A stretch of 64,000 nucleotides of DNA from Maricaulis sp. (GTDB lineage Bacteria > Pseudomonadota > Alphaproteobacteria > Caulobacterales > Maricaulaceae): positions 1 to 64,000 of the forward strand of contig NZ_JASBRW010000038.1 in NCBI RefSeq assembly GCF_030149235.1. The letters are read 5' to 3'. Both the position numbers and the translations under genes were made by a program. Positions 1 through 64,000 of this stretch are shown piece after piece. The notes under the pieces are model-generated. The model saw only the letters and a list, made by a program, of their open reading frames with translations. It had not been told where the DNA came from and did not search any database. Position 1 is the stretch's first letter. Every line of letters begins with the position of its first letter.

Positions 1-1006
1 TATCGAGCCGATTTTCGAAGCCATGGGCTTCACCCACATCGCCAACCACCGCTCCAAGGATGTCGAGCTGTGGCGCCAGGGCGGCATCAACTTCCTGATC
101 AATTACGAGCCGGAAACCCAGGCTTACTTCTTCGCCAAAGAGCACGGCCCGTCCGCGTGCGGCATGGGCTTCCGCGTCAAGGACGCAGCCGCGGCCTATG
201 AAGAATGCCTCGAGCGCGGCGCCGAGCCGGTGCTGACCGAGCCGGGCATTTCCGAGCTGGTCATCCCCGCCATCAAGGGTATTGGCGGCGCCTCGATCTA
301 TCTCATCGACCGTTTCGAGGACGGCAAGTCGATCTACGACATCGATTTCGAATATCTCGATGGCGTCGACATCCATCCGGAAGGCTGTGGCTTCAAGATC
401 ATCGATCACCTGACCCACAACGTCTACAAGGGCCGTATGGACTACTGGGCGAATTACTACGAGAATCTCTTCAACTTCCGTGAGATCCGCTATTTCGACA
501 TCAAGGGTGAATACACCGCGCTCTTGTCGCGCGCGATGACCGCTCCGGACGGCCTGATCCGTATCCCGCTGAATGAAGAGAAGTCGGAAAAAGTCGGCCA
601 GATCGAAGAATATCTGCGCGAGTACAAGGGCGAGGGCATCCAACACATCGCCTTCTCCTGTGACGACCTCGTCGCCTGCTGGGACCGTCTGAAAAAGGCC
701 GGCACCCAGTTCATGACGGCGCCGCCGGACACCTATTACGACATGCTGGAAGAGCGCCTGCCGGGCCATGGCGAGCCGACCGAGGAATTCCGCAAGCGCG
801 GCATCCTGCTCGACGGCACCACCGAGGGCGGCTCCCCGCGTCTGCTGCTGCAGATCTTCTCGGAAAAGGCCATCGGCCCGATCTTCTTCGAGTTCATCCA
901 GCGCAAGGAAGATGAAGGCTTCGGCGAGGGCAATTTCAAGGCCCTGTTCGAGTCGATCGAACGCGACCAGATCAATCGCGGCGTACTGAACACCGAAAAC
1001 GCTTAA
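1..1006 (+). CDS. hppD: 4-hydroxyphenylpyruvate dioxygenase, 5'-truncated by the window edge
   Basis: Converts 4-hydroxyphenylpyruvate to homogentisate in tyrosine degradation; a cytosolic, Fe(II)-dependent, two-domain VOC-fold enzyme. The reading frame is open to the left edge (first full codon at base 2), so the ATG at base 23 is internal and perhaps 20-35 N-terminal residues are missing. The C-terminal catalytic half carries the family's iron-binding triad: His in DHLTHNV (about base 405), His in GIQHIAF (about base 645) and Glu in IFFEFIQRK (about base 890). The C-terminal helix [14 protein letters not shown] that gates the active site is present. The stop codon overlaps the ribosome binding site of the next gene, so the two are probably co-transcribed. 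Identification is firm. Confidence 0.95.
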
Positions 1007-1016
1007 GGAGGCCGGC

Positions 1017-1550
1017 ATGAGCGTCGAACTCAAGCGCATTCACCACGTCGCCTATCGCTGCAAGGATGCGAAGGAGACGACCGAGTTCTACAAGAAGGTG
1101 ATGGGTATGGACCTGGTCCTGGCCATCGCCGAGAACGAGGTGCCGTCGACGAAAGAGCCCGACCCCTACATGCACATCTTCCTCGATGCGGGGATGGGCA
1201 ATGTGCTGGCCTTTTTCGAACTGCCCAACTCCCCGGAGATGGGCCGCGACGAGCAGACCCCGCAATGGGTGCAGCACATCGCCTTCGAGGTGGAAGACCT
1301 CGACGCGCTGAACAAGGCCAAGGAGCATATTGAAGGCGAAGGCCTGGACGTGCTCGGCCCGGTCAATCACGGCGTCTTCAAGTCGATCTATTTCTTCGAC
1401 CCGAATGGTCACCGCCTCGAACTGGCCGCCAATACCGGCACGCCGGAACAGATGAAGCAGCTCAATGAAGTTGCGCCTCTGATGATCGAGGAATGGAGCC
1501 AGACCAAGCGCGCGCCCAAGCACGCCGCCTGGCTGCACGAGCAGGACTAG
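1017..1550 (+). CDS. VOC family (glyoxalase/dioxygenase-like) metalloprotein
   Basis: A 177-residue single-chain vicinal-oxygen-chelate protein with two beta-alpha-beta-beta-beta modules. Candidate metal ligands are His10 (IHHVAYRC), His87 (VQHIAF) and Glu135 (GHRLELA), the spacing usual for lactoylglutathione lyase and extradiol dioxygenase relatives. A strong AAGGAGG lies six bases before the ATG, and the gene follows hppD by 10 bases, so it probably acts in aromatic amino acid breakdown or detoxifies a by-product. The substrate cannot be told from the sequence. A strong terminator follows the stop. Confidence 0.85.
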   Translation: MSVELKRIHHVAYRCKDAKETTEFYKKVMGMDLVLAIAENEVPSTKEPDPYMHIFLDAGMGNVLAFFELPNSPEMGRDEQTPQWVQHIAFEVEDLDALNKAKEHIEGEGLDVLGPVNHGVFKSIYFFDPNGHRLELAANTGTPEQMKQLNEVAPLMIEEWSQTKRAPKHAAWLHEQD

Positions 1551-1618
1551 CGGCGCCAGCCGCAGTCCCGGACTTGCCCCCTCTAACGGAAGCGGGGGAT
1601 CCGGGATCGAGAGACGAC

Positions 1619-1650
1619 AAACGCCCCGGCCCCCAGCGCCGGGGCGTTTT
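1619..1650 (+). terminator. Rho-independent terminator after hppD-VOC
   Basis: A perfect 10-bp GC-rich stem (1621-1630 with 1638-1647) closes a 7-base loop and is followed by a T run. It sits 70 bases after the VOC stop and should end the hppD transcript. Confidence 0.9.
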
Positions 1651-1724
1651 CATTTGCCGCCGCACACCGCATTGGGGATAAGGCTGACTATGACAGGCTA
1701 TGACCAGTTAACCCCGGGGCTGCC

Positions 1725-2432
1725 ATGATCATCTCCCGCCTCACCAAGGCCGTCCGCGAACAGAACTGGTTCGCTGTCGCGCTGGAATTCGTCATTGTCA
1801 TTTCCGGTGTCGCCATTGGTTTCCAGATCACCGCCTGGAATGAAACCCGCCAGGATGAAGCGCGTGAAGCGCTGGTTCTGGCCCGGTTGCAGACCGATTT
1901 CGAGGTCATCCACGCCAATACCGAAACCGCCCTGGCAGACCTGGAACAGCGCGCCGGCCATGCCGCCGCCTTTGTCGAGGTGATCACCGATGAGGCGGTC
2001 CCCTCCCACTCCGAGGACTTCCGCACCGCCCTGGCCCTCACCATCGGCACACCGGTCCCGGCCGGCCGGTCGGCGACCTATATCGAGCTGCTGGCCAGCG
2101 GCGAGATGCGACTGGTCCGCTCAGAGGCCCTGCGGCGGGCCCTGGTCGAGTTTGATGAACAGGTCAGGCGGCACGAACTGGCCTATGGAACACTCGCCCA
2201 GCTGGTCATCGATAACAACGCCATTCTGCTGGAATACCAGTCACTTCTGATCGCGACACAGGGCGAAAACGGCCCCTATCAGGGCGATATCGAACGGATC
2301 CGCACGTCGGCGGAGCTGCTCTCCAGCGCCCAGTTGATGGACAGTGTCAGCCGCTTCAATCTGAGTTGGCACCAGGGCCGTCTGGAGACCGCGGATGCGG
2401 TATTGCAGGCCCTGGCCGCCGGTACGGACTAG
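1725..2432 (+). CDS. Membrane-anchored protein with a DUF6090-like N-terminus
   Basis: A 235-residue protein with one N-terminal membrane segment (about residues 15-35, with FVIVISGVAIGFQ) followed directly by AWNETRQDE. This pattern resembles the start of DUF6090 proteins (hydrophobic helix, then xxWNExR). The remainder is a predicted helical periplasmic or cytoplasmic domain rich in Glu, Arg and Leu. No catalytic motif is visible and the function is unknown. Its TAG stop lies inside the CTAG shared with the convergent MarR gene. Confidence 0.75.
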   Translation: MIISRLTKAVREQNWFAVALEFVIVISGVAIGFQITAWNETRQDEAREALVLARLQTDFEVIHANTETALADLEQRAGHAAAFVEVITDEAVPSHSEDFRTALALTIGTPVPAGRSATYIELLASGEMRLVRSEALRRALVEFDEQVRRHELAYGTLAQLVIDNNAILLEYQSLLIATQGENGPYQGDIERIRTSAELLSSAQLMDSVSRFNLSWHQGRLETADAVLQALAAGTD

Positions 2433-2911
2433 TCCACCGGTTCACTCAGACGCGCCATCAGCGGCCGCGCCTTGAGGCTCCGGCTCAGTCGCTCGACCGT
2501 TTGCGCCAGGTCGACCCCCAGCTCCGCATCGAGCGCGCGATAAATCTCTTCCATCTTCGGCGACAGGCGCATCAGGGCCTCGGCCTGGCGATAGCCTACC
2601 TGGGTGAGGAGAAAATCTACCCGCTGGGCCCGCGGCTGCACGCTGCGCCGGGCATAGCGCTGCTCGACCAGCTTGCGCACCCGGCGCCCGACCACGGCCG
2701 GGCTCTCCCCGACGCTTTCGGCCAGCAGATTGAGCGACATTGGCCCGTACTGCCACAGGGAAAGCAGGATGGTGGTGCACTCCGGTGGGCTCTCGATGCC
2801 GTGCTCGGCGGCAATGGTCTCGACCTGGTTGTCGAGCTGGCGTAGGAGGCGGTGCAGCCGCGAAATATAGAGCATGCGGCCGAGATCGGGATCGTCATAA
2901 ATGAGGGGCAT
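2429..2911 (-). CDS. MarR-like winged-helix transcriptional regulator
   Basis: A 160-residue protein whose layout matches MarR dimers: an N-terminal dimerisation helix (LGRMLYISRLHRLLRQLD), a winged helix at about residues 50-105 (GPMSLNLLAESVGESPAVVGRRVRKL then a basic wing) and C-terminal dimerisation helices. The recognition helix is recognisable, but overall similarity to well-known MarR members is weak. Target genes and ligand are unknown. It stands alone on its strand and meets the upstream gene tail to tail with a 4-base stop overlap. Confidence 0.75.
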   Translation of the reverse strand: MPLIYDDPDLGRMLYISRLHRLLRQLDNQVETIAAEHGIESPPECTTILLSLWQYGPMSLNLLAESVGESPAVVGRRVRKLVEQRYARRSVQPRAQRVDFLLTQVGYRQAEALMRLSPKMEEIYRALDAELGVDLAQTVERLSRSLKARPLMARLSEPVD

Positions 2912-3011
2912 GGCGGGGACCTGTCTTGTCCGCCAAACGTGATCACCTCGGGCTTGCCCCCGCCTTGCGGCCAGATTGCGCTTTGGTCATGCCGCAGACA
3001 GGTCCGGCCGC

Positions 3012-3149
3012 TCAGCCTTCGCGGCGGGCAAACAGCGCCGCCCAGGCCGTCAGAACGAGGCCGGCCACGAGCGGGGTCAGGAATACCATCCACAGCGCGG
3101 CAATATCGCTGCGCAGACAAGCCCCGGCCGGGTCCGCCGATATCTCCAT
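3012..3149 (-). CDS. Possible 45-residue single-pass membrane protein
   Basis: A short frame from an ATG (complement of 3147-3149) to a TGA at 3012-3014. It encodes a 45-residue peptide whose middle is a plausible membrane helix (ALWMVFLTPLVAGLVLTAW), followed by a short basic tail (ARREG). Third codon positions are strongly GC-rich, as in real genes nearby, and it fills most of the 299-base gap between the MarR and SRAP genes. No clear ribosome binding site is visible, so it may be a chance frame. Confidence 0.35.
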   Translation of the reverse strand: MEISADPAGACLRSDIAALWMVFLTPLVAGLVLTAWAALFARREG

Positions 3150-3210
3150 ACCGTGTGTGTCGCGCCACTTAGACAGTATTTGATCTCGGGATGGGTCACC
3201 GCCACCGCTC

Positions 3211-3903
3211 CTAGACCAGCCGGGCCTGGGTACCTTCGCCGGGCACGGTCAGCCACTCGCCCTCCTGGCGCACATTGCCGACCGATTTATTGGCCTCGGA
3301 ATATTCCAGACTGCCATCGGGTAATCCCGTCAGCAGCGGTTCGATCGCGTCGCGGTCATTGGCGGGGTCGAGCCAGAGGTCATAATGATCCGGCCGCAGG
3401 ATCACCGGCATGCGCGAATGCAGTTGCGACATTTCCTGATTGGGCCGGGTGGTGAGGATGGTGAAGCTCTCCACCCGCTGCCCCTCGATCTCGGTGCGAT
3501 CCCAGAGCCCCGCAAACCCGAACCAGTCCTGATCCTTCACCGTGATCCACCAAGGCTGTTTGGCGCCCTTTTCACCGGTCCACTCGTAGAACCCGATCGC
3601 CGGCACGATGCAGCGGCGCTTGCGGAACGGGTCGCGGAAACTGGCGGTCGAGGCCGCAGTCTCAGACTTGGCATTGAAGGTGGAATATTTCATCTCCGAC
3701 AACGGCTTGGACCAGAAATGCGGCACCAGACCCCAGCGCGCCATGACGGCTTCGCGGTGATCCTCGACATGACGGATGATCGGTGCGTCCTGCGTCGGGG
3801 CGATATTCCAGCGGGGCTGCATATTCAGCGCCGCCTGCTGGAGCTTGAACATCTCCTGCAGGATCCACCACTCCAGCTTTCCCAACGCATACCGTCCGCA
3901 CAT
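3211..3903 (-). CDS. SOS-response-associated peptidase (SRAP; YedK/HMCES family)
   Basis: A 230-residue SRAP-domain protein. The family protects abasic sites in single-stranded DNA by forming a thiazolidine DNA-protein crosslink through Cys2, which is exposed once the initiator Met is removed. All key elements are visible: MCGRYAL at the start, Asn in NIAPTQ, Glu in GFYEWTG and His in LHSRMPVIL. The start is fixed by the need for Cys at position 2. Length is normal for bacteria. It has no obvious operon partner. Confidence 0.93.
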   Translation of the reverse strand: MCGRYALGKLEWWILQEMFKLQQAALNMQPRWNIAPTQDAPIIRHVEDHREAVMARWGLVPHFWSKPLSEMKYSTFNAKSETAASTASFRDPFRKRRCIVPAIGFYEWTGEKGAKQPWWITVKDQDWFGFAGLWDRTEIEGQRVESFTILTTRPNQEMSQLHSRMPVILRPDHYDLWLDPANDRDAIEPLLTGLPDGSLEYSEANKSVGNVRQEGEWLTVPGEGTQARLV

Positions 3904-4100
3904 CCAGCCAGACTAGCGCGGCTGGCGGACGATCGCGAGCCCATTCGATTAGGATTTGAACCAGGATACTCCGGCCCCGCAGCCGGCGAGACCGGCGGGC
4001 CGGCATGCTTCATCCCGCGCTTTCGCTCGTCTCCACAGCAGCTTATACAGGTTGGAACTTGCGGCCCTGCGGCCGCGCGGCGCCTGAAGGGGGCTTTGGC

Positions 4101-5549
4101 ATGTCGCGGACGAGTGATTGGATCGACGCCTTTTCCGGCCGGCGGCTGACCGTGTTCGGCGATGTCATGCTCGACCGTTTCACCTTCGGCGACACAACCC
4201 GGATTTCCCCGGAAGCCCCGACCCCGGTCTTCCGCGTCGACCGCTATGAGCAGATGGTCGGCGGCGCCGGCAATGTGGCGCGCAATATCGCGTCGCTGGG
4301 CGGTGACGCGGTTCTGGTCGGCCTGATCGGGACGGACAAGGTCGGCGATGCCCTGCTCGAGGCGGCGGCCTCGACCGAGCGACTGGAAACGCGCCTGGCT
4401 CGCACAACCGATGCCCGCACCTCGGTAAAAACCCGTTTCGTCGCCAAGAGCCAGCAAATGCTGCGCGTCGATGAGGAAGATGTCGGTCCGCCGTCCAGCG
4501 CCGGGCTGGACGACATGATGGCGGAGCTCTCACGCGCCCTCGACCAGGCTCATGCCCTGGTCCTGTCCGATTATGCCAAGGGCGTGCTCAGCGATGAGGC
4601 GATCAAGCGTGCCTCCGTCCTGGCTGCAGACCGCGGCATCCCGGTCATCGTCGATCCGAAATCGCGCGAGCTGTCGCGCTATCGCGGCGCCACGGTGATC
4701 ACGCCGAACGCCAAGGAAGCGGAAGAAGCGACCGGAATCTCCTGTGCCGATGATGCCGGTGCCGAGCGGGCCGCCGCCGCGATCAGCGCCGCGGTCGGCT
4801 GCCCCTTCGTGGTCATTACCCGCGGCCCGAACGGAATGACCGTGCTCAACAAGGATGGCGAGGTCCGTCACTTGCCCACCGCAGCCCAGGAAGTCTTCGA
4901 CGTCTCCGGCGCCGGTGACACGGTGGTTGCCGCGCTCGCCCTCGGCCTGGCCTGTGGTGCGCCGATCGAGGCGGCGGCCGAGCTCGCCAATCGCGCCGCC
5001 GGGGTCGTTGTCGGCAAGATCGGCACGGCGACCGTCTCGGCCGCCGAGCTTCATGTCGCCCTGCATGGCGGCGGACCGGACGGCTCCATTATTGTCGACC
5101 TTGAGGGCGCCAGGCGCGCGACGCAGGCCTGGCAGGCCCAGGGGCTGAAAGTCGTCTTCACCAATGGCTGTTTCGACCTCATCCATCCCGGCCACATCTC
5201 CATTCTCGGCTTCGCCAAATCCCAGGGCGACAAGCTCATCGTGGCCCTCAATACCGATGCCTCGGTTCAGCGCCTGAAGGGCCCGACCCGCCCGGTCCAG
5301 GATGAAGCTTCCCGCGCCACCGTGATGGCGGCCCTGCGCGATGTGGATCTTGTCGTGCTGTTCAACGAGGACACGCCGCTCGAAGCAATCACCGAGATTG
5401 GCCCGGACGTGCTGGTCAAGGGCGCCGACTACAAGCCGGACGAAGTCGTCGGCGGCGATGTGGTCCGGGCGCGCGGCGGCGAGGTTGTCCTGGCGCCGCT
5501 GGTGCCGGGCAAGTCCACCACGGCGGCCATTGCGCGGGCCAAGAGCTGA
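4101..5549 (+). CDS. hldE: Bifunctional heptose-7-phosphate kinase / heptose-1-phosphate adenylyltransferase
   Basis: Catalyses two steps of ADP-heptose synthesis for the lipopolysaccharide core. The N-terminal PfkB-type kinase domain (about residues 10-320) has GGAGNVARNIA and the anion-hole/catalytic DVSGAGDTV. The C-terminal nucleotidyltransferase (about 345-480) has FTNGCFDLIHPGH with the HxGH motif and VKGADY. I start at the ATG at 4101, which has AAGGGGG upstream and gives a 482-residue protein; the frame extends farther upstream without support. First gene of hldE-gmhB-hldD. Both domains look intact. Confidence 0.95.
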   Translation: MSRTSDWIDAFSGRRLTVFGDVMLDRFTFGDTTRISPEAPTPVFRVDRYEQMVGGAGNVARNIASLGGDAVLVGLIGTDKVGDALLEAAASTERLETRLARTTDARTSVKTRFVAKSQQMLRVDEEDVGPPSSAGLDDMMAELSRALDQAHALVLSDYAKGVLSDEAIKRASVLAADRGIPVIVDPKSRELSRYRGATVITPNAKEAEEATGISCADDAGAERAAAAISAAVGCPFVVITRGPNGMTVLNKDGEVRHLPTAAQEVFDVSGAGDTVVAALALGLACGAPIEAAAELANRAAGVVVGKIGTATVSAAELHVALHGGGPDGSIIVDLEGARRATQAWQAQGLKVVFTNGCFDLIHPGHISILGFAKSQGDKLIVALNTDASVQRLKGPTRPVQDEASRATVMAALRDVDLVVLFNEDTPLEAITEIGPDVLVKGADYKPDEVVGGDVVRARGGEVVLAPLVPGKSTTAAIARAKS

Positions 5550-5554
5550 GCGGA

Positions 5555-6085
5555 ATGACCGGACCTTACCTCGTCCTGCTTGATCGCGACGGCACCATCA
5601 ATGTCGACAAGCATTACCTGGCCGATCCGGACGGGCTGGACCTGCTTCCGCAGGCTCTGGACGGCCTGAAGGCGATGCAGGATGACGGGGCGGTGCTGAC
5701 CCTCGTCACCAACCAGTCCGGCGTCGGCCGCGGTTATTTCGACCTGGACACGGCCCATGCCATCAATGACCGCCTGGTCGGCATGCTAGCCGATGCCGGC
5801 ATCCATATCCGGCATGTCGCCATGTGCCCGCATGCACCGGGCGAGGACTGTCACTGCCGCAAGCCTAAAACCGGCATGGCCGAGGAAATCGCCCGCGAGA
5901 CCGGTCTCGAGCTGAGCCAGGCCTGGGTCATCGGCGACAAGGCCAGCGATGTCGAACTCGGCCTCAATATCGGCGGGCGCAGCCTCTTGATCGGGCCCGC
6001 CGATGCGGCCGATCATGGCCAGGCTGCCAGCGTGCCCCATCTCGCGGCGGCGGCCGCCCATATCCTTTCCAGCAAAGCGAGCTGA
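5555..6085 (+). CDS. gmhB: D-glycero-D-manno-heptose 1,7-bisphosphate 7-phosphatase
   Basis: A HAD-superfamily phosphatase of 176 residues that removes the 7-phosphate between the two HldE reactions. The nucleophile motif is LLDRDGTIN near the N-terminus, followed by VTNQSGVGRG. A zinc-binding loop (CPHAPGEDCHCRKPKTG) is characteristic of GmhB, and the HAD motif IV is VIGDKASDVE. It lies five bases after hldE and five before hldD, so the three form one operon. Confidence 0.94.
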   Translation: MTGPYLVLLDRDGTINVDKHYLADPDGLDLLPQALDGLKAMQDDGAVLTLVTNQSGVGRGYFDLDTAHAINDRLVGMLADAGIHIRHVAMCPHAPGEDCHCRKPKTGMAEEIARETGLELSQAWVIGDKASDVELGLNIGGRSLLIGPADAADHGQAASVPHLAAAAAHILSSKAS

Positions 6086-6090
6086 CACCC

Positions 6091-7074
6091 ATGTTCATCG
6101 TCACCGGCGGCGCCGGCTTCATCGGATCGAATATCGTCGCGGACCTTGCGGCGCAAGGCAAAGCCGTCGCCCTCATCGACGAGCTGGGCACTGACGCAAA
6201 GTGGAAGAATATCGCCAAGCATACGCTGGAGGACGTGATCCATCCCGATCAGACGTTCGAGGCGCTGGATTACCATGCCGGCCGGATTGAGGGCATCATC
6301 CATATGGGCGCGATCTCGGCCACGACCGAGCGCGATGGCGACCTGATTGCGCGCACCAATTTCACCCTGTCACGTGATCTCTGGGACTGGTGCTCGGCGC
6401 GCGATGTGCCCTTTGTCTATGCCTCCTCAGCGGCCACCTATGGCGATGGCGAGCAGGGCTTTGATGATGATGACGACCTCGTTTCGATGTCGAAACTGCG
6501 CCCCTTGAATGCCTATGGTTGGTCGAAATGGCTGTTTGATTGCTGGGCCCGCCGCCAGGTCGACGAGAAACGGGCCGCGCCGCCGCGCTGGGCCGGGCTG
6601 AAATTCTTCAACGTCTATGGCCCCAATGAGCAGCATAAGGGCTCGATGCGCTCGGTCGCCATCCAGGTCTTCGAACAGGTCTCCGAGACCGGCAAGATGA
6701 AACTCTTCGCCTCCGACCATCCCGATTACGAGGATGGCGGGCAGATGCGCGATTTCGTCTGGGTCGAGGATTGTGCCCGCACGGCAATCTGGTGCGCGAC
6801 CGGTCTGCAGGAGAACGGCATCTACAATGTCGGCTCCGGCAAGGCGCGCAGCTTCAAGGATCTCGCCCTGGCGGTCTTCGCCGCCATGGAGCGCGAGCCG
6901 CAGATCGAATTCATCGACATGCCGGACAAGCTCAAGGGCCAGTACCAGTATTTCACCCAGGCCCGGATGAGCCGCCTGGTTGCGGCCGGCTGCCCGGTCA
7001 ATGGCACCGCCCTGGAAGACGGCGTCGGCCAGTATGTCCGCGACTTCCTCGCGACCGACGACCCGTTCCGCTAG
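6091..7074 (+). CDS. hldD: ADP-L-glycero-D-manno-heptose 6-epimerase
   Basis: An extended short-chain dehydrogenase/epimerase of 327 residues that makes ADP-L-glycero-D-manno-heptose, the donor for the LPS inner core. The NAD(P)-binding motif TGGAGFIGSN is at the N-terminus, the catalytic region has ASSAATYG and Tyr-x3-Lys (YGWSK), and NVYGPNEQHKGSMRS is typical of HldD. It completes the operon; gmhA is not in the window. Its TAG stop shares CTAG with the convergent glpK. Confidence 0.95.
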   Translation: MFIVTGGAGFIGSNIVADLAAQGKAVALIDELGTDAKWKNIAKHTLEDVIHPDQTFEALDYHAGRIEGIIHMGAISATTERDGDLIARTNFTLSRDLWDWCSARDVPFVYASSAATYGDGEQGFDDDDDLVSMSKLRPLNAYGWSKWLFDCWARRQVDEKRAAPPRWAGLKFFNVYGPNEQHKGSMRSVAIQVFEQVSETGKMKLFASDHPDYEDGGQMRDFVWVEDCARTAIWCATGLQENGIYNVGSGKARSFKDLALAVFAAMEREPQIEFIDMPDKLKGQYQYFTQARMSRLVAAGCPVNGTALEDGVGQYVRDFLATDDPFR

Positions 7075-8561
7075 CCGGTCCGAACCCGTGCCACGGCCTT
7101 GGCCCAGCCGGCCCGCGCGGACTGGCGCGCCTGGCCGTCGAAGTCCGGCTTGAAAGCCCGGTCCGCCTGCCATAGCGCGCGCCCATCCTCGAGCGATTTG
7201 AACATCCCGACCTTGAGACCGGCCAGGAAAGCCGCACCCCATGCGGTCGTCTCGGTATTGACCGGGCGCACCACTTCGGCGCCGGACATGTCGGCCATGC
7301 GTTGCAGGAAGGCGTTATTGCGGGCCATGCCGCCATCGACCCGCAGGGCCTTGGTCTGCATTCCGTCCGCGGCCATGGCATCGAGCAAGTCACAGGTCTG
7401 CTGCACCGTGCTGTCGATCGCCGCAGCTGCGATCTCGGCCCGGCCATCACCGCGGGTCAGCCCGGTAATGGCGCCGCGCGCTTCGGGATCCCAATAGGGC
7501 GCGCCGAGCCCGGTAAAGGCCGGCACGAGATGCACGGTGTGATCCGGCTTGGCCGCCGCGGCGAGCGCCTCGATCTCGCTCGCCTGTGCGATCAGGCCCA
7601 GCCCATCCCTTAACCACTGGATTGTCGCGCCGGCGGAAAGTACAGACCCTTCAAGGGCATAACTCGTTTCGCCGGCGATACGATAGGCGATCGTGGTTAA
7701 CAGCTTGGCCCTGGAAGTCACGGCTTCAGAACCCGTATTGAGCAGCATGAAGGCGCCGGTGCCATAGGTGGATTTCATCTCGCCGGGCGCAAAACAGGCC
7801 TGGCCGATGGTCGCCGATTGCTGGTCTCCGGCGACACCAAGGATCGGAATATCGCGGCCGAAATGGGCCGCATCCGTCGCCCCGAAATCATCGGCGCAAT
7901 CCTTGACCTCGGGCAGCATGGAGGCGGGGACCTTGAACAGGTCCAGCATCGCCGCATCCCAGGTGTTGGAGCCGATATTGAAGAGCGAGGTGCGGCTGGC
8001 ATTGGTGGCGTCGGTGGCGTGGACCTGGCCGCCGGTGAGGCGCCAGATCAACCAGCTGTCGACCGTGCCGAAGGCCAGCTCGCCGCGCTTGGCCCGGTCC
8101 CGGGCCCCATCGACCTGGTCGAGGATCCAGGCGATCTTGGTGGCCGAGAAATAGGGGTCGAGCAGCAGACCCGTCGCCGCCTGCACCGCCGCACCATGGC
8201 CGCCCGCTTCCAGCCCGGCACAGATCTCGGCGGTCCGTCGGTCCTGCCAGACAATGGCATTGTGCAGCGGCCGGCCGGTCTTGCGGTCCCAGACCAGGGT
8301 CGTCTCGCGCTGATTGGTGATGCCGATGGCCTCGACCCGCCAGCCCTTCTTCTCCGCGGCGCTCAGGGCTTCGCGTGCCGTCGACAGCACGGTGGCCCAG
8401 ATCACTTCCGGATCATGTTCAACCCAACCCGGCTGCGGGTAGATTTGCGGGAATTCGGACTGGGCGATGGCAATCGTCTCGCCCTTGAGGCTGAACACGA
8501 TGGCGCGCGAACTCGTCGTACCCTGATCAATCGCCAGCAAGGCCTTGCGCTTTTTGAACAT
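7071..8561 (-). CDS. glpK: Glycerol kinase
   Basis: Phosphorylates glycerol to glycerol 3-phosphate with ATP. It is a FGGY-family kinase of 496 residues with the N-terminal phosphate motif AIDQGTTSSRAIVF, the glycerol-site region GVAGDQQSATIGQ and STYGTGAF, and the C-terminal ALEGSVLSAGATIQWLRD. I start at MFKKRK (complement of 8559-8561), preceded by GGGGGAG; a longer frame has no support. No glpF or glpD is adjacent. The first 90 bases upstream are a divergent promoter region shared with the hydrolase gene. Confidence 0.95.
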   Translation of the reverse strand: MFKKRKALLAIDQGTTSSRAIVFSLKGETIAIAQSEFPQIYPQPGWVEHDPEVIWATVLSTAREALSAAEKKGWRVEAIGITNQRETTLVWDRKTGRPLHNAIVWQDRRTAEICAGLEAGGHGAAVQAATGLLLDPYFSATKIAWILDQVDGARDRAKRGELAFGTVDSWLIWRLTGGQVHATDATNASRTSLFNIGSNTWDAAMLDLFKVPASMLPEVKDCADDFGATDAAHFGRDIPILGVAGDQQSATIGQACFAPGEMKSTYGTGAFMLLNTGSEAVTSRAKLLTTIAYRIAGETSYALEGSVLSAGATIQWLRDGLGLIAQASEIEALAAAAKPDHTVHLVPAFTGLGAPYWDPEARGAITGLTRGDGRAEIAAAAIDSTVQQTCDLLDAMAADGMQTKALRVDGGMARNNAFLQRMADMSGAEVVRPVNTETTAWGAAFLAGLKVGMFKSLEDGRALWQADRAFKPDFDGQARQSARAGWAKAVARVRTG

Positions 8562-8651
8562 CGTCTCCCCCGAATGATTTATAGCGGAACTATAACCGTG
8601 ACGGCGGCGGACGAAACACGCTAGGTTCAGCGCGGGCAGGGAAAGACTTTT

Positions 8652-9593
8652 ATGACCGATCCAGAATTCCAGCAGTCGCGGCTGAAAAGCCCGACCGGTG
8701 CCGATCTGGCGCTCTACACCTATGAGGCCGAGACAACGCCGCGCGGCATTGTCCAGATCAATCACGGCCTGGCTGAATATGCCGGCCGCTATGCGCCCTT
8801 TGCGGCCTATCTCGCCTCACGCGGCTATCATACCATCGGCCACGACCATCGCGGCCATGGCCGCACCGAAGCCGAGGACGGTGCCCCGCGTCGCTTTGCC
8901 GACAAGGATGGCTGGATCAAGGTGATGGATGATGTCGCCGCGGTTCAGGCCGAGGCGCGTAAGCGCTGGCCGGGTCTGCCTCTGGTCATTTTCGGCCACT
9001 CGATGGGCTCGGTGATTTCGATGAATTTCGTCATGCGCCATCCCGATGCGGTCCAGGGCGCAGCGCTGTGGAATGGCAATATGGCGCTTGGTGCCAACAA
9101 GGTCGCCATGCGGATCGTCCTGTTCTTTGAAGCCCTGGTCGGCGGCCCCTTCACACCCAGCCTGACGCTGGAGAACCTGACCTTCAAGGGCTGGAACAAG
9201 CGCTTCCCGGAAGGCCGCACGGACGCCGATTGGCTGTCCCGCGATACCGCCGAGGTCGACAAATACGCCGAGGACGAGATCTGCGGCTGGCCGTCTTCCG
9301 TCTCGCTCTGGCGCGATTTTCTCGGCGGTGTTTCCTATGCGGAGAAGGACCAGAACCTGGCCAATATCCCGCGCGCCCTGCCCTTCCACCTGATCGGCGG
9401 GTCCAAGGACCCGGCCACGGATAACGGCAAGGCCGTCAAACACCTGGCCAAGCGCCTCAAGCGCGCCCAGTTCCGTGATGTGCAGCTCGAAGTGCTCGAG
9501 GACTTCCGCCACGAGACGCTGATGGAAATCGGCCGCGAGGAGCAGATGGCGGCCTTCGCTGACTGGCTGGACCGCGTCACCGGCCACGCATGA
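8652..9593 (+). CDS. Alpha/beta hydrolase (monoacylglycerol lipase / lysophospholipase-like)
   Basis: A 313-residue cytosolic hydrolase of the serine aminopeptidase S33 / monoglyceride-lipase type. The oxyanion-side motif is NHGLAEYAGRY, followed by GHDHRGHGRTE and the nucleophile elbow FGHSMGS. A candidate acid (GGSKDPAT) and His (DFRHETLME) complete the catalytic triad. The ATG has GGGAAAG upstream. Its TGA overlaps the next gene's ATG (ATGA), implying co-translation with the flavoprotein. Divergence from glpK is compatible with a role in glycerolipid use, but that is inference. Confidence 0.9.
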   Translation: MTDPEFQQSRLKSPTGADLALYTYEAETTPRGIVQINHGLAEYAGRYAPFAAYLASRGYHTIGHDHRGHGRTEAEDGAPRRFADKDGWIKVMDDVAAVQAEARKRWPGLPLVIFGHSMGSVISMNFVMRHPDAVQGAALWNGNMALGANKVAMRIVLFFEALVGGPFTPSLTLENLTFKGWNKRFPEGRTDADWLSRDTAEVDKYAEDEICGWPSSVSLWRDFLGGVSYAEKDQNLANIPRALPFHLIGGSKDPATDNGKAVKHLAKRLKRAQFRDVQLEVLEDFRHETLMEIGREEQMAAFADWLDRVTGHA

Positions 9594-10771
9594 GCCGGGC
9601 CGACGTCGCCATTATCGGCGCCGGCGCCGCGGGCATGTTCTGCGCCATCGAGGCTGGCCGCCGCGGCCGCAAGGTGGTGATCATCGATCATGCCAAGGCT
9701 CCGGGCGAGAAGATCCGCATTTCCGGTGGCGGCCGCTGCAACTTCACCAATATCCACGCCGCGCCGGAAAATTTCCTCAGCGAGAACCCGCATTTCGTCA
9801 AATCGGCGCTGAAGCAATACACCCAGTATGACTTCATTGACTGGGTCGATCGCCACGGCATTGCCTGGCATGAAAAGACGCTGGGCCAGCTCTTCTGCGA
9901 CAACTCCGCCAAGGACATTATCGCCGCCCTGCGCGAGGATATGAGCGAAGCCGGGGTGGATCTGCACCAGCGCGAAACCCTCGAGTCTTATGCGCGCACC
10001 GCGGACGGGTTTGCCCTTACCCTCGGATCCGGGGAGCGGCTGGAGGTTGGATCCCTCGTTATAGCCTGTGGCGGCAGGTCGATCCCGAAAATGGGCGCCA
10101 CCGGGTTTGGCTATGAGATTGCCGAGCATTTCGGCCTCGCCGTCACGGAAACCCGCCCGGCCCTGGTGCCGATGACCTTCGATACGGCCGCCCTGGAGGA
10201 GTTCTCCGCCCTTGCCGGTGTTGCAGCGGACGTTCGTGCCTTCAACGCCAAGGCCAGTTTCGACGAGGCCATGCTGTTCACCCATCGCGGCCTGTCCGGC
10301 CCGGCCATCCTCCAGCTGTCCTCCTATTGGCGCGAGGGCGAGGATATCGAGATCCGCCTGGCGCCTGGCACCGACTGGCTCGAGGCCCTGCGCGACCGGC
10401 GCAAGAACCAGGGTGGCCAGTCTCCGGAAGCCGTCCTCAGCCAGATCCTGCCCAAACGCCTGGGCAGTTTCCTGGCCGAGAAAATGGGCGCCCAGGGCAA
10501 GCTCGCAGAATGGTCGGAAAAACGGCTCCGGGCCCTTGCCCATGACCTTGAACACTGGACGCTCCGCCCCGTCGGGTCGGAGGGCTATCGCACAGCGGAA
10601 GTGACGCTGGGCGGTGTCGACACGGCCGGGCTCAACAGCAAGACGATGGAAGCCAAGACCCAAAAAGGCCTCTACTTCATCGGTGAAGTTGTTGACGTGA
10701 CGGGCTGGCTCGGCGGATACAACTTCCAGTGGGCCTGGTCATCAGGCTGGTGCGCGGGCCAGCACGTCTGA
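9590..10771 (+). CDS. HI0933/YhiN (BaiN/RdsA) family FAD-dependent oxidoreductase
   Basis: A 393-residue flavoprotein with an N-terminal FAD-binding Rossmann motif (IIGAGAAGMFCAIEAG) and the family signatures ISGGGRCNFTN (about residues 45-55) and, at the C-terminus, GEVVDVTGWLGGYNFQ. Family members are cytosolic NAD(P)/FAD oxidoreductases, mostly of unknown substrate. Translationally coupled to the hydrolase by a 4-base overlap. Length and motifs are intact. Confidence 0.92.
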   Translation: MSRADVAIIGAGAAGMFCAIEAGRRGRKVVIIDHAKAPGEKIRISGGGRCNFTNIHAAPENFLSENPHFVKSALKQYTQYDFIDWVDRHGIAWHEKTLGQLFCDNSAKDIIAALREDMSEAGVDLHQRETLESYARTADGFALTLGSGERLEVGSLVIACGGRSIPKMGATGFGYEIAEHFGLAVTETRPALVPMTFDTAALEEFSALAGVAADVRAFNAKASFDEAMLFTHRGLSGPAILQLSSYWREGEDIEIRLAPGTDWLEALRDRRKNQGGQSPEAVLSQILPKRLGSFLAEKMGAQGKLAEWSEKRLRALAHDLEHWTLRPVGSEGYRTAEVTLGGVDTAGLNSKTMEAKTQKGLYFIGEVVDVTGWLGGYNFQWAWSSGWCAGQHV

Positions 10772-10915
10772 TCCCGCATCACGGGTAAAGCATTCGAGTA
10801 CAGCTGGTTGCACAAAAAACCTTAGCAATATTCGGTCTGTGCAGGTATCAAGACTTTGGTAAACGCTGTTCGCCGCCAACCCTGATTTACATGTTTGAGC
10901 ACCGGATACTTCCGC

Positions 10916-11989
10916 ATGCCGATGAATAAGTCCTATCTAACAGCCTTGGTCATTTTCGCCGCTATTGTGCTTCTGTTTGCGGTGGGAACGCTGATGGGCG
11001 GCGGCAATGCATCGACACGGACCAATACCGAGAAAACCGCACCGCTATTTCAGGTCGTAACGCGCCGAGTCGAAGCCCAGCCGCGTCCCGCCATCCTCGC
11101 CCTGCGCGGCCGCACCGAAGCCTTTCGGGAAGTCGTCGTTCGAGCCGAAACCGGCGGCCGCGTGGTAGCCACTCCGGCCCTCGAAGGCGGGCTGATTGCC
11201 GCGGGCGATGTGATGTGCCGCCTCGATGTTGATGCCCGTGCAGCTGCGCTCGACCAGGCCGAGGCAGATCTGCGCGCCCGCCAGCTGGAATATGATGCCG
11301 CCGTGGAGCTCTCGGCCCGCGGTCACCGCTCGGCCAACCAGGTCGCAGCCCTGGAAGCGGCACGTGATGCCGCTCGGGCGCGCTTGCAGGCGGCGCGTGA
11401 AGAGATCGCCAATATCGAGCTCTTGGCCCCGTTTGACGGGATTTTCGACGGCCGCATCGCCGAAATCGGCGATTATCTGCGCCCCGGCGACCCGTGCGGC
11501 ACGGTGGTCCAGCTGGACCCGATCCTGATTGTTGCGGAAGTCGCGGAGCGCGATGTGAGCGCCCTGGAATCCGGCATGCCGGGCCGGGCTGAACTGGTCA
11601 CCGGCGATGCCATTGAGGGCCAGGTCCGCTTTGTCGAGCGCCGCGCCGACCCGGCAACGCGGACCTTCCGCGTCGAACTGGAAGCATCCAATCCGGACGG
11701 GGCCTATCGCTCCGGCGTCACCGCCAATATCGCCATTCCGCTGGCCGCGGCACCGGCCCATCGTGTTCCGACCTCGGTCCTGACCCTGAACGCATCCGGC
11801 GATCTCGGCGTCCGCATCGTCACCAATGGCGACACGGTCCGCTTCATGACGGTCGAACTGCTCGCCGATGATGGCGAAGAGGTCTGGGTGTCGGGCCTTC
11901 CGACCATCGCCGAGGTGATCGTGCTGGGACAGGAATTCGTCTCCGACGGGACCCGGGTGGAGGTCGCTCCCGAGGAGGCTGGCCAGTGA
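10916..11989 (+). CDS. RND efflux periplasmic adaptor (membrane fusion protein)
   Basis: Adaptor of a tripartite RND pump, linking the inner-membrane pump to an outer-membrane channel. An N-terminal anchor (YLTALVIFAAIVLLFAVGTLM) is followed by a split lipoyl/barrel-sandwich domain (VVVRAETGGRVVATPALEGG and IELLAPFDGIFDGRIAEIGDYL) enclosing a coiled-coil hairpin rich in Ala, Glu and Arg, then a beta-barrel domain. I chose the ATG at 10916; a TTG at 10895 or the ATG at 10922 are alternatives and none has a strong ribosome site. The stop overlaps the pump gene's GTG. Substrate unknown; no outer-membrane channel gene is adjacent. Confidence 0.9.
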   Translation: MPMNKSYLTALVIFAAIVLLFAVGTLMGGGNASTRTNTEKTAPLFQVVTRRVEAQPRPAILALRGRTEAFREVVVRAETGGRVVATPALEGGLIAAGDVMCRLDVDARAAALDQAEADLRARQLEYDAAVELSARGHRSANQVAALEAARDAARARLQAAREEIANIELLAPFDGIFDGRIAEIGDYLRPGDPCGTVVQLDPILIVAEVAERDVSALESGMPGRAELVTGDAIEGQVRFVERRADPATRTFRVELEASNPDGAYRSGVTANIAIPLAAAPAHRVPTSVLTLNASGDLGVRIVTNGDTVRFMTVELLADDGEEVWVSGLPTIAEVIVLGQEFVSDGTRVEVAPEEAGQ

Positions 11990-14900
11990 CGGGTATCGTC
12001 GATTTCGCGATCAACCGGTCGCGCATGATCCTGGCCATCTTCCTGTGCGCCCTTGTCGCGGGAATGATTTCCTTCATCACCCTGCCGCGCGAAGCCGACC
12101 CGGATATCCCCTTCCCCTTTGTCATCGTCACCGTGCCGCTGGCCGGCATTTCACCGGAAGACGCCGAGCGCCTGATCGTTCGCCCGACCGAGACCGAGCT
12201 GCGGGCGCTGGACAATATCGAGGAACTCGACAGTGTCGGCGCGCTCGGCGCCGGTTTCCTCGTCGCCGAATTCGACGTGCCTTTCGACAGCGAGCAATCC
12301 GTCCTCGATGTGCGAGAAGCGGTCGACATGGCCCGCCGGGAATACCCGGAGGATGCACGCGAGCCGATCATCCAGGAATTCAATTCCGCCCTCGCGCCAA
12401 CCATTGCCGTCCAGGTCTATGGCGAGGCGCCGGAACGCACGCTCTATCGCATCGCCCGCGACCTGCAGGACGAGCTGGAAGCCCTGCCGCAAATCCTCGA
12501 GGTCAATATCCAGGGCATCCGCGAGGAATTGCTGGAAATCGTCGTCGATCCAGCCTTGCTGGAGACCTATGGCGTTACCTATGGCCAGCTCTTCCAGGCC
12601 GTGCAGTCAAACAATCAGCTGATCGCTGCCGGGGCGCTCGACAGCGGCGAGGCGCGTTTCCAGGTCAAGGTGCCGGGCCTGTTTGAAAGCGCTGATGACG
12701 CCCTCAACCTGCCGCTCGCCTCCTCCGGAGATGCCGTGGTCACGCTGGCTGATGTCGCTAATGTGCGCCGCACCTTCAAGGATGCCGACAGCTTCTCGCG
12801 CTATAATGGCGAGACCGCCTTCACACTTCAGGTCGTGCGGCGCTCCGGCGAGAATATCATGGACACGTCCGCCGCGGTGCGCGCGACCACGGCGGAAATG
12901 GCCGAGACCTGGCCGGCCACAGTGCGCCATGATTTCAGCCTCGATCTTTCCACCTATGTGCGCGACAGCCTGCAGAGCCTGACCAGCTCGATCATGCTGG
13001 CCATTCTCCTCGTTCTCATCCTCGTGATCGCCGCGCTGGGCGTGCGCTCGGCCCTCCTGGTCGGCCTCGCCATTCCCTCCAGCTTCCTGTTCTCCTTCCT
13101 GCTACTCGATGTCTACGGGCTGACGATCAACATGATGGTGATGTTCGCCATGGTGCTGGCGGTGGGACTGCTGGTCGATGGCGCCATCGTCGTGGTCGAA
13201 TATGCCGACCGCAAGCTGGCCGAGGGCGACACACGGCGCGAAGCCTATCTGGCGGCCGGCAAGCGCATGTTCTGGCCGATCGTATCCTCAACGGCGACGA
13301 CGCTGGCGGCTTTCCTGCCCTTCCTGTTCTGGGATTCCATTCCGGGCCAGTACATGGCCTATCTGCCGCTGACGCTGATCTTCGTGCTGTCAGCTGCGCT
13401 GGTCATGGCGCTGATCTTCCTGCCGACGCTCGGCTCGGTCCTCGGCCGCAAGGGCGGGGTGGTCGATGAGGCCAGCGCTGTCGCTTACCTCAACGCCCAG
13501 GAAGGCGGCGACCCGCGGCAATTGCCGGGCTTTACCGGCTGGTATGCCAAGCTGATCGCGGCGCTGGTGCAGCGCCCGCTGGCGGTCTCCGGAGCGGCCG
13601 TGGCCGTGGTCATCGTGGTCCTGTTCAGCTTCATCGCCCAGGCCAATTCCATGTTCGGACTGGAGCCGAAACGCTCCGAATTCTTCCTCGATAGCGAGCC
13701 GGAGCAGCTTTACGTCTTCGTGCGCGCGCGCGGCAATCTCTCCCCGACCGAGCAATACGAGCTGTCACTGGAGGCTGAACGCCGGATCGCCGGGATTGAA
13801 GGCATCAAGGGCTATTACACGGTTGCCGGCCAGTCGCCGGGCCAGTCGCCCTTTGACGGCACCCGCTCCCCGCCGGCCGACAGCGTGGCGCGCATCTTCA
13901 TCGAGTTCTATCCCTATGGCGAGCGCCCGAATGGGCGCCTGATCGAACGTCAGATCCGCGAGGCCTTGGTGGGTATCCCCGGCGTCATTATCGAGGTTCG
14001 TCCCTTCGAGCAGGGCCCGCCCGTGGGCAAGGATGTCCAGGTCCAGCTACGCTCGGATGACATGACCGCCCTGGTCGAGGCCACCCGCCTGGTACGGGGC
14101 TATATCGACCAGGTCGAGGGCCTCACCGATATCGAGGACACCCTGCCTCTCCCGGGTGTGGAATGGCGTCTGCAGGTCGATCGCGAGGAAGCTGGTCGCT
14201 TCGGCGCCGATGTCAGCCAGGTCGGCGCGGCCGTCCAACTGGTTACCGCCGGCTCCCTGGTCGGACGCTATCGTCCCGATGATGCCGATGAGGAAGTCGA
14301 TATCCGCGTGCGCTTCCCGGAGAGCGATCGCGATATCAGCCGGCTCGATGATCTGCGCGTCAACACGCCCAATGGTGCCGTGCCGATCTCCAATTTTGTC
14401 ACCCGCGAGGCCCGGCCGCGCGTCGACACCATCAATCGTCGCGACGGCAAGCGCTATTTCATGGTCCGCGCCAATGCCGAAGAGGGCTTTGCCGGCAATG
14501 TCCTGTTGATGGAAGTCCAGGCCTGGGTCGAAAGCCAGATCGCCTCCGGCACCATCCCGGCTCAGGTCGAGGTCAGCTATCTCGGCGCCGACGAGGAAAA
14601 TGCCGAGGCCGGCCAGTTCTTTATTGGCGCCATGCTCGCCTCGCTCTTCATGATGGGCGTCATCCTCTTGTGGCAGTTCAATAATTTCTGGCACGTCATT
14701 CTGACCCTGCAGGCGGTAATCCTGTCCGTTGTCGGCGTGCTGCTCGGCGTGATCCTGACCTTCCCCTATATCTCGGTGCTCTTCCTGGGCACCGGTATCG
14801 TCACCCTCGCCGGCATTGTGGTGAACAATAACATCGTCCTGATCGACACCTTCCACCGCCTGCGCGGGCTCGGCATGAGTGTCGATGAGGCCGTGGTTCG

Positions 14901-15219
14901 CACCGCCTCCCAGCGCCTGCGCCCGGTCATGCTGACGACGATCACGACGATTTTCGGCCTGCTTCCGATGGTGTTCCAGATCAATGCCAATTTCGCCAGC
15001 GCCCAGCTCTCGATCGGCGGGCCGGCGAGTGAATGGTGGGTGCAGCTCTCCTCAGCCGTGGTCTGGGGTCTGGGCTTCTCCACCCTGCTGACGCTGCTCT
15101 TGACCCCGGTCCTGCTCGGCGCGCCGAGCCGTATGGGTGATTGGCGGCGCAAGGTGATCGGCCAGGTGCTCGGCCGCCCGGCCTCGCAGCCGAACCCGCA
15201 GCCGGAACCGGCGGAATAG
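11986..15219 (+). CDS. RND efflux pump permease subunit
   Basis: A 1077-residue proton-driven inner-membrane exporter with the usual two halves, each one membrane helix, a large periplasmic loop and five further helices. It begins INRSRMILAIFLCALVAGMISF and PREADPDIPFPFVIV, typical of the family. In helix 4 the motif reads VGLLVDGAIVVVE: only one Asp stands where AcrB-type pumps have two, and helix 10 reads GIVVNNNIVLID where AcrB has a Lys. These suggest a subfamily away from classical AcrB. The GTG start overlaps the adaptor stop (GTGA) and has GAGGAGG upstream. Confidence 0.93.
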   Translation: MTGIVDFAINRSRMILAIFLCALVAGMISFITLPREADPDIPFPFVIVTVPLAGISPEDAERLIVRPTETELRALDNIEELDSVGALGAGFLVAEFDVPFDSEQSVLDVREAVDMARREYPEDAREPIIQEFNSALAPTIAVQVYGEAPERTLYRIARDLQDELEALPQILEVNIQGIREELLEIVVDPALLETYGVTYGQLFQAVQSNNQLIAAGALDSGEARFQVKVPGLFESADDALNLPLASSGDAVVTLADVANVRRTFKDADSFSRYNGETAFTLQVVRRSGENIMDTSAAVRATTAEMAETWPATVRHDFSLDLSTYVRDSLQSLTSSIMLAILLVLILVIAALGVRSALLVGLAIPSSFLFSFLLLDVYGLTINMMVMFAMVLAVGLLVDGAIVVVEYADRKLAEGDTRREAYLAAGKRMFWPIVSSTATTLAAFLPFLFWDSIPGQYMAYLPLTLIFVLSAALVMALIFLPTLGSVLGRKGGVVDEASAVAYLNAQEGGDPRQLPGFTGWYAKLIAALVQRPLAVSGAAVAVVIVVLFSFIAQANSMFGLEPKRSEFFLDSEPEQLYVFVRARGNLSPTEQYELSLEAERRIAGIEGIKGYYTVAGQSPGQSPFDGTRSPPADSVARIFIEFYPYGERPNGRLIERQIREALVGIPGVIIEVRPFEQGPPVGKDVQVQLRSDDMTALVEATRLVRGYIDQVEGLTDIEDTLPLPGVEWRLQVDREEAGRFGADVSQVGAAVQLVTAGSLVGRYRPDDADEEVDIRVRFPESDRDISRLDDLRVNTPNGAVPISNFVTREARPRVDTINRRDGKRYFMVRANAEEGFAGNVLLMEVQAWVESQIASGTIPAQVEVSYLGADEENAEAGQFFIGAMLASLFMMGVILLWQFNNFWHVILTLQAVILSVVGVLLGVILTFPYISVLFLGTGIVTLAGIVVNNNIVLIDTFHRLRGLGMSVDEAVVRTASQRLRPVMLTTITTIFGLLPMVFQINANFASAQLSIGGPASEWWVQLSSAVVWGLGFSTLLTLLLTPVLLGAPSRMGDWRRKVIGQVLGRPASQPNPQPEPAE

Positions 15220-15231
15220 AGGAAATCACAG

Positions 15232-15648
15232 ATGAGCCATATCGATCCGACCCGTGACGCTTTCCAGACCTTCAAGGATCTCGACCGGTCCCAGCCGATC
15301 GAAATGCTCAACCTGATCCGCCTGCGCGACAAGGCCGCCTATCCCGACGGCCGCGAGGCGACCGGGGCCGAGGCCTATGCCAATTACGGCAAGTTCTCCG
15401 GCCCCATCTTCCAGGGTGTCGGCGGCAAGATCATCTGGCGCGGTCAGCCGCAAAGCATGCTGATCGGCCCCGCCGATGAAGCCTGGGATATTGCTTTCAT
15501 AGCTGCCTATCCGAGCGCTGGCGCCTTCCTGGAAATGGTCACCAACAAGACCTACCAGACAGACGCAGTGCCTCACCGCCAGGCCGCCGTGCGCGACAGC
15601 CGCCTGGTCCGGCACCTGCCGCTTGGCGGCGGCGATCAGTTCGGCTAG
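15232..15648 (+). CDS. DUF1330 domain-containing protein
   Basis: A 138-residue protein of the dimeric alpha/beta ferredoxin-like DUF1330 group. Features include QPIEMLNLIRLRDKAAYPDG near residues 22-40, the tyrosine-rich AYANYGKFSGPIFQGVGGKIIWRG and a C-terminal MVTNKTYQ region. No enzymatic activity is established for the family. It follows the RND pump by 12 bases and may share its transcript. Confidence 0.85.
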   Translation: MSHIDPTRDAFQTFKDLDRSQPIEMLNLIRLRDKAAYPDGREATGAEAYANYGKFSGPIFQGVGGKIIWRGQPQSMLIGPADEAWDIAFIAAYPSAGAFLEMVTNKTYQTDAVPHRQAAVRDSRLVRHLPLGGGDQFG

Positions 15649-15658
15649 TTGCGCCTGA

Positions 15659-16759
15659 TCAGTCGCGATAGACCCGGATCAAGCGACCATCCGGGGCATC
15701 TTCCAGGACCAGAAGCGATCCGTCCGGAGCGACGCGGACATCGCGCAGGCGGGCTTCCAGCTCACCGAGGATAATCGCCTCGCCGACGACTTCGCTGCCG
15801 TCCAGGTCGACAATACGCAAATGCCCGCCCGCCGTGCCGGCATCGCCGGCAATCAGGGCCGAGATGATGAGGTCGCCATCCCATTCGGGGAACATCTCGC
15901 CGCGATAGATGGCCATGCCGGCCGGAGCGATCGAGGGCGTCCAGTAATGGACCGGATCGGTGACGCCGGGATAGGTCTCGAACGGGGTCACGATAGCGCC
16001 GGTATAATCAATGCCATAGCTGGTGATCGGCCAGCCATAATTGGCCCCGGCGCGGAGGATATTGATCTCGTCGCCGCCGCGCGGACCGTGCTCATGGGAG
16101 TAGACCGTGCCGGTCTGTGGGTCGCGCACCACCGCCTGCGGATTGCGGTGGCCATAGGTGAAGACGCCCGGCCCACCGCCCTCGACGGCACTCGGCATCG
16201 GCGTGCCGTCATCTGCGAGATGGACATAGGTGCCGAAATGGGTTTCCGGTCGCTGGGCCTCTTCGCGCAGATCAAATCCGTCGCCAATACCGAGCAGGAT
16301 GGAATTATCCTCAAGGAAGACCATGCGCGCACCGTAATGCACATCGGTGGGGCGGCGCGGTTCGGCGGCGAAGATCTCTTCGAAATCCACCAGCGCACCC
16401 GCTTCAAACCGGCCCCGGCCCAGTTTCAGCGTATTGTCGCGCGGCGTGCCCTCCGACCAGGTCAGGTAGACAAGGTTATTGGTCTCGAAGTCCGGGTGCA
16501 GCACCACATCGAGCAGACCGCCCTGGCCGGAATAGAGCGAGGCCGGAACGCCGGAGACCGGCGTATCAGCGAGCGCGCCGGTCGTGTACCAGCGCAAGGC
16601 CCCAGACTTTTCCGTGATCAGCATATCGCGGTCAGGCAGGACGGCGACGGCCCAGGGATGGTCGAGCCCTGCGGTCACGATTTCAGTGGAATACTCATCT
16701 TGCGCCCACACAGCGCCGTTCAATCCTGCGGCCAGGATCAAGCTGGTCAAGAAACGCAC
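15659..16759 (-). CDS. Exported PQQ-dependent sugar dehydrogenase (aldose dehydrogenase-like)
   Basis: A 366-residue six-bladed propeller of the YliI/soluble glucose dehydrogenase family; relatives oxidise aldoses in the periplasm using PQQ. Motifs include HPWAVAVLPDRDMLITEKSG, GGLLDVVLHPDF, YGHRNPQ and GPRGGDEINILRAGANYGWP. The chosen GTG (complement of 16757-16759) has AAGGGG upstream and gives a clean signal peptide ending AVWAQ. The open frame extends 138 codons farther upstream but overlaps the divergent membrane-protein gene and encodes low-complexity residues, so I reject it. No PQQ synthesis genes are nearby. Confidence 0.9.
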   Translation of the reverse strand: MRFLTSLILAAGLNGAVWAQDEYSTEIVTAGLDHPWAVAVLPDRDMLITEKSGALRWYTTGALADTPVSGVPASLYSGQGGLLDVVLHPDFETNNLVYLTWSEGTPRDNTLKLGRGRFEAGALVDFEEIFAAEPRRPTDVHYGARMVFLEDNSILLGIGDGFDLREEAQRPETHFGTYVHLADDGTPMPSAVEGGGPGVFTYGHRNPQAVVRDPQTGTVYSHEHGPRGGDEINILRAGANYGWPITSYGIDYTGAIVTPFETYPGVTDPVHYWTPSIAPAGMAIYRGEMFPEWDGDLIISALIAGDAGTAGGHLRIVDLDGSEVVGEAIILGELEARLRDVRVAPDGSLLVLEDAPDGRLIRVYRD

Positions 16760-16859
16760 GGTCAGCCCCTTCGCTAGTCTGTCAATCAATCTAGCACTCC
16801 GAGCGCTTGACGCCACCTGCTGGTCATGGCTCGCTAGGCCGGAAGAGATGGAGGGGTTC

Positions 16860-17318
16860 ATGCTTCGCACGATTACGGTTTTCCTGCTGGCGCTGATCAC
16901 CGGCACAATCCTGGTATCGATAGCCAACACCCATGTCGTACTGGAAGGCCTGACCGGCGTCGGCGCGGAAATCCCGACAGCGGTCCGGGCCGAGGCCATT
17001 TTGGATGATCTGACCGGTTTCGGGCCGGTTCTGGGGATCCTGCTCCTGATCGGTTTCCTGATCGCCTTCCCGGTGGCGGGCTTCACAGCGCGGCTTCTCG
17101 GACCGGGCTGGCGTAATATCGGATACACGCTGGCGGGCGGTGTCGCCGTCTTCGCCATCATCAGCGGCATCACGCTTTACTATAACCAGATGCTGGATTC
17201 GACGATCACGCCTGTGGCCTCGGGCCGTAACTGGTCGGGATTGCTTGTGCTTTCACTCGGTGGCGCGGCCGCTGGCCTTGTCTTTGCCCTGCTCAAACCC
17301 GCCGCTCACACCGAATAA
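16860..17318 (+). CDS. Small integral membrane protein, four predicted helices
   Basis: A 152-residue hydrophobic protein with four likely membrane helices (about residues 3-22, 58-82, 90-112 and 126-145). GGAGGGG precedes the ATG at 16860; an in-frame ATG 12 bases earlier is possible. It lies divergently from the sugar dehydrogenase, with about 100 bases between the two starts. I do not recognise the family and no functional motif is visible. Confidence 0.75.
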   Translation: MLRTITVFLLALITGTILVSIANTHVVLEGLTGVGAEIPTAVRAEAILDDLTGFGPVLGILLLIGFLIAFPVAGFTARLLGPGWRNIGYTLAGGVAVFAIISGITLYYNQMLDSTITPVASGRNWSGLLVLSLGGAAAGLVFALLKPAAHTE

Positions 17319-17422
17319 GGTCAATGCCGGCCGCATAATCTGTCTCAAATCCGGCTCGAAATCCGGACAGCTCTTTAAAAGCCCGCCCCTAACGTCTCTT
17401 TCCGGATTGAAGGAGTGGCGGC

Positions 17423-18631
17423 ATGCATCAGTTGAGGCAGACGGTACGGGCGGATTTGCGCCGCTTGGTCAAGGGCGGAGCCACGACCCGGATCCTCGAC
17501 CTGCATTCCATCGCCCGGAAATGGGGTCATACGGACGAACATGGCGCCGAGCCCTTCTTCCACAATTCCCGCCTCAATCGTTGCTTCATCATCAAACACA
17601 CCGTGCGCGCCCATGAACGCTCCTATGTGATGTCGAACCAGCCCGTGGTGACGAAAATCCTCATCCCGCTGGCAGAAGAGGACCTGTCGCTCGGCGGGCA
17701 TGCCGTCTTCGTTGAGGAGATCGGTTTCGCCAACAAGATCCGCAGCCATTTCGAGATCGCAGCCGACCCTCACCTGACCGATCTCGACCTCTTGCGCCTG
17801 CGCGAGCTGGCCGCCATCCCGTCCTTCGACCCCTTCTTGCTGTCCGAGCGCTTCCGCAATCACCCCCGCCCGGTCGCGGAATGCTATTTCGACATCACCG
17901 AGGATGAGTCGCGGCGTATGATCGACAGCGTCGCCGGGCAGATTCTGGGTGTGGTCGCTCTTGCCTTCAATGATGAGAAAAAGAGTGCCAAGGATGATGC
18001 CCGGGCGATGAATTTCGCCCGCCAGCTCCTGTCCAGCGAGGACAATGGCAAGCTGGAATTCCTGCGCCTCTCCCTCGATATGAGCCCGTCGGAGTTCAAG
18101 TCCGGCATCTTCGGCTGGAAGGGCATTCTGTATTACCGCTGGTGCATGACCGAGACGCTCAATGCGGTAAAGGATTTCCTGCGCCAGATGACCGATCTGA
18201 CCATCGTCAATGCCAACCAGATCGAGCTCGTCGAGCTGGAGCATATGCGCCAGACCATCATCTCCGAGACGCGGGCGCGCTGGTCCAACCTGACCCTGAT
18301 CATGCAGGAATACGAAGCGGTCTTTGCCCGTTTCTGCGCCGGCGAGGACGCGCGGGGTTTCCAGGACTTCCTGCTCAAAGCCCCCAACCTGTTCTATGAC
18401 ATCGGCAGCGACCTGTCCGTGGTCAGTCATATTCCGGGCTATTGGCGCTATTGGGATGATCAGAACGCCAAGGGCTATCTCAATGCCCGCGAAGCCATGC
18501 CACTGTTTGCCAGCTTCGTTGCCAGCGTGACACGCGAACGCCTGACCGAGAGCGGCCAGGAGCCCGAGCGCGTGCACCGCTCCACCTCCGTGATCCCGCG
18601 TCCTCAGGTCTTCGTTCCACCGGCCGCGTGA
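17423..18631 (+). CDS. Uncharacterised protein, first of a tandem paralogue pair
   Basis: A 402-residue soluble protein of no family I recognise. It shares clear, near-collinear similarity with the next gene: LRRxVxGGATxRILDLxSIAR near residue 12, RLNxxFxIKHTVRxHER, a GGHAxFVEExGF segment, a conserved PSFDPFxLSxRFRxH near residue 135, AECYFDIxEDE, and a C-terminal FLLKAPxxFxxxGxDLxxVSHIxxYW. The second half is helical. A good AAGGAG lies before the ATG. No signal peptide or membrane helix is seen. Confidence 0.8.
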   Translation: MHQLRQTVRADLRRLVKGGATTRILDLHSIARKWGHTDEHGAEPFFHNSRLNRCFIIKHTVRAHERSYVMSNQPVVTKILIPLAEEDLSLGGHAVFVEEIGFANKIRSHFEIAADPHLTDLDLLRLRELAAIPSFDPFLLSERFRNHPRPVAECYFDITEDESRRMIDSVAGQILGVVALAFNDEKKSAKDDARAMNFARQLLSSEDNGKLEFLRLSLDMSPSEFKSGIFGWKGILYYRWCMTETLNAVKDFLRQMTDLTIVNANQIELVELEHMRQTIISETRARWSNLTLIMQEYEAVFARFCAGEDARGFQDFLLKAPNLFYDIGSDLSVVSHIPGYWRYWDDQNAKGYLNAREAMPLFASFVASVTRERLTESGQEPERVHRSTSVIPRPQVFVPPAA

Positions 18632-18765
18632 AGGGCGCAGCGTGACAGGGGGCGCGTTATGAATCCATTCACCAATGAAACAGAAACCGGCTCCGATTAA
18701 CGCCCGGAGTAACGCGATCATCGCCAACCGCGACGATACTGGGGGATCGAGGCAGCGAGTTGGGC

Positions 18766-19908
18766 ATGGCGCGGGCACAAGATACGGGCAATTTACGGCG
18801 AATGGTTCAGGGCGGAGCAACTCCGCGCATCCTGGACCTGTATTCGATCGCCCGGCGCTTCAGCCGTTTCGATGCGCATGGCAGTCAGCCCATGTTCAAC
18901 GACAGCCGCCTCAATACCGGCTTCCTGATCAAGCACACCGTACGCCCGCATGAGCGCCCCTATCTGATCTCCGACACCCCGGTTGCTACCAAGATCATCG
19001 TCCCGGTCACCGTCAGTAATCTCAATATGGGCGGCCATGCCTTCTTCGTGGAGGAGCGCGGTTTCGAGCCCCGCTTCCGCCAATTCTTCGGCGTCGACAA
19101 TGATGCGTCGATCTACTCGGAAGATCTCGCCCGGGTTCGCGAGCTGTCGAGCATGCCGTCCTTCGACCCATTCCGGCTGTCGCACCGTTTTCGCCAGCAT
19201 GAGCGCCCCGACGCAGAGTGTTATTTCGACATTTCCGAAGACGAACTCCAGCGCATGGAAAAATATGTTGCCGAGCAGATTTCCGACATGGTGACGCTCG
19301 CCTTCGGTCAGGACAGCGGCATTGGAGATGCGGAGCGGGCCCAGACCTTTGCCCGGTTTATCCTGGCCGGCGAGGACGAGGAAAAATTCACCAAGCTGCG
19401 CCACGCCCTGTCGATGACCGAGGAACAATATCGTGAGGCGATTTTTGGCTGGAAGGGCCTGCTTTATTACCGTTGGCGCATCGACCAGGTTCGCGATGCC
19501 CTGAAACGCTTCATCATCGAGATCAATGACGTCATTGTGCTGGGCGTTTCCCAACACGAACGCATCGCCATCGATGACATCCGCCGCCATATCCTCGGCG
19601 AAACACGCAAGCGCTGGACCTCTCTCATGGGCATTATGGCGGACTATGAGCATGAATTCGCAGCCTTTACCCAGCGCGGCGATGCCGGGGCGGTTCGCCG
19701 GTTCCTGCTCAAGGCACCGGGGTATTTCGCCCAGCTGGGATATGATCTCGCCGCCGTCAGCCATATCACCTCCTACTGGTCCTACTGGTGGCGCGACCGC
19801 GAACCGGGCAAGCTGGCCGCCCGTGACGCCATGGAAATCTTCCCCGGCTTCCTGCGCAGCCTGATCCGGGAACAATATGATGATGAGGAAGAGCGCATGG
19901 CGAGCTGA
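18766..19908 (+). CDS. Uncharacterised protein, second of a tandem paralogue pair
   Basis: A 380-residue paralogue of the preceding gene, similar over nearly the full length, so the pair arose by duplication. The spacing of 134 bases and a separate ribosome site suggest it can be expressed alone. I start at the ATG at 18766 to match the short N-terminus of its neighbour; a TTG six bases upstream is possible. The central IFGWKGLLYYRW and the FLLKAPGYFAQLGYDL segment are the best conserved. The function is unknown and the protein is probably cytoplasmic. Confidence 0.8.
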   Translation: MARAQDTGNLRRMVQGGATPRILDLYSIARRFSRFDAHGSQPMFNDSRLNTGFLIKHTVRPHERPYLISDTPVATKIIVPVTVSNLNMGGHAFFVEERGFEPRFRQFFGVDNDASIYSEDLARVRELSSMPSFDPFRLSHRFRQHERPDAECYFDISEDELQRMEKYVAEQISDMVTLAFGQDSGIGDAERAQTFARFILAGEDEEKFTKLRHALSMTEEQYREAIFGWKGLLYYRWRIDQVRDALKRFIIEINDVIVLGVSQHERIAIDDIRRHILGETRKRWTSLMGIMADYEHEFAAFTQRGDAGAVRRFLLKAPGYFAQLGYDLAAVSHITSYWSYWWRDREPGKLAARDAMEIFPGFLRSLIREQYDDEEERMAS

Positions 19909-19961
19909 CGCCTCTGCCGCGCGAGGGTGACCCCGCGCGCCGCTCAGCGTATGTCAGAGCC

Positions 19962-21773
19962 ATGTCTCCGCCGCTTCTCACGCTCCAGAATGTCCACCTC
20001 ACCTTTGGCGTGACGCCGCTTCTCGACGGCGCCGATCTCACCGTGTCCGAGGGTGAGCGCCTGTGCCTGGTTGGCCGCAACGGGTCGGGCAAGTCGACCT
20101 TGATGAAAGTGGCGGCCGGCCTGATGGAAGCCGATGAGGGTGACCGCTTCGTGCAGCCGGGCACGACGATGCGCTATCTGGAACAGGATCCCGATGTCAG
20201 CGCTTTCAAGACCATTATGGACTATGTCCGCTCGGGTCTGGCGCCCGGTGATGCGGGGTATCGCGCGCCCTATCTGCTCGAGCATCTGGGCCTGAGCGGT
20301 GAAGAAAACCCATCACGCATGTCCGGCGGTGAAATCCGGCGCGCGGCCCTCGCCCGCGCCCTGGCACCGGACCCGGATATCCTGCTGCTGGACGAGCCGA
20401 CCAACCATCTCGACCTGCCGGTCATTGAATGGCTGGAAGAGGAGTTGCGCTCGATTCGCTCCGCCCTGGTCCTGATCTCCCACGATCGGCGTTTTCTGAG
20501 CCATTTGTCGCGCTCGACCCTGTGGCTGGATCGCGGCCGGACCCGCTTGCTCAACAAGGGCTTTGCACACTTCGAAAGCTGGCGCGACGAGCTGCTCGAA
20601 CAGGAACAGCTCGACCTGCACAAGCTCGATCGCAAGATTGTCCGTGAGGAGCACTGGCTGCGCTATGGCGTGACGGCCCGGCGGAAGCGCAATGTGCGCC
20701 GGCTGTCCGAATTGCAGGACCTGCGCAAGCAGCGGGCCGAGCATCGCGGGCCCCAGGGCAATGTCAAACTGGAAGCCACAACCGCCTCGGAGACCGGCAA
20801 GCTGATCTGCGAGGCCGAGGGGATCTCAAAGCGCTTTGGCGACAAGATCATCGCCGAGGATTTCTCGATCAAGATTGCCCGTGGCGCACGTATCGGTCTG
20901 ATCGGACCCAATGGTGCGGGCAAGACGACCCTGCTCAACATGCTGACCGGCGCGCTGGAATCCGACAGCGGCCGGATCAAGCTGGGTTTGCGGCTTGAAA
21001 TGGCGACGCTTGACCAGAAGCGCACCGTGCTGAAGCCAGACTGGACCGTGTCGGAAGCCCTGACCCAGGGCGGCGGCGACATGGTCGAGGTCAATAATAG
21101 CCGAAAGCATGTCATGGCTTACATGAAGGACTTCCTGTTCGCGCCGGAACAGGCCAACACCCCGGTAGAGGTGCTGTCCGGCGGCGAGAAGGCCAGGCTG
21201 ATGCTCGCCCGCGCCATGGCGCTGCCGTCCAATGTGCTGATCCTGGACGAGCCGACCAATGATCTCGACCTGGAGACGCTTGATCTCCTGCAGGACATGG
21301 TCAGCCATTACCAGGGCACGGTCTTCCTCGTCTCCCACGATCGCGACTTCATCGACCGGACCTGTACCAGCGTGCTGATCACCGACGGCGATGGCCGCTG
21401 GACCGAGTATGCCGGCGGGTATACCGACATGGTCAATCTGCGCGGCTATGGCGTCCGCAAACCCGAGCAACAGGTGGCCAAGCCGGCGGCGGCGGCAGGC
21501 AAGGTCAGCGCCAGCAAACCGGCCTCTGCGCCGCAACGCAAGCGCATGGCCAACAAGGACAAATACGAGCTCAAACACTTGCCCGAGGAAATCGACGCGC
21601 TGGGCGAGACCATTGCCGCGCTTGAAACCCGGCTGGCCGACCCCAAACTGGCCGCCGACCCCGCGGCCTTTGCCAAGGCCAGCGCCGAACTCGGCACCGC
21701 CGTCGAGCAATTGGCCCAAAAGGAAGATCGCTGGCTCGAACTGGAAGCGCTGCGCGAGGAGCTGGAAGGCTAG
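19962..21773 (+). CDS. ABC-F family ATPase, Uup-like
   Basis: A 603-residue soluble protein with two ABC ATPase domains and no membrane part. Domain 1 has VGRNGSGKST, a MSGGEIRRAALARAL signature and LLLDEPTNHLD; domain 2 has IGPNGAGKTT, LSGGEKARLMLARAM and ILDEPTNDLD. A charged linker sits between them. After residue 500 there is an Ala/Lys-rich stretch and a C-terminal coiled coil (EEIDALGETIAALETRLADP), which points to the Uup branch implicated in ribosome and DNA-structure functions. All catalytic elements look intact. Its stop shares CTAG with the convergent araC-type gene. Confidence 0.92.
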   Translation: MSPPLLTLQNVHLTFGVTPLLDGADLTVSEGERLCLVGRNGSGKSTLMKVAAGLMEADEGDRFVQPGTTMRYLEQDPDVSAFKTIMDYVRSGLAPGDAGYRAPYLLEHLGLSGEENPSRMSGGEIRRAALARALAPDPDILLLDEPTNHLDLPVIEWLEEELRSIRSALVLISHDRRFLSHLSRSTLWLDRGRTRLLNKGFAHFESWRDELLEQEQLDLHKLDRKIVREEHWLRYGVTARRKRNVRRLSELQDLRKQRAEHRGPQGNVKLEATTASETGKLICEAEGISKRFGDKIIAEDFSIKIARGARIGLIGPNGAGKTTLLNMLTGALESDSGRIKLGLRLEMATLDQKRTVLKPDWTVSEALTQGGGDMVEVNNSRKHVMAYMKDFLFAPEQANTPVEVLSGGEKARLMLARAMALPSNVLILDEPTNDLDLETLDLLQDMVSHYQGTVFLVSHDRDFIDRTCTSVLITDGDGRWTEYAGGYTDMVNLRGYGVRKPEQQVAKPAAAAGKVSASKPASAPQRKRMANKDKYELKHLPEEIDALGETIAALETRLADPKLAADPAAFAKASAELGTAVEQLAQKEDRWLELEALREELEG

Positions 21774-22654
21774 CCGCGCTGTTTAACCACATCGCTGGGT
21801 GAATAGCCGAAGGTTCGCTTGAAGGCTTTCGAGAAGGTCGGGTAGTCACTGAAACCGCCGCGCTCTGCTGCTTCACGCGGTGTCAGCTCGGTCACGGTCA
21901 GAACCGAACGCAACCAGCCCAGCCGGATGGCCCTGTGATACACCGCCGGCGTGCACTGGTAAGCATCACGGAAATAGCGGGCGAACTGCGCTGAAGACAG
22001 ACCGCAATGGCGCCCGGCCTCATCCACCGTCACCGCTTCCGACGCCTTGCTCGACAGGAAATAGCGGGCAGCCTCGAGGCGCGAGATAATATCCTCGCGC
22101 TTGGCCTGCCCTGTCACGCTGAGGCGTTTCGCGCACATGCTCAAACGGCGCAGCGTGCGGTAGGTGCGCGCCTGCAGTTTGAGGAATATCTCGTCCGTCA
22201 TCGTGATCGCGCCGTCAAGCAGCGCATTGGGCATCCCGCCCAGAATGGCGCCCCGAGGCAAACGGAAGACGACATCACGCGGTACGGCCTGGCGTTCGAT
22301 ATCGAATTGCCGCTTCAGCGTTTGCGGCGCAAATTGCAGGCACACCCCCTCGACGATATCGCCCTCGCCGACGGTCAGGCGGAAGGGCGTGTCGATACCG
22401 ACCAAGAGTACGGTATCCGGCGTGAGGACGAAATCCCGGTCATGAATGCGGTAGTGTTCGACACCGCTCCGGATCGTTTTCAGGCTGATCGACTGAGAGA
22501 CATTCTCGGCTTCAATATCGCTCAGGCGCGAGCGGACATAGCGGCTGGAAGACGGCGGCACATAGTCATCGCCATCGGTATCGATGCGATGGAAGACCTC
22601 TTGGCCAGGATTTTCAGACGCCTTTTGCATGGATATTTGCGCAGTTTCTGACAT
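21770..22654 (-). CDS. AraC-family transcriptional regulator
   Basis: A 294-residue regulator with an N-terminal cupin-like ligand domain and a C-terminal double helix-turn-helix of the AraC/XylS type. The second HTH reads TPREAAERGGFSDYPTFSKAFKRTFGYSPSD, a textbook match; the first is VDEAGRHCGLSSAQFARYFRDAY. I start at MSETAQ (complement of 22652-22654), preceded by GAGCGGGG; the frame is open for 52 more codons upstream without support. Target genes are unknown. Confidence 0.9.
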   Translation of the reverse strand: MSETAQISMQKASENPGQEVFHRIDTDGDDYVPPSSSRYVRSRLSDIEAENVSQSISLKTIRSGVEHYRIHDRDFVLTPDTVLLVGIDTPFRLTVGEGDIVEGVCLQFAPQTLKRQFDIERQAVPRDVVFRLPRGAILGGMPNALLDGAITMTDEIFLKLQARTYRTLRRLSMCAKRLSVTGQAKREDIISRLEAARYFLSSKASEAVTVDEAGRHCGLSSAQFARYFRDAYQCTPAVYHRAIRLGWLRSVLTVTELTPREAAERGGFSDYPTFSKAFKRTFGYSPSDVVKQRG

Positions 22655-22851
22655 GCCCCGCTCGGGCTCGCTAGGGTAGCGTGCGATTGTCTTGGTGCAA
22701 GCATACCGCAACAAGATGCGTAACAGCGGGTTACGACCCGCGCGCGCCAGGTTTTTATTCTGTGCGATAGATACCGGGCTATCAGACCGCGGCGGTTCCA
22801 CTTTCCGCACAAAGTGGACCGCTGCGGTTCCTAATCCGGCCGTTTGCGTCC

Positions 22852-25500
22852 CTAGCGCAGGCGGCCGGATCTAGCCGGCCCCAGGATCACTGCATTCATC
22901 AGCAGGAGATCGAGCCCGTTGAGATAGGCACGGGTAGTCGGGGACTGAGTAAAGGCAATGACCTGCCCGGAGCCCATGGAACGCGCGATCAGATAAGGCT
23001 TCTGGGCCAGCTGCTCGGCGTAATCCTCCCACAGATACCCGCCCGCCAGGAGGTCCTCGACCTCGGCATAGCGCATCACGGTATCGGCATCATCCATGGC
23101 AACCGGCGCATAGATATCCGAACCGGTCACCAGGGCGGCTGCCCCGCCATCATAGCCGGCCGACAACCAACTATTGGGGTTGGCGACGATGTTCACCATG
23201 GCGCCGGGCGAATTGTCCGGCATGGCTCCGGCGGACGCTTCCGCTGCCTCGCGCTCATCGACCGAGGTCAGGATAATCCCATCCGTTGTCGCAGACGGCG
23301 TCGCCGCATTATCGCGCGGTGTGTCGGCGGCACGCTCTCGCTGGGCCGGAATGAAGCCATTGTCCGGATCGGACAGCCAGCGGGTTGCCGAACCCAGACC
23401 GATCAGCGTTCCGCCTTCGCGGGCGAACTCCTGCAAGGGAGCGGCCTGCAGCGCGCTGGAATACCCCGGGAAACCCTGGTCCGGCAGGATGATGACGTCA
23501 TAGCGGGAAAGGTCCGCCCGCATCAGCGTATTGGGCCGGATAATGGTGACCGGCAGACCAAAGCGCTGCTCGAGCACATAACGTGTGGCGCCCGTCGAGG
23601 TCGGGCTGGTCCCGTTACCCCAGGCCAGGGCGATGCGCGGGGCGCGGATTGGCTGGAACTCGCTGGAGCCCGGATTGGGGCCATCATCAACCCAGCTGGA
23701 TACCATGCCAGCATAGCGGGCACCGCTTTCCGCAGCCAGGCGGGCCAGGGTGAAGTCGAGCTCTACCGGTGCACCGGCACGCGGGATCACGACGGAACCG
23801 CGCGGATAGGTGGTCGATCCGATCCGGAACGCAGTGTCGGTGGAGCGCATCGGGATGCCTTCACGCGCCAGCTGGGCCACCAGGCGGGCCTGACCGGCAT
23901 CATCCCAGGGAATGACATAGCCCCAGCGGGCCTCGCCGCCGAGGGAGCCGTGCGGCATCTCATCATCGGCATTGACCGGTTCGCCGGACAGGGTGGGCAG
24001 GCGGCGGCAGGATGCGGCGGGCACATTGTGCATCAGCGGCAGCGACCAGGCGGTCACGTCGTAGAGCTGTGCGGCCAGCCCGGCTTCCCGGCGCCGCTCC
24101 TGTTCGGCCATGAAGTCAGCCGGCAGGTCCGTGGTCGGCTCCAGCAGGGTGCGGGCCAATCGGCCCGACGGCTGGTCATAGCGCACCAGGAAGGCGCCAT
24201 CGCTATAGGTCACGCCACAGGCATTGACGCGGCCATCGAGGCGCTCGACCCGGATACCCTGGGCGACCAGCTGGCGGGCCATGTTTTCCGCATTCCAGCG
24301 ATTGGTCGAGGCGTCGATGATCGTGCCTTCAACGCCATCGCCATCGGCACCGCTGCGGGCCTCAACCCAGCTTTCCAGGAAAGCGCGACGATTACGCGCC
24401 GTCGCTTCGGCAGTGGACAGGCTGGCGACGAAATTGCGGTGAACACCGTCCTGGTAGGTCAGCAGATCGCCGTCATTCTGGCGCCAGAACAGGCCGCGTG
24501 CGGAGGCCTGCTCATAGGTCATGCCAACACCGCCCTGCATGGTCGGCCACATATCGCCATAGCCCGGATAGAAGGCGTCGAAGATCTCGCGGGTGAAATA
24601 TTCATAGCCGAGCAGGTCGAAATAGCCGCCATTATTGCGGCCGATCGTGTCCTGCACCTGACGCTGGGCATCGATGATGTTCGGATTGAACGGTTCAGCC
24701 GAGGGCGCAAAGAAATAGGTGCTGTCGCCGCCCATTTCGTGGGAATCGACCACGACCTGCGGGTGCCAGTCCTGCATGGCGGCAACGCGGCCGCGGGTCT
24801 CCGGCTGGCTCAGCGTGAACCAGTCGCGGTTGAGATCGAAGAGATAGTGATTGAAACGACCGCGCGGCCAGGGCTGATCATGCTCGACGGCATAGCGGTC
24901 CTCGTCCGCCTGCAGTCCACGGGCATTGGAGAAGCTGGCGATGAAACGGGCCCGCCCGTCCGGGTTCTGGATCGGGTCGATGATGACGATGGTGTTGGCG
25001 AAAATGCTCTGCACCACCGCATCATCTTCTGCCGCCAGAAGGTGATAGGCGGTCATCAGGCCACTATCGGTGGGGCTGATCTCGTCGCCATGGACGCTGT
25101 AACCGAGCCACACGACCGACGGGACGCGGGCCAGCAAGGCCTCGCGGGTCGCAGCATCAAGCGCATCCGGATCGGCAAGGCGCTGGATATCCGCCTGGAT
25201 TTCATCGAGACGCGCCATGTTCTCGCGTGATGCGATGACGCCATAGACCAGGTCGCGGCCCTGCCAGCTTTGCGCGTAATCGACCACACGCATCCGGTCC
25301 GGCGCCGCGGCAGCGAGGGTCCGCAGGTAATCGACCGCGTCCTCGGGGGTCGTGATCTCGTCACCGAAATCATAGCCATAGACCTCAACCAGGGTCGGAA
25401 TACCCTCGTCATAGCTGACCTCGAAGGGCGAGGTCTGGGCCGGTGCGGCTGCGGCAAGGGTGAAACTGCCCGCCAGAGCGAGGAGTGCGGTACGGATCAT
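22852..25500 (-). CDS. Exported M14-family zinc carboxypeptidase-like peptidase
   Basis: An 882-residue secreted peptidase. The signal peptide (MIRTALLALAGSFTLAAAAPAQ) follows a GGGGGG ribosome site; start at complement 25498-25500. The M14 domain occupies about residues 40-390, with the zinc triad His137 and Glu140 (SVHGDE) and His254 (DSHEMGG), plus NPDGR and DLNRDW for substrate binding. The long C-terminal half includes a glutamine-amidotransferase-like or beta-rich region (about 560-870, with PDQGFPGY and GGTLIGLGSAT). Probably acts in the periplasm or outside the cell on peptides. Confidence 0.9.
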   Translation of the reverse strand: MIRTALLALAGSFTLAAAAPAQTSPFEVSYDEGIPTLVEVYGYDFGDEITTPEDAVDYLRTLAAAAPDRMRVVDYAQSWQGRDLVYGVIASRENMARLDEIQADIQRLADPDALDAATREALLARVPSVVWLGYSVHGDEISPTDSGLMTAYHLLAAEDDAVVQSIFANTIVIIDPIQNPDGRARFIASFSNARGLQADEDRYAVEHDQPWPRGRFNHYLFDLNRDWFTLSQPETRGRVAAMQDWHPQVVVDSHEMGGDSTYFFAPSAEPFNPNIIDAQRQVQDTIGRNNGGYFDLLGYEYFTREIFDAFYPGYGDMWPTMQGGVGMTYEQASARGLFWRQNDGDLLTYQDGVHRNFVASLSTAEATARNRRAFLESWVEARSGADGDGVEGTIIDASTNRWNAENMARQLVAQGIRVERLDGRVNACGVTYSDGAFLVRYDQPSGRLARTLLEPTTDLPADFMAEQERRREAGLAAQLYDVTAWSLPLMHNVPAASCRRLPTLSGEPVNADDEMPHGSLGGEARWGYVIPWDDAGQARLVAQLAREGIPMRSTDTAFRIGSTTYPRGSVVIPRAGAPVELDFTLARLAAESGARYAGMVSSWVDDGPNPGSSEFQPIRAPRIALAWGNGTSPTSTGATRYVLEQRFGLPVTIIRPNTLMRADLSRYDVIILPDQGFPGYSSALQAAPLQEFAREGGTLIGLGSATRWLSDPDNGFIPAQRERAADTPRDNAATPSATTDGIILTSVDEREAAEASAGAMPDNSPGAMVNIVANPNSWLSAGYDGGAAALVTGSDIYAPVAMDDADTVMRYAEVEDLLAGGYLWEDYAEQLAQKPYLIARSMGSGQVIAFTQSPTTRAYLNGLDLLLMNAVILGPARSGRLR

Positions 25501-25568
25501 GGAAGCCCCCCAGGGGTTGAGAATTCCAACCAATTAAGCAGGTTTTGCCAGTGACGCCAAAACAGATG

Positions 25569-27584
25569 TCAGGGCGTGACGATCGGGAAATCGGTCTGCG
25601 GGTCCTGCAAGAGCGCAAAGAATCCCAGCAAGGCGGTCCGATCACCTTCAACGGCGAAATCCTGCGATGTGATCATGTCAACTAGGCCCGCATCATCGCC
25701 GATCAAGCGCATCCAGAAGGCCCGCGTCAGCGTCACCGTGGCATCGGCTTGTTCCGCCTGACGCCCCCGGTAATGCCGCATGACCCCGTTAGACACCTCG
25801 ATGAGATAATCCTCGCCGACATCGGTGAAGCGGAAATTGAAAGCAAGATCGCGGTCTCCGGCCTCGAGCCCGTCCAGACGGGTGGCCATGGCCGAGAAAA
25901 ACATGTCGAGCGGAATGGAATTGAGGATGTCATCGGCCGCACTTTCCGCGTCTACCGCCTCGACACCATGGCGCAGCTCATAGGCGCCGGTGAGATAATT
26001 GTCGCGCCACGGGCCGGATTCGGCCTGATAACCCATCTGTTCATAGCTGCGGGCCAGGGCTTCGCGTGCGGCCTCACTGTCGGGAACCGCGAACACGGCG
26101 TGCTGCTGCAGCTCGGCGGCCCAGCGGAAATCCCCGTCATCAAACGCACTCTGTGCCAGGGCCAGGGTCGCATCGAGCCCGCCAAACCCGTCGACATAAC
26201 GCGCCGCGGCCTCACTGCGGGGAACGGGATTGAGATGCGCCGGCACCCCGTCATACCAGCCGAAATAGCGCTGATAGACGGCCCGGGAATTATGCCGGAG
26301 CGTGCCGTAATAGCCGCGGATAGAGAAGACATTTTCCAGGGCCGGCGGCAGGCTGATGGTCTCGGCAATTTCATCCGGCGTCAGCCCCTGCCCGGCCAGG
26401 CGCAGAGTCTGGTCGTGGATGTATTTGTAGATGTCGCGCTGGGCCTCGAGATAATTCTGCACCTCCGCCTGACCCCAGACCGGCCAGTGATGGCTGTTGA
26501 AGATCACCTCGGTATTGTCGCCGAACAGGGTCAGAGCGTCATCGATCGCTGCCGACCAGGCCACCGCATCGCGGACCTGGGCCCCGCGCAGGGTGTAGAG
26601 ATTGTGCATGTTGCGCGACACGATCTCGGCGCCGCACCAGGCGTTGAATTGCGGCAGGAATATCGTCAGTTCGGCCGGCGCCTCGGTATGGGGAGCATGC
26701 TGGAAGACCAGCTCGACCCCGTCGATCGTCACCCGCTCCCCGGTCCGCGTGATCGTCCGCGTCGGCGCCGCGATGGTGTGGGTTCCGATGGCGGGGTGTT
26801 TGCCCAGACCGCTGCCGATATGGCCGCGCGGTGAGCGCGGCAGCGCCATGCCATACATGAAGCCGGCACGGCGGCTCATGACAGCGCCGGCAAGTACGTT
26901 TTCGCTGACCGCTTCCTCAAGAAAATGTTCCGGCGCGATGATCTCGATCTCACCGCTGGCCAGTTCCTCGGCTGAGGCAATGGCGCCAACACCGCCGAAA
27001 TGATCAATATGGCTGTGAGTGAGGATGATCGCGCGGATCGGACGTTCACCGAGCTCGCGCTCGACCAGGTTAAGCGCCGCGCGGGCCGTCTCTACCGAGG
27101 TCAGCGGGTCAATGATGATCCGCCCGGTCTCGGTCTCGATGACCGACATGTTGGACAAGTCGTAGCCGCGCACCTGGTAGATGCCCGGCACGACCTCGAA
27201 CAGGCCATGAATATTGTTGAGCCGCGCCTGGCGCCAGAGGCTGGGATTGGCTGTGGCGGCCGGGTCATTCGCAAGGAAGGCATAATCAGCCGGTCGCCAG
27301 ACCACCTCGCCGCCCGGACCGCGTATATCCAGACCCGGCTCGTGGGCGATCAGGCCACGCTGGGCCAGTTCAAAATCTGTGTCATCAGCCATGAAACCGG
27401 CGCCGGCCACCGCGCTTTGCGCCGCCACCGTGGCCGGAGCTGCGGCCCGGAACCCGGCCGCATCGACCTCGGCCCCCGGATCGTACTCCGCCACGTCCAC
27501 CACCGGATTCGGCTCGACACAGGCCGCGAGCAGGGCAAGCGACGCACAGGGAAGAAGAACACGCCGGACGGTGTGAGACAGCAT
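25569..27584 (-). CDS. Alkylsulfatase-like metallo-beta-lactamase-fold lipoprotein
   Basis: A 671-residue protein of the SdsA1/alkylsulfatase type. A lipoprotein signal ends at Cys22 (LLAAC), so it is probably membrane-anchored in the periplasm. The metal site HSHIDH (His190, His192, Asp194, His195) is followed by further His in FQHAPHTEAP and NSHHWPVWG. The middle carries the alkylsulfatase dimerisation region, and the C-terminus an SCP2-like domain (residues about 550-670). I start at MLSHTV (complement 27582-27584); the upstream frame is spurious and overlaps the divergent regulator. Likely hydrolyses an alkyl sulfate or related ester. Confidence 0.9.
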   Translation of the reverse strand: MLSHTVRRVLLPCASLALLAACVEPNPVVDVAEYDPGAEVDAAGFRAAAPATVAAQSAVAGAGFMADDTDFELAQRGLIAHEPGLDIRGPGGEVVWRPADYAFLANDPAATANPSLWRQARLNNIHGLFEVVPGIYQVRGYDLSNMSVIETETGRIIIDPLTSVETARAALNLVERELGERPIRAIILTHSHIDHFGGVGAIASAEELASGEIEIIAPEHFLEEAVSENVLAGAVMSRRAGFMYGMALPRSPRGHIGSGLGKHPAIGTHTIAAPTRTITRTGERVTIDGVELVFQHAPHTEAPAELTIFLPQFNAWCGAEIVSRNMHNLYTLRGAQVRDAVAWSAAIDDALTLFGDNTEVIFNSHHWPVWGQAEVQNYLEAQRDIYKYIHDQTLRLAGQGLTPDEIAETISLPPALENVFSIRGYYGTLRHNSRAVYQRYFGWYDGVPAHLNPVPRSEAAARYVDGFGGLDATLALAQSAFDDGDFRWAAELQQHAVFAVPDSEAAREALARSYEQMGYQAESGPWRDNYLTGAYELRHGVEAVDAESAADDILNSIPLDMFFSAMATRLDGLEAGDRDLAFNFRFTDVGEDYLIEVSNGVMRHYRGRQAEQADATVTLTRAFWMRLIGDDAGLVDMITSQDFAVEGDRTALLGFFALLQDPQTDFPIVTP

Positions 27585-27749
27585 TGAAATCAATTCCAGT
27601 AGCAAAACGACCGAGCGCCATGCTGGGGGCGGGATTGGCAAAGCGCAAGACCCGCAATCCGGTGGAGCCTTGCCTGCAGCCATAAATGCTATGCATACAG
27701 GAAGCACAACTCTCGCCTGCGCCCGCGCACACCATTCTGGAGCACCGTT

Positions 27750-28433
27750 TTGGACACCCGCCCTTTCTGGCCTGCCGTCTTCAAGCATCTGGGCATTCAG
27801 GACGCCTCGGCGGAAGCCGCCATTATCGCCGCGGCCGAGATCCGCACCGTTGATAGCGGCTCGGTGATCATCGCCCAGGATGATGATGACGACATGGTCT
27901 TCATCATTCTCGACGGCGAGGCCCGGGTCGTCCTGCTCTCCGCCAGCGGCCAGGAAATCTGGATCGATGCCCTGCAGACCGGGGCGGTTCTGGGCGAGCT
28001 GGCCGTCCTGACCAGCCAGCGGCGCACATCGGAAATCATCGCACAGACAGACTGTATTCTCGCCTGTTTTCCGGCGCGCGACTTCCTTGAACTCTCCGCG
28101 GCCCATGGCGCGCTCGGCCTCGCCCTGGCCCGGATTCTGGCCGGCCGGGTTCATCACACCACCCAGCGCATGTTCGAGCTGTCCGCCTTGTCGGCCACGG
28201 GCCGGGTCTATGCCGAGCTGCTTCGCATCTCCGAGCCCTCGGCGGATGGCGAGACGCGGTATATCCGCCCGAAACCGACCTGGACAGTGCTGGCGCAGCG
28301 GGTGAATACCAGCCGTGAAACGGCGTCTCGGACCATAAGCGATCTGGAAAAGCGCGGCCTGTTACGGCGCGTCGAGGGCGGGTTTGAACTCGTCGACCCG
28401 GATCAGCTCAGCCGCCTGAGCTCGACCAGCTGA
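27750..28433 (+). CDS. Crp/Fnr-family transcriptional regulator
   Basis: A 227-residue regulator: an N-terminal cyclic-nucleotide-binding beta-barrel (phosphate-cassette-like GAVLGELAVLTSQRRTSE, with Arg followed by Thr), a dimer helix, and a C-terminal winged helix (TVLAQRVNTSRETASRTISDLEKRGLLRR). No Fnr-type N-terminal Cys cluster is present. The start is TTG at 27750 with GGAG nine bases upstream. It diverges from the alkylsulfatase-like gene, which may be a target. The last 72 bases overlap the convergent cyclase-domain gene. Confidence 0.88.
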   Translation: MDTRPFWPAVFKHLGIQDASAEAAIIAAAEIRTVDSGSVIIAQDDDDDMVFIILDGEARVVLLSASGQEIWIDALQTGAVLGELAVLTSQRRTSEIIAQTDCILACFPARDFLELSAAHGALGLALARILAGRVHHTTQRMFELSALSATGRVYAELLRISEPSADGETRYIRPKPTWTVLAQRVNTSRETASRTISDLEKRGLLRRVEGGFELVDPDQLSRLSSTS

Positions 28434-30254
28434 GCAGCGATACATCTGCGCCATGACCGAGTCGGTCGCGACACCGCGCAGGGCAAACAACGGCAGTTTC
28501 GGCAGGGCCGCATCGATTTCGGTTCGGCCGATATATTCACAGCGAAACTCGCCGCCCTGATCCATGGCCAGGACGGCTGCAAAGGCTTCACTAACACAAA
28601 TCGAGCCCGGGACAGCACAGGGCTCGATACGCGCGGCAATCGCGACCTGGGCGCCAAACAAGGTCGGACGTTTCTGTAACGGATCCTCGCCCTCATGGAC
28701 TGGCCCGTAATGACCGCCAATGCGAATATCGAGACTGTCGGGCAGGCCGGCCGCCGCAAGATCAATCGCTGCGAAGGTCGCGCGCAGGCGCGTGGCAGCG
28801 CGGGCCGCCGCAGCGGCCCGGTCAAACGCCAGGAACAGGCCATCCCCCCAGCTATCGGAGTAGACCGGCGCGTCCTCAAGTCCCTCCACCTCCTCGACGA
28901 GGCGGCGCAGTACCTGCTCAACAAAGGCCGGAACCCGGTCCTCCGGCACCCTCGAGGAGGCGCTGATATCCATGAACAGCATGGCCCGCATGACAGGGCG
29001 GAAGCCGGGCATGGCGGCGTCCGCAGCGCTCTGTGCGACCGGCCATGCCGGCGCTTGCGGTCGGCGCAATGGGATCACGGTCTGGGCCAGACCCGCCTGC
29101 CGCCACTGCGTCCCGTCATGAACCGTGCCATAGCTGCGCACCGCAGCAGCGTCCGGATCGCTGACCAGCACCTGGTGTGGCGCCGTCGCCAGAACCTCGG
29201 CCCGCATACGCGCCAGGCCCATGGCCACGCCACTGGAGAAATTCAGGGTTTCGCCAGAGATAATACGCCGGTCTGACGTCACCTCGATGATTTGAGAAGC
29301 CTCATTGAGGCAGACCTCACACCGCTTCACCCAGGCCTCGCCAAAGGGCCTGACCGAGCTCTCGATGAAGACGGCGACCGGGACCGGCAGGACGATATTG
29401 AGCGATCCGCTGCGACGCAGGACGGCCTCGGCGATCAGGATATCAGCCCCGGCAGCCAATGCCCCGAAAGCCGGTCCGGCGGCGATCTTGTCCAGCGCGG
29501 CATCGATGTGTTGAGCAAGCCGGGTCTGGACGGTGTCCGATACTTCGCCCGGGCCGCTCCCGAGGGCGAAAATATGACCGGCGAAATGAAGCGGCCGGCC
29601 CGGTTCCATACCGGCGAAAATACTGTCGGGCTGGTTCAGCGCGCGGCCGATCAGACGGAGTTGTTGCAGGCTGGTGGCGTGCGCAATCGTATTATCCGGA
29701 TCACAATCGCGCGCCGCGCCCAGGGCGAGGCGCATGGCGCGTGCATCACCAAGCAGGAGATGAGCCTCGGCCTGGCTCGCGCCACGATAATACGCGTCCT
29801 CGGGGCCCTGGGCCGGCCCGCCCAGACTTTCATTGAGGACCCTGCGGGCCAGATCCTGCGCCCGTGGTTGATCGCCCGCGAGCATATACATACTGGCAGC
29901 ATTGATACCGGGATAGTGCCCCCCAGTGGCGTCGAATACACCCTCATAGCGCTCTGCGGCAGTTCGGGCCTTGGCCGAGAATTCGCCGGCCCCAGCCTCG
30001 AACGCCGAGGCCTTTTCCAGGCGCGCTCCCAGTGCGAGGCAGTCTTCGTCAAAATCGGCCCGGTCGAGCTGGAAGCGTTTATAGAATCCGCGGGCGCGTT
30101 CCAGGGCGCCTGATTTTACCAGGCAGAGCACAGCCCGGTGGCGAAGCCACAAATCATCCGGCGCCTTGTCCAGCTGATCGAGACAAAGGTCGAAAGCAGC
30201 CGCGAGATCGCCGCGCTTGAAGCGTTCTTCGATGATTTGCCGCAAATCGGACAA
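28362..30254 (-). CDS. TPR / SLOG-like / class III nucleotide cyclase-domain protein
   Basis: A 630-residue soluble protein with three parts. Residues 1-215 are TPR-like helical repeats. Residues 222-330 look like a SLOG/LOG-type Rossmann domain (ALGSGPG, AAGADILIAEAVLRR, LNIVLPVPVAVFIESSVRP). Residues 424-600 form a class III adenylate/guanylate cyclase domain with both metal Asp positions (Asp429 in MDISAS, Asp471 in WGDGL) and the catalytic Arg542 in AARIEP. The Asn normally four residues before that Arg is Ala538, and the purine-selecting Lys is replaced by Ser, so activity may be altered or lost. The start is probably TTG at 30254 after AAGGA. Last gene of a TIR-containing cluster. Confidence 0.85.
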   Translation of the reverse strand: MSDLRQIIEERFKRGDLAAAFDLCLDQLDKAPDDLWLRHRAVLCLVKSGALERARGFYKRFQLDRADFDEDCLALGARLEKASAFEAGAGEFSAKARTAAERYEGVFDATGGHYPGINAASMYMLAGDQPRAQDLARRVLNESLGGPAQGPEDAYYRGASQAEAHLLLGDARAMRLALGAARDCDPDNTIAHATSLQQLRLIGRALNQPDSIFAGMEPGRPLHFAGHIFALGSGPGEVSDTVQTRLAQHIDAALDKIAAGPAFGALAAGADILIAEAVLRRSGSLNIVLPVPVAVFIESSVRPFGEAWVKRCEVCLNEASQIIEVTSDRRIISGETLNFSSGVAMGLARMRAEVLATAPHQVLVSDPDAAAVRSYGTVHDGTQWRQAGLAQTVIPLRRPQAPAWPVAQSAADAAMPGFRPVMRAMLFMDISASSRVPEDRVPAFVEQVLRRLVEEVEGLEDAPVYSDSWGDGLFLAFDRAAAAARAATRLRATFAAIDLAAAGLPDSLDIRIGGHYGPVHEGEDPLQKRPTLFGAQVAIAARIEPCAVPGSICVSEAFAAVLAMDQGGEFRCEYIGRTEIDAALPKLPLFALRGVATDSVMAQMYRCSAGRAQAAELIRVDEFKPALDAP

Positions 30255-30260
30255 GTCCTT

Positions 30261-30287
30261 CTTCCGGGAGCCCTCAGCTCCCGGAAG
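30261..30287 (-). promoter_or_regulatory. Perfect 11-bp intercistronic hairpin before the cyclase-domain gene
   Basis: Bases 30261-30271 pair perfectly with 30277-30287 around a 5-base loop. It lies between the stop of the 202-residue protein gene and the TTG of the cyclase-domain gene, ending six bases before that start. There is no T run after it on the minus strand, so it is not a standard terminator; it could control translation or RNA processing. Confidence 0.5.
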
Positions 30288-30302
30288 CCAGTCTAGCTTG
30301 AT

Positions 30303-30911
30303 TTACTGTGGCGGCGTCACATGGATTTTCGGGTCAATGATCAGGCGCGTCGCCTGATTACCCGCATCCTGGGAGGCCTGAACAAACAGGGCGAATTCAT
30401 ACTCAGCCGGGGCCGTACCGGCGATTGCATTGATCTCGAAGCTGAACGGACGGCGCACATCACCGTTCAGTGTCAGCCAGGACAGGCCGCAGAAAGCGCG
30501 TGCGGCGGCCTCGTCCTTGAACTTGATGCGGGCCTCCTCAAAGCCCCAGCCGGGGACATGCAGATTGAAGATCATCCGAGTATGGCCCTGGACATGCTGG
30601 TCGAAGGGACAGGGATCCACGGCCCCGCACGGCGTCCACATCCCGGCCAGCGCGGCGGTTACAGCAAGGCGCAACGTTGCGGCATCGGATCCAGGATAGG
30701 CATCAACGGTCTCGGCAAAGATCACGAAAATCTGCGTGATCTGGGCATCGTCGAACTCATCCCGGTTCATATCGCTGCCATTGATGACGACGAAACCGTC
30801 CACGCCGCGCGCCACTAGGCTGATATGGGTCTGGTGGACGTTGATGTTGCAGGGATCGGCTAGCCCGTCCTGAATCTTGGATCCGTCGAAAGCATCACGA
30901 ATGGAAGACAT
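30303..30911 (-). CDS. Uncharacterised 202-residue protein in the TIR-cyclase cluster
   Basis: A soluble, mostly beta-rich protein of 202 residues that I do not recognise. Notable segments are DPCNINVHQTHISLVARGVDGFVVINGSDMN near the N-terminus, CGAVDPCPFDQHVQGHTRMIFNLHVPGW in the middle and a conserved-looking DPKIHVTPPQ at the C-terminus. AGAGGGG precedes the ATG (complement 30909-30911). It sits 98 bases after the TIR-TPR gene and 48 before the cyclase-domain gene on the same strand. Function unknown; context suggests a partner in signalling. Confidence 0.8.
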   Translation of the reverse strand: MSSIRDAFDGSKIQDGLADPCNINVHQTHISLVARGVDGFVVINGSDMNRDEFDDAQITQIFVIFAETVDAYPGSDAATLRLAVTAALAGMWTPCGAVDPCPFDQHVQGHTRMIFNLHVPGWGFEEARIKFKDEAAARAFCGLSWLTLNGDVRRPFSFEINAIAGTAPAEYEFALFVQASQDAGNQATRLIIDPKIHVTPPQ

Positions 30912-31009
30912 GGCAAAACCCCTCTTGCTTGCCCAAGTAAACACGCCGGCCCGTCTGGCCAGGCGATGAAAGCGGCTGTCATGACCCGCATAACAGCCGG
31001 GATTCCGGG

Positions 31010-33055
31010 TTATTCCGCCGCGAGGTTGCTGGCGTCCAAGGCTGCCCGAGCCCGCTCCAGTTCGGCCGCCGTGTCGAGGCGCAGCCGATCCCGCGAACCA
31101 TCAAGGGCATCGACCAGGACACGCCGGACCTGATGTGCGTCCTCATCTTCGCCACTGCGCTCAAGCAGCTCGGCGAGCAGGTTGGAGGCGACCGCGAAAA
31201 GATAGGGACCGCGATCAATCTGGGTCGACCAATCCTCGGCGAGATGCAGGGAATCCAGCAGGCTCTCCACCGCCTCCCGGGCCGAGGCCGTATCACCAAG
31301 GGCGACGAAGAGCTTGACTTCGTTCAGGGTGGCATAGAGCCGGGTGGACTCAAAGCGGGGGCCCTCGGCGGCCATCCAGGACGGGTGCGCCATGAAGCGG
31401 GTGGCGTCGAGATAGGCTGAGCGAGCCTCATCCGCATAACCAGCCAGCAGAAGGGCGCGGGTCAGGCGCAGCCGCTGGCGCACCGAGATGAGACGCCAGT
31501 CCTGATTGTCCGGATCATGGGAAACCAGCGCATCGGCCTCCATGGCCCCGGTCTGCAGAATCTGGACGGCCTGGGCAATATCCTCAGCCGAAGCCTCGGC
31601 CTCATCCATGATCAGCAGGCGAGCGATCGCATATTCGGCCAGCATGGCATCCCGGCGCATGCGCCAATCGGTATCGAGCGCCTCTGCGCGCTCATAGACG
31701 CGGATTTGCTCGTGCAGGGCCGACATCGCCGCTTCACGACCACCGACGAATTCGGACACATTCGCCAGCCAGCCCCAGGCATCCGCCAGCTCATAGAGCG
31801 CCTGGCTGGACTCGGGCTGAGCGTCGAGCAGGGCCTGAAACAATGAGAGCGAGGACGTGACCGAACGGTGCGCCTCCTCATAACGGCGTTGCTGCAGGTA
31901 GAGCGTACCCAGATTGGAATAGGCGTAGGCGGCCTCGGTCTGGTACTCGATGTTATCCGGATCGCTGTCGACCAACGCGGCGGTCAGGTCACGGTATTCG
32001 AGGAAACGGGCCTCGGTGGCCTCCAGATCGCGCTGCCGCCAGGCAAAGAAGCCGACCCAATAGGCGCTCTGGGAATGTTCATAGATACGTGCCGGCTCAC
32101 CCGGATCGACGGACAGGATCCGGCTGGTGGCCTCATAGGCCGTACGGAAATGCTGATAGGCGCTGTCGAGATCGCCCTGGGCTTCATCAATTCGTCCGAG
32201 AAGATGGAAGGCGCGAGCCCGGCGTCCGAGAGAGTCCGCCGACATCTCATTGGGCGGCTGCGCCGCATAATAGTCGATCACCTTGGCCCCGACGGCATCG
32301 AGCACTTCCAGCCGGCCCACGGGCGCGAGCCTGTCTGTCAGATCTTCCAGCATGAATTCAATCAAATCCTCTGCCTCGGCTTTTCGACGTTCCGCTTCCG
32401 ACCGCGCTGTCGTGGCCACTAACGTCAAGCCGCCCATTATTAGAGCCAGAGCAATCGAAATGACTGTGACGGCCATCACGCGCTGTTGCCGTCTTTGCAG
32501 ATCACGCTGGATGATCTGGTCGAGGCGCAGATCGAGCAGGCCGGCCACCAGCTTGACCAGGGCGACCCGCTTTCCATCACCCTTGCGGCGGAAATCGGCG
32601 CCGGCCGGCTCGGTTTCGCGTCCGTCGCGCATCGGTTCAAGAATGGCCGCCGGATAGCATTCCCGGGCCACGTCGAACCCATTGCGCTGAGCATCCGGCT
32701 CGCCATCGAGGATCGCTGTGAGAATCTCGCCATCGGGATTGAGCTCGCGGAAGACCTCGATTTCCTGATTGACCCATTGTGACGCCGCCGCCGCGGGCGA
32801 GCACAGCACGATCAGGGTTTCACTGGCCGCCAGGGCTTCGCGTACCGAGGCCGACAGGTCGCCGCCCGCCGACAATTCATCCCGGTCGCGGAACACCCGG
32901 CCCACCCGGCGCGGCACCGGGCCTTTGGCGCTGTCTTGCCCGACCAGATGGCGGGGCACCCGGTAGGTCTCGAGGCGCGAATGGATCCAGCGTGCCCAGC
33001 CTTCATCGCTATGGCTGTAGGAAATGAATGCGCGATAGTGCTTGGCCCCAGCCAT
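31010..33055 (-). CDS. Membrane-anchored TIR-domain protein with TPR-like repeats
   Basis: A 681-residue protein. Residues 5-140 form a TIR domain (YRAFISYSHSDEGWARWIH, then FRDRDEL, then LIVLCSPAAAASQWVNQEIEVF). Glu98 in the SxxxxxE-type motif matches the catalytic Glu of NAD-cleaving bacterial TIRs. A membrane helix lies at about 193-215, followed by a coiled coil and then a long array of TPR-like helical repeats (about 270-670), probably periplasmic or cytoplasmic depending on topology. I start at MAGAKHY (complement 33053-33055) with AGGGG upstream. First gene of the cluster with the cyclase-domain protein. Confidence 0.88.
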   Translation of the reverse strand: MAGAKHYRAFISYSHSDEGWARWIHSRLETYRVPRHLVGQDSAKGPVPRRVGRVFRDRDELSAGGDLSASVREALAASETLIVLCSPAAAASQWVNQEIEVFRELNPDGEILTAILDGEPDAQRNGFDVARECYPAAILEPMRDGRETEPAGADFRRKGDGKRVALVKLVAGLLDLRLDQIIQRDLQRRQQRVMAVTVISIALALIMGGLTLVATTARSEAERRKAEAEDLIEFMLEDLTDRLAPVGRLEVLDAVGAKVIDYYAAQPPNEMSADSLGRRARAFHLLGRIDEAQGDLDSAYQHFRTAYEATSRILSVDPGEPARIYEHSQSAYWVGFFAWRQRDLEATEARFLEYRDLTAALVDSDPDNIEYQTEAAYAYSNLGTLYLQQRRYEEAHRSVTSSLSLFQALLDAQPESSQALYELADAWGWLANVSEFVGGREAAMSALHEQIRVYERAEALDTDWRMRRDAMLAEYAIARLLIMDEAEASAEDIAQAVQILQTGAMEADALVSHDPDNQDWRLISVRQRLRLTRALLLAGYADEARSAYLDATRFMAHPSWMAAEGPRFESTRLYATLNEVKLFVALGDTASAREAVESLLDSLHLAEDWSTQIDRGPYLFAVASNLLAELLERSGEDEDAHQVRRVLVDALDGSRDRLRLDTAAELERARAALDASNLAAE

Positions 33056-33318
33056 GACATGCCCCTTTTTCCCAAGGACAGGCATATTCAAACACACGCC
33101 TGACGGGCGCAAGCGTACGGACACAACAATGCTGACACTACCTCAGCGGGTAGAACGCGGGAGTGGCGGGACACGACACGGAGTTGGGGCTCCGCCTTGG
33201 GCAAGCTCGTATCCCGCCTGACCGCGCGTTCGAGATGGATGTCTTGGGGCCATCCGGGTGCGGTCATAGGATATTAGCGCGCGCGGCAGGGCGTGCGTGT
33301 GACGGCGGTCACGCCGGC

Positions 33319-34173
33319 CTAATTTGTCTGGGGCGTCGTGATGATTTCGCGGGCTTCAATTGTCACCCCGCCAAAACCGGCGCGGGTGTGGAGACGAACC
33401 GGCAAGTGAAAGGCGCCGTCATTGAACGGGGCCAGCCAGATCTCAAGCGGCAGCCGGGTCTCCCGTTCGGACGGATAATCCTCCGGGTCATAGCCGGAAA
33501 TCGGTTCGTAATAGGCGTGACAGACCAGGGCCTCGCCGCGCCAGGCCCGGGTGCGGACCTGCTGGCGGCCAGCCGGTTCGAGATTGAGATTATAACGGGC
33601 CTTGCCATCGAACACCGGGATCTGTCCGGTGCAGCCCTCACCCGGCATACCACCGGTCAGCGTGCCGGAGAGCTGGAAGAAGGCCGACATCGGATCAATC
33701 GCGCCGGTCCGGTCGCTCTCCGAAGCCGGGGGAACGCCCCAGGAGCCAAACGGCGGCTCGACCTGCGAGGAGGCGATATTACCTTCAAAGGACACATCGA
33801 CCGCCCGGACTTTTTCGCCGGTACGCTCAACATGGGCATAGCGTTCCGGGTCCGGCGTACCACCTTGTAACTGGCCGGCAACTTGCGATCGGATATCGAA
33901 ATCGGTGAACAAGGCAGCCAGTCCCGCCGCAGCGACAAAGCTGTCCGCCTCATAAGCGGTATCATCGAAACGGGCATTGAGCTCGATCTCGCCGACCTTG
34001 AACACCAGCACCCAGCCATCATAGCGAGCGGAGATCTCTGTCCTATTTTGCGCTTCGGCCATCTCATCCACCGCTGTATTGGCAAAGCCAGCAGATGAGA
34101 GTGGAGCGAGACCGTACACCAAAATGACCACGGCAATCGGGATGCACACGCGCATAAACAGAGAAAACTCCAT
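33319..34173 (-). CDS. Exported DUF3108 domain-containing protein
   Basis: A protein of about 284 residues with an N-terminal signal/anchor (VCIPIAVVILVYGLAPLSSAGFA) and a beta-rich DUF3108 domain (FKVGEIELNARF at the start, ARYNLNLEPAG, and PLEIWLAPFND near the end, as usual). Relatives are periplasmic beta-barrel-fold proteins of unknown function. The start is uncertain: the ATG at complement 34171-34173, a GTG at 34203 or an ATG at 34155 are all possible and none has a strong ribosome site. The gap of 263 bases downstream (33056-33318) holds no gene I can support. Confidence 0.82.
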   Translation of the reverse strand: MEFSLFMRVCIPIAVVILVYGLAPLSSAGFANTAVDEMAEAQNRTEISARYDGWVLVFKVGEIELNARFDDTAYEADSFVAAAGLAALFTDFDIRSQVAGQLQGGTPDPERYAHVERTGEKVRAVDVSFEGNIASSQVEPPFGSWGVPPASESDRTGAIDPMSAFFQLSGTLTGGMPGEGCTGQIPVFDGKARYNLNLEPAGRQQVRTRAWRGEALVCHAYYEPISGYDPEDYPSERETRLPLEIWLAPFNDGAFHLPVRLHTRAGFGGVTIEAREIITTPQTN

Positions 34174-34270
34174 TCGAGAAGGTTGAGATTGCAACTGACG
34201 CACTAGCCCGGCTAGTTTACCCTAACCAACTTTATCTAGGCAAACTCCTGCTTACGGCTAAGAAACTGGC

Positions 34271-35227
34271 ATGGCAAAGACTGTCTACCTACATTTCGGA
34301 CGCGGCAAGACCGGCACCACCTATCTCCAAGCCTACCTCGCCCGCAATCGCGCGCGATTGCGACAATTCGGTATCGACTATATCCCGGCCGACGGCAGGG
34401 ATGGTGAGGCAGGCCATCAGCAATTTGCCAAGAGTTTCATTGACGCGCTGCCCCGCTATATGGAGGAGCCACGTGCGCCTTTAGCCGCGCGCCAGGCTGT
34501 TCAGGCCGCGGTTCTCGCCAGCGCGTCTGAGCATATCTTGATCAGCTCCGAGAACTTCCCGCTATGCAAATTTGAGGCCCTGCGCACCTTTTTTACTCGC
34601 CTCGACAATGTGGCGGCCGTTCATGTCATCTTCTTTGTTCGCAGCCAGGATGAGTTGGCGGAATCCGAGTACAATCAAATCGTCAAGCTTAAGGGCGAAA
34701 CCTGCTGTTTCGAGACCTACGCGACATCACGGATAGAAGGTTGCGACTACTTTGAAGAAGCCACACGCTTAGAGGCCGTGTTTGGGGCCAAGCATATACA
34801 GTTTGGGGTTTTTGATGCCGCGGCGCGCAATATCGTCCCGCAATTCCTTGATATGCTGGGCATCGACTACACCGAATTTGAAACACCCAACACCGAGGCC
34901 GCTAATGACCAGTTTGGCAATATCTCATTAGGCTACTATGCGTTGCAGGCCGTCCGGGCGCTCAATGCAATCGCGATGATCGATCGACGTGCAATCGATC
35001 AGGCGATCAGCTCGGCGCTTAAGGGCCGGGATGTGCCGGCCCTGATGTTTGACAGCGATTGGGGGCGCCGCTTCCGCGAGACCTATGCCGCAAGCAATGA
35101 AGCCTTCTCAAGGCGCTTTCTCGGCCGAACCATGACCGATCTTGGGGGCCGCCGCTACAGCGACGATGAGCGCGATGCAATACGCCAGCAGATTGCAGGC
35201 CTGAACGCGCAATTCAAGCGGGGCTAG
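34271..35227 (+). CDS. Sulfotransferase-like protein
   Basis: A 318-residue cytosolic P-loop-like protein. The 5'-phosphosulfate loop (LHFGRGKTGTTYLQAYLA, residues 7-24) is typical of bacterial sulfotransferase-family proteins, and the 3'-phosphate region (HVIFFVRSQDELAESEYNQ) provides the expected Arg and Ser. These enzymes move sulfate from PAPS to glycans or other acceptors; the acceptor is unknown here. It opens the compositionally distinct block 34.2-39.2 kb and shares a CTAG stop overlap with the convergent glycosyltransferase-like gene. Confidence 0.82.
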   Translation: MAKTVYLHFGRGKTGTTYLQAYLARNRARLRQFGIDYIPADGRDGEAGHQQFAKSFIDALPRYMEEPRAPLAARQAVQAAVLASASEHILISSENFPLCKFEALRTFFTRLDNVAAVHVIFFVRSQDELAESEYNQIVKLKGETCCFETYATSRIEGCDYFEEATRLEAVFGAKHIQFGVFDAAARNIVPQFLDMLGIDYTEFETPNTEAANDQFGNISLGYYALQAVRALNAIAMIDRRAIDQAISSALKGRDVPALMFDSDWGRRFRETYAASNEAFSRRFLGRTMTDLGGRRYSDDERDAIRQQIAGLNAQFKRG

Positions 35228-36147
35228 CGGACCGCGTCGGGGAAGGGAAACACCCCGCTAGTGATGGCCTCGACACGCGACTGAAAAACCGCATTCGAGC
35301 CTGTCAAGTCAGCGGTCATCAATGCATCGAAGGCGGCTGGCTGACAAAATATTTTCTGCCGGTCGAACGCCTTCAATCCTAGATAATGCATCAGACGGAT
35401 ATCGGCCATTTCGTCGGGAAACAGCTCGTCGCAAAGCTCATAATTGGGATAGTTGAAACGCGGAACAAGTTCCCGGGTCGGGAGCGCCAGATCGATACAT
35501 GTCAGCGCTAGGCTAACCTGGGATGCCCACCAGTGGGTCACATGGCGCGCGACCGGTTCAAACAACTCTCTGTCCCGAGCGGCGAAACACTTGAGCATTG
35601 ACGGAGTGCCCACAAATACCCCGTAGTTAATATAAAACGGTGTCGGCTGGTGCGGCGCCAAAAGAAAGCGATGATCTAGGTCGAGGCGGTAGCCGAGCAC
35701 ATCTTCGGCAATTTCCTGCCAGTCTTTCTCTGGCTCTCTCGACTGGCGATTCGGCATCGGAAAAGGATAATGCGCCATCACTCCTGCAAGCGCGGGAGTT
35801 TGCACAAGCTCAGTAATCAGGTCGTCGAATGCGGCTAGTGGCGCAACATCCGCATCGCATATGAAGCACAGGTCCGCCCCGTCGCGCAGAACGTCGAAGC
35901 GCCGATAGTGCTGTGCTGAATGTACGATATTCTCGGCTCCGGGCTCGTGTGCCCAGACTATTTCGATGCGCTCAAGATACGGCACCCATTCCTCGGGGAT
36001 CGACGCTTCGGTGTGATCGCCCAGCAAAGCGACGAGACGAGCATCGCGGTAGTGTCCACCAAGCGCGTCCAGGCACAGTCGGAAAAAAGCAAATTGAGAC
36101 AAGAACCCCGGCGTCACACTACCGCACAACAGGAAATCGAGTTTCAT
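35224..36147 (-). CDS. Glycosyltransferase-like protein with a DxD motif
   Basis: A 307-residue cytosolic protein. The N-terminal half looks like a nucleotide-sugar-binding Rossmann-type fold, and FICDADVAPLAAFDDLI (Asp98 and Asp100) has the placement of a metal-binding DxD in GT-A glycosyltransferases. The C-terminal part has conserved-looking aromatic and His residues (HVTHWWASQ, FNYPNYELCDELFPDE, IRLMHYLG). Family assignment is weak. GGGGGAAAGG precedes the ATG. Context suggests a role in surface glycan assembly. Confidence 0.65.
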   Translation of the reverse strand: MKLDFLLCGSVTPGFLSQFAFFRLCLDALGGHYRDARLVALLGDHTEASIPEEWVPYLERIEIVWAHEPGAENIVHSAQHYRRFDVLRDGADLCFICDADVAPLAAFDDLITELVQTPALAGVMAHYPFPMPNRQSREPEKDWQEIAEDVLGYRLDLDHRFLLAPHQPTPFYINYGVFVGTPSMLKCFAARDRELFEPVARHVTHWWASQVSLALTCIDLALPTRELVPRFNYPNYELCDELFPDEMADIRLMHYLGLKAFDRQKIFCQPAAFDALMTADLTGSNAVFQSRVEAITSGVFPFPDAVR

Positions 36148-36216
36148 CGCTTAGCCTTTCCCCCAAGAGGACGATTGGTAGGGCGACGGCCTCGTCGAGG
36201 CAAGTAGCTATTCAGA

Positions 36217-36245
36217 TTGCGGTTTCTATCCACGTCTTGTGTTAT
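36217..36245 (+). promoter_or_regulatory. Possible promoter for the DegT aminotransferase operon
   Basis: TTGCGG (36217-36222) and TGTTAT (36240-36245) are 17 bases apart and about 45 bases before the TTG start at 36290, in an AT-richer stretch of a divergent intergenic region. Match to the sigma-70 consensus is only moderate. Confidence 0.3.
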
Positions 36246-36289
36246 GGTAATAAGACCTCTATCCGTCAGTCTAGCGGAGTTCGACGGAT

Positions 36290-37501
36290 TTGAGCCAATT
36301 GCAGAAAGAGCGTTTCAGTGATTTTGCACTCTGGGGAGGTGAACCGGCGTTTAGTCACCCCCAACACGTCAACCGGCCATTTATTGCCAACCGGGAGAGG
36401 TTCGAGGCGCGTATTCGAGACGCCTTGGACCGCGGCTGGCTAACCAATGGCGGTCCGCTTGTTTGTGAACTCGAGCAACGTCTGGCTGACTATCTCGGCA
36501 CCAAACACTGCGTGCTAACGGCCAATGCTACACTGGGTCTCGAACTGGTTCTGCAGGCCCTGAAGGTGGAGGGAGAGGTCATCATGCCCTCATTTACCTT
36601 CGTTTCCACCGCCCACACGCTGACCAAGCTCGGCCTAACACCGGTTTTTGCCGATATCCGGCGAAACGATCACAATCTGGATCTCGCCGCTTGCGAAGCG
36701 CTGGCGTCGGAGCGTACGGGCGCGATCATTCCAACTCATATCTGGGGTCAACCGGGAGACCTTGAGGGCTTCGCCAAGCTCTCCGAGCAGCTCGGCTGCC
36801 CGCTTATCTATGACGCCGCTCACGCTTTTGACACACAACGAGGTGATCGCTGGCTTGGACAATTCGGGCGCGCCGAGGTTTTCTCCCTCCATGCCACCAA
36901 ATACTTCCATGCCGTGGAAGGCGGGGCCATAACCACCTCGGACGATGATTTGGCGGCACAAATCCAACTGACCCGGAATTTCGGCTTCGAGGATTATGAT
37001 AGGGTCGCAAGCCTCGGCACAAACGCAAAAATGTCGGAACTGCATGCGGCAATGGGGTTGAGCAATCTGGAAAATATAGAGCTGATCCGGGACCGAGCGC
37101 ACAAGGTCCATTCGACCTATTCGGCAGGCTTGAATGGTATTGCAGGCTTGAGATTCCTGTCGCTCGACGTCGATTGCCATTCCAATCGCCAGTATTGCGT
37201 CACCGAGATCGATCCGGATGTCTTCGGCCTGCAACGCGATCAGGTAATTACGCTCCTGCACGCCGAGAACGTGTTTGCGCGCCGGTATTTCTACCCCGGC
37301 AGCCATAATCTAAAGCCGCATTGTTACACCAGCCCGCCGCCGAACCTTCCAGTAACCGAAGAGGTTGGTGCATCCATCCTTGTATTGCCTGGCGGTGCAG
37401 CGATGGAAGCGGACCAGGCGAGCAATATCGCGTCATTGCTCGGCGAGATCCAGCGCTCTGCCGATCAGCTGCGCCAGCGCTTCGCTGCCAGCCTGAGCTA
37501 G
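36290..37501 (+). CDS. DegT/DnrJ/EryC1-family PLP-dependent sugar aminotransferase
   Basis: A 403-residue type-I-fold aminotransferase that would convert a keto nucleotide-sugar to an amino sugar. The PLP Lys204 lies in SLHATKYFHAVEGG, the pyridine-binding Asp175 in IYDAAHAF, and ANATLGLELVLQAL holds the phosphate-binding region. The start is TTG at 36290 with GGAG nine bases upstream; no earlier ATG is in frame. Eleven bases separate it from the methyltransferase gene, so the three downstream genes look like one operon. Confidence 0.9.
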   Translation: MSQLQKERFSDFALWGGEPAFSHPQHVNRPFIANRERFEARIRDALDRGWLTNGGPLVCELEQRLADYLGTKHCVLTANATLGLELVLQALKVEGEVIMPSFTFVSTAHTLTKLGLTPVFADIRRNDHNLDLAACEALASERTGAIIPTHIWGQPGDLEGFAKLSEQLGCPLIYDAAHAFDTQRGDRWLGQFGRAEVFSLHATKYFHAVEGGAITTSDDDLAAQIQLTRNFGFEDYDRVASLGTNAKMSELHAAMGLSNLENIELIRDRAHKVHSTYSAGLNGIAGLRFLSLDVDCHSNRQYCVTEIDPDVFGLQRDQVITLLHAENVFARRYFYPGSHNLKPHCYTSPPPNLPVTEEVGASILVLPGGAAMEADQASNIASLLGEIQRSADQLRQRFAASLS

Positions 37502-37512
37502 GATGGCCACCG

Positions 37513-38223
37513 ATGAACCAGATCGCCGATCACTATCGCCACCGTGTCGAAACGTCGGAATCGACAGATTTCCTTGCGCAAGTCGGCCATACGCTCAACG
37601 GCCAGGCAGTCGCCCCGGCTCATGTCGAGGCTATGAAACAGCAGATTGTCGACGTACTGGACCTAGCGGAAGGCGACCATCTCTTGGATCTGGGATGCGG
37701 CAATGGCGTCTTCACAGTAGATTTGGTGCGCATCACAGGGTCGGGTCTAGGACTCGACCTCTCTCCAAGCCTCATTGAGCTCGCGCGGACGCACCATTCC
37801 ACCGTAGGACTGGACTATGTAGCCGTGGATCTGAAGGCGCTCGCAGCGAACCCGGCGGGGCTGGACAAGCGCTTCAATAAAGTCCTAATGCACGCGGCCC
37901 TACAGCATTTCCAGCCGCACGGTTTCGGTGCCTTGCTCGATTCGGTGCTCGACCGCTGTGAGCCGGAATGTACACTGTTTTTTGCTCTGGTTCCCGACAG
38001 CAGCAAACGCTGGACCTTCTACAACACGCTGGAAAGACGGGTTCGGTACGTTTGGGAACGCTTCCGGGGTCGGCACCTGTTCGGCTACTGGTGGTCCCCG
38101 CGATACGTTGAGCAGGCCTGTAGGGAGAGGGACCTAGAGATTAATTTTCCACCGGTACCGCAAATCCTAGACTCCGCGCGCTACCGTTTCGGGATCAAGA
38201 TCCGTCGAACGGACCCGCAATGA
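37513..38223 (+). CDS. Class I SAM-dependent methyltransferase
   Basis: A 236-residue methyltransferase with a Rossmann fold. Motif I is LLDLGCGNGVFTVDL (about residues 56-70), the acidic residue after strand 2 is LGLDLS, and motif IV-like VLMHAALQHFQPHGFGALL follows. The ATG at 37513 is preceded by GGATGG; the frame upstream overlaps the aminotransferase and is not used. Target is probably a sugar or small molecule, judged by its neighbours. Confidence 0.88.
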   Translation: MNQIADHYRHRVETSESTDFLAQVGHTLNGQAVAPAHVEAMKQQIVDVLDLAEGDHLLDLGCGNGVFTVDLVRITGSGLGLDLSPSLIELARTHHSTVGLDYVAVDLKALAANPAGLDKRFNKVLMHAALQHFQPHGFGALLDSVLDRCEPECTLFFALVPDSSKRWTFYNTLERRVRYVWERFRGRHLFGYWWSPRYVEQACRERDLEINFPPVPQILDSARYRFGIKIRRTDPQ

Positions 38224-38247
38224 GCCGCATGTTAGACGCAATTGGTT

Positions 38248-39162
38248 ATGACCGAGCATGAGCATCCCTATGCAAGCCAAGCTTACGCTGCAGCGCTCTG
38301 TGCCATGGAAGGGCGCATCGGATTCCTGGAAACACTGGGCATCTGGGTCGAAATCAACCGGATTCCGGAAAGCGACGCCTATGATGCTCGCGGTGTCTAT
38401 CCATTCAGCCCGTCATTGCAGCAAACCGGACAAGAGACCCTGCAGGACGAACTCCGGGCTCTGGGCTTAGTCTCATTAGTCCTGGTGACCGATGCGCTCG
38501 AGGATCAACCAGACACCCTCCTCGCCGCGTTTGATGTTAGACGGAGTTACAAGGAACACTTCACCTATCGCCCGGGATCGGTACAGACGGAGTTTTCGGC
38601 CAATAATCAACGATACCTCAGACGCGCGCGACGGCGATGCCAGTTCCGGGACATTGATCTGGTAGACCATTTTGATGAGTGGATCGCGCTATACGATCAC
38701 CTTATCCGCCGGCACGGCCTGACCGGGCGCCACCAGTTTTCGCACACCTATATGAAGCATCTGGCCCAGTCGGGACGGTTTGATGCAATTGGTGCGTTCT
38801 TTGATGGCCGGCTGATCGGCTGTCAGACATGGCTCACCCACAACGGGTGCGCCTACGGGCATATCGGCGCGTCCAATGATGAGGGTTACCGGCACGGCGC
38901 GGCTTTTGGCCTATACGGTCATGCGATAGAAAAATATGCGGGTTGCAGGGAATTGGACCTAGGGGGAGCGCCGGACCGGGAACGGGTCCCGGGCGGCCTT
39001 AGCAGCTTCAAGAGTGGTTTTGCGAATGGCCGACGGTCTAATTTCCTTCTGGGGAGTATCGCCGACCCATCGCAATATGATGCGCTATGTCGCCTTCACA
39101 AAGCGACACCCCGGCAAGAGGGCTTTTTCCCGGCCTACCGGGGCCCGGCCACGTTATCATGA
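38248..39162 (+). CDS. GNAT/FemAB-like acyltransferase
   Basis: A 304-residue protein with an N-terminal domain of unclear type and a C-terminal GNAT-like half: RYLRRARRRC, HLIRRHGLTGRHQFSHTYMKHL, GAFFDGRLIGCQTWLTHNGCAYGHIGASND and a final LDLGGAPDRERVPGGLSSFKSGF. This order resembles FemAB/BioF2-like acyltransferases that modify sugars or peptides. The start is uncertain: ATG at 38248 or TTG at 38242, neither with a clear ribosome site. Last gene of the aminotransferase-methyltransferase operon. Confidence 0.75.
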   Translation: MTEHEHPYASQAYAAALCAMEGRIGFLETLGIWVEINRIPESDAYDARGVYPFSPSLQQTGQETLQDELRALGLVSLVLVTDALEDQPDTLLAAFDVRRSYKEHFTYRPGSVQTEFSANNQRYLRRARRRCQFRDIDLVDHFDEWIALYDHLIRRHGLTGRHQFSHTYMKHLAQSGRFDAIGAFFDGRLIGCQTWLTHNGCAYGHIGASNDEGYRHGAAFGLYGHAIEKYAGCRELDLGGAPDRERVPGGLSSFKSGFANGRRSNFLLGSIADPSQYDALCRLHKATPRQEGFFPAYRGPATLS

Positions 39163-39189
39163 ATCTGGGCTAGACTAGGCAGGGTCTAA

Positions 39190-39222
39190 AAGCAAAGCAG
39201 CCCGCCAATACAAGCGGGCTGC
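39190..39222 (-). terminator. Rho-independent terminator after the fibre-like protein gene
   Basis: A perfect 9-bp stem (39197-39205 with 39214-39222) with an 8-base loop. On the minus strand it is followed by a T-rich run (TTTGCTTTT). It lies 35 bases after the stop of the exported fibre-like gene. Confidence 0.85.
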
Positions 39223-39256
39223 AGCACAATTTCACTATCAATACCGCAAATTGAGC

Positions 39257-40423
39257 CTATTGCAGATCAGTACGTTCGGCTTCGAGCGCGGTGATACGCT
39301 CGTTCAACTGTGCAATGTAGCGATGCGCGTATTCCAGCTCGCTCAGCATTCCGCCGACCTTGGTAGAAAGGTTGAAGGGGCCTTCTTCCGGCGTCGGTCC
39401 AACATGCATAAGATGACGGTTGGAATACATGTACTCGGCGTGCTCTTCAATTGACGGCAGATCATAATCTGCATCGAAAACGGCATCACAACCACCGGCA
39501 CAGGAACCAGTCGTCGTGATCGTACCGGCGATCACCAAGTCACCGTCATGCTCAACCACCATCGCCGGACCTCCGACCGCATCGGAATCAATAATGAAAC
39601 GGCCTGAGGCAGCGTTCTCGTGGGTCAGATACCAAGTATCACCGCTCGCTGTATTCGCCATGCGGATCCAGGAACCGCCATTATTAACCGTTCCCAGCAC
39701 TTCGCGAGCACCGGCAGTCGAGCTGATATCCTCAATCAGCAAGCCAGCGCTGCCATTCGAGCGCCGAACGTGCAGAGCCGCCTGCGGTGAGCTCGTACCC
39801 ATGCCGACATCACCGTCAGCAGCGATATCAATCGAGCTTTCCGGAGCGCCCGGACGCATGCGGAAGCCAAGACGGCTGCCATTGGTCACGTCGCGGATGA
39901 AGAAATTGGTCTCGTTCGCCGCGATATCATAAGTCTGAGCGGTAAAGCCAGACGTGCCATCCTGTTCAAGACGGATCGTCGGGGTATCGCCCGAGGTGAT
40001 GTGGACCTCAGTGATCGGGGTCTGTTGGCCGATACCGACATCGCCGGCAGCGTCGATCCAGAGCGAACCGGTCGGCGCACCAGCCTGGACGCGGAACGGC
40101 GTGCGGCCGCCGGTCACATCATCAATCGCGAAATAGTTCTCGCCGCCATTATTCGAGGAGTTGACCTCGATTTCCCAGTCATTGCTCGGGAAGCTGGCCG
40201 AAGTGGACGTATCATTGAAGCCGATACGCAGATTGTTTTCCTTCAGTCGAATCGTGTCGAAACCGAAGCTCTCACCATTCACACAGTCATTGCCCACACA
40301 AAGCGAGAAGCTGATGATGACATCGTCATTAAAGACCTGGTCAGCGGTCGCTGCCGTGGAAAGCCCCAGCATCATGGAGCCCGCAATCGCAACGGCGCTG
40401 GCCGTGGAAAGAAGTTGTTTCAT
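39257..40423 (-). CDS. Exported tail-fibre-like protein with repeated GIG-LHV motifs
   Basis: A 388-residue protein with a signal peptide (about residues 1-28, ending TAATA). The body has repeats of the type (I/V)DAAGDVGIGQQTPITEVHI and IAADGDVGMGTSSPQAALHV, as in trimeric phage tail fibres and related surface proteins. The C-terminus (VFDADYDLPSIEEHAEYMYS, then a coiled coil ERITALEAERTDLQ) matches the usual end of such proteins. GGGGGA lies six bases before the ATG (complement 40421-40423). Paired with the next gene in one operon. Probably a surface-exposed fibre or adhesin; no phage genes are around. Confidence 0.8.
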   Translation of the reverse strand: MKQLLSTASAVAIAGSMMLGLSTAATADQVFNDDVIISFSLCVGNDCVNGESFGFDTIRLKENNLRIGFNDTSTSASFPSNDWEIEVNSSNNGGENYFAIDDVTGGRTPFRVQAGAPTGSLWIDAAGDVGIGQQTPITEVHITSGDTPTIRLEQDGTSGFTAQTYDIAANETNFFIRDVTNGSRLGFRMRPGAPESSIDIAADGDVGMGTSSPQAALHVRRSNGSAGLLIEDISSTAGAREVLGTVNNGGSWIRMANTASGDTWYLTHENAASGRFIIDSDAVGGPAMVVEHDGDLVIAGTITTTGSCAGGCDAVFDADYDLPSIEEHAEYMYSNRHLMHVGPTPEEGPFNLSTKVGGMLSELEYAHRYIAQLNERITALEAERTDLQ

Positions 40424-40451
40424 GGTCATTCCCCCAGAATGATGTTGGTGC

Positions 40452-40919
40452 TTATTCTTCGGTCACGCTCTGGTCGACCGGAATGATCTGGCCATCGCGC
40501 ACTTGGAAACTGCCGGACATTTGACGACCGACGTAAAGATTGGCCGACGTCCCGGACCGGCCGTTGCGCGCCAGTTCGTCGGCGCCGACCCGGCGCTCGA
40601 TCTGAGACGTGGCTGCGGACAGCGACCAGCGATAGATGCCATCCTCAAGCTCACCATAATCGGCGAGACGCAGTGACGGCGCCCGGCGCTCGGAATGACG
40701 CTCGGCGGTGTAATTCCCCGGCCCGGTCACGCGAAGCGTATAGTTGGAGAGGCCCGGCACGGCGTTGAATGCGACGCGGCCGCCAGACAGCTGCGGCTCA
40801 AAAGCCGGCGCAGCAGATTCGACAGGGCCAGAGCGGAAGCTTTGCGCTGAGACAGATCCTGAAAATACAATAAATGCAGACGCAGCCAAAACGGCCGCCA
40901 GACGAGGTCTCGCCCCCAT
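40452..40919 (-). CDS. Exported hypothetical protein, partner of the fibre-like protein
   Basis: A 155-residue protein with a signal peptide (RLAAVLAASAFIVFSGSVSAQ) and a single beta-sandwich-like domain (RVAFNAVPGLSNYTLRVTGPG, then DGIYRWSLSAAT) that looks like a small Ig/fibronectin-type fold. The C-terminus RDGQIIPVDQS is exposed. GGGGAG precedes the ATG (complement 40917-40919). The gene ends 28 bases before the fibre-like gene starts, so both are co-transcribed and probably exported together. No family recognised. Confidence 0.75.
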   Translation of the reverse strand: MGARPRLAAVLAASAFIVFSGSVSAQSFRSGPVESAAPAFEPQLSGGRVAFNAVPGLSNYTLRVTGPGNYTAERHSERRAPSLRLADYGELEDGIYRWSLSAATSQIERRVGADELARNGRSGTSANLYVGRQMSGSFQVRDGQIIPVDQSVTEE

Positions 40920-41063
40920 TTGCTCACTCCCCGAGATCATGGATTCGCGATGCATAAGCGAACCGGATATCATCATTAATACACAATTCCCGAGCGCATT
41001 ACAGTTTAAATTTGTAATTTTTTGTGGCGAAGCACGCGCTCTGGTAGAGCGCCCTCGCGTCTA

Positions 41064-41083
41064 GAAAAACGGGGCGCCGCCCC
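41064..41083 (-). terminator. Short terminator after the SEL1/T2SS operon
   Basis: On the minus strand a 5-bp GC stem with a 3-base loop is followed by GTTTTT. It lies 15 bases after the last stop of the long T2SS operon. The stem is short, hence moderate confidence. Confidence 0.55.
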
Positions 41084-41097
41084 CGGGGCAAGCCGGG

Positions 41098-42360
41098 CTA
41101 TTGCTGCAATGATCGCTGAAATTCCTGCACATCGCGCTGCGCTTGCTGCAGGCTTTCTCGGGACATTTCCAAGGCGAGTGCATCGCGCAACTCGGCAGCA
41201 CCAGCGACCCCAAGTAGAGCGGCGTGCGAAAACCAAAAATATGCGGTTCGGTAGTTTTGTGGAACAAACTGCCCCCGCGCATGGAGCAAACCCAGATTCA
41301 GTGCGGCACTCCCCAGCCCGCCGCGCGCCGCCCGCTCAAGTCTTCGGACCCCTTCCGGTGCGTCGAGCTGGACGCCAAACCCTCCCAGATAGCGCAACCC
41401 GGTCAGGTAAAGCGCGACGATGTCTCCAGCCTGCGCCGCCTGCACCTCGGAGGCCGAAACCGCCTGTGTCCAATCCGGCCGCACCAGCCGTGGATCAACC
41501 GGAAAACCGGTGCGGAGGAGGAGGTCACGGAATGATTCGCCCTCCAGAGCCCGTGCCTGGCGCAAAAGCTCAACGGCGAAGGCCTCATCAAGATCCACCC
41601 CGAAGCCATTCTCGTAAAGTACTGAAAGATTTCGCAAAGCCTGGGGTAGCCCTTGCGCCGCCGCCCGCTCGAACCAGACCACAGCCGCTTCATAATCCCG
41701 TTCGACACCGGTCCCGCGCGAATACATCAGACCCAGATTATTCTGCGCTCGGCCATCGCCCGCTTCGGCGGCACGGCGAAACAGGTTGAACGCCCGGCCG
41801 GGGTCGGCTTCCACACCCCTGCCGTCGAGATAAAGAACACCCAGACTTGTCACCGATGGGGCAAAATCCTGCTCTGCGGCGCGCCGGTACCAGTCGAGCG
41901 CCTCGCCCAGTCGGCTCTCACCGCCATAGGCCTCCAGAGCAACAGCGTAATCATGCGCCATGGAGGCATCGCCCGAGGCTGCCGCCCGCGAGAGCCATTC
42001 AAGGCCCGCGGGCAAATCAGCCGGGCGGCCACGGCCGATAGTCAGTCCCCGCCCGTATTCATTCATCGCCGCTCCCAGGCCCTGCTCGGCGGCGGCGCGA
42101 AACTGATCCATCGCAGCGGCATCATCTTGTGGCAATCCAGTGCCATTGAGCAGCATCGATCCGTAGGCGAGCTGGGCTTCCGCCTCACCGGCCTCGACGC
42201 GCGGCAGCACCAATGCGAGGGCGGCATCCGCATCGCCACGCGCGATGGCGGCCGTGACTTCTTCCTGGAACGTGGACTGAGCCAGGCTGGCGGGCGCAAG
42301 AGCCAGGCCCGCGCTACCGGCCAGGGCCAGCAAGACCGTGCGCAGCACAGGCCTAGTCAT
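41098..42360 (-). CDS. Exported SEL1-like repeat protein
   Basis: A 420-residue protein with a signal peptide (VLRTVLLALAGSAGLALAPASLAQ) and about seven SEL1/TPR-like repeats such as APSVTSLGVLYLDGRG, RAQNNLGLMYSRGTG and ALRNLSVLYENGFG. These repeats usually scaffold protein contacts. Start ATG at complement 42358-42360 overlaps the previous gene's stop (ATGACTAG), so it is translationally coupled. Last gene of the T2SS operon; likely periplasmic. Confidence 0.88.
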   Translation of the reverse strand: MTRPVLRTVLLALAGSAGLALAPASLAQSTFQEEVTAAIARGDADAALALVLPRVEAGEAEAQLAYGSMLLNGTGLPQDDAAAMDQFRAAAEQGLGAAMNEYGRGLTIGRGRPADLPAGLEWLSRAAASGDASMAHDYAVALEAYGGESRLGEALDWYRRAAEQDFAPSVTSLGVLYLDGRGVEADPGRAFNLFRRAAEAGDGRAQNNLGLMYSRGTGVERDYEAAVVWFERAAAQGLPQALRNLSVLYENGFGVDLDEAFAVELLRQARALEGESFRDLLLRTGFPVDPRLVRPDWTQAVSASEVQAAQAGDIVALYLTGLRYLGGFGVQLDAPEGVRRLERAARGGLGSAALNLGLLHARGQFVPQNYRTAYFWFSHAALLGVAGAAELRDALALEMSRESLQQAQRDVQEFQRSLQQ

Positions 42361-43561
42361 TGCGGGCGCGCTCCAGCCATTCGGTAGCGGACTCCTGCGC
42401 TTGTTCAAGCTCTTCCGGACTCAGGAAGCGCGCAACGGCATCGCGTTGCTCTGCAGCCCCGTCGATGCCGGCCGCAGCGGCCAGATTGGACCAGATATGG
42501 GCCTGGACATAATCCTGATTGACCCCATCGCCGGTGGCAAAACGCTGCGACATGGCGAGCTGCGCCCGGGCCGAGCCGGCCTCGGCAGCCCGGCTCTGAA
42601 AATCCAGTCCGCGTCGCGCGTTCTGGGGCAGGACCTCCCCCTCGATATAGAATTCGGCGAGCACGGCGAGCGCATCCGGATCGCCACTCTCGGCCGCCTG
42701 TTCCAGCCAGGCAGCCGAAGGCGCATGACCGCCGCGAGCCGCAGCCCCGACCCAGGACACGGCGTCAAACTCGGACTGAACCGGCATTTCACCATTGGCA
42801 ATCAGGGCGCCCAGCCGGGCATCGACACCCGGGGCTCCGGCGCTGAGCGCGTTGAGATACCAACGCGCCGCTTCTGGGATATTGCGCTCAGTGCCGCGCC
42901 CGGTCTCATACAGCATGCCCAGGATAGGCTGGGCCCGGACCAGGCCGGTCTCGGAAGCCGCCAGGTACCAGCGGAAGGCCTCGGCATCGCTCTGCGCGAC
43001 CCCCCGACCGGTCAGATAGGCATAACCGAGATTGGACTGGGCCCGGACGTCGCCGGCCGCGGCTGGTCGAGCCAGCAGTTCGATTGCCCGCTCCGGGTCA
43101 GCCGCGACCGCCGTGCCCGACAGATAATAGGACCCCAGCACGGTCATCGCTTCCATACTGTCGACATCGACAGCGCGTTGATACCATTCGACCCCGGCCT
43201 CGAGGCTGTCCGCCGCCTCGGCTCGCTCGATATACATCCCCGCCAGCGCTTCACCGGCCGGTGCATATTCAGCGGCATAGGCCCGGGCGAGATACTCTGC
43301 CGCGCGATCAGCATCCGGCTCTACACCGCGTCCGTCGAGATACATCATGCCCAGGCGATACTGGGCCAGCAGATTATCCTCTTCAGCCAGTTCAGCGAGA
43401 ATTTCCGCGGTCCGCGCATAATCGGTCGAAGCGAAGGCTTCCTCGGCATCCGCCATCGAGTACTCACTCGGCGTGTCGCCGCCGCGTGTCACCAGCCAGG
43501 CAATTATGACCAACAGCACCACGACGCCGCCGGCGCCAGCGAAGACATATTCGCGTTTCAT
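42353..43561 (-). CDS. Membrane-anchored SEL1-like repeat protein
   Basis: A 402-residue protein with an N-terminal membrane helix (VFAGAGGVVVLLVIIAWLV) and a tandem of SEL1-like repeats (LAQYRLGMMYLDGRG, RAQSNLGYAYLTGRG, RAQPILGMLYETGRG and further). The large part is predicted periplasmic. Overlaps both neighbours: its ATG overlaps the permease-fusion stop by four bases, and its stop overlaps the next ATG. A partner or assembly factor of the upstream secretion proteins is plausible, by context only. Confidence 0.88.
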   Translation of the reverse strand: MKREYVFAGAGGVVVLLVIIAWLVTRGGDTPSEYSMADAEEAFASTDYARTAEILAELAEEDNLLAQYRLGMMYLDGRGVEPDADRAAEYLARAYAAEYAPAGEALAGMYIERAEAADSLEAGVEWYQRAVDVDSMEAMTVLGSYYLSGTAVAADPERAIELLARPAAAGDVRAQSNLGYAYLTGRGVAQSDAEAFRWYLAASETGLVRAQPILGMLYETGRGTERNIPEAARWYLNALSAGAPGVDARLGALIANGEMPVQSEFDAVSWVGAAARGGHAPSAAWLEQAAESGDPDALAVLAEFYIEGEVLPQNARRGLDFQSRAAEAGSARAQLAMSQRFATGDGVNQDYVQAHIWSNLAAAAGIDGAAEQRDAVARFLSPEELEQAQESATEWLERARND

Positions 43562-46500
43562 TCGCTTCTCTCCCCGACCGGCGCGTCCAGGCGCCGGGTG
43601 ATCGTATAGGTCGAACCCGCTGCCAGCGGCTCGCTCAATTCTGTTGTCGAGCCATCCGGCCAGCGGATGGACAGGCTGTCAGCCGCACTTTGATCGCCCA
43701 GACCAAAATGCGCCACAGGTGCGTCAAATGACATGAAGCCTCCGCCAAGCTGAAGCTCACGCACCTGCAGCCCCTCATCCGTACGCAGCTCGACACGGGC
43801 ACCGATGGCGTCACGATTGCCGGCCTCGTCGACCAGCCGGACCGCCAGGGCATTGGCATCCTGCACGTTATTGCGGAAGTGCACCGGCGGCCCGTTGACC
43901 GGAACGGTGAGGATATCGAGATCGCCATCGCCGTCGAAATCGGCCAGCGAGGCCGCGGCCGTCATCAGATAGTCTTCCAGACCCCATTGCGGCGTGAGCT
44001 CCTCAAAATCGCCATTACCGCGATTGCGCAGGAAGATATTGGACGGCGTGACCTCATTGGGCACCCAGGTCCCGTTGACGATGTAGACGTCCTGCCAGCC
44101 ATCGAGATCGAAATCGCCGGTTGAGACATCCCAGCTCCAGCCGCCAATCTCAAGCCCGCGCGCCTCGGCCGTCTCGTCGTAGCGGCCGTCCTCACGAAGC
44201 TCCATTAGGACATTCCGAGCCAGAATCTGGCGCACAGCCTCGTCCTGTTCACGCGCCGTCATGGTCCGGGAGGGCCAGAAATGCAGATCGCAATAAGAGC
44301 GGATGCGAGTCTGGTCGGTCGCGATCAGTCGACAAAGGCCGGGATCATTGCTCTGGATGGCCAGGTCCTTGATCATCATCGCCCGGCATTCCGCCTGCAT
44401 CACCCCGGTGAGCTCGGCGCAACGGCGGGCATTGGCCGGATCCAGGCTGTTGCCGGCGCGATACCAGCTCTTGATGTCGATATTTTCCTGGCACACGGCG
44501 CGGTCTTCGGCCCGTTCGATGTCGAGGCAGTAATCCTCGATCGGCTGCATCCGCAAGCGGCTCGATATGCCCGAGGCCCGGCCGGCGATCTGGGCCGCGT
44601 AGAGCTCCATATTGCCGTCATTGGTGAAATCGACCGAACTCAACGACATGGTGGTGGTCGTGGTCATCGGTATGACCCCGTCCTGATAGGTAATGGCGTC
44701 AAACCCGCCACGGCCATCGCCGATATAGAAGTAATCCGGCACCTCGAAATCATTGCCGACAATGAGATCGAGCGCGGCATCATTGTTGATATCGCTGAGC
44801 AGGATGGAGAGGGTTTCACCGGGGATACCCGGCAGGTCGTGATAGCGTCCACCGGACAGACGACCGCCATCATTGAACAGGATGCGATTGCGCGATTCCT
44901 CGCCCGGGACGCGGCGATACCAGCCAGCCGCCCAGTTTCCGAGAGCGGCATCGATATAGCCATCCCGGTCAACATCGCCGAAGCTGGCCGCCAGGACCAG
45001 CGGCGCATTCTCGCGATTGGCGACGGGCCGCAATTGCGACACATCAAACGTGCCGCCGGTATTGGGCAGGACGTAGACACCCTCGCGATAGGTCGTCAGG
45101 AACAGGTCAGGATAGCCAGAATTGTCGATATCGACGAGGACAGCATTGAAAACCGGCATGTCCGCAATGGCACCGAGATCGACCGGCATGCGGGTGAACT
45201 CGCCGCTGCCATCATTGCTGTAGAGGTAGAGACCACCGCGCGTGGAGGCGAAAACCAGGTCGATATCGCCGTCACCATCAATATCGCCGGAGGATATGCT
45301 GCGTCCTTCCCAGAAAGGCGGCCACATATCACCGAAGGAGAATTCGACCCCGTGATCAATGCCGATATGCCAGGCTTCCTGCCGGGTGAAAATCGTGTCC
45401 CCAGCCGGTGAGACCGGGTTGAAGGGCGTGCTCTCGACCTCGATCCGCGTCGCTCCGCCGGCGGCGGGGGCTGCGGTGGCAGCGACAGGCTCGTCGGCGG
45501 TTGAGGATTGTTCGAGCCGGGTCTCGACCTGCTCGATCGGGGCACTGAGAAGGTCCAGCGCCCGCGCGGTCTGATACCGGTGCCAGGCATCGGCGCCGAA
45601 ACCCGCGAAGAGGCCGAGCACGGCCACCATTGCGGCCAGCATCCAGGCTGCACGCCAGCCAATAGCGCCGCCGACAATGAGGAAGGAGTAGACCGAGAAG
45701 CTGCCAAGGGTGAAGACCAGGGTCATGACATAGCCGTGCCCGACGCCGGAATTCATCAAGGCACCGGAGACCACAACATCAAACCCGATCGGCACCGGGA
45801 AGAACGTGCCGGCGACTGCGGCGATCACCAGCAGCAGCGGGCTCGACTCGCGCCCGGCCAATGCGTCCGGCGGCAGGAGGTTGGCGACCAGCGCCCCGAG
45901 CACACCGGCCAGGATCATCAGCGGCACGGCGACCCGGATGATGAACCAGAGGTTCCGTGCATAATCGCGGACAAAACCCGTCAGGGCCGAGGTCAGGTCC
46001 TCTTCCAAAAAAACATCGTCATCATCACCGGACGCCGTGGGCGCCTCAGGCCCGGCACGCCCGTCATCAACGGTGCGCAGGAGTTTTTCCGGCGGAATGA
46101 AACGGCACAGGATCGGCACACCGATGAGAATGACCAACAGGCTGAGCGCCACTTTGGTCACGGCGATGTAGAAGGGCAGGATGGAGAAGGCCATCGTCAG
46201 CACGACGAAATTCAAGGTCGGCGAGGCCACCATGGCCGACAGCGTCGTCTCGGCCCGCGAGCCCCCTTGATAGAGACCCTTGGCAATCGGCGCGGCGCAA
46301 TTGACGCAAACGCCAAGCGGCGCCCCCAACACCATGCCGTACAGCGAATTGGCGAAGGGTCCGGAGAAACTGCGCCGCCGCAAATAGCCCAGCACTGTCA
46401 GGAAGGCGGCGCCCATCAACAAGCCGAACGTCATGCCCTTCTTGTTGGTATCGATCCAGTTGACCGAGGAGTAGGACCAGCGCTGCAAGAAGGGCTGGTC

Positions 46501-46695
46501 CGGCGTCACCGGGATCACCGCCTCGAAGCTGAGCGGATCTTCCAGCGTGATCGCGCCGGACATCATCGCCTTTTCATCCAGTGACGGATAACGCGAACCG
46601 GTCCAGAACATGACCGCCAGAACGACAACCAGCAAGCCGGCTAGGGCCAACCGGACATACCGTCCCTGGTCCGAGCGCAAGGTCAGGGTCGTCAC
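43558..46695 (-). CDS. ArsP-like permease fused to an FG-GAP/UnbV (CRTAC1-type) propeller
   Basis: A 1045-residue single frame. Residues 10-365 form a polytopic DUF318/ArsP-like permease (about eight helices; paired Cys130 and Cys133 in GVCVNCAAPIAKGL and SPTLNFVV). A linker follows, then about residues 450-940 form an FG-GAP/VCBS-type beta-propeller with calcium-loop motifs such as GDIDGDGDIDLVF and ADFDGDGDLDIL. Residues 940-1035 form a UnbV/ASPIC domain (IGARVELRTDEG, ISIRWPDG-type). Within the propeller, about residues 715-800, is a Cys-rich insert. The two parts are normally separate proteins. Start and stop both overlap neighbours by four bases (ATGA). Confidence 0.88.
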   Translation of the reverse strand: MTTLTLRSDQGRYVRLALAGLLVVVLAVMFWTGSRYPSLDEKAMMSGAITLEDPLSFEAVIPVTPDQPFLQRWSYSSVNWIDTNKKGMTFGLLMGAAFLTVLGYLRRRSFSGPFANSLYGMVLGAPLGVCVNCAAPIAKGLYQGGSRAETTLSAMVASPTLNFVVLTMAFSILPFYIAVTKVALSLLVILIGVPILCRFIPPEKLLRTVDDGRAGPEAPTASGDDDDVFLEEDLTSALTGFVRDYARNLWFIIRVAVPLMILAGVLGALVANLLPPDALAGRESSPLLLVIAAVAGTFFPVPIGFDVVVSGALMNSGVGHGYVMTLVFTLGSFSVYSFLIVGGAIGWRAAWMLAAMVAVLGLFAGFGADAWHRYQTARALDLLSAPIEQVETRLEQSSTADEPVAATAAPAAGGATRIEVESTPFNPVSPAGDTIFTRQEAWHIGIDHGVEFSFGDMWPPFWEGRSISSGDIDGDGDIDLVFASTRGGLYLYSNDGSGEFTRMPVDLGAIADMPVFNAVLVDIDNSGYPDLFLTTYREGVYVLPNTGGTFDVSQLRPVANRENAPLVLAASFGDVDRDGYIDAALGNWAAGWYRRVPGEESRNRILFNDGGRLSGGRYHDLPGIPGETLSILLSDINNDAALDLIVGNDFEVPDYFYIGDGRGGFDAITYQDGVIPMTTTTTMSLSSVDFTNDGNMELYAAQIAGRASGISSRLRMQPIEDYCLDIERAEDRAVCQENIDIKSWYRAGNSLDPANARRCAELTGVMQAECRAMMIKDLAIQSNDPGLCRLIATDQTRIRSYCDLHFWPSRTMTAREQDEAVRQILARNVLMELREDGRYDETAEARGLEIGGWSWDVSTGDFDLDGWQDVYIVNGTWVPNEVTPSNIFLRNRGNGDFEELTPQWGLEDYLMTAAASLADFDGDGDLDILTVPVNGPPVHFRNNVQDANALAVRLVDEAGNRDAIGARVELRTDEGLQVRELQLGGGFMSFDAPVAHFGLGDQSAADSLSIRWPDGSTTELSEPLAAGSTYTITRRLDAPVGERSE

Positions 46696-47489
46696 AATTC
46701 ACTCTCCTCGTTACAGATCTGGTTCCCCAGGCTTTCCGGCGCCTGTGCCACCCACTCGAACGGGCGAGCATCGCTGGCCCCGAAATGTGCCAACGCGAAG
46801 CGTTCCCGACTGCGGCCACCCTCGCTTTCCACACGGGCCAGCAGTGCGACGCGCACGCCGGTCAGGTCATTGAGGTCAGCATTCAATCCGGTCTGGTCCT
46901 GCGGCTGCGGTGTCCCGCCAAAGACCGTGAGCTGGGAAGAAAGGCACGACCAGAGCGCCGGGCTCATTCCCCGCACCGCAAGCAATTCCTCAACCGAGAC
47001 GAAGGGGCGATTGGCCGGCTTGCGGCGCCAGCCATCGGGATAGGCACCGGCCTCGCCGCCCTCGGGCCGGGCCTGGGTATCATTATCACGCCAGTCGAGT
47101 ATGCCCTGGGCCAGGCGGCGGGCCCGGCCGGGCGCGAGACCGGCGCGCTGCAGCAGATCCATCCAGCGGGTCTCGTCGGCCATGTTGATATCCATCAGCC
47201 CCTGCTGCCGGGCGAGGAAGACCGTGACCTGCCCGCCCTCGAGCGGAAAACTGCGCGGAAGATCACCGATCGCGGCCCGGCCGGACAGGGCCAGGTCGAA
47301 GGCGACCAGATCAAGGGCCGAGCTGAGCTGCGCGTCGAGCTGGCTGTCCAGGCGCTGTGCCGCCGTCATCCGGGCCTGTTGCTGCACCAGTCCCGTGGCC
47401 CCGGCGAGCAGAACCGCCACCAGGAGCGAGGTCCACAGGACATAGAGGAGAGCGCTACCGGTATCTTTGCGGGGCGGGTCGCAGGTCAT
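46692..47489 (-). CDS. gspK: Type II secretion minor pseudopilin GspK
   Basis: A 265-residue protein. A short leader ends in KDTG, followed by SALLYVLWTSLLVAVLLAGATGLV; like other GspK proteins it lacks Glu at position +5. The body has the typical MDINMADETRWMDLLQRAG, LAQGILDWRDND and FVSVEELLAVRGMSPALW. GspK caps the pseudopilus with GspI and GspJ. I start at MTCDPP (complement 47487-47489), four bases after the gspD stop. Stop overlaps the permease fusion. Confidence 0.9.
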   Translation of the reverse strand: MTCDPPRKDTGSALLYVLWTSLLVAVLLAGATGLVQQQARMTAAQRLDSQLDAQLSSALDLVAFDLALSGRAAIGDLPRSFPLEGGQVTVFLARQQGLMDINMADETRWMDLLQRAGLAPGRARRLAQGILDWRDNDTQARPEGGEAGAYPDGWRRKPANRPFVSVEELLAVRGMSPALWSCLSSQLTVFGGTPQPQDQTGLNADLNDLTGVRVALLARVESEGGRSRERFALAHFGASDARPFEWVAQAPESLGNQICNEESEL

Positions 47490-47493
47490 CGGG

Positions 47494-49536
47494 CTAGTCG
47501 AACAGGTTGGGCTGGCGGGCTTCCAGAGCTTCAAGTTCACGCCGCATGTGCGACAGCGCATCAGCAGCATCTTGCTCGTTCTCGATAATTCGCGGCGTCA
47601 GGAAGATCACCAGCTCGCTGCGCTCACTACTCAGACTGCGATCCTTGAACGCATTGCCGACGCCGGGAATGCGGCTGAGCAGCGGAATGCCGCTCTCATT
47701 GTCGGAATGGCTCTCGCGGATCAGACCGCCGAGGGCAATTGTCCGCTCCGAGCGTACCGCGACGGTCGAGGTGAATTCGAGCGTCTGGATGGTCGGGCTG
47801 TCGATCCCGGATGTGGTCGTCGGGCGCACGCTGGAAACTTCCTGGTCGACTTCGAGCACAACCACGCCGGAGGCGTTGATGCGCGGCGTCACTTCCAGGA
47901 TCACGCCGGTATCGCGCATTTCCACGGTCGAGACGATGGGCGCGCTGGGATCGGTCACCGCCGACGCCGTCTGGGTAATGATCGGCACTTCATCACCGAC
48001 GCGCAGGTTCGCGGTCTGGTTATTCTGCACCATGATCGACGGCGCCGAGAGCACGGTGACATCGGTGAGCGAATTGAGCGCCGAAAGCGTCGCCGTCAGG
48101 TCCGCACCGGTAAAGGCGTAGTTGAAGCCCGGGAAGGTCGGATTGGCGGTGCCATTGGCATTATCCGTGAAGGAAATGTTCGACGTGCCATCACCGCTCT
48201 GGTTCTCGAAGAACCAGCGCACACCGAAATTCAGCCCATCAACCAGCCGCACCTCGGCGATGGTCGCTTCGATCAGCACTTGCGGCGGCATGACATCCAT
48301 GCGCTCGAGGAGCTCCAGAATTTCCCGGTATTCCTGGTCCGTTGCCCGGATGATCAGGGCGTTATTCAGCTGGTCGGGGATGATCGCGAGACGCCCCTCA
48401 GGACCCTCATCCCGGACCTCACCGGAATCGGCAGCGCGTTCAGAAGCGAGCGTGCTCTGGAATACCGCGCCATCACCGGCCGCGCCGCCAGCGAACGCGG
48501 CGGTAATCTGGGACGCCAGCGTAGCAGCCGGCGCATTGCGGGCAGTGTAGTAACGCAGCCGGCGCTCATCGCCACCAGACGGCGTATCGAAACGCTCGAC
48601 CAGTTCGCGAACCTGCTCGAAACCGGCGCGATCACGGGCGGCGACAAAAAGCAGGTTGGGCCGCGGCAGGGCGATGGTCCGCACCGCACCGGAGGCCATA
48701 CCCATCCCGGTCAATACCGCATCAACTTCGCTCTTGGCAGCCTGGGCGTTGACGTAGCGAAGCTCATACATGCCAAAGACGCGATCGGTCAGGAACGGCC
48801 GGTCAAAAGTCCGGACCGCATCCTGGGCAGCGCGGACTTCAGAAGCCGGCCCGGCCAGTACCAACACGCCTTCTTCATCACGCGGCACAGCCTCGACGCG
48901 GCTGGACAGGAAGGGGTCAATCAGCGTCAGGATTGAGCTCGGATTGGTATGCTCGACCGGCAGGACCAGCCCGCCATAACCGATCTGGCCGCTGCCGCTC
49001 AAATTCGCCCGAACTTCGCCGGACTGGGTCAGCAGGAAGCCGGATTCGCGCTCGACAAGCGCATAACCGCTTTCCGACAGCACGGTTTCCAGCGCCGTCA
49101 GCGCTGTGCGGGCCGATGTCGGCTCTGCCGCGGTCAGGGTGATACGGCCCTCGACACCGGTCGCAACCATGACCGGCTGGCCCAGCGCTTCCTCGATAAT
49201 GGCTCGCACCGCATCGACCACGGGAGCATCAACGAATTCGAGGCGCATGGTGCGGTCATCGAGATCAGATCCGCCCCGGCGCGACAGGGCACCGCGGACA
49301 TTGCGCTCCTGGTAAAACACCAGGCGTTCCGGCTCGGCGACCGGATCAGCTTGCGGAGCGGCCGGCTCGGGCGTGACGGCGCGCTCAAGCGGCGCGGCCT
49401 GTACACGTTCTGCCGGTAGCGACACCGGTGCGGGGTCAGCCTGGCGACCGGGCAGGGTCAGGCCGGTTGCGCAGCCCGTCAGCGCCAGCGCAGACAGCGC
49501 CGCGGCAAACCCTTTGTAATAGCCGTGAATTTTCAT
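47494..49536 (-). CDS. gspD: Type II secretion outer-membrane secretin GspD (lipoprotein form)
   Basis: A 680-residue secretin. The signal ends in a lipobox (ALALTGC), so it is lipidated and may reach the outer membrane without a separate pilotin. After a Pro/Ala-rich linker come N-domains (LEFVDAPVVDAVRAIIEEAL, IDPFLSSRVEAVPRDEEGVLVLAG, YELRYVNAQAAKSEVDAVL) and the secretin core (QVLIEATIAEVRL, LSAPSIMVQNNQTANLRVGDEVPI, IALGGLIRES and SELVIFLTPRII). GGGGGAG lies just before the ATG (complement 49534-49536). Confidence 0.95.
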   Translation of the reverse strand: MKIHGYYKGFAAALSALALTGCATGLTLPGRQADPAPVSLPAERVQAAPLERAVTPEPAAPQADPVAEPERLVFYQERNVRGALSRRGGSDLDDRTMRLEFVDAPVVDAVRAIIEEALGQPVMVATGVEGRITLTAAEPTSARTALTALETVLSESGYALVERESGFLLTQSGEVRANLSGSGQIGYGGLVLPVEHTNPSSILTLIDPFLSSRVEAVPRDEEGVLVLAGPASEVRAAQDAVRTFDRPFLTDRVFGMYELRYVNAQAAKSEVDAVLTGMGMASGAVRTIALPRPNLLFVAARDRAGFEQVRELVERFDTPSGGDERRLRYYTARNAPAATLASQITAAFAGGAAGDGAVFQSTLASERAADSGEVRDEGPEGRLAIIPDQLNNALIIRATDQEYREILELLERMDVMPPQVLIEATIAEVRLVDGLNFGVRWFFENQSGDGTSNISFTDNANGTANPTFPGFNYAFTGADLTATLSALNSLTDVTVLSAPSIMVQNNQTANLRVGDEVPIITQTASAVTDPSAPIVSTVEMRDTGVILEVTPRINASGVVVLEVDQEVSSVRPTTTSGIDSPTIQTLEFTSTVAVRSERTIALGGLIRESHSDNESGIPLLSRIPGVGNAFKDRSLSSERSELVIFLTPRIIENEQDAADALSHMRRELEALEARQPNLFD

Positions 49537-49598
49537 ACGCTCCCCCTGCACAGCGTGCAGTTTAGACGCAATCTGTGAGCGTCTCCAGCGAATTAACC

Positions 49599-50021
49599 TT
49601 ACTCGTTCAGCTCCAGCAGTACCGATTGCGAGCCCTGATCGAAGCGCGCCCCGCGGCCGGTAATTTCAACCAGGACAAAGCCCTCGAGCTCCTCGCCCAG
49701 GCGCAGGGACACAACACCATCGGAGCCGGACACCAGAACCACGGTCTGGTCCTCGGTTTCGACCAGGCCAATGAGGCGGTAATCCTCAAGCGGCGAGGCC
49801 TGGCGGACAGTCTGGTTCTGCGCCCCTATGCGGCCCGGTTGCACCCATTCGGCCAGCGGTTCAAGCGAGACGGTCTCGGCCTTGTGATCATCCGACCCCA
49901 ACCCGGCTTGCGACGTCGGATGGCTGATGGCCGCCGGTCCGGGCCAGTAGGACAGGACCGCGCCAAGCAGCAACAGGCCGGTTAGGCCGATCGCCAATAT
50001 GTCTCCCCGGTCACGCAGCAT
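49599..50021 (-). CDS. gspC: Type II secretion GspC-like inner-membrane protein
   Basis: A 140-residue protein with an N-terminal membrane helix (ILAIGLTGLLLLGAVLSYW) and a short periplasmic homology-region domain (EDYRLIGLVETEDQTVVLVSGSDGVVSLRLGEELEGFVLVEI), typical of GspC, without a PDZ domain. It links the inner-membrane platform to the GspD N0 domain. Unusually it sits late in the operon, after gspM and just before gspD; its start overlaps the gspM stop by 11 bases. Confidence 0.85.
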   Translation of the reverse strand: MLRDRGDILAIGLTGLLLLGAVLSYWPGPAAISHPTSQAGLGSDDHKAETVSLEPLAEWVQPGRIGAQNQTVRQASPLEDYRLIGLVETEDQTVVLVSGSDGVVSLRLGEELEGFVLVEITGRGARFDQGSQSVLLELNE

Positions 50022-50559
50022 TGCCGGCCTCCAGCTGATAGCGACAGGCCATGGTCAGACTGACCCGGATACGGCCATCGGCCAGCGCCAGGAGCTCGAA
50101 TTCCATGACATCGAGATCGATCAAGGCCGGCCCGGACAGCAAGGTCAGCGCGGTCGGCGCATCGGCAATAAAGGCGATATCCGCAGCGAGGCTGGCCGCC
50201 TCGGTCGTGAGCGGCAGATCGTAGATTTCCGTCACCCGCAGGATATCGACCGGAGCATTGGCCAAGGCCTCGGAAAAGGCCGCCAGTCCTTCACTTAACT
50301 CGCCCTCGGCGATGCCTTGCGACAGGCGCATATCCAGCGCGGCAGGCTCCAGGCCGGCTGCTTCAAGCGTAGCCTCGAGGGTCTGGGCAAGACGTGCCTC
50401 GGCTACGTCGAGCCGGGCAACCTCGCTGGCGAGGCCGGCGCGAGCACTGAGTGAGGCTGCAAGCTCGCGGCCGGCAAACACAAGCGGCATGGCCAGGGCT
50501 AGCACCAGGACAGGCAGGGCCAACGCCCCGGCCATGCGTATCAGCGCCGGACTATTCAT
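50011..50559 (-). CDS. gspM: Type II secretion GspM-like inner-membrane protein
   Basis: A 182-residue protein with one N-terminal membrane helix (AGALALPVLVLALAMPLVF), an Ala-rich coiled coil and a ferredoxin-like periplasmic domain ending TMACRYQLEAGN. This is the GspM (subtype b) layout; GspM pairs with GspL in the assembly platform. I start at MNSPAL (complement 50557-50559), overlapping the gspL stop by eight bases (ATGAATAG). Confidence 0.82.
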   Translation of the reverse strand: MNSPALIRMAGALALPVLVLALAMPLVFAGRELAASLSARAGLASEVARLDVAEARLAQTLEATLEAAGLEPAALDMRLSQGIAEGELSEGLAAFSEALANAPVDILRVTEIYDLPLTTEAASLAADIAFIADAPTALTLLSGPALIDLDVMEFELLALADGRIRVSLTMACRYQLEAGNAA

Positions 50560-51502
50560 CACCGTCCTCCGGATACAGAGGCAGAACAAGACGAGTCTGG
50601 CGGAATCCCACTTCCCCGTCATGGAATTGGCCCTCAAGGACAATCTGGTCGCCGCCCTCATAACGCAGACGATGCACGCTGTCGGGACGCTCCGGATCGC
50701 TGGCGGCGGAGGCAGCGACATCGAGTACATGCGCCAATACCGGGGCCGGCGCCCCGGCGATGGCTTCCAGCGCCTCGGCCCGGGCGCGCAGCTGGCGGAT
50801 TTCCGCGATCGCCGCAGATCGGGCCGACTGGGCCTCGGCATTGGCAATCTCGAGCTGGGCATTCCAGCTGATCAGGCAGACTAGCAGCGCAGCGTAGACG
50901 AGGCCGGCACGTCGCAGGAGTTTCATCGCGCCATCCCAGGGACGGTGCGCGCCGAACTGGAAGCGGGCCGCGCCATCGGCGGCCACCTCCCCGGCGATCC
51001 GTCCTGTAGGCCGGCCTTCAAGTGCCGCCAGGGCCTGTTCGAAATCGCTGCGCCGGACCAGAGCCAGCTCGATCTCGGCCATGCCATTGGCCTCGCCAAG
51101 CACCTCATAGCCAAACGCCACATCTTCGGGCGGCAGGGGCGAGAGGTCGGCCAGGCGCAGGGCCACAGCGCGGCGGCCGCGGCGCAGAGCGGTGCTGCTG
51201 ATCCTGTCGCGGCGACGGAACTGGCGCTCCGGCGCGATCAGAACCAGGCGCGCATCCGGCTTGGCTTCATGCCCACCTTGCGTCCGGCGCGGCTCGCCGA
51301 GCCAGCTGCACTCAACAAGACCGACGCGCTTCAACCCGCCATCGGCTTGCAGCTCGACAATCTCGACCGGGTCACGACGGCCAAGCCCCCGCAAGAAAGC
51401 CGGCACCAAGGCGCGAAGATCGGCCAGCCGTGCGGCGATGAAGGCCGACAGGGTCGTCAGCCCGCCGGTCAGGGCGCTATCCGAGATTTTCAGCTCAGCC
51501 AT
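50552..51502 (-). CDS. gspL: Type II secretion GspL-like protein
   Basis: A 316-residue protein with an N-terminal cytoplasmic actin-like remnant (residues about 1-185), a membrane helix near residue 200 (LVYAALLVCLISW), a coiled coil and a periplasmic ferredoxin-like domain. GspL recruits the GspE ATPase to the membrane. Shorter than many GspL. I start at MAELKIS (complement 51500-51502); the upstream frame lies inside gspJ. Overlap with the gspJ stop is eight bases. Confidence 0.82.
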   Translation of the reverse strand: MAELKISDSALTGGLTTLSAFIAARLADLRALVPAFLRGLGRRDPVEIVELQADGGLKRVGLVECSWLGEPRRTQGGHEAKPDARLVLIAPERQFRRRDRISSTALRRGRRAVALRLADLSPLPPEDVAFGYEVLGEANGMAEIELALVRRSDFEQALAALEGRPTGRIAGEVAADGAARFQFGAHRPWDGAMKLLRRAGLVYAALLVCLISWNAQLEIANAEAQSARSAAIAEIRQLRARAEALEAIAGAPAPVLAHVLDVAASAASDPERPDSVHRLRYEGGDQIVLEGQFHDGEVGFRQTRLVLPLYPEDGDE

Positions 51503-52097
51503 CCAGGCAGGCCCCCGCATCACTATCGAAATCGCAATCGAACCGGGCGCCGCCGCCGACCAGAGCCTCGACCCGCCAGGCACCGCGGCCGGGCTCGTCG
51601 ATCTCCAGCGACACCAGCCGCGGCAGGTCCGGGCCGGGCCAGCTGTCATACCAGGCCGCACGATCCGTATTTTCCAGCTTACCGTAATAGGCCAGCCGGG
51701 CCCGCGATAGGCCATCGATCAGCATCACCGCATCGGTATTCGCATTGATCGCGCCCAACGGTGTCAGCGTCATCGAGACAGCATCGCCTTGCACCTGCAC
51801 ATTGACCTGCGACGGCGTCATCCGGCCCGGCAGCTGGGCCAGGGTCTGAAAACCCAGACTGCTACCTTCGAATGCCCCATTGGCGCCGTTGGGCCCGCGA
51901 TAAGAATAAGTCAGCGCATCACGCAGCGTCTCATTGAGCAGGACCCGGTTTTCCTGTCCCGCAGCCAGGCGCGTCACGCCGGCCTGGGCGTCGGTCATGC
52001 CGCGCAGGACCAGCACCAGGCCTACCGATATGGAGGCCATCAGCACGATACCGATCAGGGCTTCGATCAGGGTGAAGCCGGCTTGCCGCTCGCTCAT
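51495..52097 (-). CDS. gspJ: Type II secretion minor pseudopilin GspJ
   Basis: A 200-residue pseudopilin with the leader MSERQAG and the processed N-terminus FTLIEALIGIVLMASISVGLV (Glu at +5). The globular part has ENRVLLNETLRDALTY and ends in an Asp/Cys-rich stretch (CDFDSDAGACLDG) that might bind calcium or form a disulfide. It is part of the tip complex with GspI and GspK. Overlaps gspI by four bases (ATGA). Confidence 0.9.
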   Translation of the reverse strand: MSERQAGFTLIEALIGIVLMASISVGLVLVLRGMTDAQAGVTRLAAGQENRVLLNETLRDALTYSYRGPNGANGAFEGSSLGFQTLAQLPGRMTPSQVNVQVQGDAVSMTLTPLGAINANTDAVMLIDGLSRARLAYYGKLENTDRAAWYDSWPGPDLPRLVSLEIDEPGRGAWRVEALVGGGARFDCDFDSDAGACLDG

Positions 52098-52471
52098 GGC
52101 TCGCCTCCCGGATTAAGGCGGCCCGGTTCGAGATAGATGATCTCGAAGGAAAGCGCCGCATATCCGGTATGGGTCAGATTGGCCCGGCTCATCACCGCGC
52201 CTGTGCGCGGATCGACGGGGCGATCGACTGGGGTGATGGCGATCTGCCAATCCGGATAGAGCTCAGCCGTTGTTTCTGGCGGCAGGCCGGCGCGCAGGCG
52301 TGCGGCAATATTCTGGGCCTCAATGGTCGCGGTCTGAACCGCCTCCGCCCGCTGACCGGCCCGCAAGGCGCCCGTCATGCCGGTCATGGCCATAGCGATC
52401 ACGGCCGCTGCAATGGCGCTGGCAACCAGCACCTCGGTCAACACGTATCCGCCCTCGCTCGGCCTAGTCAT
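52094..52471 (-). CDS. gspI: Type II secretion minor pseudopilin GspI
   Basis: A 125-residue pseudopilin: leader MTRPSEGG, processed N-terminus YVLTEVLVASAIAAAVIAMAM with Glu at +5, and a short globular domain (AEAVQTATIEAQNIAARLRAG, PDWQIAITPVD). Initiates tip assembly with GspJ and GspK. Tyr rather than Phe stands at +1. Start overlaps the gspH stop by eight bases (ATGACTAG). Confidence 0.88.
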   Translation of the reverse strand: MTRPSEGGYVLTEVLVASAIAAAVIAMAMTGMTGALRAGQRAEAVQTATIEAQNIAARLRAGLPPETTAELYPDWQIAITPVDRPVDPRTGAVMSRANLTHTGYAALSFEIIYLEPGRLNPGGEP

Positions 52472-52925
52472 CGCTGACCCGCCCCGTGATCGGGTCCACC
52501 CGCAGCACGCGCCGGCCCGCAGCGTTTTCCAGCTCGACCTCAAGCGCCGGCCAGGCGAGGCGTTCGGGGGGCAGAAAAACCCGCGCGGCGGGCTTGAACC
52601 CGTCACCATCATCGCGCTGCCAGCGCGCCGTCAGGCCCTCACTCCAGACCCGTTCAACGCCGAGCATGTCGATGCGATAGCCATCCTCGGCAATCATGAT
52701 CACCGCCGGCTCGCCCCGTCCTCTCACCAAGAGACGTACCCGGCGCAGATCATCGGCCAGCTGGTCGGACTGGCGCTGCAGGGCCCAGCCCTGCGACCGG
52801 CCCGACAGCGAAACACCGACCAGGGTCAGGGCGGTCGCCATGACGATCAGCGCGATGAGGAGTTCAAATAGGGTAAAGCCGGCCTGAGACGACCGGCGCG
52901 TATCAGCTGCGTGAGAGATCGGCAT
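52464..52925 (-). CDS. gspH: Type II secretion minor pseudopilin GspH
   Basis: A 153-residue pseudopilin with a leader ending RRSSQAG and processed N-terminus FTLFELLIALIVMATALTLVGV. The body (DDLRRVRLLVRGRGEPAVIMIAEDGYRID) matches GspH. Start at complement 52923-52925 with GGGAG upstream inside the end of gspG, so the two overlap by 23 bases. Confidence 0.88.
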   Translation of the reverse strand: MPISHAADTRRSSQAGFTLFELLIALIVMATALTLVGVSLSGRSQGWALQRQSDQLADDLRRVRLLVRGRGEPAVIMIAEDGYRIDMLGVERVWSEGLTARWQRDDGDGFKPAARVFLPPERLAWPALEVELENAAGRRVLRVDPITGRVSDD

Positions 52926-53349
52926 TTTCTCCCTCGCCGCCTTCCTCGCCATCGCTACCAAGCGTGCGAATGGTGAAACGGTCGCCGGTCTCTTCCAGCG
53001 TATAGAGATAGGGTCGCCCCCAGGGGTCGGTGAGACCGGATTCCTCGCGGAAATACGGGCCTTGCCACATCGGGCTGTTTTCCGGCGCCTCGACCAGCAC
53101 GCGCAGTCCGTCCTCGGCCCGCGGATATCGGCCCATATCGATATAGTAGAGCTCAAGCGAGGTCGCGATCGAGGCCATCTGGGCTTCCGCCACCTGGCCC
53201 CGGGACTGCCCGAGATAGCGCATCACATTCGGTGCCACGAGTGCCGCGAGAAGCGCGATGATCAGCAGCACGACGAGGATCTCCAACAGGGTAATCCCGG
53301 ACTCCTTGTCGCCACAGCGCAGGATCTCATTCGGATTGGCTTGGGTCAT
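52903..53349 (-). CDS. gspG: Type II secretion major pseudopilin GspG
   Basis: A 148-residue major pseudopilin. The cleavage site is KESG followed by ITLLEILVVLLIIALLAALVAPN; Ile replaces the common Phe at +1 and Glu is at +5. The conserved C-terminal DLLRYPRxEDGL-like element (MGRYPRAEDGLRVLVEAPE), GPYFREESGLTDPWGRPYLY and a calcium-type acidic tail follow. The leader is longer than usual. The ATG overlaps the gspF TGA by one base. Confidence 0.92.
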   Translation of the reverse strand: MTQANPNEILRCGDKESGITLLEILVVLLIIALLAALVAPNVMRYLGQSRGQVAEAQMASIATSLELYYIDMGRYPRAEDGLRVLVEAPENSPMWQGPYFREESGLTDPWGRPYLYTLEETGDRFTIRTLGSDGEEGGEGENADLSRS

Positions 53350-54560
53350 CAGAACACCACTTCATTCAAGCTGAGAACGCCGGACATCACCGACAGGATT
53401 ACACCGCCAACCGCCAGGCCAAGCAGGGCTGTCAGGCCGGGGCCAATGAGGTTGAGCGCTCGACCGGCGAAACGCTCCTGGGCCGTCTGGCTGAGCTGGG
53501 CCGCCCGCGAAAGCATGGCTGCCAGTTCACCGCTCTTCTCCCCGAGGGCGACCAGACGCAGGGTTTCCGCCTCAAACAGATACGTGCCGGCCAGAGCCTT
53601 CGACAATGCCGTGCCGGCGCGCAAGCGCGACGCTGCATCATCCAGGCGCGCTCGAGCCAAGGCGCTGTCCAGCGTGGCCCGCGCCACGGCCTCGGCCCGC
53701 GCCATCGGTGCCCCGGAAGCCAGAAGAAAGCCCAGTGCCCCGCAATAACGCGCCGCCAGCCCCTTCCGGGTCAGTGAACCCAGCACCGGCAGCCCCAGCC
53801 GAGCCCGGTCGAGAACGTCTGGATAGGTCCGGGCCAGCATCTGCACGCCGATCGCCAAGCCGATCACCGCCGCCGGCAACCAGATCCCGAAATCACGCAG
53901 GAAACTGCCCGCCGCGAAGACGAAAGCGGTTTGCGGCGGCGGGGTCGCATTCGCGTTGGCGAAGACGGTCTCGAATTGTGGCAACACGATGTAGGCGAGA
54001 AACAAAAGCGTCACGAAAATGAAGCCGACCAGAGCGGCCGGATAGACCAATTGCCCGATCAGGGTCTGGCGCATCTCGTTTTCCGCCTCGATCTGGTCGG
54101 CATAGCGCCGCAGCACCGCACCGAGATCGCCGGTTTCCTCACCGGCGCGAGCTAGACCGATCAAAAGGTTGGGCGGCTGGGCGGGGTCGCTGGACAGGGC
54201 CGCGGTCAGGCTCTCGCCCGCCATGATACGGGCCGACAGGCGCTCGAGGAAGCGCCGCAGGACCCGGCGTTTTTCGCCCTGGGCCAGATTATTGACCGCT
54301 TCGGCTAACCCGATCCCGGCCTGCAACAGATCCGCGAGGCCGCGCACGAAGGCCTCGATCTCGGCCGGGCTAAGACGCGCCCGCGAACCGCTGAAAGCCG
54401 CAAAACTGACCCGGGCCGGGGACACATCGATCGGGGTGACGCCCAGCCGACGCACCTGGTTAAGGGCATCGGCCTCATCGCGACCGGCGAGCTCGCCGCG
54501 CACGGTTTCGCCGTCGCGGGTTTCACCCAGATAGCGCCAGATGCGGGCCGGTTCGTTCAT
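53349..54560 (-). CDS. gspF: Type II secretion inner-membrane platform protein GspF
   Basis: A 403-residue polytopic protein with two tandem T2SSF domains (about residues 65-190 and 265-390) and three membrane helices (near 165, 220 and 375). Motifs include LLQAGIGLAEAVNNLAQ and LLASGAPMARAEAVARATLD with FGEKSGELAAML-like ALGEKSGELAAML. Connects GspE with the pseudopilus base. Start overlaps the gspE stop by four bases. Confidence 0.93.
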   Translation of the reverse strand: MNEPARIWRYLGETRDGETVRGELAGRDEADALNQVRRLGVTPIDVSPARVSFAAFSGSRARLSPAEIEAFVRGLADLLQAGIGLAEAVNNLAQGEKRRVLRRFLERLSARIMAGESLTAALSSDPAQPPNLLIGLARAGEETGDLGAVLRRYADQIEAENEMRQTLIGQLVYPAALVGFIFVTLLFLAYIVLPQFETVFANANATPPPQTAFVFAAGSFLRDFGIWLPAAVIGLAIGVQMLARTYPDVLDRARLGLPVLGSLTRKGLAARYCGALGFLLASGAPMARAEAVARATLDSALARARLDDAASRLRAGTALSKALAGTYLFEAETLRLVALGEKSGELAAMLSRAAQLSQTAQERFAGRALNLIGPGLTALLGLAVGGVILSVMSGVLSLNEVVF

Positions 54561-56158
54561 CGCGGGCCTACGCCCCCAATGGCTCGGCGGATCTCCTCGG
54601 GCGAGGTCAGCCCGTCGCGCAACTTCGCCTCGGCGTCCTCGGCCATGGATACAAAGCCCTGGGCCTCAAGCGCCGGCTGGAATTCATGCTCGAAGCGGGC
54701 GCCGCGGATAGCGCTGCGCAGCTCTTCATCGACTTCAAAGGCCTCGGCCAACGCCAGCCGCCCCTTATAGCCGGTGCCTTCACAGGCTTCGCATCCCGTG
54801 CCCTGACAGGTCTGGCAGGTCCGTCGGACCAGGCGCTGCCCCATCACGCCGACCAGGGTCGAGGCTAGCAGATAGTCCTCCACCCCCATATCGATCAGCC
54901 GCAAAATGGCCGAGGGCGCATCATTTGTGTGCAAGGTGGAGAGAACGAGATGGCCCGTCATCGCCGCCTGGACCGCGGTCTTGGCTGTCTCGGTATCGCG
55001 GATCTCGCCGACCATGACGACATCAGGGTCATGGCGCAGGAAGGAGCGCAGAGCGCTGGCAAACGTCACGCCAATGGCCGGATTGGTCTGCGACTGGGCG
55101 ATGCCGGCGAGACGGTATTCGATCGGGTCCTCGATGGTGAGGATTTTGCGCTCGCCATCGGCAAGCCGGCGCAGGAAGGCGTAAAGCGAGGTGGTTTTGC
55201 CACTGCCGGTCGGGCCGGTAACCAGGATCAGGCCATGCGGCTTGGACAGGGCGCGGCTGGCCAGCTGGGTGACCTGCTCGGAAAAGCCGAGCTCGGTAAG
55301 TTCATGCAGGCTGGCATCGGGATCGAGCAGGCGGATCACCACGCCCTCGCCGAACTGGCCCGGCACGACCGAGACCCGGAGATCGATCGAGCGCCCCTCG
55401 ACCGGCAGGCTGAGGCGACCATCCTGGGAGCGGCGGCGCTCGGCGATATCGAGATCGGCAAGGACCTTGATACGCGAGATCAGCGCCAGCGCCTGGGCCG
55501 CAGGCAGCGATCGCTCATCGCGCAACACCCCGTCGACCCGGAAGCGCACCCCGGCATCGCGGGCACCGGGCTCGATATGGATATCACTGGCGCGCGCTTT
55601 CACGGCGGCCGTGATCAGCACATTGACCAGGCGCACCGTCGGCGCCGCGCCGGCCAGGTCCCGCAGGCGTTCCGCATCGGCGCTAACATCGACCGCATCG
55701 AGCCCGTCCTCGGCCATGACCTGGCCGAACCGGTCCTCATAGGCTGCGTTGAATTGCGAGATGGTGGCGACCAGGGGCCGGACGGGCCGTCTCAGGGCGA
55801 AGCTGAGACCGTCAATGGCCGTCCGATGCGCCGGATCGACGACCGCGGCAATGATCGCCTCACCGTCGAGACGCAAGGGCAGGATACGCTCGCGCCGCAG
55901 GAATTCCGCGTTGAGCTCGCGGCGCCAGTCATCCGGTCCGTCTTCGGTCCGCAGATCGGCATCGCTGGCGAGCGCCAGCCCGGCCTCGCTGGCAAAGCTT
56001 TCGGCGAGCATGGTTTCCGACATCAGCCCGAGCTGGGAGATGATCTGGTCGACCGGTTCTCCGGTACGCTCCGCCAGCTCGAGCGCATGCGCCGCATCGG
56101 CCGTCGAAAGACGGCCCTGGGTCTGCAATTGGTCGAGGCGGTCGCGGATCGTGCTCAT
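54557..56158 (-). CDS. gspE: Type II secretion ATPase GspE
   Basis: A 533-residue cytoplasmic ATPase, first gene of the operon. N-terminal T2SSE-N domain, then an ATPase core: Walker A TGPTGSGKTT (residues 314-323), Asp box IEDPIEYRL, Walker B DVVMVGEIRD, His box STLHTND. A zinc site is formed by Cys448, Cys451, Cys456 and Cys459. Drives pseudopilus assembly. No further gsp gene (gspN, gspO) is in the window. Confidence 0.95.
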   Translation of the reverse strand: MSTIRDRLDQLQTQGRLSTADAAHALELAERTGEPVDQIISQLGLMSETMLAESFASEAGLALASDADLRTEDGPDDWRRELNAEFLRRERILPLRLDGEAIIAAVVDPAHRTAIDGLSFALRRPVRPLVATISQFNAAYEDRFGQVMAEDGLDAVDVSADAERLRDLAGAAPTVRLVNVLITAAVKARASDIHIEPGARDAGVRFRVDGVLRDERSLPAAQALALISRIKVLADLDIAERRRSQDGRLSLPVEGRSIDLRVSVVPGQFGEGVVIRLLDPDASLHELTELGFSEQVTQLASRALSKPHGLILVTGPTGSGKTTSLYAFLRRLADGERKILTIEDPIEYRLAGIAQSQTNPAIGVTFASALRSFLRHDPDVVMVGEIRDTETAKTAVQAAMTGHLVLSTLHTNDAPSAILRLIDMGVEDYLLASTLVGVMGQRLVRRTCQTCQGTGCEACEGTGYKGRLALAEAFEVDEELRSAIRGARFEHEFQPALEAQGFVSMAEDAEAKLRDGLTSPEEIRRAIGGVGPR

Positions 56159-56231
56159 GAGGAAAGTCTACGGCAGGCCGGTCGCCGGGGCTAGCGCCAG
56201 GCCCTGTGGCTGTACGGGACCCTGGAATGCG

Positions 56232-56260
56232 AAAGCCGCGGCGGAGACCGCCGCGGCTTT
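56232..56260 (-). terminator. Terminator after the giant surface protein gene
   Basis: A perfect 13-bp inverted repeat (56232-56244 with 56248-56260) with a 3-base loop, ending in TTT on both strands. It lies 24 bases after the stop of the giant gene and upstream of gspE, so it separates the two transcription units. Confidence 0.85.
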
Positions 56261-56283
56261 GCACTGTTCAAGGTCATGCCGGC

Positions 56284-59200
56284 CTACTGCATGCTGAGCG
56301 GCAGGCGGACACGGACCATGGCGCTGTTGGCTTCCAGATCGCTCTCGCCCAGGCCCTGAACCGAGACCTCGCCGGAGAGAATGCCGCCATTGCTCAGTTC
56401 GGCATTGAAGCCGAGGCGGGCGTCCGCGCGGAAATCGCCGAGGCTCGTTAGCACGCCATTGGAGTTGTAGACGTCGGCATCATCATAATCCCAGACACCG
56501 TTGACGCGGACATAGGGCTCGAAATAGCCGCCATTCGGATTGTCCATCCGGTAGGCGAATTCCGGGCCGAAGTTCAGGCGGCCAATGGTGATGTCCTGGG
56601 ACGGGATGGTGAAGCCGAGGCTGTCGGTATAGGCGCTCTGCTCCTCGGTGAAATAGGCCAGGCCGATCTCCGGAGAGATACGCCAGCCACCCGAGAAATA
56701 GTCACCGGTCAGGTTGGCTTCGAGCAACCAGCGGTCGGTCTCGAAGTCATCCCAATAGGTCCCGATCGGATTGACCTGGTTTTCCGACTGGCCGTAGGCC
56801 CCGCGTGCGTCGAAATACAGGTTCTCCGACAGGCGGGCGACCATATACGGGCCGGCCATCCAGCCATCACCCTCAACCCGCGAGCGCAGGGCGCCGGTGA
56901 CAGTCTCAGCCGTATCCCACTGGATAAGGGCACCGATCATCACATCCTCGGAGACCATCATGTCGGCACCGAGATAGTAGATGCCGAAATCGCTTTCCGC
57001 ATCGAGACCGGCACGATTGTCGTCAACCGAGCTGTAGGTGGCCTGGAACCAGATATCGGTCGAACCGACACCGCCCTGGTTGTTCGCTGCGAGGACATCG
57101 CTTTGCGGCATGGACTTCTCGTTTGCCGCGCGGATCGCGTTGAGGCTGGTGGAGAAGTTGGCCTGGAAACGACCATCGCGGAAGTCAGCCGAGAAATGGT
57201 TCGGCGTCGTGGCTTCGTCACCGGACCGCATGCGCTGCGCCAGGCGCGGCGAATTGGTCAGGATCTGGTCGGCACGGGCTGCCATGAAGGAGCGGATCGC
57301 CGACAGGGTGACTTCCTGGATGTAGGCCTCGTTGCGGACGTTGGCGAAGGTACAGACCATGGTCTCTTCAGGATCGAGGTCGATCGTGATGGTGCCATTG
57401 GCCAGGTCCACGACATTGCCGCCATCGGTATCACCGGTACAGGTGATGGCCGACAGGTCCCATTCCGCATTTGCCGCCTGGCTGATGGCATAGGTGCCGC
57501 GCAGGACGGTGAAGCCGGCCGAGCTGGCCGTACCGTTGGAGGTATTCAGCGTCAGCCCGTTCACCGCCGTGATATCGGAGGCGTAGGAGAAGCTGCCCTC
57601 ACCGGCAATCGACGGAGCCGTCGTTGCCACAATGGTCAGGCTGCCCTCACGCGGCTCCAGCGTGATGGTGACCGGAATGACGATGGTGTCGAGCGTATTG
57701 GCCTTGGCCAAGCCGCCCTCCTGTCCGGACGGAACCACCTCGGTGATGGTGATGTTGGCCGAATAGGTCCCCGGAGCCAGATCCAGTACCGCAGCGGTGA
57801 AGCTGACGGTGAATTCCAGCGAGCCGGAAGCCGGGATGGAACCCGAGGTCGGGTCGATCGTCAGCCAGGGCTGGTCGGTCGCAGCGGTGAAGAAGAAGGC
57901 CGCACCGCCGGTATTGTCCAGGCTGAAAGTCGTGCTCTCGGTCGTCGGATCATCGGTCAGGGACGCGAAGGTGATCTCGACATCCGGGATCGCGGTCTCG
58001 TCGATCTTCGGATCCGCGGTGAACTCGAAGTCACAGGTGACGGAGTCCGCCGGGGACAGGGTGATATTCGCCGTTCCCGTGCCGGTATCAACGGTCGTGG
58101 AACCGCCGGTACACATGATGGCATCAAGCGTGAAGTCGCCGAAATCATCGAGCACGACGGCATAGCTGCCCTCGGCCAGATCGCTGAAGATCGAGGAGCC
58201 GGCCTGCGCCACCGTGGTGATCGAGAAGTCGCCAAGATCGCCGGTGTAATCGAACGTGCCGTCCGCTGCACCGGTTATGGAGGTGGCGATGGTGACCGTG
58301 CCGCGACGCATGTCGACAGAGAAGATATCGGTCTCGGTACCATCCGTCTGGGCATTGCCATTGGCATCGGCACCGCCGGTCACGGTGACATCAATATCGG
58401 TGATATTGTCGCCATTATCCGCCACTGCATAGGTCGCCGTGTAGACCGTGTCGCCGCTGGAGAAGGCCCCAGAGGTGAAGGTCAGCGTGCCGGACAGATC
58501 ATCCGAACCGAAATCAATCGCCGGAACGGTGGTCGGGTCCATCGCTTCGGAGAAGGTCACTGCCAGGGTGAAGGGCGTGCCGACATCGGCGACACCCAGC
58601 AGGGCATCGGACGCGACCACGCTGACAACCGTCGGCGCAGACACGTCTGCGTCGAGGGAGAACTGGGTCGCGGCAGTATTGCCATTACCCGGGCCATCGG
58701 TCGCCACATCGGCAGCAACATCGACCGTCACCGCGCCGTCAGCGGCCGGCGTGATCGTGGCACCATAGGTCGTGCCCGAGCCGGTGAAGGCCGAAGCCGC
58801 ACCATTGCCGACCGTGATGTCGGCCAGCTCGAAGCCGGTGACAGCTTCGGAGAAGGTGAAGCTCACATCGAACGGACCGGTCTGCACACCCGTTGCCACA
58901 GACGCGATGATCACGTCCGGCGGGGTCAGGTCGGTGTCGACGCTGAACTGCGAGGCTGCCGTATTGCTGTTGCCCGCAATGTCGGTCAGGCGACCGGCCG
59001 GAATATCGACCGTCAGCGTGCCTTCCGCGGTCGGCGTGACTTCAGCGGTCCAGCTGTCTCCGGAACCGGAGAAAGCGGAGAGCACACCATTGATCACATC
59101 GACATCGATGGCGGCAAAGCCGGTCACGTCTTCAGAGAAGTCAATGGTGAGGGTGAACGGACCGGACTGGATCGCCGTCGGGCCGGTAAAGGCCACGGTC

Positions 59201-62200
59201 GGCGGGGTGATGTCAGCCGCGACGGAGAACTGGGTCGCCGCCTCGCTCGGGTTGGACACGGCATCCTGGCCGGCACCCAGGGCGATATCGACGGTTACAT
59301 TACCGTCAGCTGCCGGGGTGATGGTGGCCTGGTAGGTCGTACCGGAGCCGGTAAAGCCGGACGCGGCACCATTGCCCACCGTCAGGTCGGAAACCTCGAA
59401 ACCGGTGACGGCTTCGGAGAAGACGACATCGATGGTGAAGGCGCCGATCTGGGTTGCGGTCGGACCGGTGATGGCGACAGACGGGCCATCCTGGTCGAGC
59501 GCAGCCGTGGCGGTTTGCGCCGTGGAGACGTTACCGGCCGCATCCGTCAGGGTGACGGACAGGGTCAGCGTACCGTCCGGCAGGCCGGACAGGTCGATCG
59601 GGGAAATATTCTGCCCCGCAGAGGTGACCGTGCCGGATCCGGTGACCGGGCTGCCACCGCTATCGGAGGTGAAGCTGTAATTATAGGTCGTGCCGGTTTC
59701 CGCACCGGTGAAGTCGAAGAAGCCGTTCGGCGCGGTGACCGCGTTGAAGGACGGCGTATCCAGGCCCGTGAAGCCGACGGTGAAGCCGGTCGGGGCCGTG
59801 ACATCGACATCGATGGTGAACTGGGTCGCGGCGGTATTGCCATTGCCCGCGGCATCAGAGGCGGCACCGGCATTGACGTCGACCGTCGCTGCACCATCCG
59901 CGATCGGGGTTGCGGTGACGGAATAGGTCGTTCCGGACCCGCTGAAGCCGGACAGGGTCAGCTCGGCGCTGGCCGTGATGTCGCCAACAACGAAGTCGGC
60001 CACCGATTCCGAGAAGACGATATCGACGGTGAAGGCCGAATTGGTCGGACCGGTCGCTGTAGAGGAAACGGTCACCGTCGGCGGGGTCTCATCATTGGTG
60101 ATGGTGAACTGGGTCGCGGCCGTATTGCCGTTGCCCGCGCCATCATTGGCCACGCCAGCGGCGACATCGACCGTCACCGCACCGTCAGCGGCCGGGGTGA
60201 TGGTTGCGGTGTAGGTGTCGCCGGAACCGGAGAAACCCGAGGCCGCCGCGTTGCCCAGCGTGATATCGCCAACCACGAAGCCGGTGACGCTTTCCGAGAA
60301 GGTGAAGGTGGCCGTAAAGGCACCGGACACCGGATCGGACGAACCGGTCGTGATCGCCACGCTCGGCGGGGTTTCGTCATTGGTGATGGCGAACTGGGTG
60401 GCAGCCGTATTGCCATTACCCGCGGCATCCGTGGCGACACCAGCATTGATGTCGACAGAGACCTGGCCGTCGCCCGACGGGGTGATGGTGGCGGTATAAG
60501 TGTCGCCGGAACCGGAGAAGCCGGAGGCGGCACCATTGCCGACAGTCAGATCACCGACCACGAAACCGGTGACGCTCTCGGTGAAGGTCACGGTGATGGT
60601 AAAGGCCCCGGACACCGGGTCGGACGAACCGGTCGCGATGGAAACATCCGGCGCGGTTTCGTCATTGGTGCGCGTGAACTGGGTCGCGGCGGTGTTGTCG
60701 TTGCCGGCCGCATCCTGGGCCACAGCAGCAGCGACATCGACGGTCACCGCGCCATCAGCTGACGGGGTGATGGTGGCCGAATAGGTATCACCGGAACCGG
60801 AGAAGCCCGAAGCGACCGCATTGCCCAGCGTGATATCGCCGACGACAAATCCGGTCACGCTTTCGGAGAAGGTGAACGTGGCCGTGAAGGCACCGGAGAC
60901 CGGGTCGGACGAGGTCGAGCTGATGATGACCGTCGGCGCCGTTTCGTCATTGGTGACGGAGAATTGCGTCGCGGCGGTATTGGTATTGCCCACCTGGTCA
61001 GCGGCAACACCGGCAGCGACGTCGAGCGTTACCGCGCCATCAGCGGACGGGGTCACGGTCGCGGTATAGGTATCACCGGAACCGGAGAAACCGGACAGGG
61101 CTGCATTACCCGCAGTGATGTCGCCAACGACAAAGCCGGTGACGCTTTCCGAGAAGGTGAAGGTGGCGGTGAAAGCACCGGACACCGGGTCAACCGAACC
61201 ATTGGTAATCGCCACGCTCGGCTGGGTCAGGTCAAGCGGCGCCGTATCGGTCGCCGGGCTGGACGTATTGCCGGACGGATCAGTCAGCGTCAGCGATACG
61301 GTCAGCGTACCTTCCGACAAGCCGGACAGATCAAGACCGGTAAAGTCGAACTCATTCAATTCACCAGGCGAGGCCGGCGCCGGAAGCGTACCCGTACCCG
61401 TGACCGGCGTGCCGCCACCGCTCGAACTGATTGAGTAGGCGTAATCGGTCAGGCGCTCCGGATCAGACAGGGTGAAGGAGGCATTGGTATAGTTCGACGG
61501 GCCATAGCCGGTCGCATCGAAGGCGACGGTGAAGCCGGACGGGGCCTCATTGTCGAAACCGGAACCGGTGAGACCAAAGATGTAGGGGTTCTCGTCGGTA
61601 TCATTATTGGCGATCGAGACCGAGGCGTTGATCGGTCCAACCGCGCTCGGATCAAAAGTGACCACGAAAGAGGAGGTCCCGGCCGCAGCAATCGTCGAGG
61701 CCGGCTGAGAGGTCACCGTGAAGTCGGTGCTACCCGAAATCGTGACGGCATTGGCACCCAGGGTCAGGTCGGACGAACCGGTATTCTGGATGATGAAGGT
61801 CGCGGTCGGTGTGGCGCCGGAAATATTGACCGAACCGAAATCGGTGCCGTCAGCGGAGGCCGGGGTCGCATCGCCATTGAGGATGCTCAGCGTGGCGGTG
61901 CTGTCGACGACATTGATTTCCGGACCGGTAACGCCAGACCCGGAAATGCCGAACGTGTACGGGTTCTCATCCGCATCATTGGTCGCAAAGGACAGCGTGT
62001 CGGAGCGGCTGCCGATCGCGGTCGGGTCGAAAGTGACCTCGAACGTGGTCGAATTGCCGGCTGCGACCGGGCTGGAGGGCTGACTGGTGATGGAGAAGTC
62101 CGTCCCCGTCGTCAGCGTTACCGTACCGACAGTCAGGTCTGTGGTGCCGTCATTGCGGATGGTGAAGGTGCGGCTGGCCGTACCGGAGGCGACATCGGCG

Positions 62201-64000
62201 GTCCCGATGAAGGTGCCGTCAGTAGCGCCGGGGGTCGCATCGCCATTGGCGATTTCCACGCCGAGGCCGAGCGTCGTGGCTTCCGGCGCGGCGACGGCGA
62301 TGGCCACGGTGAAGTTATTGGACGCGGTATTGTCTGCGCCGCTACCATTCTGGGCACCGGCTGCATTGTACTGAACTTCAGCCGTACCAACGCCGGTCGG
62401 GGTCAAGGCGACCGTGTATTCGGCAGCACTGACCGGGGTAATGCCGGCCAGCGTCACACCGGTAAGGGTGAAATCGCCGGCATCGACGCCGGTCACATCT
62501 TCGCTGAAGAGCAGGTCGACATTGAAGTTCGACGCCACGGAGAGCGGGCCGGACGGGCCTTCAATACGCGAGGTCGGCGCGGGAACCTGGATGGACAGCG
62601 TGTCCGTCGCGCCGGAGATGGTGACCGCGCCGACATCGGAGCGCGTTGCGGACAGATTACTGGTGGTATTGACGTAATCGCCAACAGTCGCGCCACCCGG
62701 GACGGCGACCGTGACCGAGAAGGTACAGCTTTCATCCTGGCCGAGATTACCCCCGGTCAGCGTCAGCGTGCTGGTGCCGGACAGGGACGAGCCGACACCA
62801 CAGACGTCAGTCTGCGTACCGCTGGTCGAGGCCAGACCCGAGAGAACCGCGTCCAGATCATCGGTAAACGCCAGCCCGGTCGTGGTGAAGCTGCCGGCGG
62901 CAGAGATGGTGAATTCCAGGGTCACATTATCGCCCGGCTCGGCCGGGTCATTGGTGAACGCCTTGGAGAAGTCGATCGTTCCCGTACCCTCAGCGCCGGC
63001 AATCTCGAGACCCGGAGCGACCGCATCATCAACAACGCCACCGCTCGTGGCGAGCGTCAGACTCAACGCACTGGTAGCAAAGTTCGTAACACCTGCAGGT
63101 GCGCTCGACGGCGTGTCGATGACCACATCGAAGCTACAGCTATCGCCCGCTGCCAGATTCAGGCCGACGGCAATGAGGAAGGTGGTGCCGGACAGCGAAG
63201 AGCCGGTGCCGCACATATCGTTCAAGGCACCGCTGGTGCTGGACGCACCGGACATCGCCGCTGTCAGGTTCTGGCTAAAGACGCCATTGGACAAATCTTC
63301 CGCCGAGTTGTTAGCCAGCGTGAAACGCAACGTGGCGGCCGCATCAGGCGCGATCGGATCGTCGATGAACTCGGCGGTGAAATCGATCTGGTCCTTCAAC
63401 GGCACGGGCGGCGAGGCGTCATAAGCAACCGAGAAGAGGTTGGAGGCGTTATTGTCGTTTCCGGCCAGGTCAGTCACCGTCGCTGCCGGTAGCTCGACCG
63501 TGATCGGGGTGCCGCCGGTCGGCGTCACTTCGACATTGGCACTGAACACGGCGCCACCGCCATCACCGCCGCCACCGCCGGTCAGAGCAACCGTTGCGTT
63601 TGTGACAGTGAGGTCGCTGACGTCAAAACCATTGACCGCCTCACCGTTGAGCGTGGTGGAGTCAATAAAGCCGACATTGATATTGAAGGCCGCACTGACC
63701 GGACCGTCGGGACCGGTAATCGATACATTCGGTGCGGCCGTGTCGGTCACGACCACCACATCGACATCTGGGATAACCAGCGTGAACGGCGTCGCCGCAC
63801 CATCGGGATCAGCGATACCGGTCAGCGATGAAGCGGAAACGGAATAGGTGCCGGCCGGGGTCGAGGCCGGAACGGTGAAATCGAAGAGAACGGTGCAGTA
63901 TATGAAACCCGCTCCGGCCTGGGACAGACCGCTAAAGCCGATTGTCCCGCTGCCGCTGGCAACGGCCTCGCTGTCGAGATCACAAGCACCGGTGCTCAGC
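56284..64000 (-). CDS. Giant Ig-like repeat surface protein with autotransporter-type C-terminus, 5'-truncated
   Basis: At least 2570 residues; the frame is open to the right edge, so the N-terminus and signal are missing and the GTG at 63759 is internal. From the N-side: DUF11-like beta domains with repeated CGxGSSLSG motifs, two choice-of-anchor-D/HYDIN-like domains (ending ENPYxFGxxGSG), about nine Ig-like domains (SESVTGFVVGDIT, SGFSGSGDTYTATITP), a BACON-like domain (TDQPWLTIDPTSG), prealbumin-like segments, then a roughly 300-residue beta-barrel autotransporter domain ending VRVRLPLSMQ. Probably displayed on the outer membrane as an adhesin or matrix protein. The last residue is Gln rather than the usual aromatic. 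Confidence 0.9.
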   Translation of the reverse strand, partial: LSTGACDLDSEAVASGSGTIGFSGLSQAGAGFIYCTVLFDFTVPASTPAGTYSVSASSLTGIADPDGAATPFTLVIPDVDVVVVTDTAAPNVSITGPDGPVSAAFNINVGFIDSTTLNGEAVNGFDVSDLTVTNATVALTGGGGGDGGGAVFSANVEVTPTGGTPITVELPAATVTDLAGNDNNASNLFSVAYDASPPVPLKDQIDFTAEFIDDPIAPDAAATLRFTLANNSAEDLSNGVFSQNLTAAMSGASSTSGALNDMCGTGSSLSGTTFLIAVGLNLAAGDSCSFDVVIDTPSSAPAGVTNFATSALSLTLATSGGVVDDAVAPGLEIAGAEGTGTIDFSKAFTNDPAEPGDNVTLEFTISAAGSFTTTGLAFTDDLDAVLSGLASTSGTQTDVCGVGSSLSGTSTLTLTGGNLGQDESCTFSVTVAVPGGATVGDYVNTTSNLSATRSDVGAVTISGATDTLSIQVPAPTSRIEGPSGPLSVASNFNVDLLFSEDVTGVDAGDFTLTGVTLAGITPVSAAEYTVALTPTGVGTAEVQYNAAGAQNGSGADNTASNNFTVAIAVAAPEATTLGLGVEIANGDATPGATDGTFIGTADVASGTASRTFTIRNDGTTDLTVGTVTLTTGTDFSITSQPSSPVAAGNSTTFEVTFDPTAIGSRSDTLSFATNDADENPYTFGISGSGVTGPEINVVDSTATLSILNGDATPASADGTDFGSVNISGATPTATFIIQNTGSSDLTLGANAVTISGSTDFTVTSQPASTIAAAGTSSFVVTFDPSAVGPINASVSIANNDTDENPYIFGLTGSGFDNEAPSGFTVAFDATGYGPSNYTNASFTLSDPERLTDYAYSISSSGGGTPVTGTGTLPAPASPGELNEFDFTGLDLSGLSEGTLTVSLTLTDPSGNTSSPATDTAPLDLTQPSVAITNGSVDPVSGAFTATFTFSESVTGFVVGDITAGNAALSGFSGSGDTYTATVTPSADGAVTLDVAAGVAADQVGNTNTAATQFSVTNDETAPTVIISSTSSDPVSGAFTATFTFSESVTGFVVGDITLGNAVASGFSGSGDTYSATITPSADGAVTVDVAAAVAQDAAGNDNTAATQFTRTNDETAPDVSIATGSSDPVSGAFTITVTFTESVTGFVVGDLTVGNGAASGFSGSGDTYTATITPSGDGQVSVDINAGVATDAAGNGNTAATQFAITNDETPPSVAITTGSSDPVSGAFTATFTFSESVTGFVVGDITLGNAAASGFSGSGDTYTATITPAADGAVTVDVAAGVANDGAGNGNTAATQFTITNDETPPTVTVSSTATGPTNSAFTVDIVFSESVADFVVGDITASAELTLSGFSGSGTTYSVTATPIADGAATVDVNAGAASDAAGNGNTAATQFTIDVDVTAPTGFTVGFTGLDTPSFNAVTAPNGFFDFTGAETGTTYNYSFTSDSGGSPVTGSGTVTSAGQNISPIDLSGLPDGTLTLSVTLTDAAGNVSTAQTATAALDQDGPSVAITGPTATQIGAFTIDVVFSEAVTGFEVSDLTVGNGAASGFTGSGTTYQATITPAADGNVTVDIALGAGQDAVSNPSEAATQFSVAADITPPTVAFTGPTAIQSGPFTLTIDFSEDVTGFAAIDVDVINGVLSAFSGSGDSWTAEVTPTAEGTLTVDIPAGRLTDIAGNSNTAASQFSVDTDLTPPDVIIASVATGVQTGPFDVSFTFSEAVTGFELADITVGNGAASAFTGSGTTYGATITPAADGAVTVDVAADVATDGPGNGNTAATQFSLDADVSAPTVVSVVASDALLGVADVGTPFTLAVTFSEAMDPTTVPAIDFGSDDLSGTLTFTSGAFSSGDTVYTATYAVADNGDNITDIDVTVTGGADANGNAQTDGTETDIFSVDMRRGTVTIATSITGAADGTFDYTGDLGDFSITTVAQAGSSIFSDLAEGSYAVVLDDFGDFTLDAIMCTGGSTTVDTGTGTANITLSPADSVTCDFEFTADPKIDETAIPDVEITFASLTDDPTTESTTFSLDNTGGAAFFFTAATDQPWLTIDPTSGSIPASGSLEFTVSFTAAVLDLAPGTYSANITITEVVPSGQEGGLAKANTLDTIVIPVTITLEPREGSLTIVATTAPSIAGEGSFSYASDITAVNGLTLNTSNGTASSAGFTVLRGTYAISQAANAEWDLSAITCTGDTDGGNVVDLANGTITIDLDPEETMVCTFANVRNEAYIQEVTLSAIRSFMAARADQILTNSPRLAQRMRSGDEATTPNHFSADFRDGRFQANFSTSLNAIRAANEKSMPQSDVLAANNQGGVGSTDIWFQATYSSVDDNRAGLDAESDFGIYYLGADMMVSEDVMIGALIQWDTAETVTGALRSRVEGDGWMAGPYMVARLSENLYFDARGAYGQSENQVNPIGTYWDDFETDRWLLEANLTGDYFSGGWRISPEIGLAYFTEEQSAYTDSLGFTIPSQDITIGRLNFGPEFAYRMDNPNGGYFEPYVRVNGVWDYDDADVYNSNGVLTSLGDFRADARLGFNAELSNGGILSGEVSVQGLGESDLEANSAMVRVRLPLSMQ
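60085..61225 (-). repeat. Four near-identical 285-bp tandem repeats (95-residue Ig-like units)
   Basis: Within the giant surface gene, four 95-residue units follow one another at exactly 285-base spacing: the TPxxDG region recurs near 60195, 60480, 60765 and 61050. Each carries SSDPVSGAFT or close, SESVTGFVVGDIT and NTAATQF. Related but diverged units continue to about 58640. High identity implies recent duplication and likely copy-number change. Confidence 0.85.

Follow-up and report, generated by a model that had tools for sequence, protein, structure and literature searches.

The window analysed here, a stretch of 64,000 nucleotides of Maricaulis sp. DNA, encodes a protein in which an ArsP-type permease is joined to a CRTAC1-type propeller. 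This permease-propeller fusion is real and conserved and not an artefact of this assembly, and its membership in a module that comprises a type II secretion system (T2SS), SEL1 proteins, the small protein CL3 and the phage-tail-fibre-like protein CL2 is well supported. The reading that we prefer, tentatively and with not quite an even chance of being right, is that the fusion is an inner-membrane accessory of the T2SS, which is dedicated to phage-tail-fibre-like surface proteins, namely CL2 together with CL3. Both halves of the fusion and the T2SS are each of known kinds; a description of the fusion or its module was not found in the open literature, a scope that leaves most subscription journals outside, and the terms FG-GAP, VCBS and ASPIC are absent from the main text of a paper placing ArsP in a larger superfamily (PMC7176098).

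The frame of the fusion is uninterrupted and starts with GTG (Table 1). The first-pass annotation had placed a permease and a CRTAC1-type propeller within this single frame without giving a strand; the reading was confirmed on the minus strand, and Pfam, a structural model and a fold match agree with the presence of both parts in one gene. A domain search of the two halves, which had been proposed as a check, returned ArsP_1 (PF03773) at residues 115-365 (50.5 bits, cut-off 32.3), FG-GAP_3 in five stretches (118.7 bits, over cut-off) and UnbV_ASPIC at residues 963-1030 (71.9 bits, cut-off 23.4), all by Pfam. The second half thus combines FG-GAP repeats and UnbV_ASPIC over cut-off, as expected for the CRTAC1/ASPIC-UnbV type. 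The Maricaulis genome contains a single copy of the fusion.

Table 1. Features of the permease-propeller fusion and its neighbourhood, with positions in the window and the basis of each assignment.
Feature	Position	Strand	Basis
CL2, phage-tail-fibre-like, 390 aa	39257..40429	-	counterpart by position on two plasmids annotated as 'tail fiber domain-containing protein'
CL3, small module protein, 174 aa	40452..40976	-	no Pfam family
SEL1 protein B	41098..42408	-	Pfam
SEL1 protein A, downstream of fusion	42353..43561	-	Pfam; start overlaps fusion stop by 4 bases
Permease-propeller fusion, 1045 aa	43558..46695	-	open frame, Pfam, 92 loci
Propeller half, residues 391-1045: FG-GAP repeats and UnbV_ASPIC, helical insert ~705-830	43558..45525	-	Pfam, model, fold match
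Permease half, residues 1-390: N-terminal helix and ArsP_1 region	45526..46695	-	Pfam, model, invariant residues
gspK, upstream of fusion	46692..47570	-	T2SSK_1st 56.2 bits, cut-off 26.2 (Pfam); NCBIfam GspK 61.9 bits, below 130
gspD (secretin)	47494..49551	-	TIGR02517 359.3 bits, over cut-off 351.35
GspC-like, 140 aa	49599..50021	-	position; without Pfam match
Open frame where GspM is expected, true start uncertain	50011..50862	-	position only
GspL-like	50552..51715	-	position and cluster; no Pfam match over cut-off
Pseudopilin-like	51495..52097	-	N_methyl
Open frame flanked by pseudopilin genes, itself probably a pseudopilin	52094..52612	-	position only; no Pfam match
Pseudopilin-like, start probably later	52464..53156	-	N_methyl at residues 88-113
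gspG	52903..53349	-	TIGR01710 126.1 bits, over cut-off 88.85
gspF	53349..54560	-	TIGR02120 264.7 bits, below cut-off 424
gspE	54557..56158	-	TIGR02533 519.5 bits, below cut-off 630.25

A scan of genome contigs yielded 110 relatives, and 80 loci were retained, the nearest with 89% identity. Together with 11 loci from further relatives and the window, they make up 92 clustered copies, among which some may represent one species twice and two (L048 and L049) are sites on one contig. The 80 loci belong to Maricaulis and its kin, many Rhodobacterales and some other alphaproteobacteria, as well as MAGs, L024 labelled Nitrosomonas and L033 labelled Granulosicoccaceae. In 88 of the 92 copies, the protein is at least 990 aa long; of the four short copies, three end at a contig edge and one, L081 on a MAG contig, has no permease half. 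The L081 contig turns abruptly into unrelated sequence, which is probably an assembly join. A merger of two genes by sequencing error is ruled out by this number of loci, and so is the notion that the halves are always separate elsewhere and away from gsp genes, since, copies cut by a contig end apart, L081 alone is without the permease half; neither of these two objections, which the first-pass annotation had raised against itself, held. The mean column identity over 32 aligned copies is 63%, and a second, divergent fusion with 35% identity was found at L124:8024-11341. Among 61 genomes (the Maricaulis genome and 60 relatives), 13 including its own match most of the fusion, one of them split over two contigs. 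In even samples of 289 genomes across the class and 299 across the phylum, a full-length match is present solely in the Maricaulis genome and one Rhodobacteraceae genome, so the fusion is a trait of particular families rather than of the class.

The fusion gene overlaps gspK and the SEL1 A gene by four bases each, and the junctions read GTGA and ATGA. Upstream of the fusion and in the same direction lie gspE, gspF, gspG and gspD, of which gspD and gspG score above the NCBIfam cut-offs and gspE and gspF, like gspK, below them. The overlaps and the operon-like arrangement with T2SS genes had been noticed before and are borne out by Pfam, NCBIfam and the junction sequences. At the Maricaulis locus, gspD, E, F, G and K are recognised by profile and the other gsp genes by position; the frame at 49599..50021 is presumably GspC-like, judging from its place. 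The locus differs from a known T2SS by its frequent companions, two SEL1 genes, CL3, the tail-fibre-like protein and the permease-propeller protein, none of which is known as a classical T2SS part. A giant Ig-like protein (56284-63999) was considered as T2SS cargo and rejected, as its C-terminus looks to us like that of an autotransporter.

The association with this module recurs in other genomes. SEL1, CL2 or CL3 genes were found near the fusion in 74 of the 80 loci within the available flank and in 61 of the 62 loci with full 8-kb flanks, and a gsp gene was present in 45/80 and 38/62 loci, respectively. Neither SEL1 nor gsp genes occur in the available flank of 19 of the 80 loci; at five of the 80, none of SEL1, gsp, CL2 and CL3 was seen, in part because contigs are short, but L019 has full flanks. 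The gsp names of gene clusters were assigned by us from position and sequence, and plasmid records use similar names at these places; since the simple gene caller can choose antisense frames, one of which (42338-43609, plus strand) displaced SEL1 A, the cluster counts of the window itself are low. Maricaulis-type loci share the order gspL-C-D-K, fusion, SEL1, SEL1, CL3, CL2, whereas in many Rhodobacterales the gsp genes and a prepilin peptidase gene are followed by SEL1, SEL1, CL3, CL2, other genes and then the fusion, which thus lies at the opposite end of the module. The gspK linkage proposed in the first-pass annotation is supported; direct contact of gspK with the fusion is confined to 10 of the 80 loci, all of them Maricaulis-type. 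The T2SS link itself stands, although the whole module with its phage-tail-fibre-like protein had been missed.

Co-occurrence was analysed in 248 Rhodobacteraceae genomes from 247 genera, of which 14 contain the fusion, 13 CL2 and 34 a GspD over cut-off. GspD over cut-off is present in all 14 fusion genomes and in 20 of the 234 others (p 5e-14), and CL2 in 13 of 14 and 0 of 234 (p 9e-21), by Fisher tests that treat genomes as independent. The one fusion genome with no CL2 match is G496. Of the 14 fusion genomes, nine have GspD on the contig of the fusion at a distance of up to 25 kb, one has it 83 kb away and four have it on another contig; CL2 shares the contig of the fusion in 9/13 genomes and lies on another in 4/13. 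Linkage and co-occurrence are thus those of a T2SS accessory, with exceptions among the loci. Conversely, the T2SS has no need of the fusion, as the 20 fusion-free genomes with GspD illustrate, and the divergent L124 fusion has no gsp gene in 18 kb, which suggests that the architecture may also have a role apart from the T2SS.

CL2 was found in four of the 299 phylum genomes, namely the Maricaulis genome, one Rhodobacteraceae genome and two genomes outside the class, with a strong match in G724 and a weaker one, over ~100 residues only, in G839. An ArsP_1 match was detected in neither G724 nor G839, so the fibres do not always need the permease. G724 encodes one protein of 609 aa that consists of a part which we read as CL3-like, a CL2 part (53% identity) and a Peptidase_S74 chaperone. 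Since both are joined in this single protein, CL3 and CL2 of the module probably act as one fibre. A close phage origin of CL2 was rejected, as 50,697 phage records gave no tblastn match at E 1e-5 and the tail-fibre matches in PHROG are weak.

In the permease half, Cys130, Asn132, Cys133, Pro136, Pro159 and Asn162 are present in all 91 copies holding the region, and Pro302 and Asp306 in all 92 copies. An alignment with E. coli YraQ places the fusion motif CVNCAAP opposite CTCCAAP and SPTLN opposite NPVLN, and the stretch with Asp306 opposite a Glu-bearing one. Standalone permeases from fusion-bearing genomes have CSC at the cysteine site in all five that were aligned (a sixth, L100, was left out). 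The fusion thus shares a cysteine motif with proline in the first half of the ArsP_1 region, a motif that we took from the alignment and not from a published definition. The paired cysteines reported in the first-pass annotation are therefore real, at the residues it gave, and invariant, but they are not special to the fusion; given CTCC in YraQ and CSC in standalone permeases at the same place, they are a variant of the permease-family motif. ArsP_1 was matched 20 times in 15 genomes, 14 times within frames of more than 1000 aa. The likeness to the ArsP/YraQ family (TCDB 2.A.119) extends to the proline and asparagine kept in the next helix and to the broken helices of the model; unlike this family, however, the fusion carries a propeller of ~650 residues and is linked to a T2SS and not seen with resistance genes.

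One alternative is that the fusion is a resistance transporter of the ArsP/YraQ/SO_0444 type for metal or metalloid efflux that acquired an outer domain. The Pfam assignment to ArsP_1 and distant NCBIfam matches to the efflux_SaoE and Cu/Zn exporter (CuZnOut_SO0444) models point in this direction, but the latter scores, 40.2 of 325 and 27 of 300 bits, are far under the cut-offs. The 25 commonest of 109 neighbour families include none for resistance to metals or arsenic, and the genes to which the fusion is linked are those of the T2SS and the fibre. We consider an efflux function of this kind improbable.

An AlphaFold2 model built from 32 sequences is of fair to good quality (pLDDT 81.8, pTM 0.79) and shows helix breaks at ~128-130, 161-162, 299-304 and 333-334, with Cys130, Cys133, Asn162 and Asp306 at or beside them. 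Such a broken-helix layout would position Cys130/Cys133 and Asp306 halfway across the membrane. Loops 104-114 and 343-350 have a basic character with hardly any acidic residues, acids outnumber bases in loops 34-70, 273-287 and 368-400, and the long loop 196-246 is of mixed charge. Provided that the nine segments read off the model are right, these charges suggest that the N-terminus faces inwards and that the propeller is periplasmic; the periplasmic propeller that had been suggested before is hence probable. Mouse CRTAC1 (9etn) is the best solved match to the propeller by sequence (E 5.4e-15) and also the best fold match of the predicted model (Foldseek, TMt 0.69, E 1.9e-18), followed by integrin alpha chains. 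Propeller-only matches are mostly found in frames of ~300-660 aa. The fusion propeller resembles CRTAC1/ASPIC-UnbV proteins in its FG-GAP repeats ending in UnbV_ASPIC, but differs from them in being membrane-anchored via the permease and in its helical insert, which contains six cysteines, each in all 91 copies holding the insert. The first-pass annotation had proposed a large periplasmic sensor. On such a reading, the permease would have given up transport and would signal the presence of a small ligand to the propeller, or receive such a signal from it, with the propeller gating secretion. A large outer domain on a permease would suit such a role; however, the core residues of the permease are strictly kept and no signalling domain was detected in the fusion by Pfam or NCBIfam, and we regard a sensor as scarcely probable.

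The cysteines could also form a redox conduit, in which Cys130 and Cys133 would relay reducing or oxidising equivalents, in a DsbD-like manner, to cysteines in the propeller insert and in CL2. The invariance of this pair and of the six insert cysteines speaks for such a conduit, as does that of Cys44 and Cys49 in 30 aligned CL2 proteins. DsbD and CcdA, however, have membrane-embedded cysteines on two different helices, whereas Cys130 and Cys133 are the sole invariant cysteines of the permease half. Furthermore, cysteines occur at the same place in YraQ and the standalone permeases, and the CL2 cysteine pair is kept in G724 despite its lack of an ArsP_1 match, which makes a redox conduit very improbable.

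Sulfotransferase genes are enriched beside the fusion. Pfam was run on 143 of the 157 eligible genes within two positions of the fusion at non-Maricaulis loci and on 143 of 157 genes drawn at random from 220 at least four positions away; the 14 near genes omitted were all of at least 469 aa, one being sulfotransferase-like, and the 14 far genes omitted were nine of at least 430 aa and the five at the end of the list, which come from L081. Sulfotransfer_3, _1 and _2 were found in 15, 10 and 9 of the 143 near genes, respectively (overlap is possible), and are absent from the 25 commonest families of the 143 far genes, the lowest of which has two members. With profiles of our own, 26 of 68 non-Maricaulis loci were seen to have a sulfotransferase within two genes of the fusion and 26/68 to have one between CL2/CL3 and the fusion, and matches fall from 22/102 at distance one to 0/35 at distance eight. 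These profiles derive from clusters that we chose by eye next to the fusion, and the sought motif is missing from 15 of the 58 proteins caught. Two sulfotransferase genes also lie near the divergent L124 fusion, which has no gsp neighbour. It is conceivable that the fusion acts for a sulfated glycan or a sulfated surface protein as the exporter of a small sulfur compound or by-product, its proximity to the T2SS being secondary. We consider this unlikely, since 42 of the 68 loci have no sulfotransferase within two genes, no sulfotransferase family was matched among the nearby genes of the window that were tested, and every fusion genome of the Rhodobacteraceae sample contains GspD.

The module is also found on plasmids. 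A tblastn search of 72,556 plasmids with the fusion yielded 50 records, eight of which cover at least 80% of the query, all from Rhodobacterales. T2SS genes are annotated on all eight, most of which were viewed in part only, and sulfotransferases on six, one of which has a phosphoadenylyl-sulfate reductase gene adjoining the fusion. On the 54-kb plasmid pDOK1-4-5, a T2SS set, an A24 peptidase, a tetratricopeptide protein, SEL1, a hypothetical protein at the place of CL3, a 'tail fiber domain-containing protein' and the fusion are encoded side by side. Four plasmids have an Ig-like giant after the fusion, and the copy on pW43A is annotated as three pieces. The plasmid records name the fusion only 'FG-GAP-like repeat-containing protein', a name that overlooks the permease half. 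Polysaccharide genes are frequent in the plasmid stretches viewed. Roseobacter 'biofilm plasmids' were reportedly described by Michael et al. in 2016; two module plasmids may resemble them in having rhamnose genes and a replication initiator A. According to a Sulfitobacter study in which biofilm plasmids are cited, a T2SS is encoded on ~8% of non-mobile Sulfitobacter plasmids (PMC13386836).

If the fusion is an accessory of the T2SS for fibre proteins, its ArsP-type permease with broken helices is predicted to reside in the inner membrane, followed by the periplasmic propeller. The propeller might dock the fibre protein or the pseudopilus or SEL1 partners, or help to mature them, and for this purpose the permease would move a small thiol-binding solute, such as a metal, a metalloid or a sulfur compound, through the inner membrane, although it could also have lost transport. 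Gene order suggests CL2 as the T2SS substrate. Fibres exported in this way would serve attachment and biofilm formation, a role in keeping with the polysaccharide and sulfotransferase genes that surround the module on plasmids. A more elaborate version, which we think has a small chance of being correct, is that of a T2SS with a built-in transporter: the permease would feed a solute or metal to the periplasmic propeller, which loads or modifies the tail-fibre-like proteins before their exit through the secretin, and the whole would be a kit of marine alphaproteobacteria, carried on chromosomes and on biofilm-type plasmids.

T2SSs are chiefly known for the export of folded enzymes. If the proposed role is true, a conserved module that links a T2SS to a phage-tail-fibre-like protein and to a permease with a CRTAC1-like propeller would extend protein secretion by a transport step, and roseobacter plasmids would carry attachment factors of a new class.

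The propeller of the permease-propeller fusion carries a helical insert (residues about 705-830) with six invariant cysteines, the spacing of which, as we presume, resembles that of disulfide-linked helical hairpins. A second, divergent permease-propeller is found on another contig (L124), where sulfotransferase genes and a glycosyltransferase-like gene lie nearby, and no gsp gene is present within 18 kb of this locus.

In the window, gspE is located immediately downstream of the gene for a giant Ig-like repeat protein, whose end looks like that of an autotransporter. Seven loci of Rhodobacterales, two of which share one contig, also have an Ig-like giant adjoining the fusion. The genes for a DegT aminotransferase, a methyltransferase and a GNAT acetyltransferase next to the module perhaps form a surface-sugar set. 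Elsewhere in the window, the TIR-domain/TPR gene and the TPR-S/nucleotide-cyclase gene are near neighbours.

Features in the window and at related loci (L, loci on other contigs or plasmids)
Feature	Location	Strand	Remark
TPR-S + nucleotide-cyclase protein	window 28362-30254	-	
TIR-domain protein with TPR repeats	window 31010-33124	-	
DegT, methyltransferase, GNAT genes	window 36290-39162	+	adjoin module
Giant Ig-like repeat protein	window 56284-63999	-	Big_12, eleven stretches; frame continues beyond window end
Second permease-propeller	L124:8024-11341		35% identical; Caulobacterales genome
Single 609-aa protein	L119:9270-11099		CL3-like, CL2 and Peptidase_S74 parts; genome from outside the class
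Three 'tail fiber domain-containing' genes	L134:542-8788		Roseovarius faecimaris plasmid

CL2 and a CL3-like part can also be joined in one protein, as seen at L119. On the Roseovarius faecimaris plasmid, the 'tail fiber domain-containing' trio adjoins the T2SS genes and that for the prepilin peptidase. A fourth such gene is located at another place on it; the fibre slot seems to have been multiplied on this plasmid.
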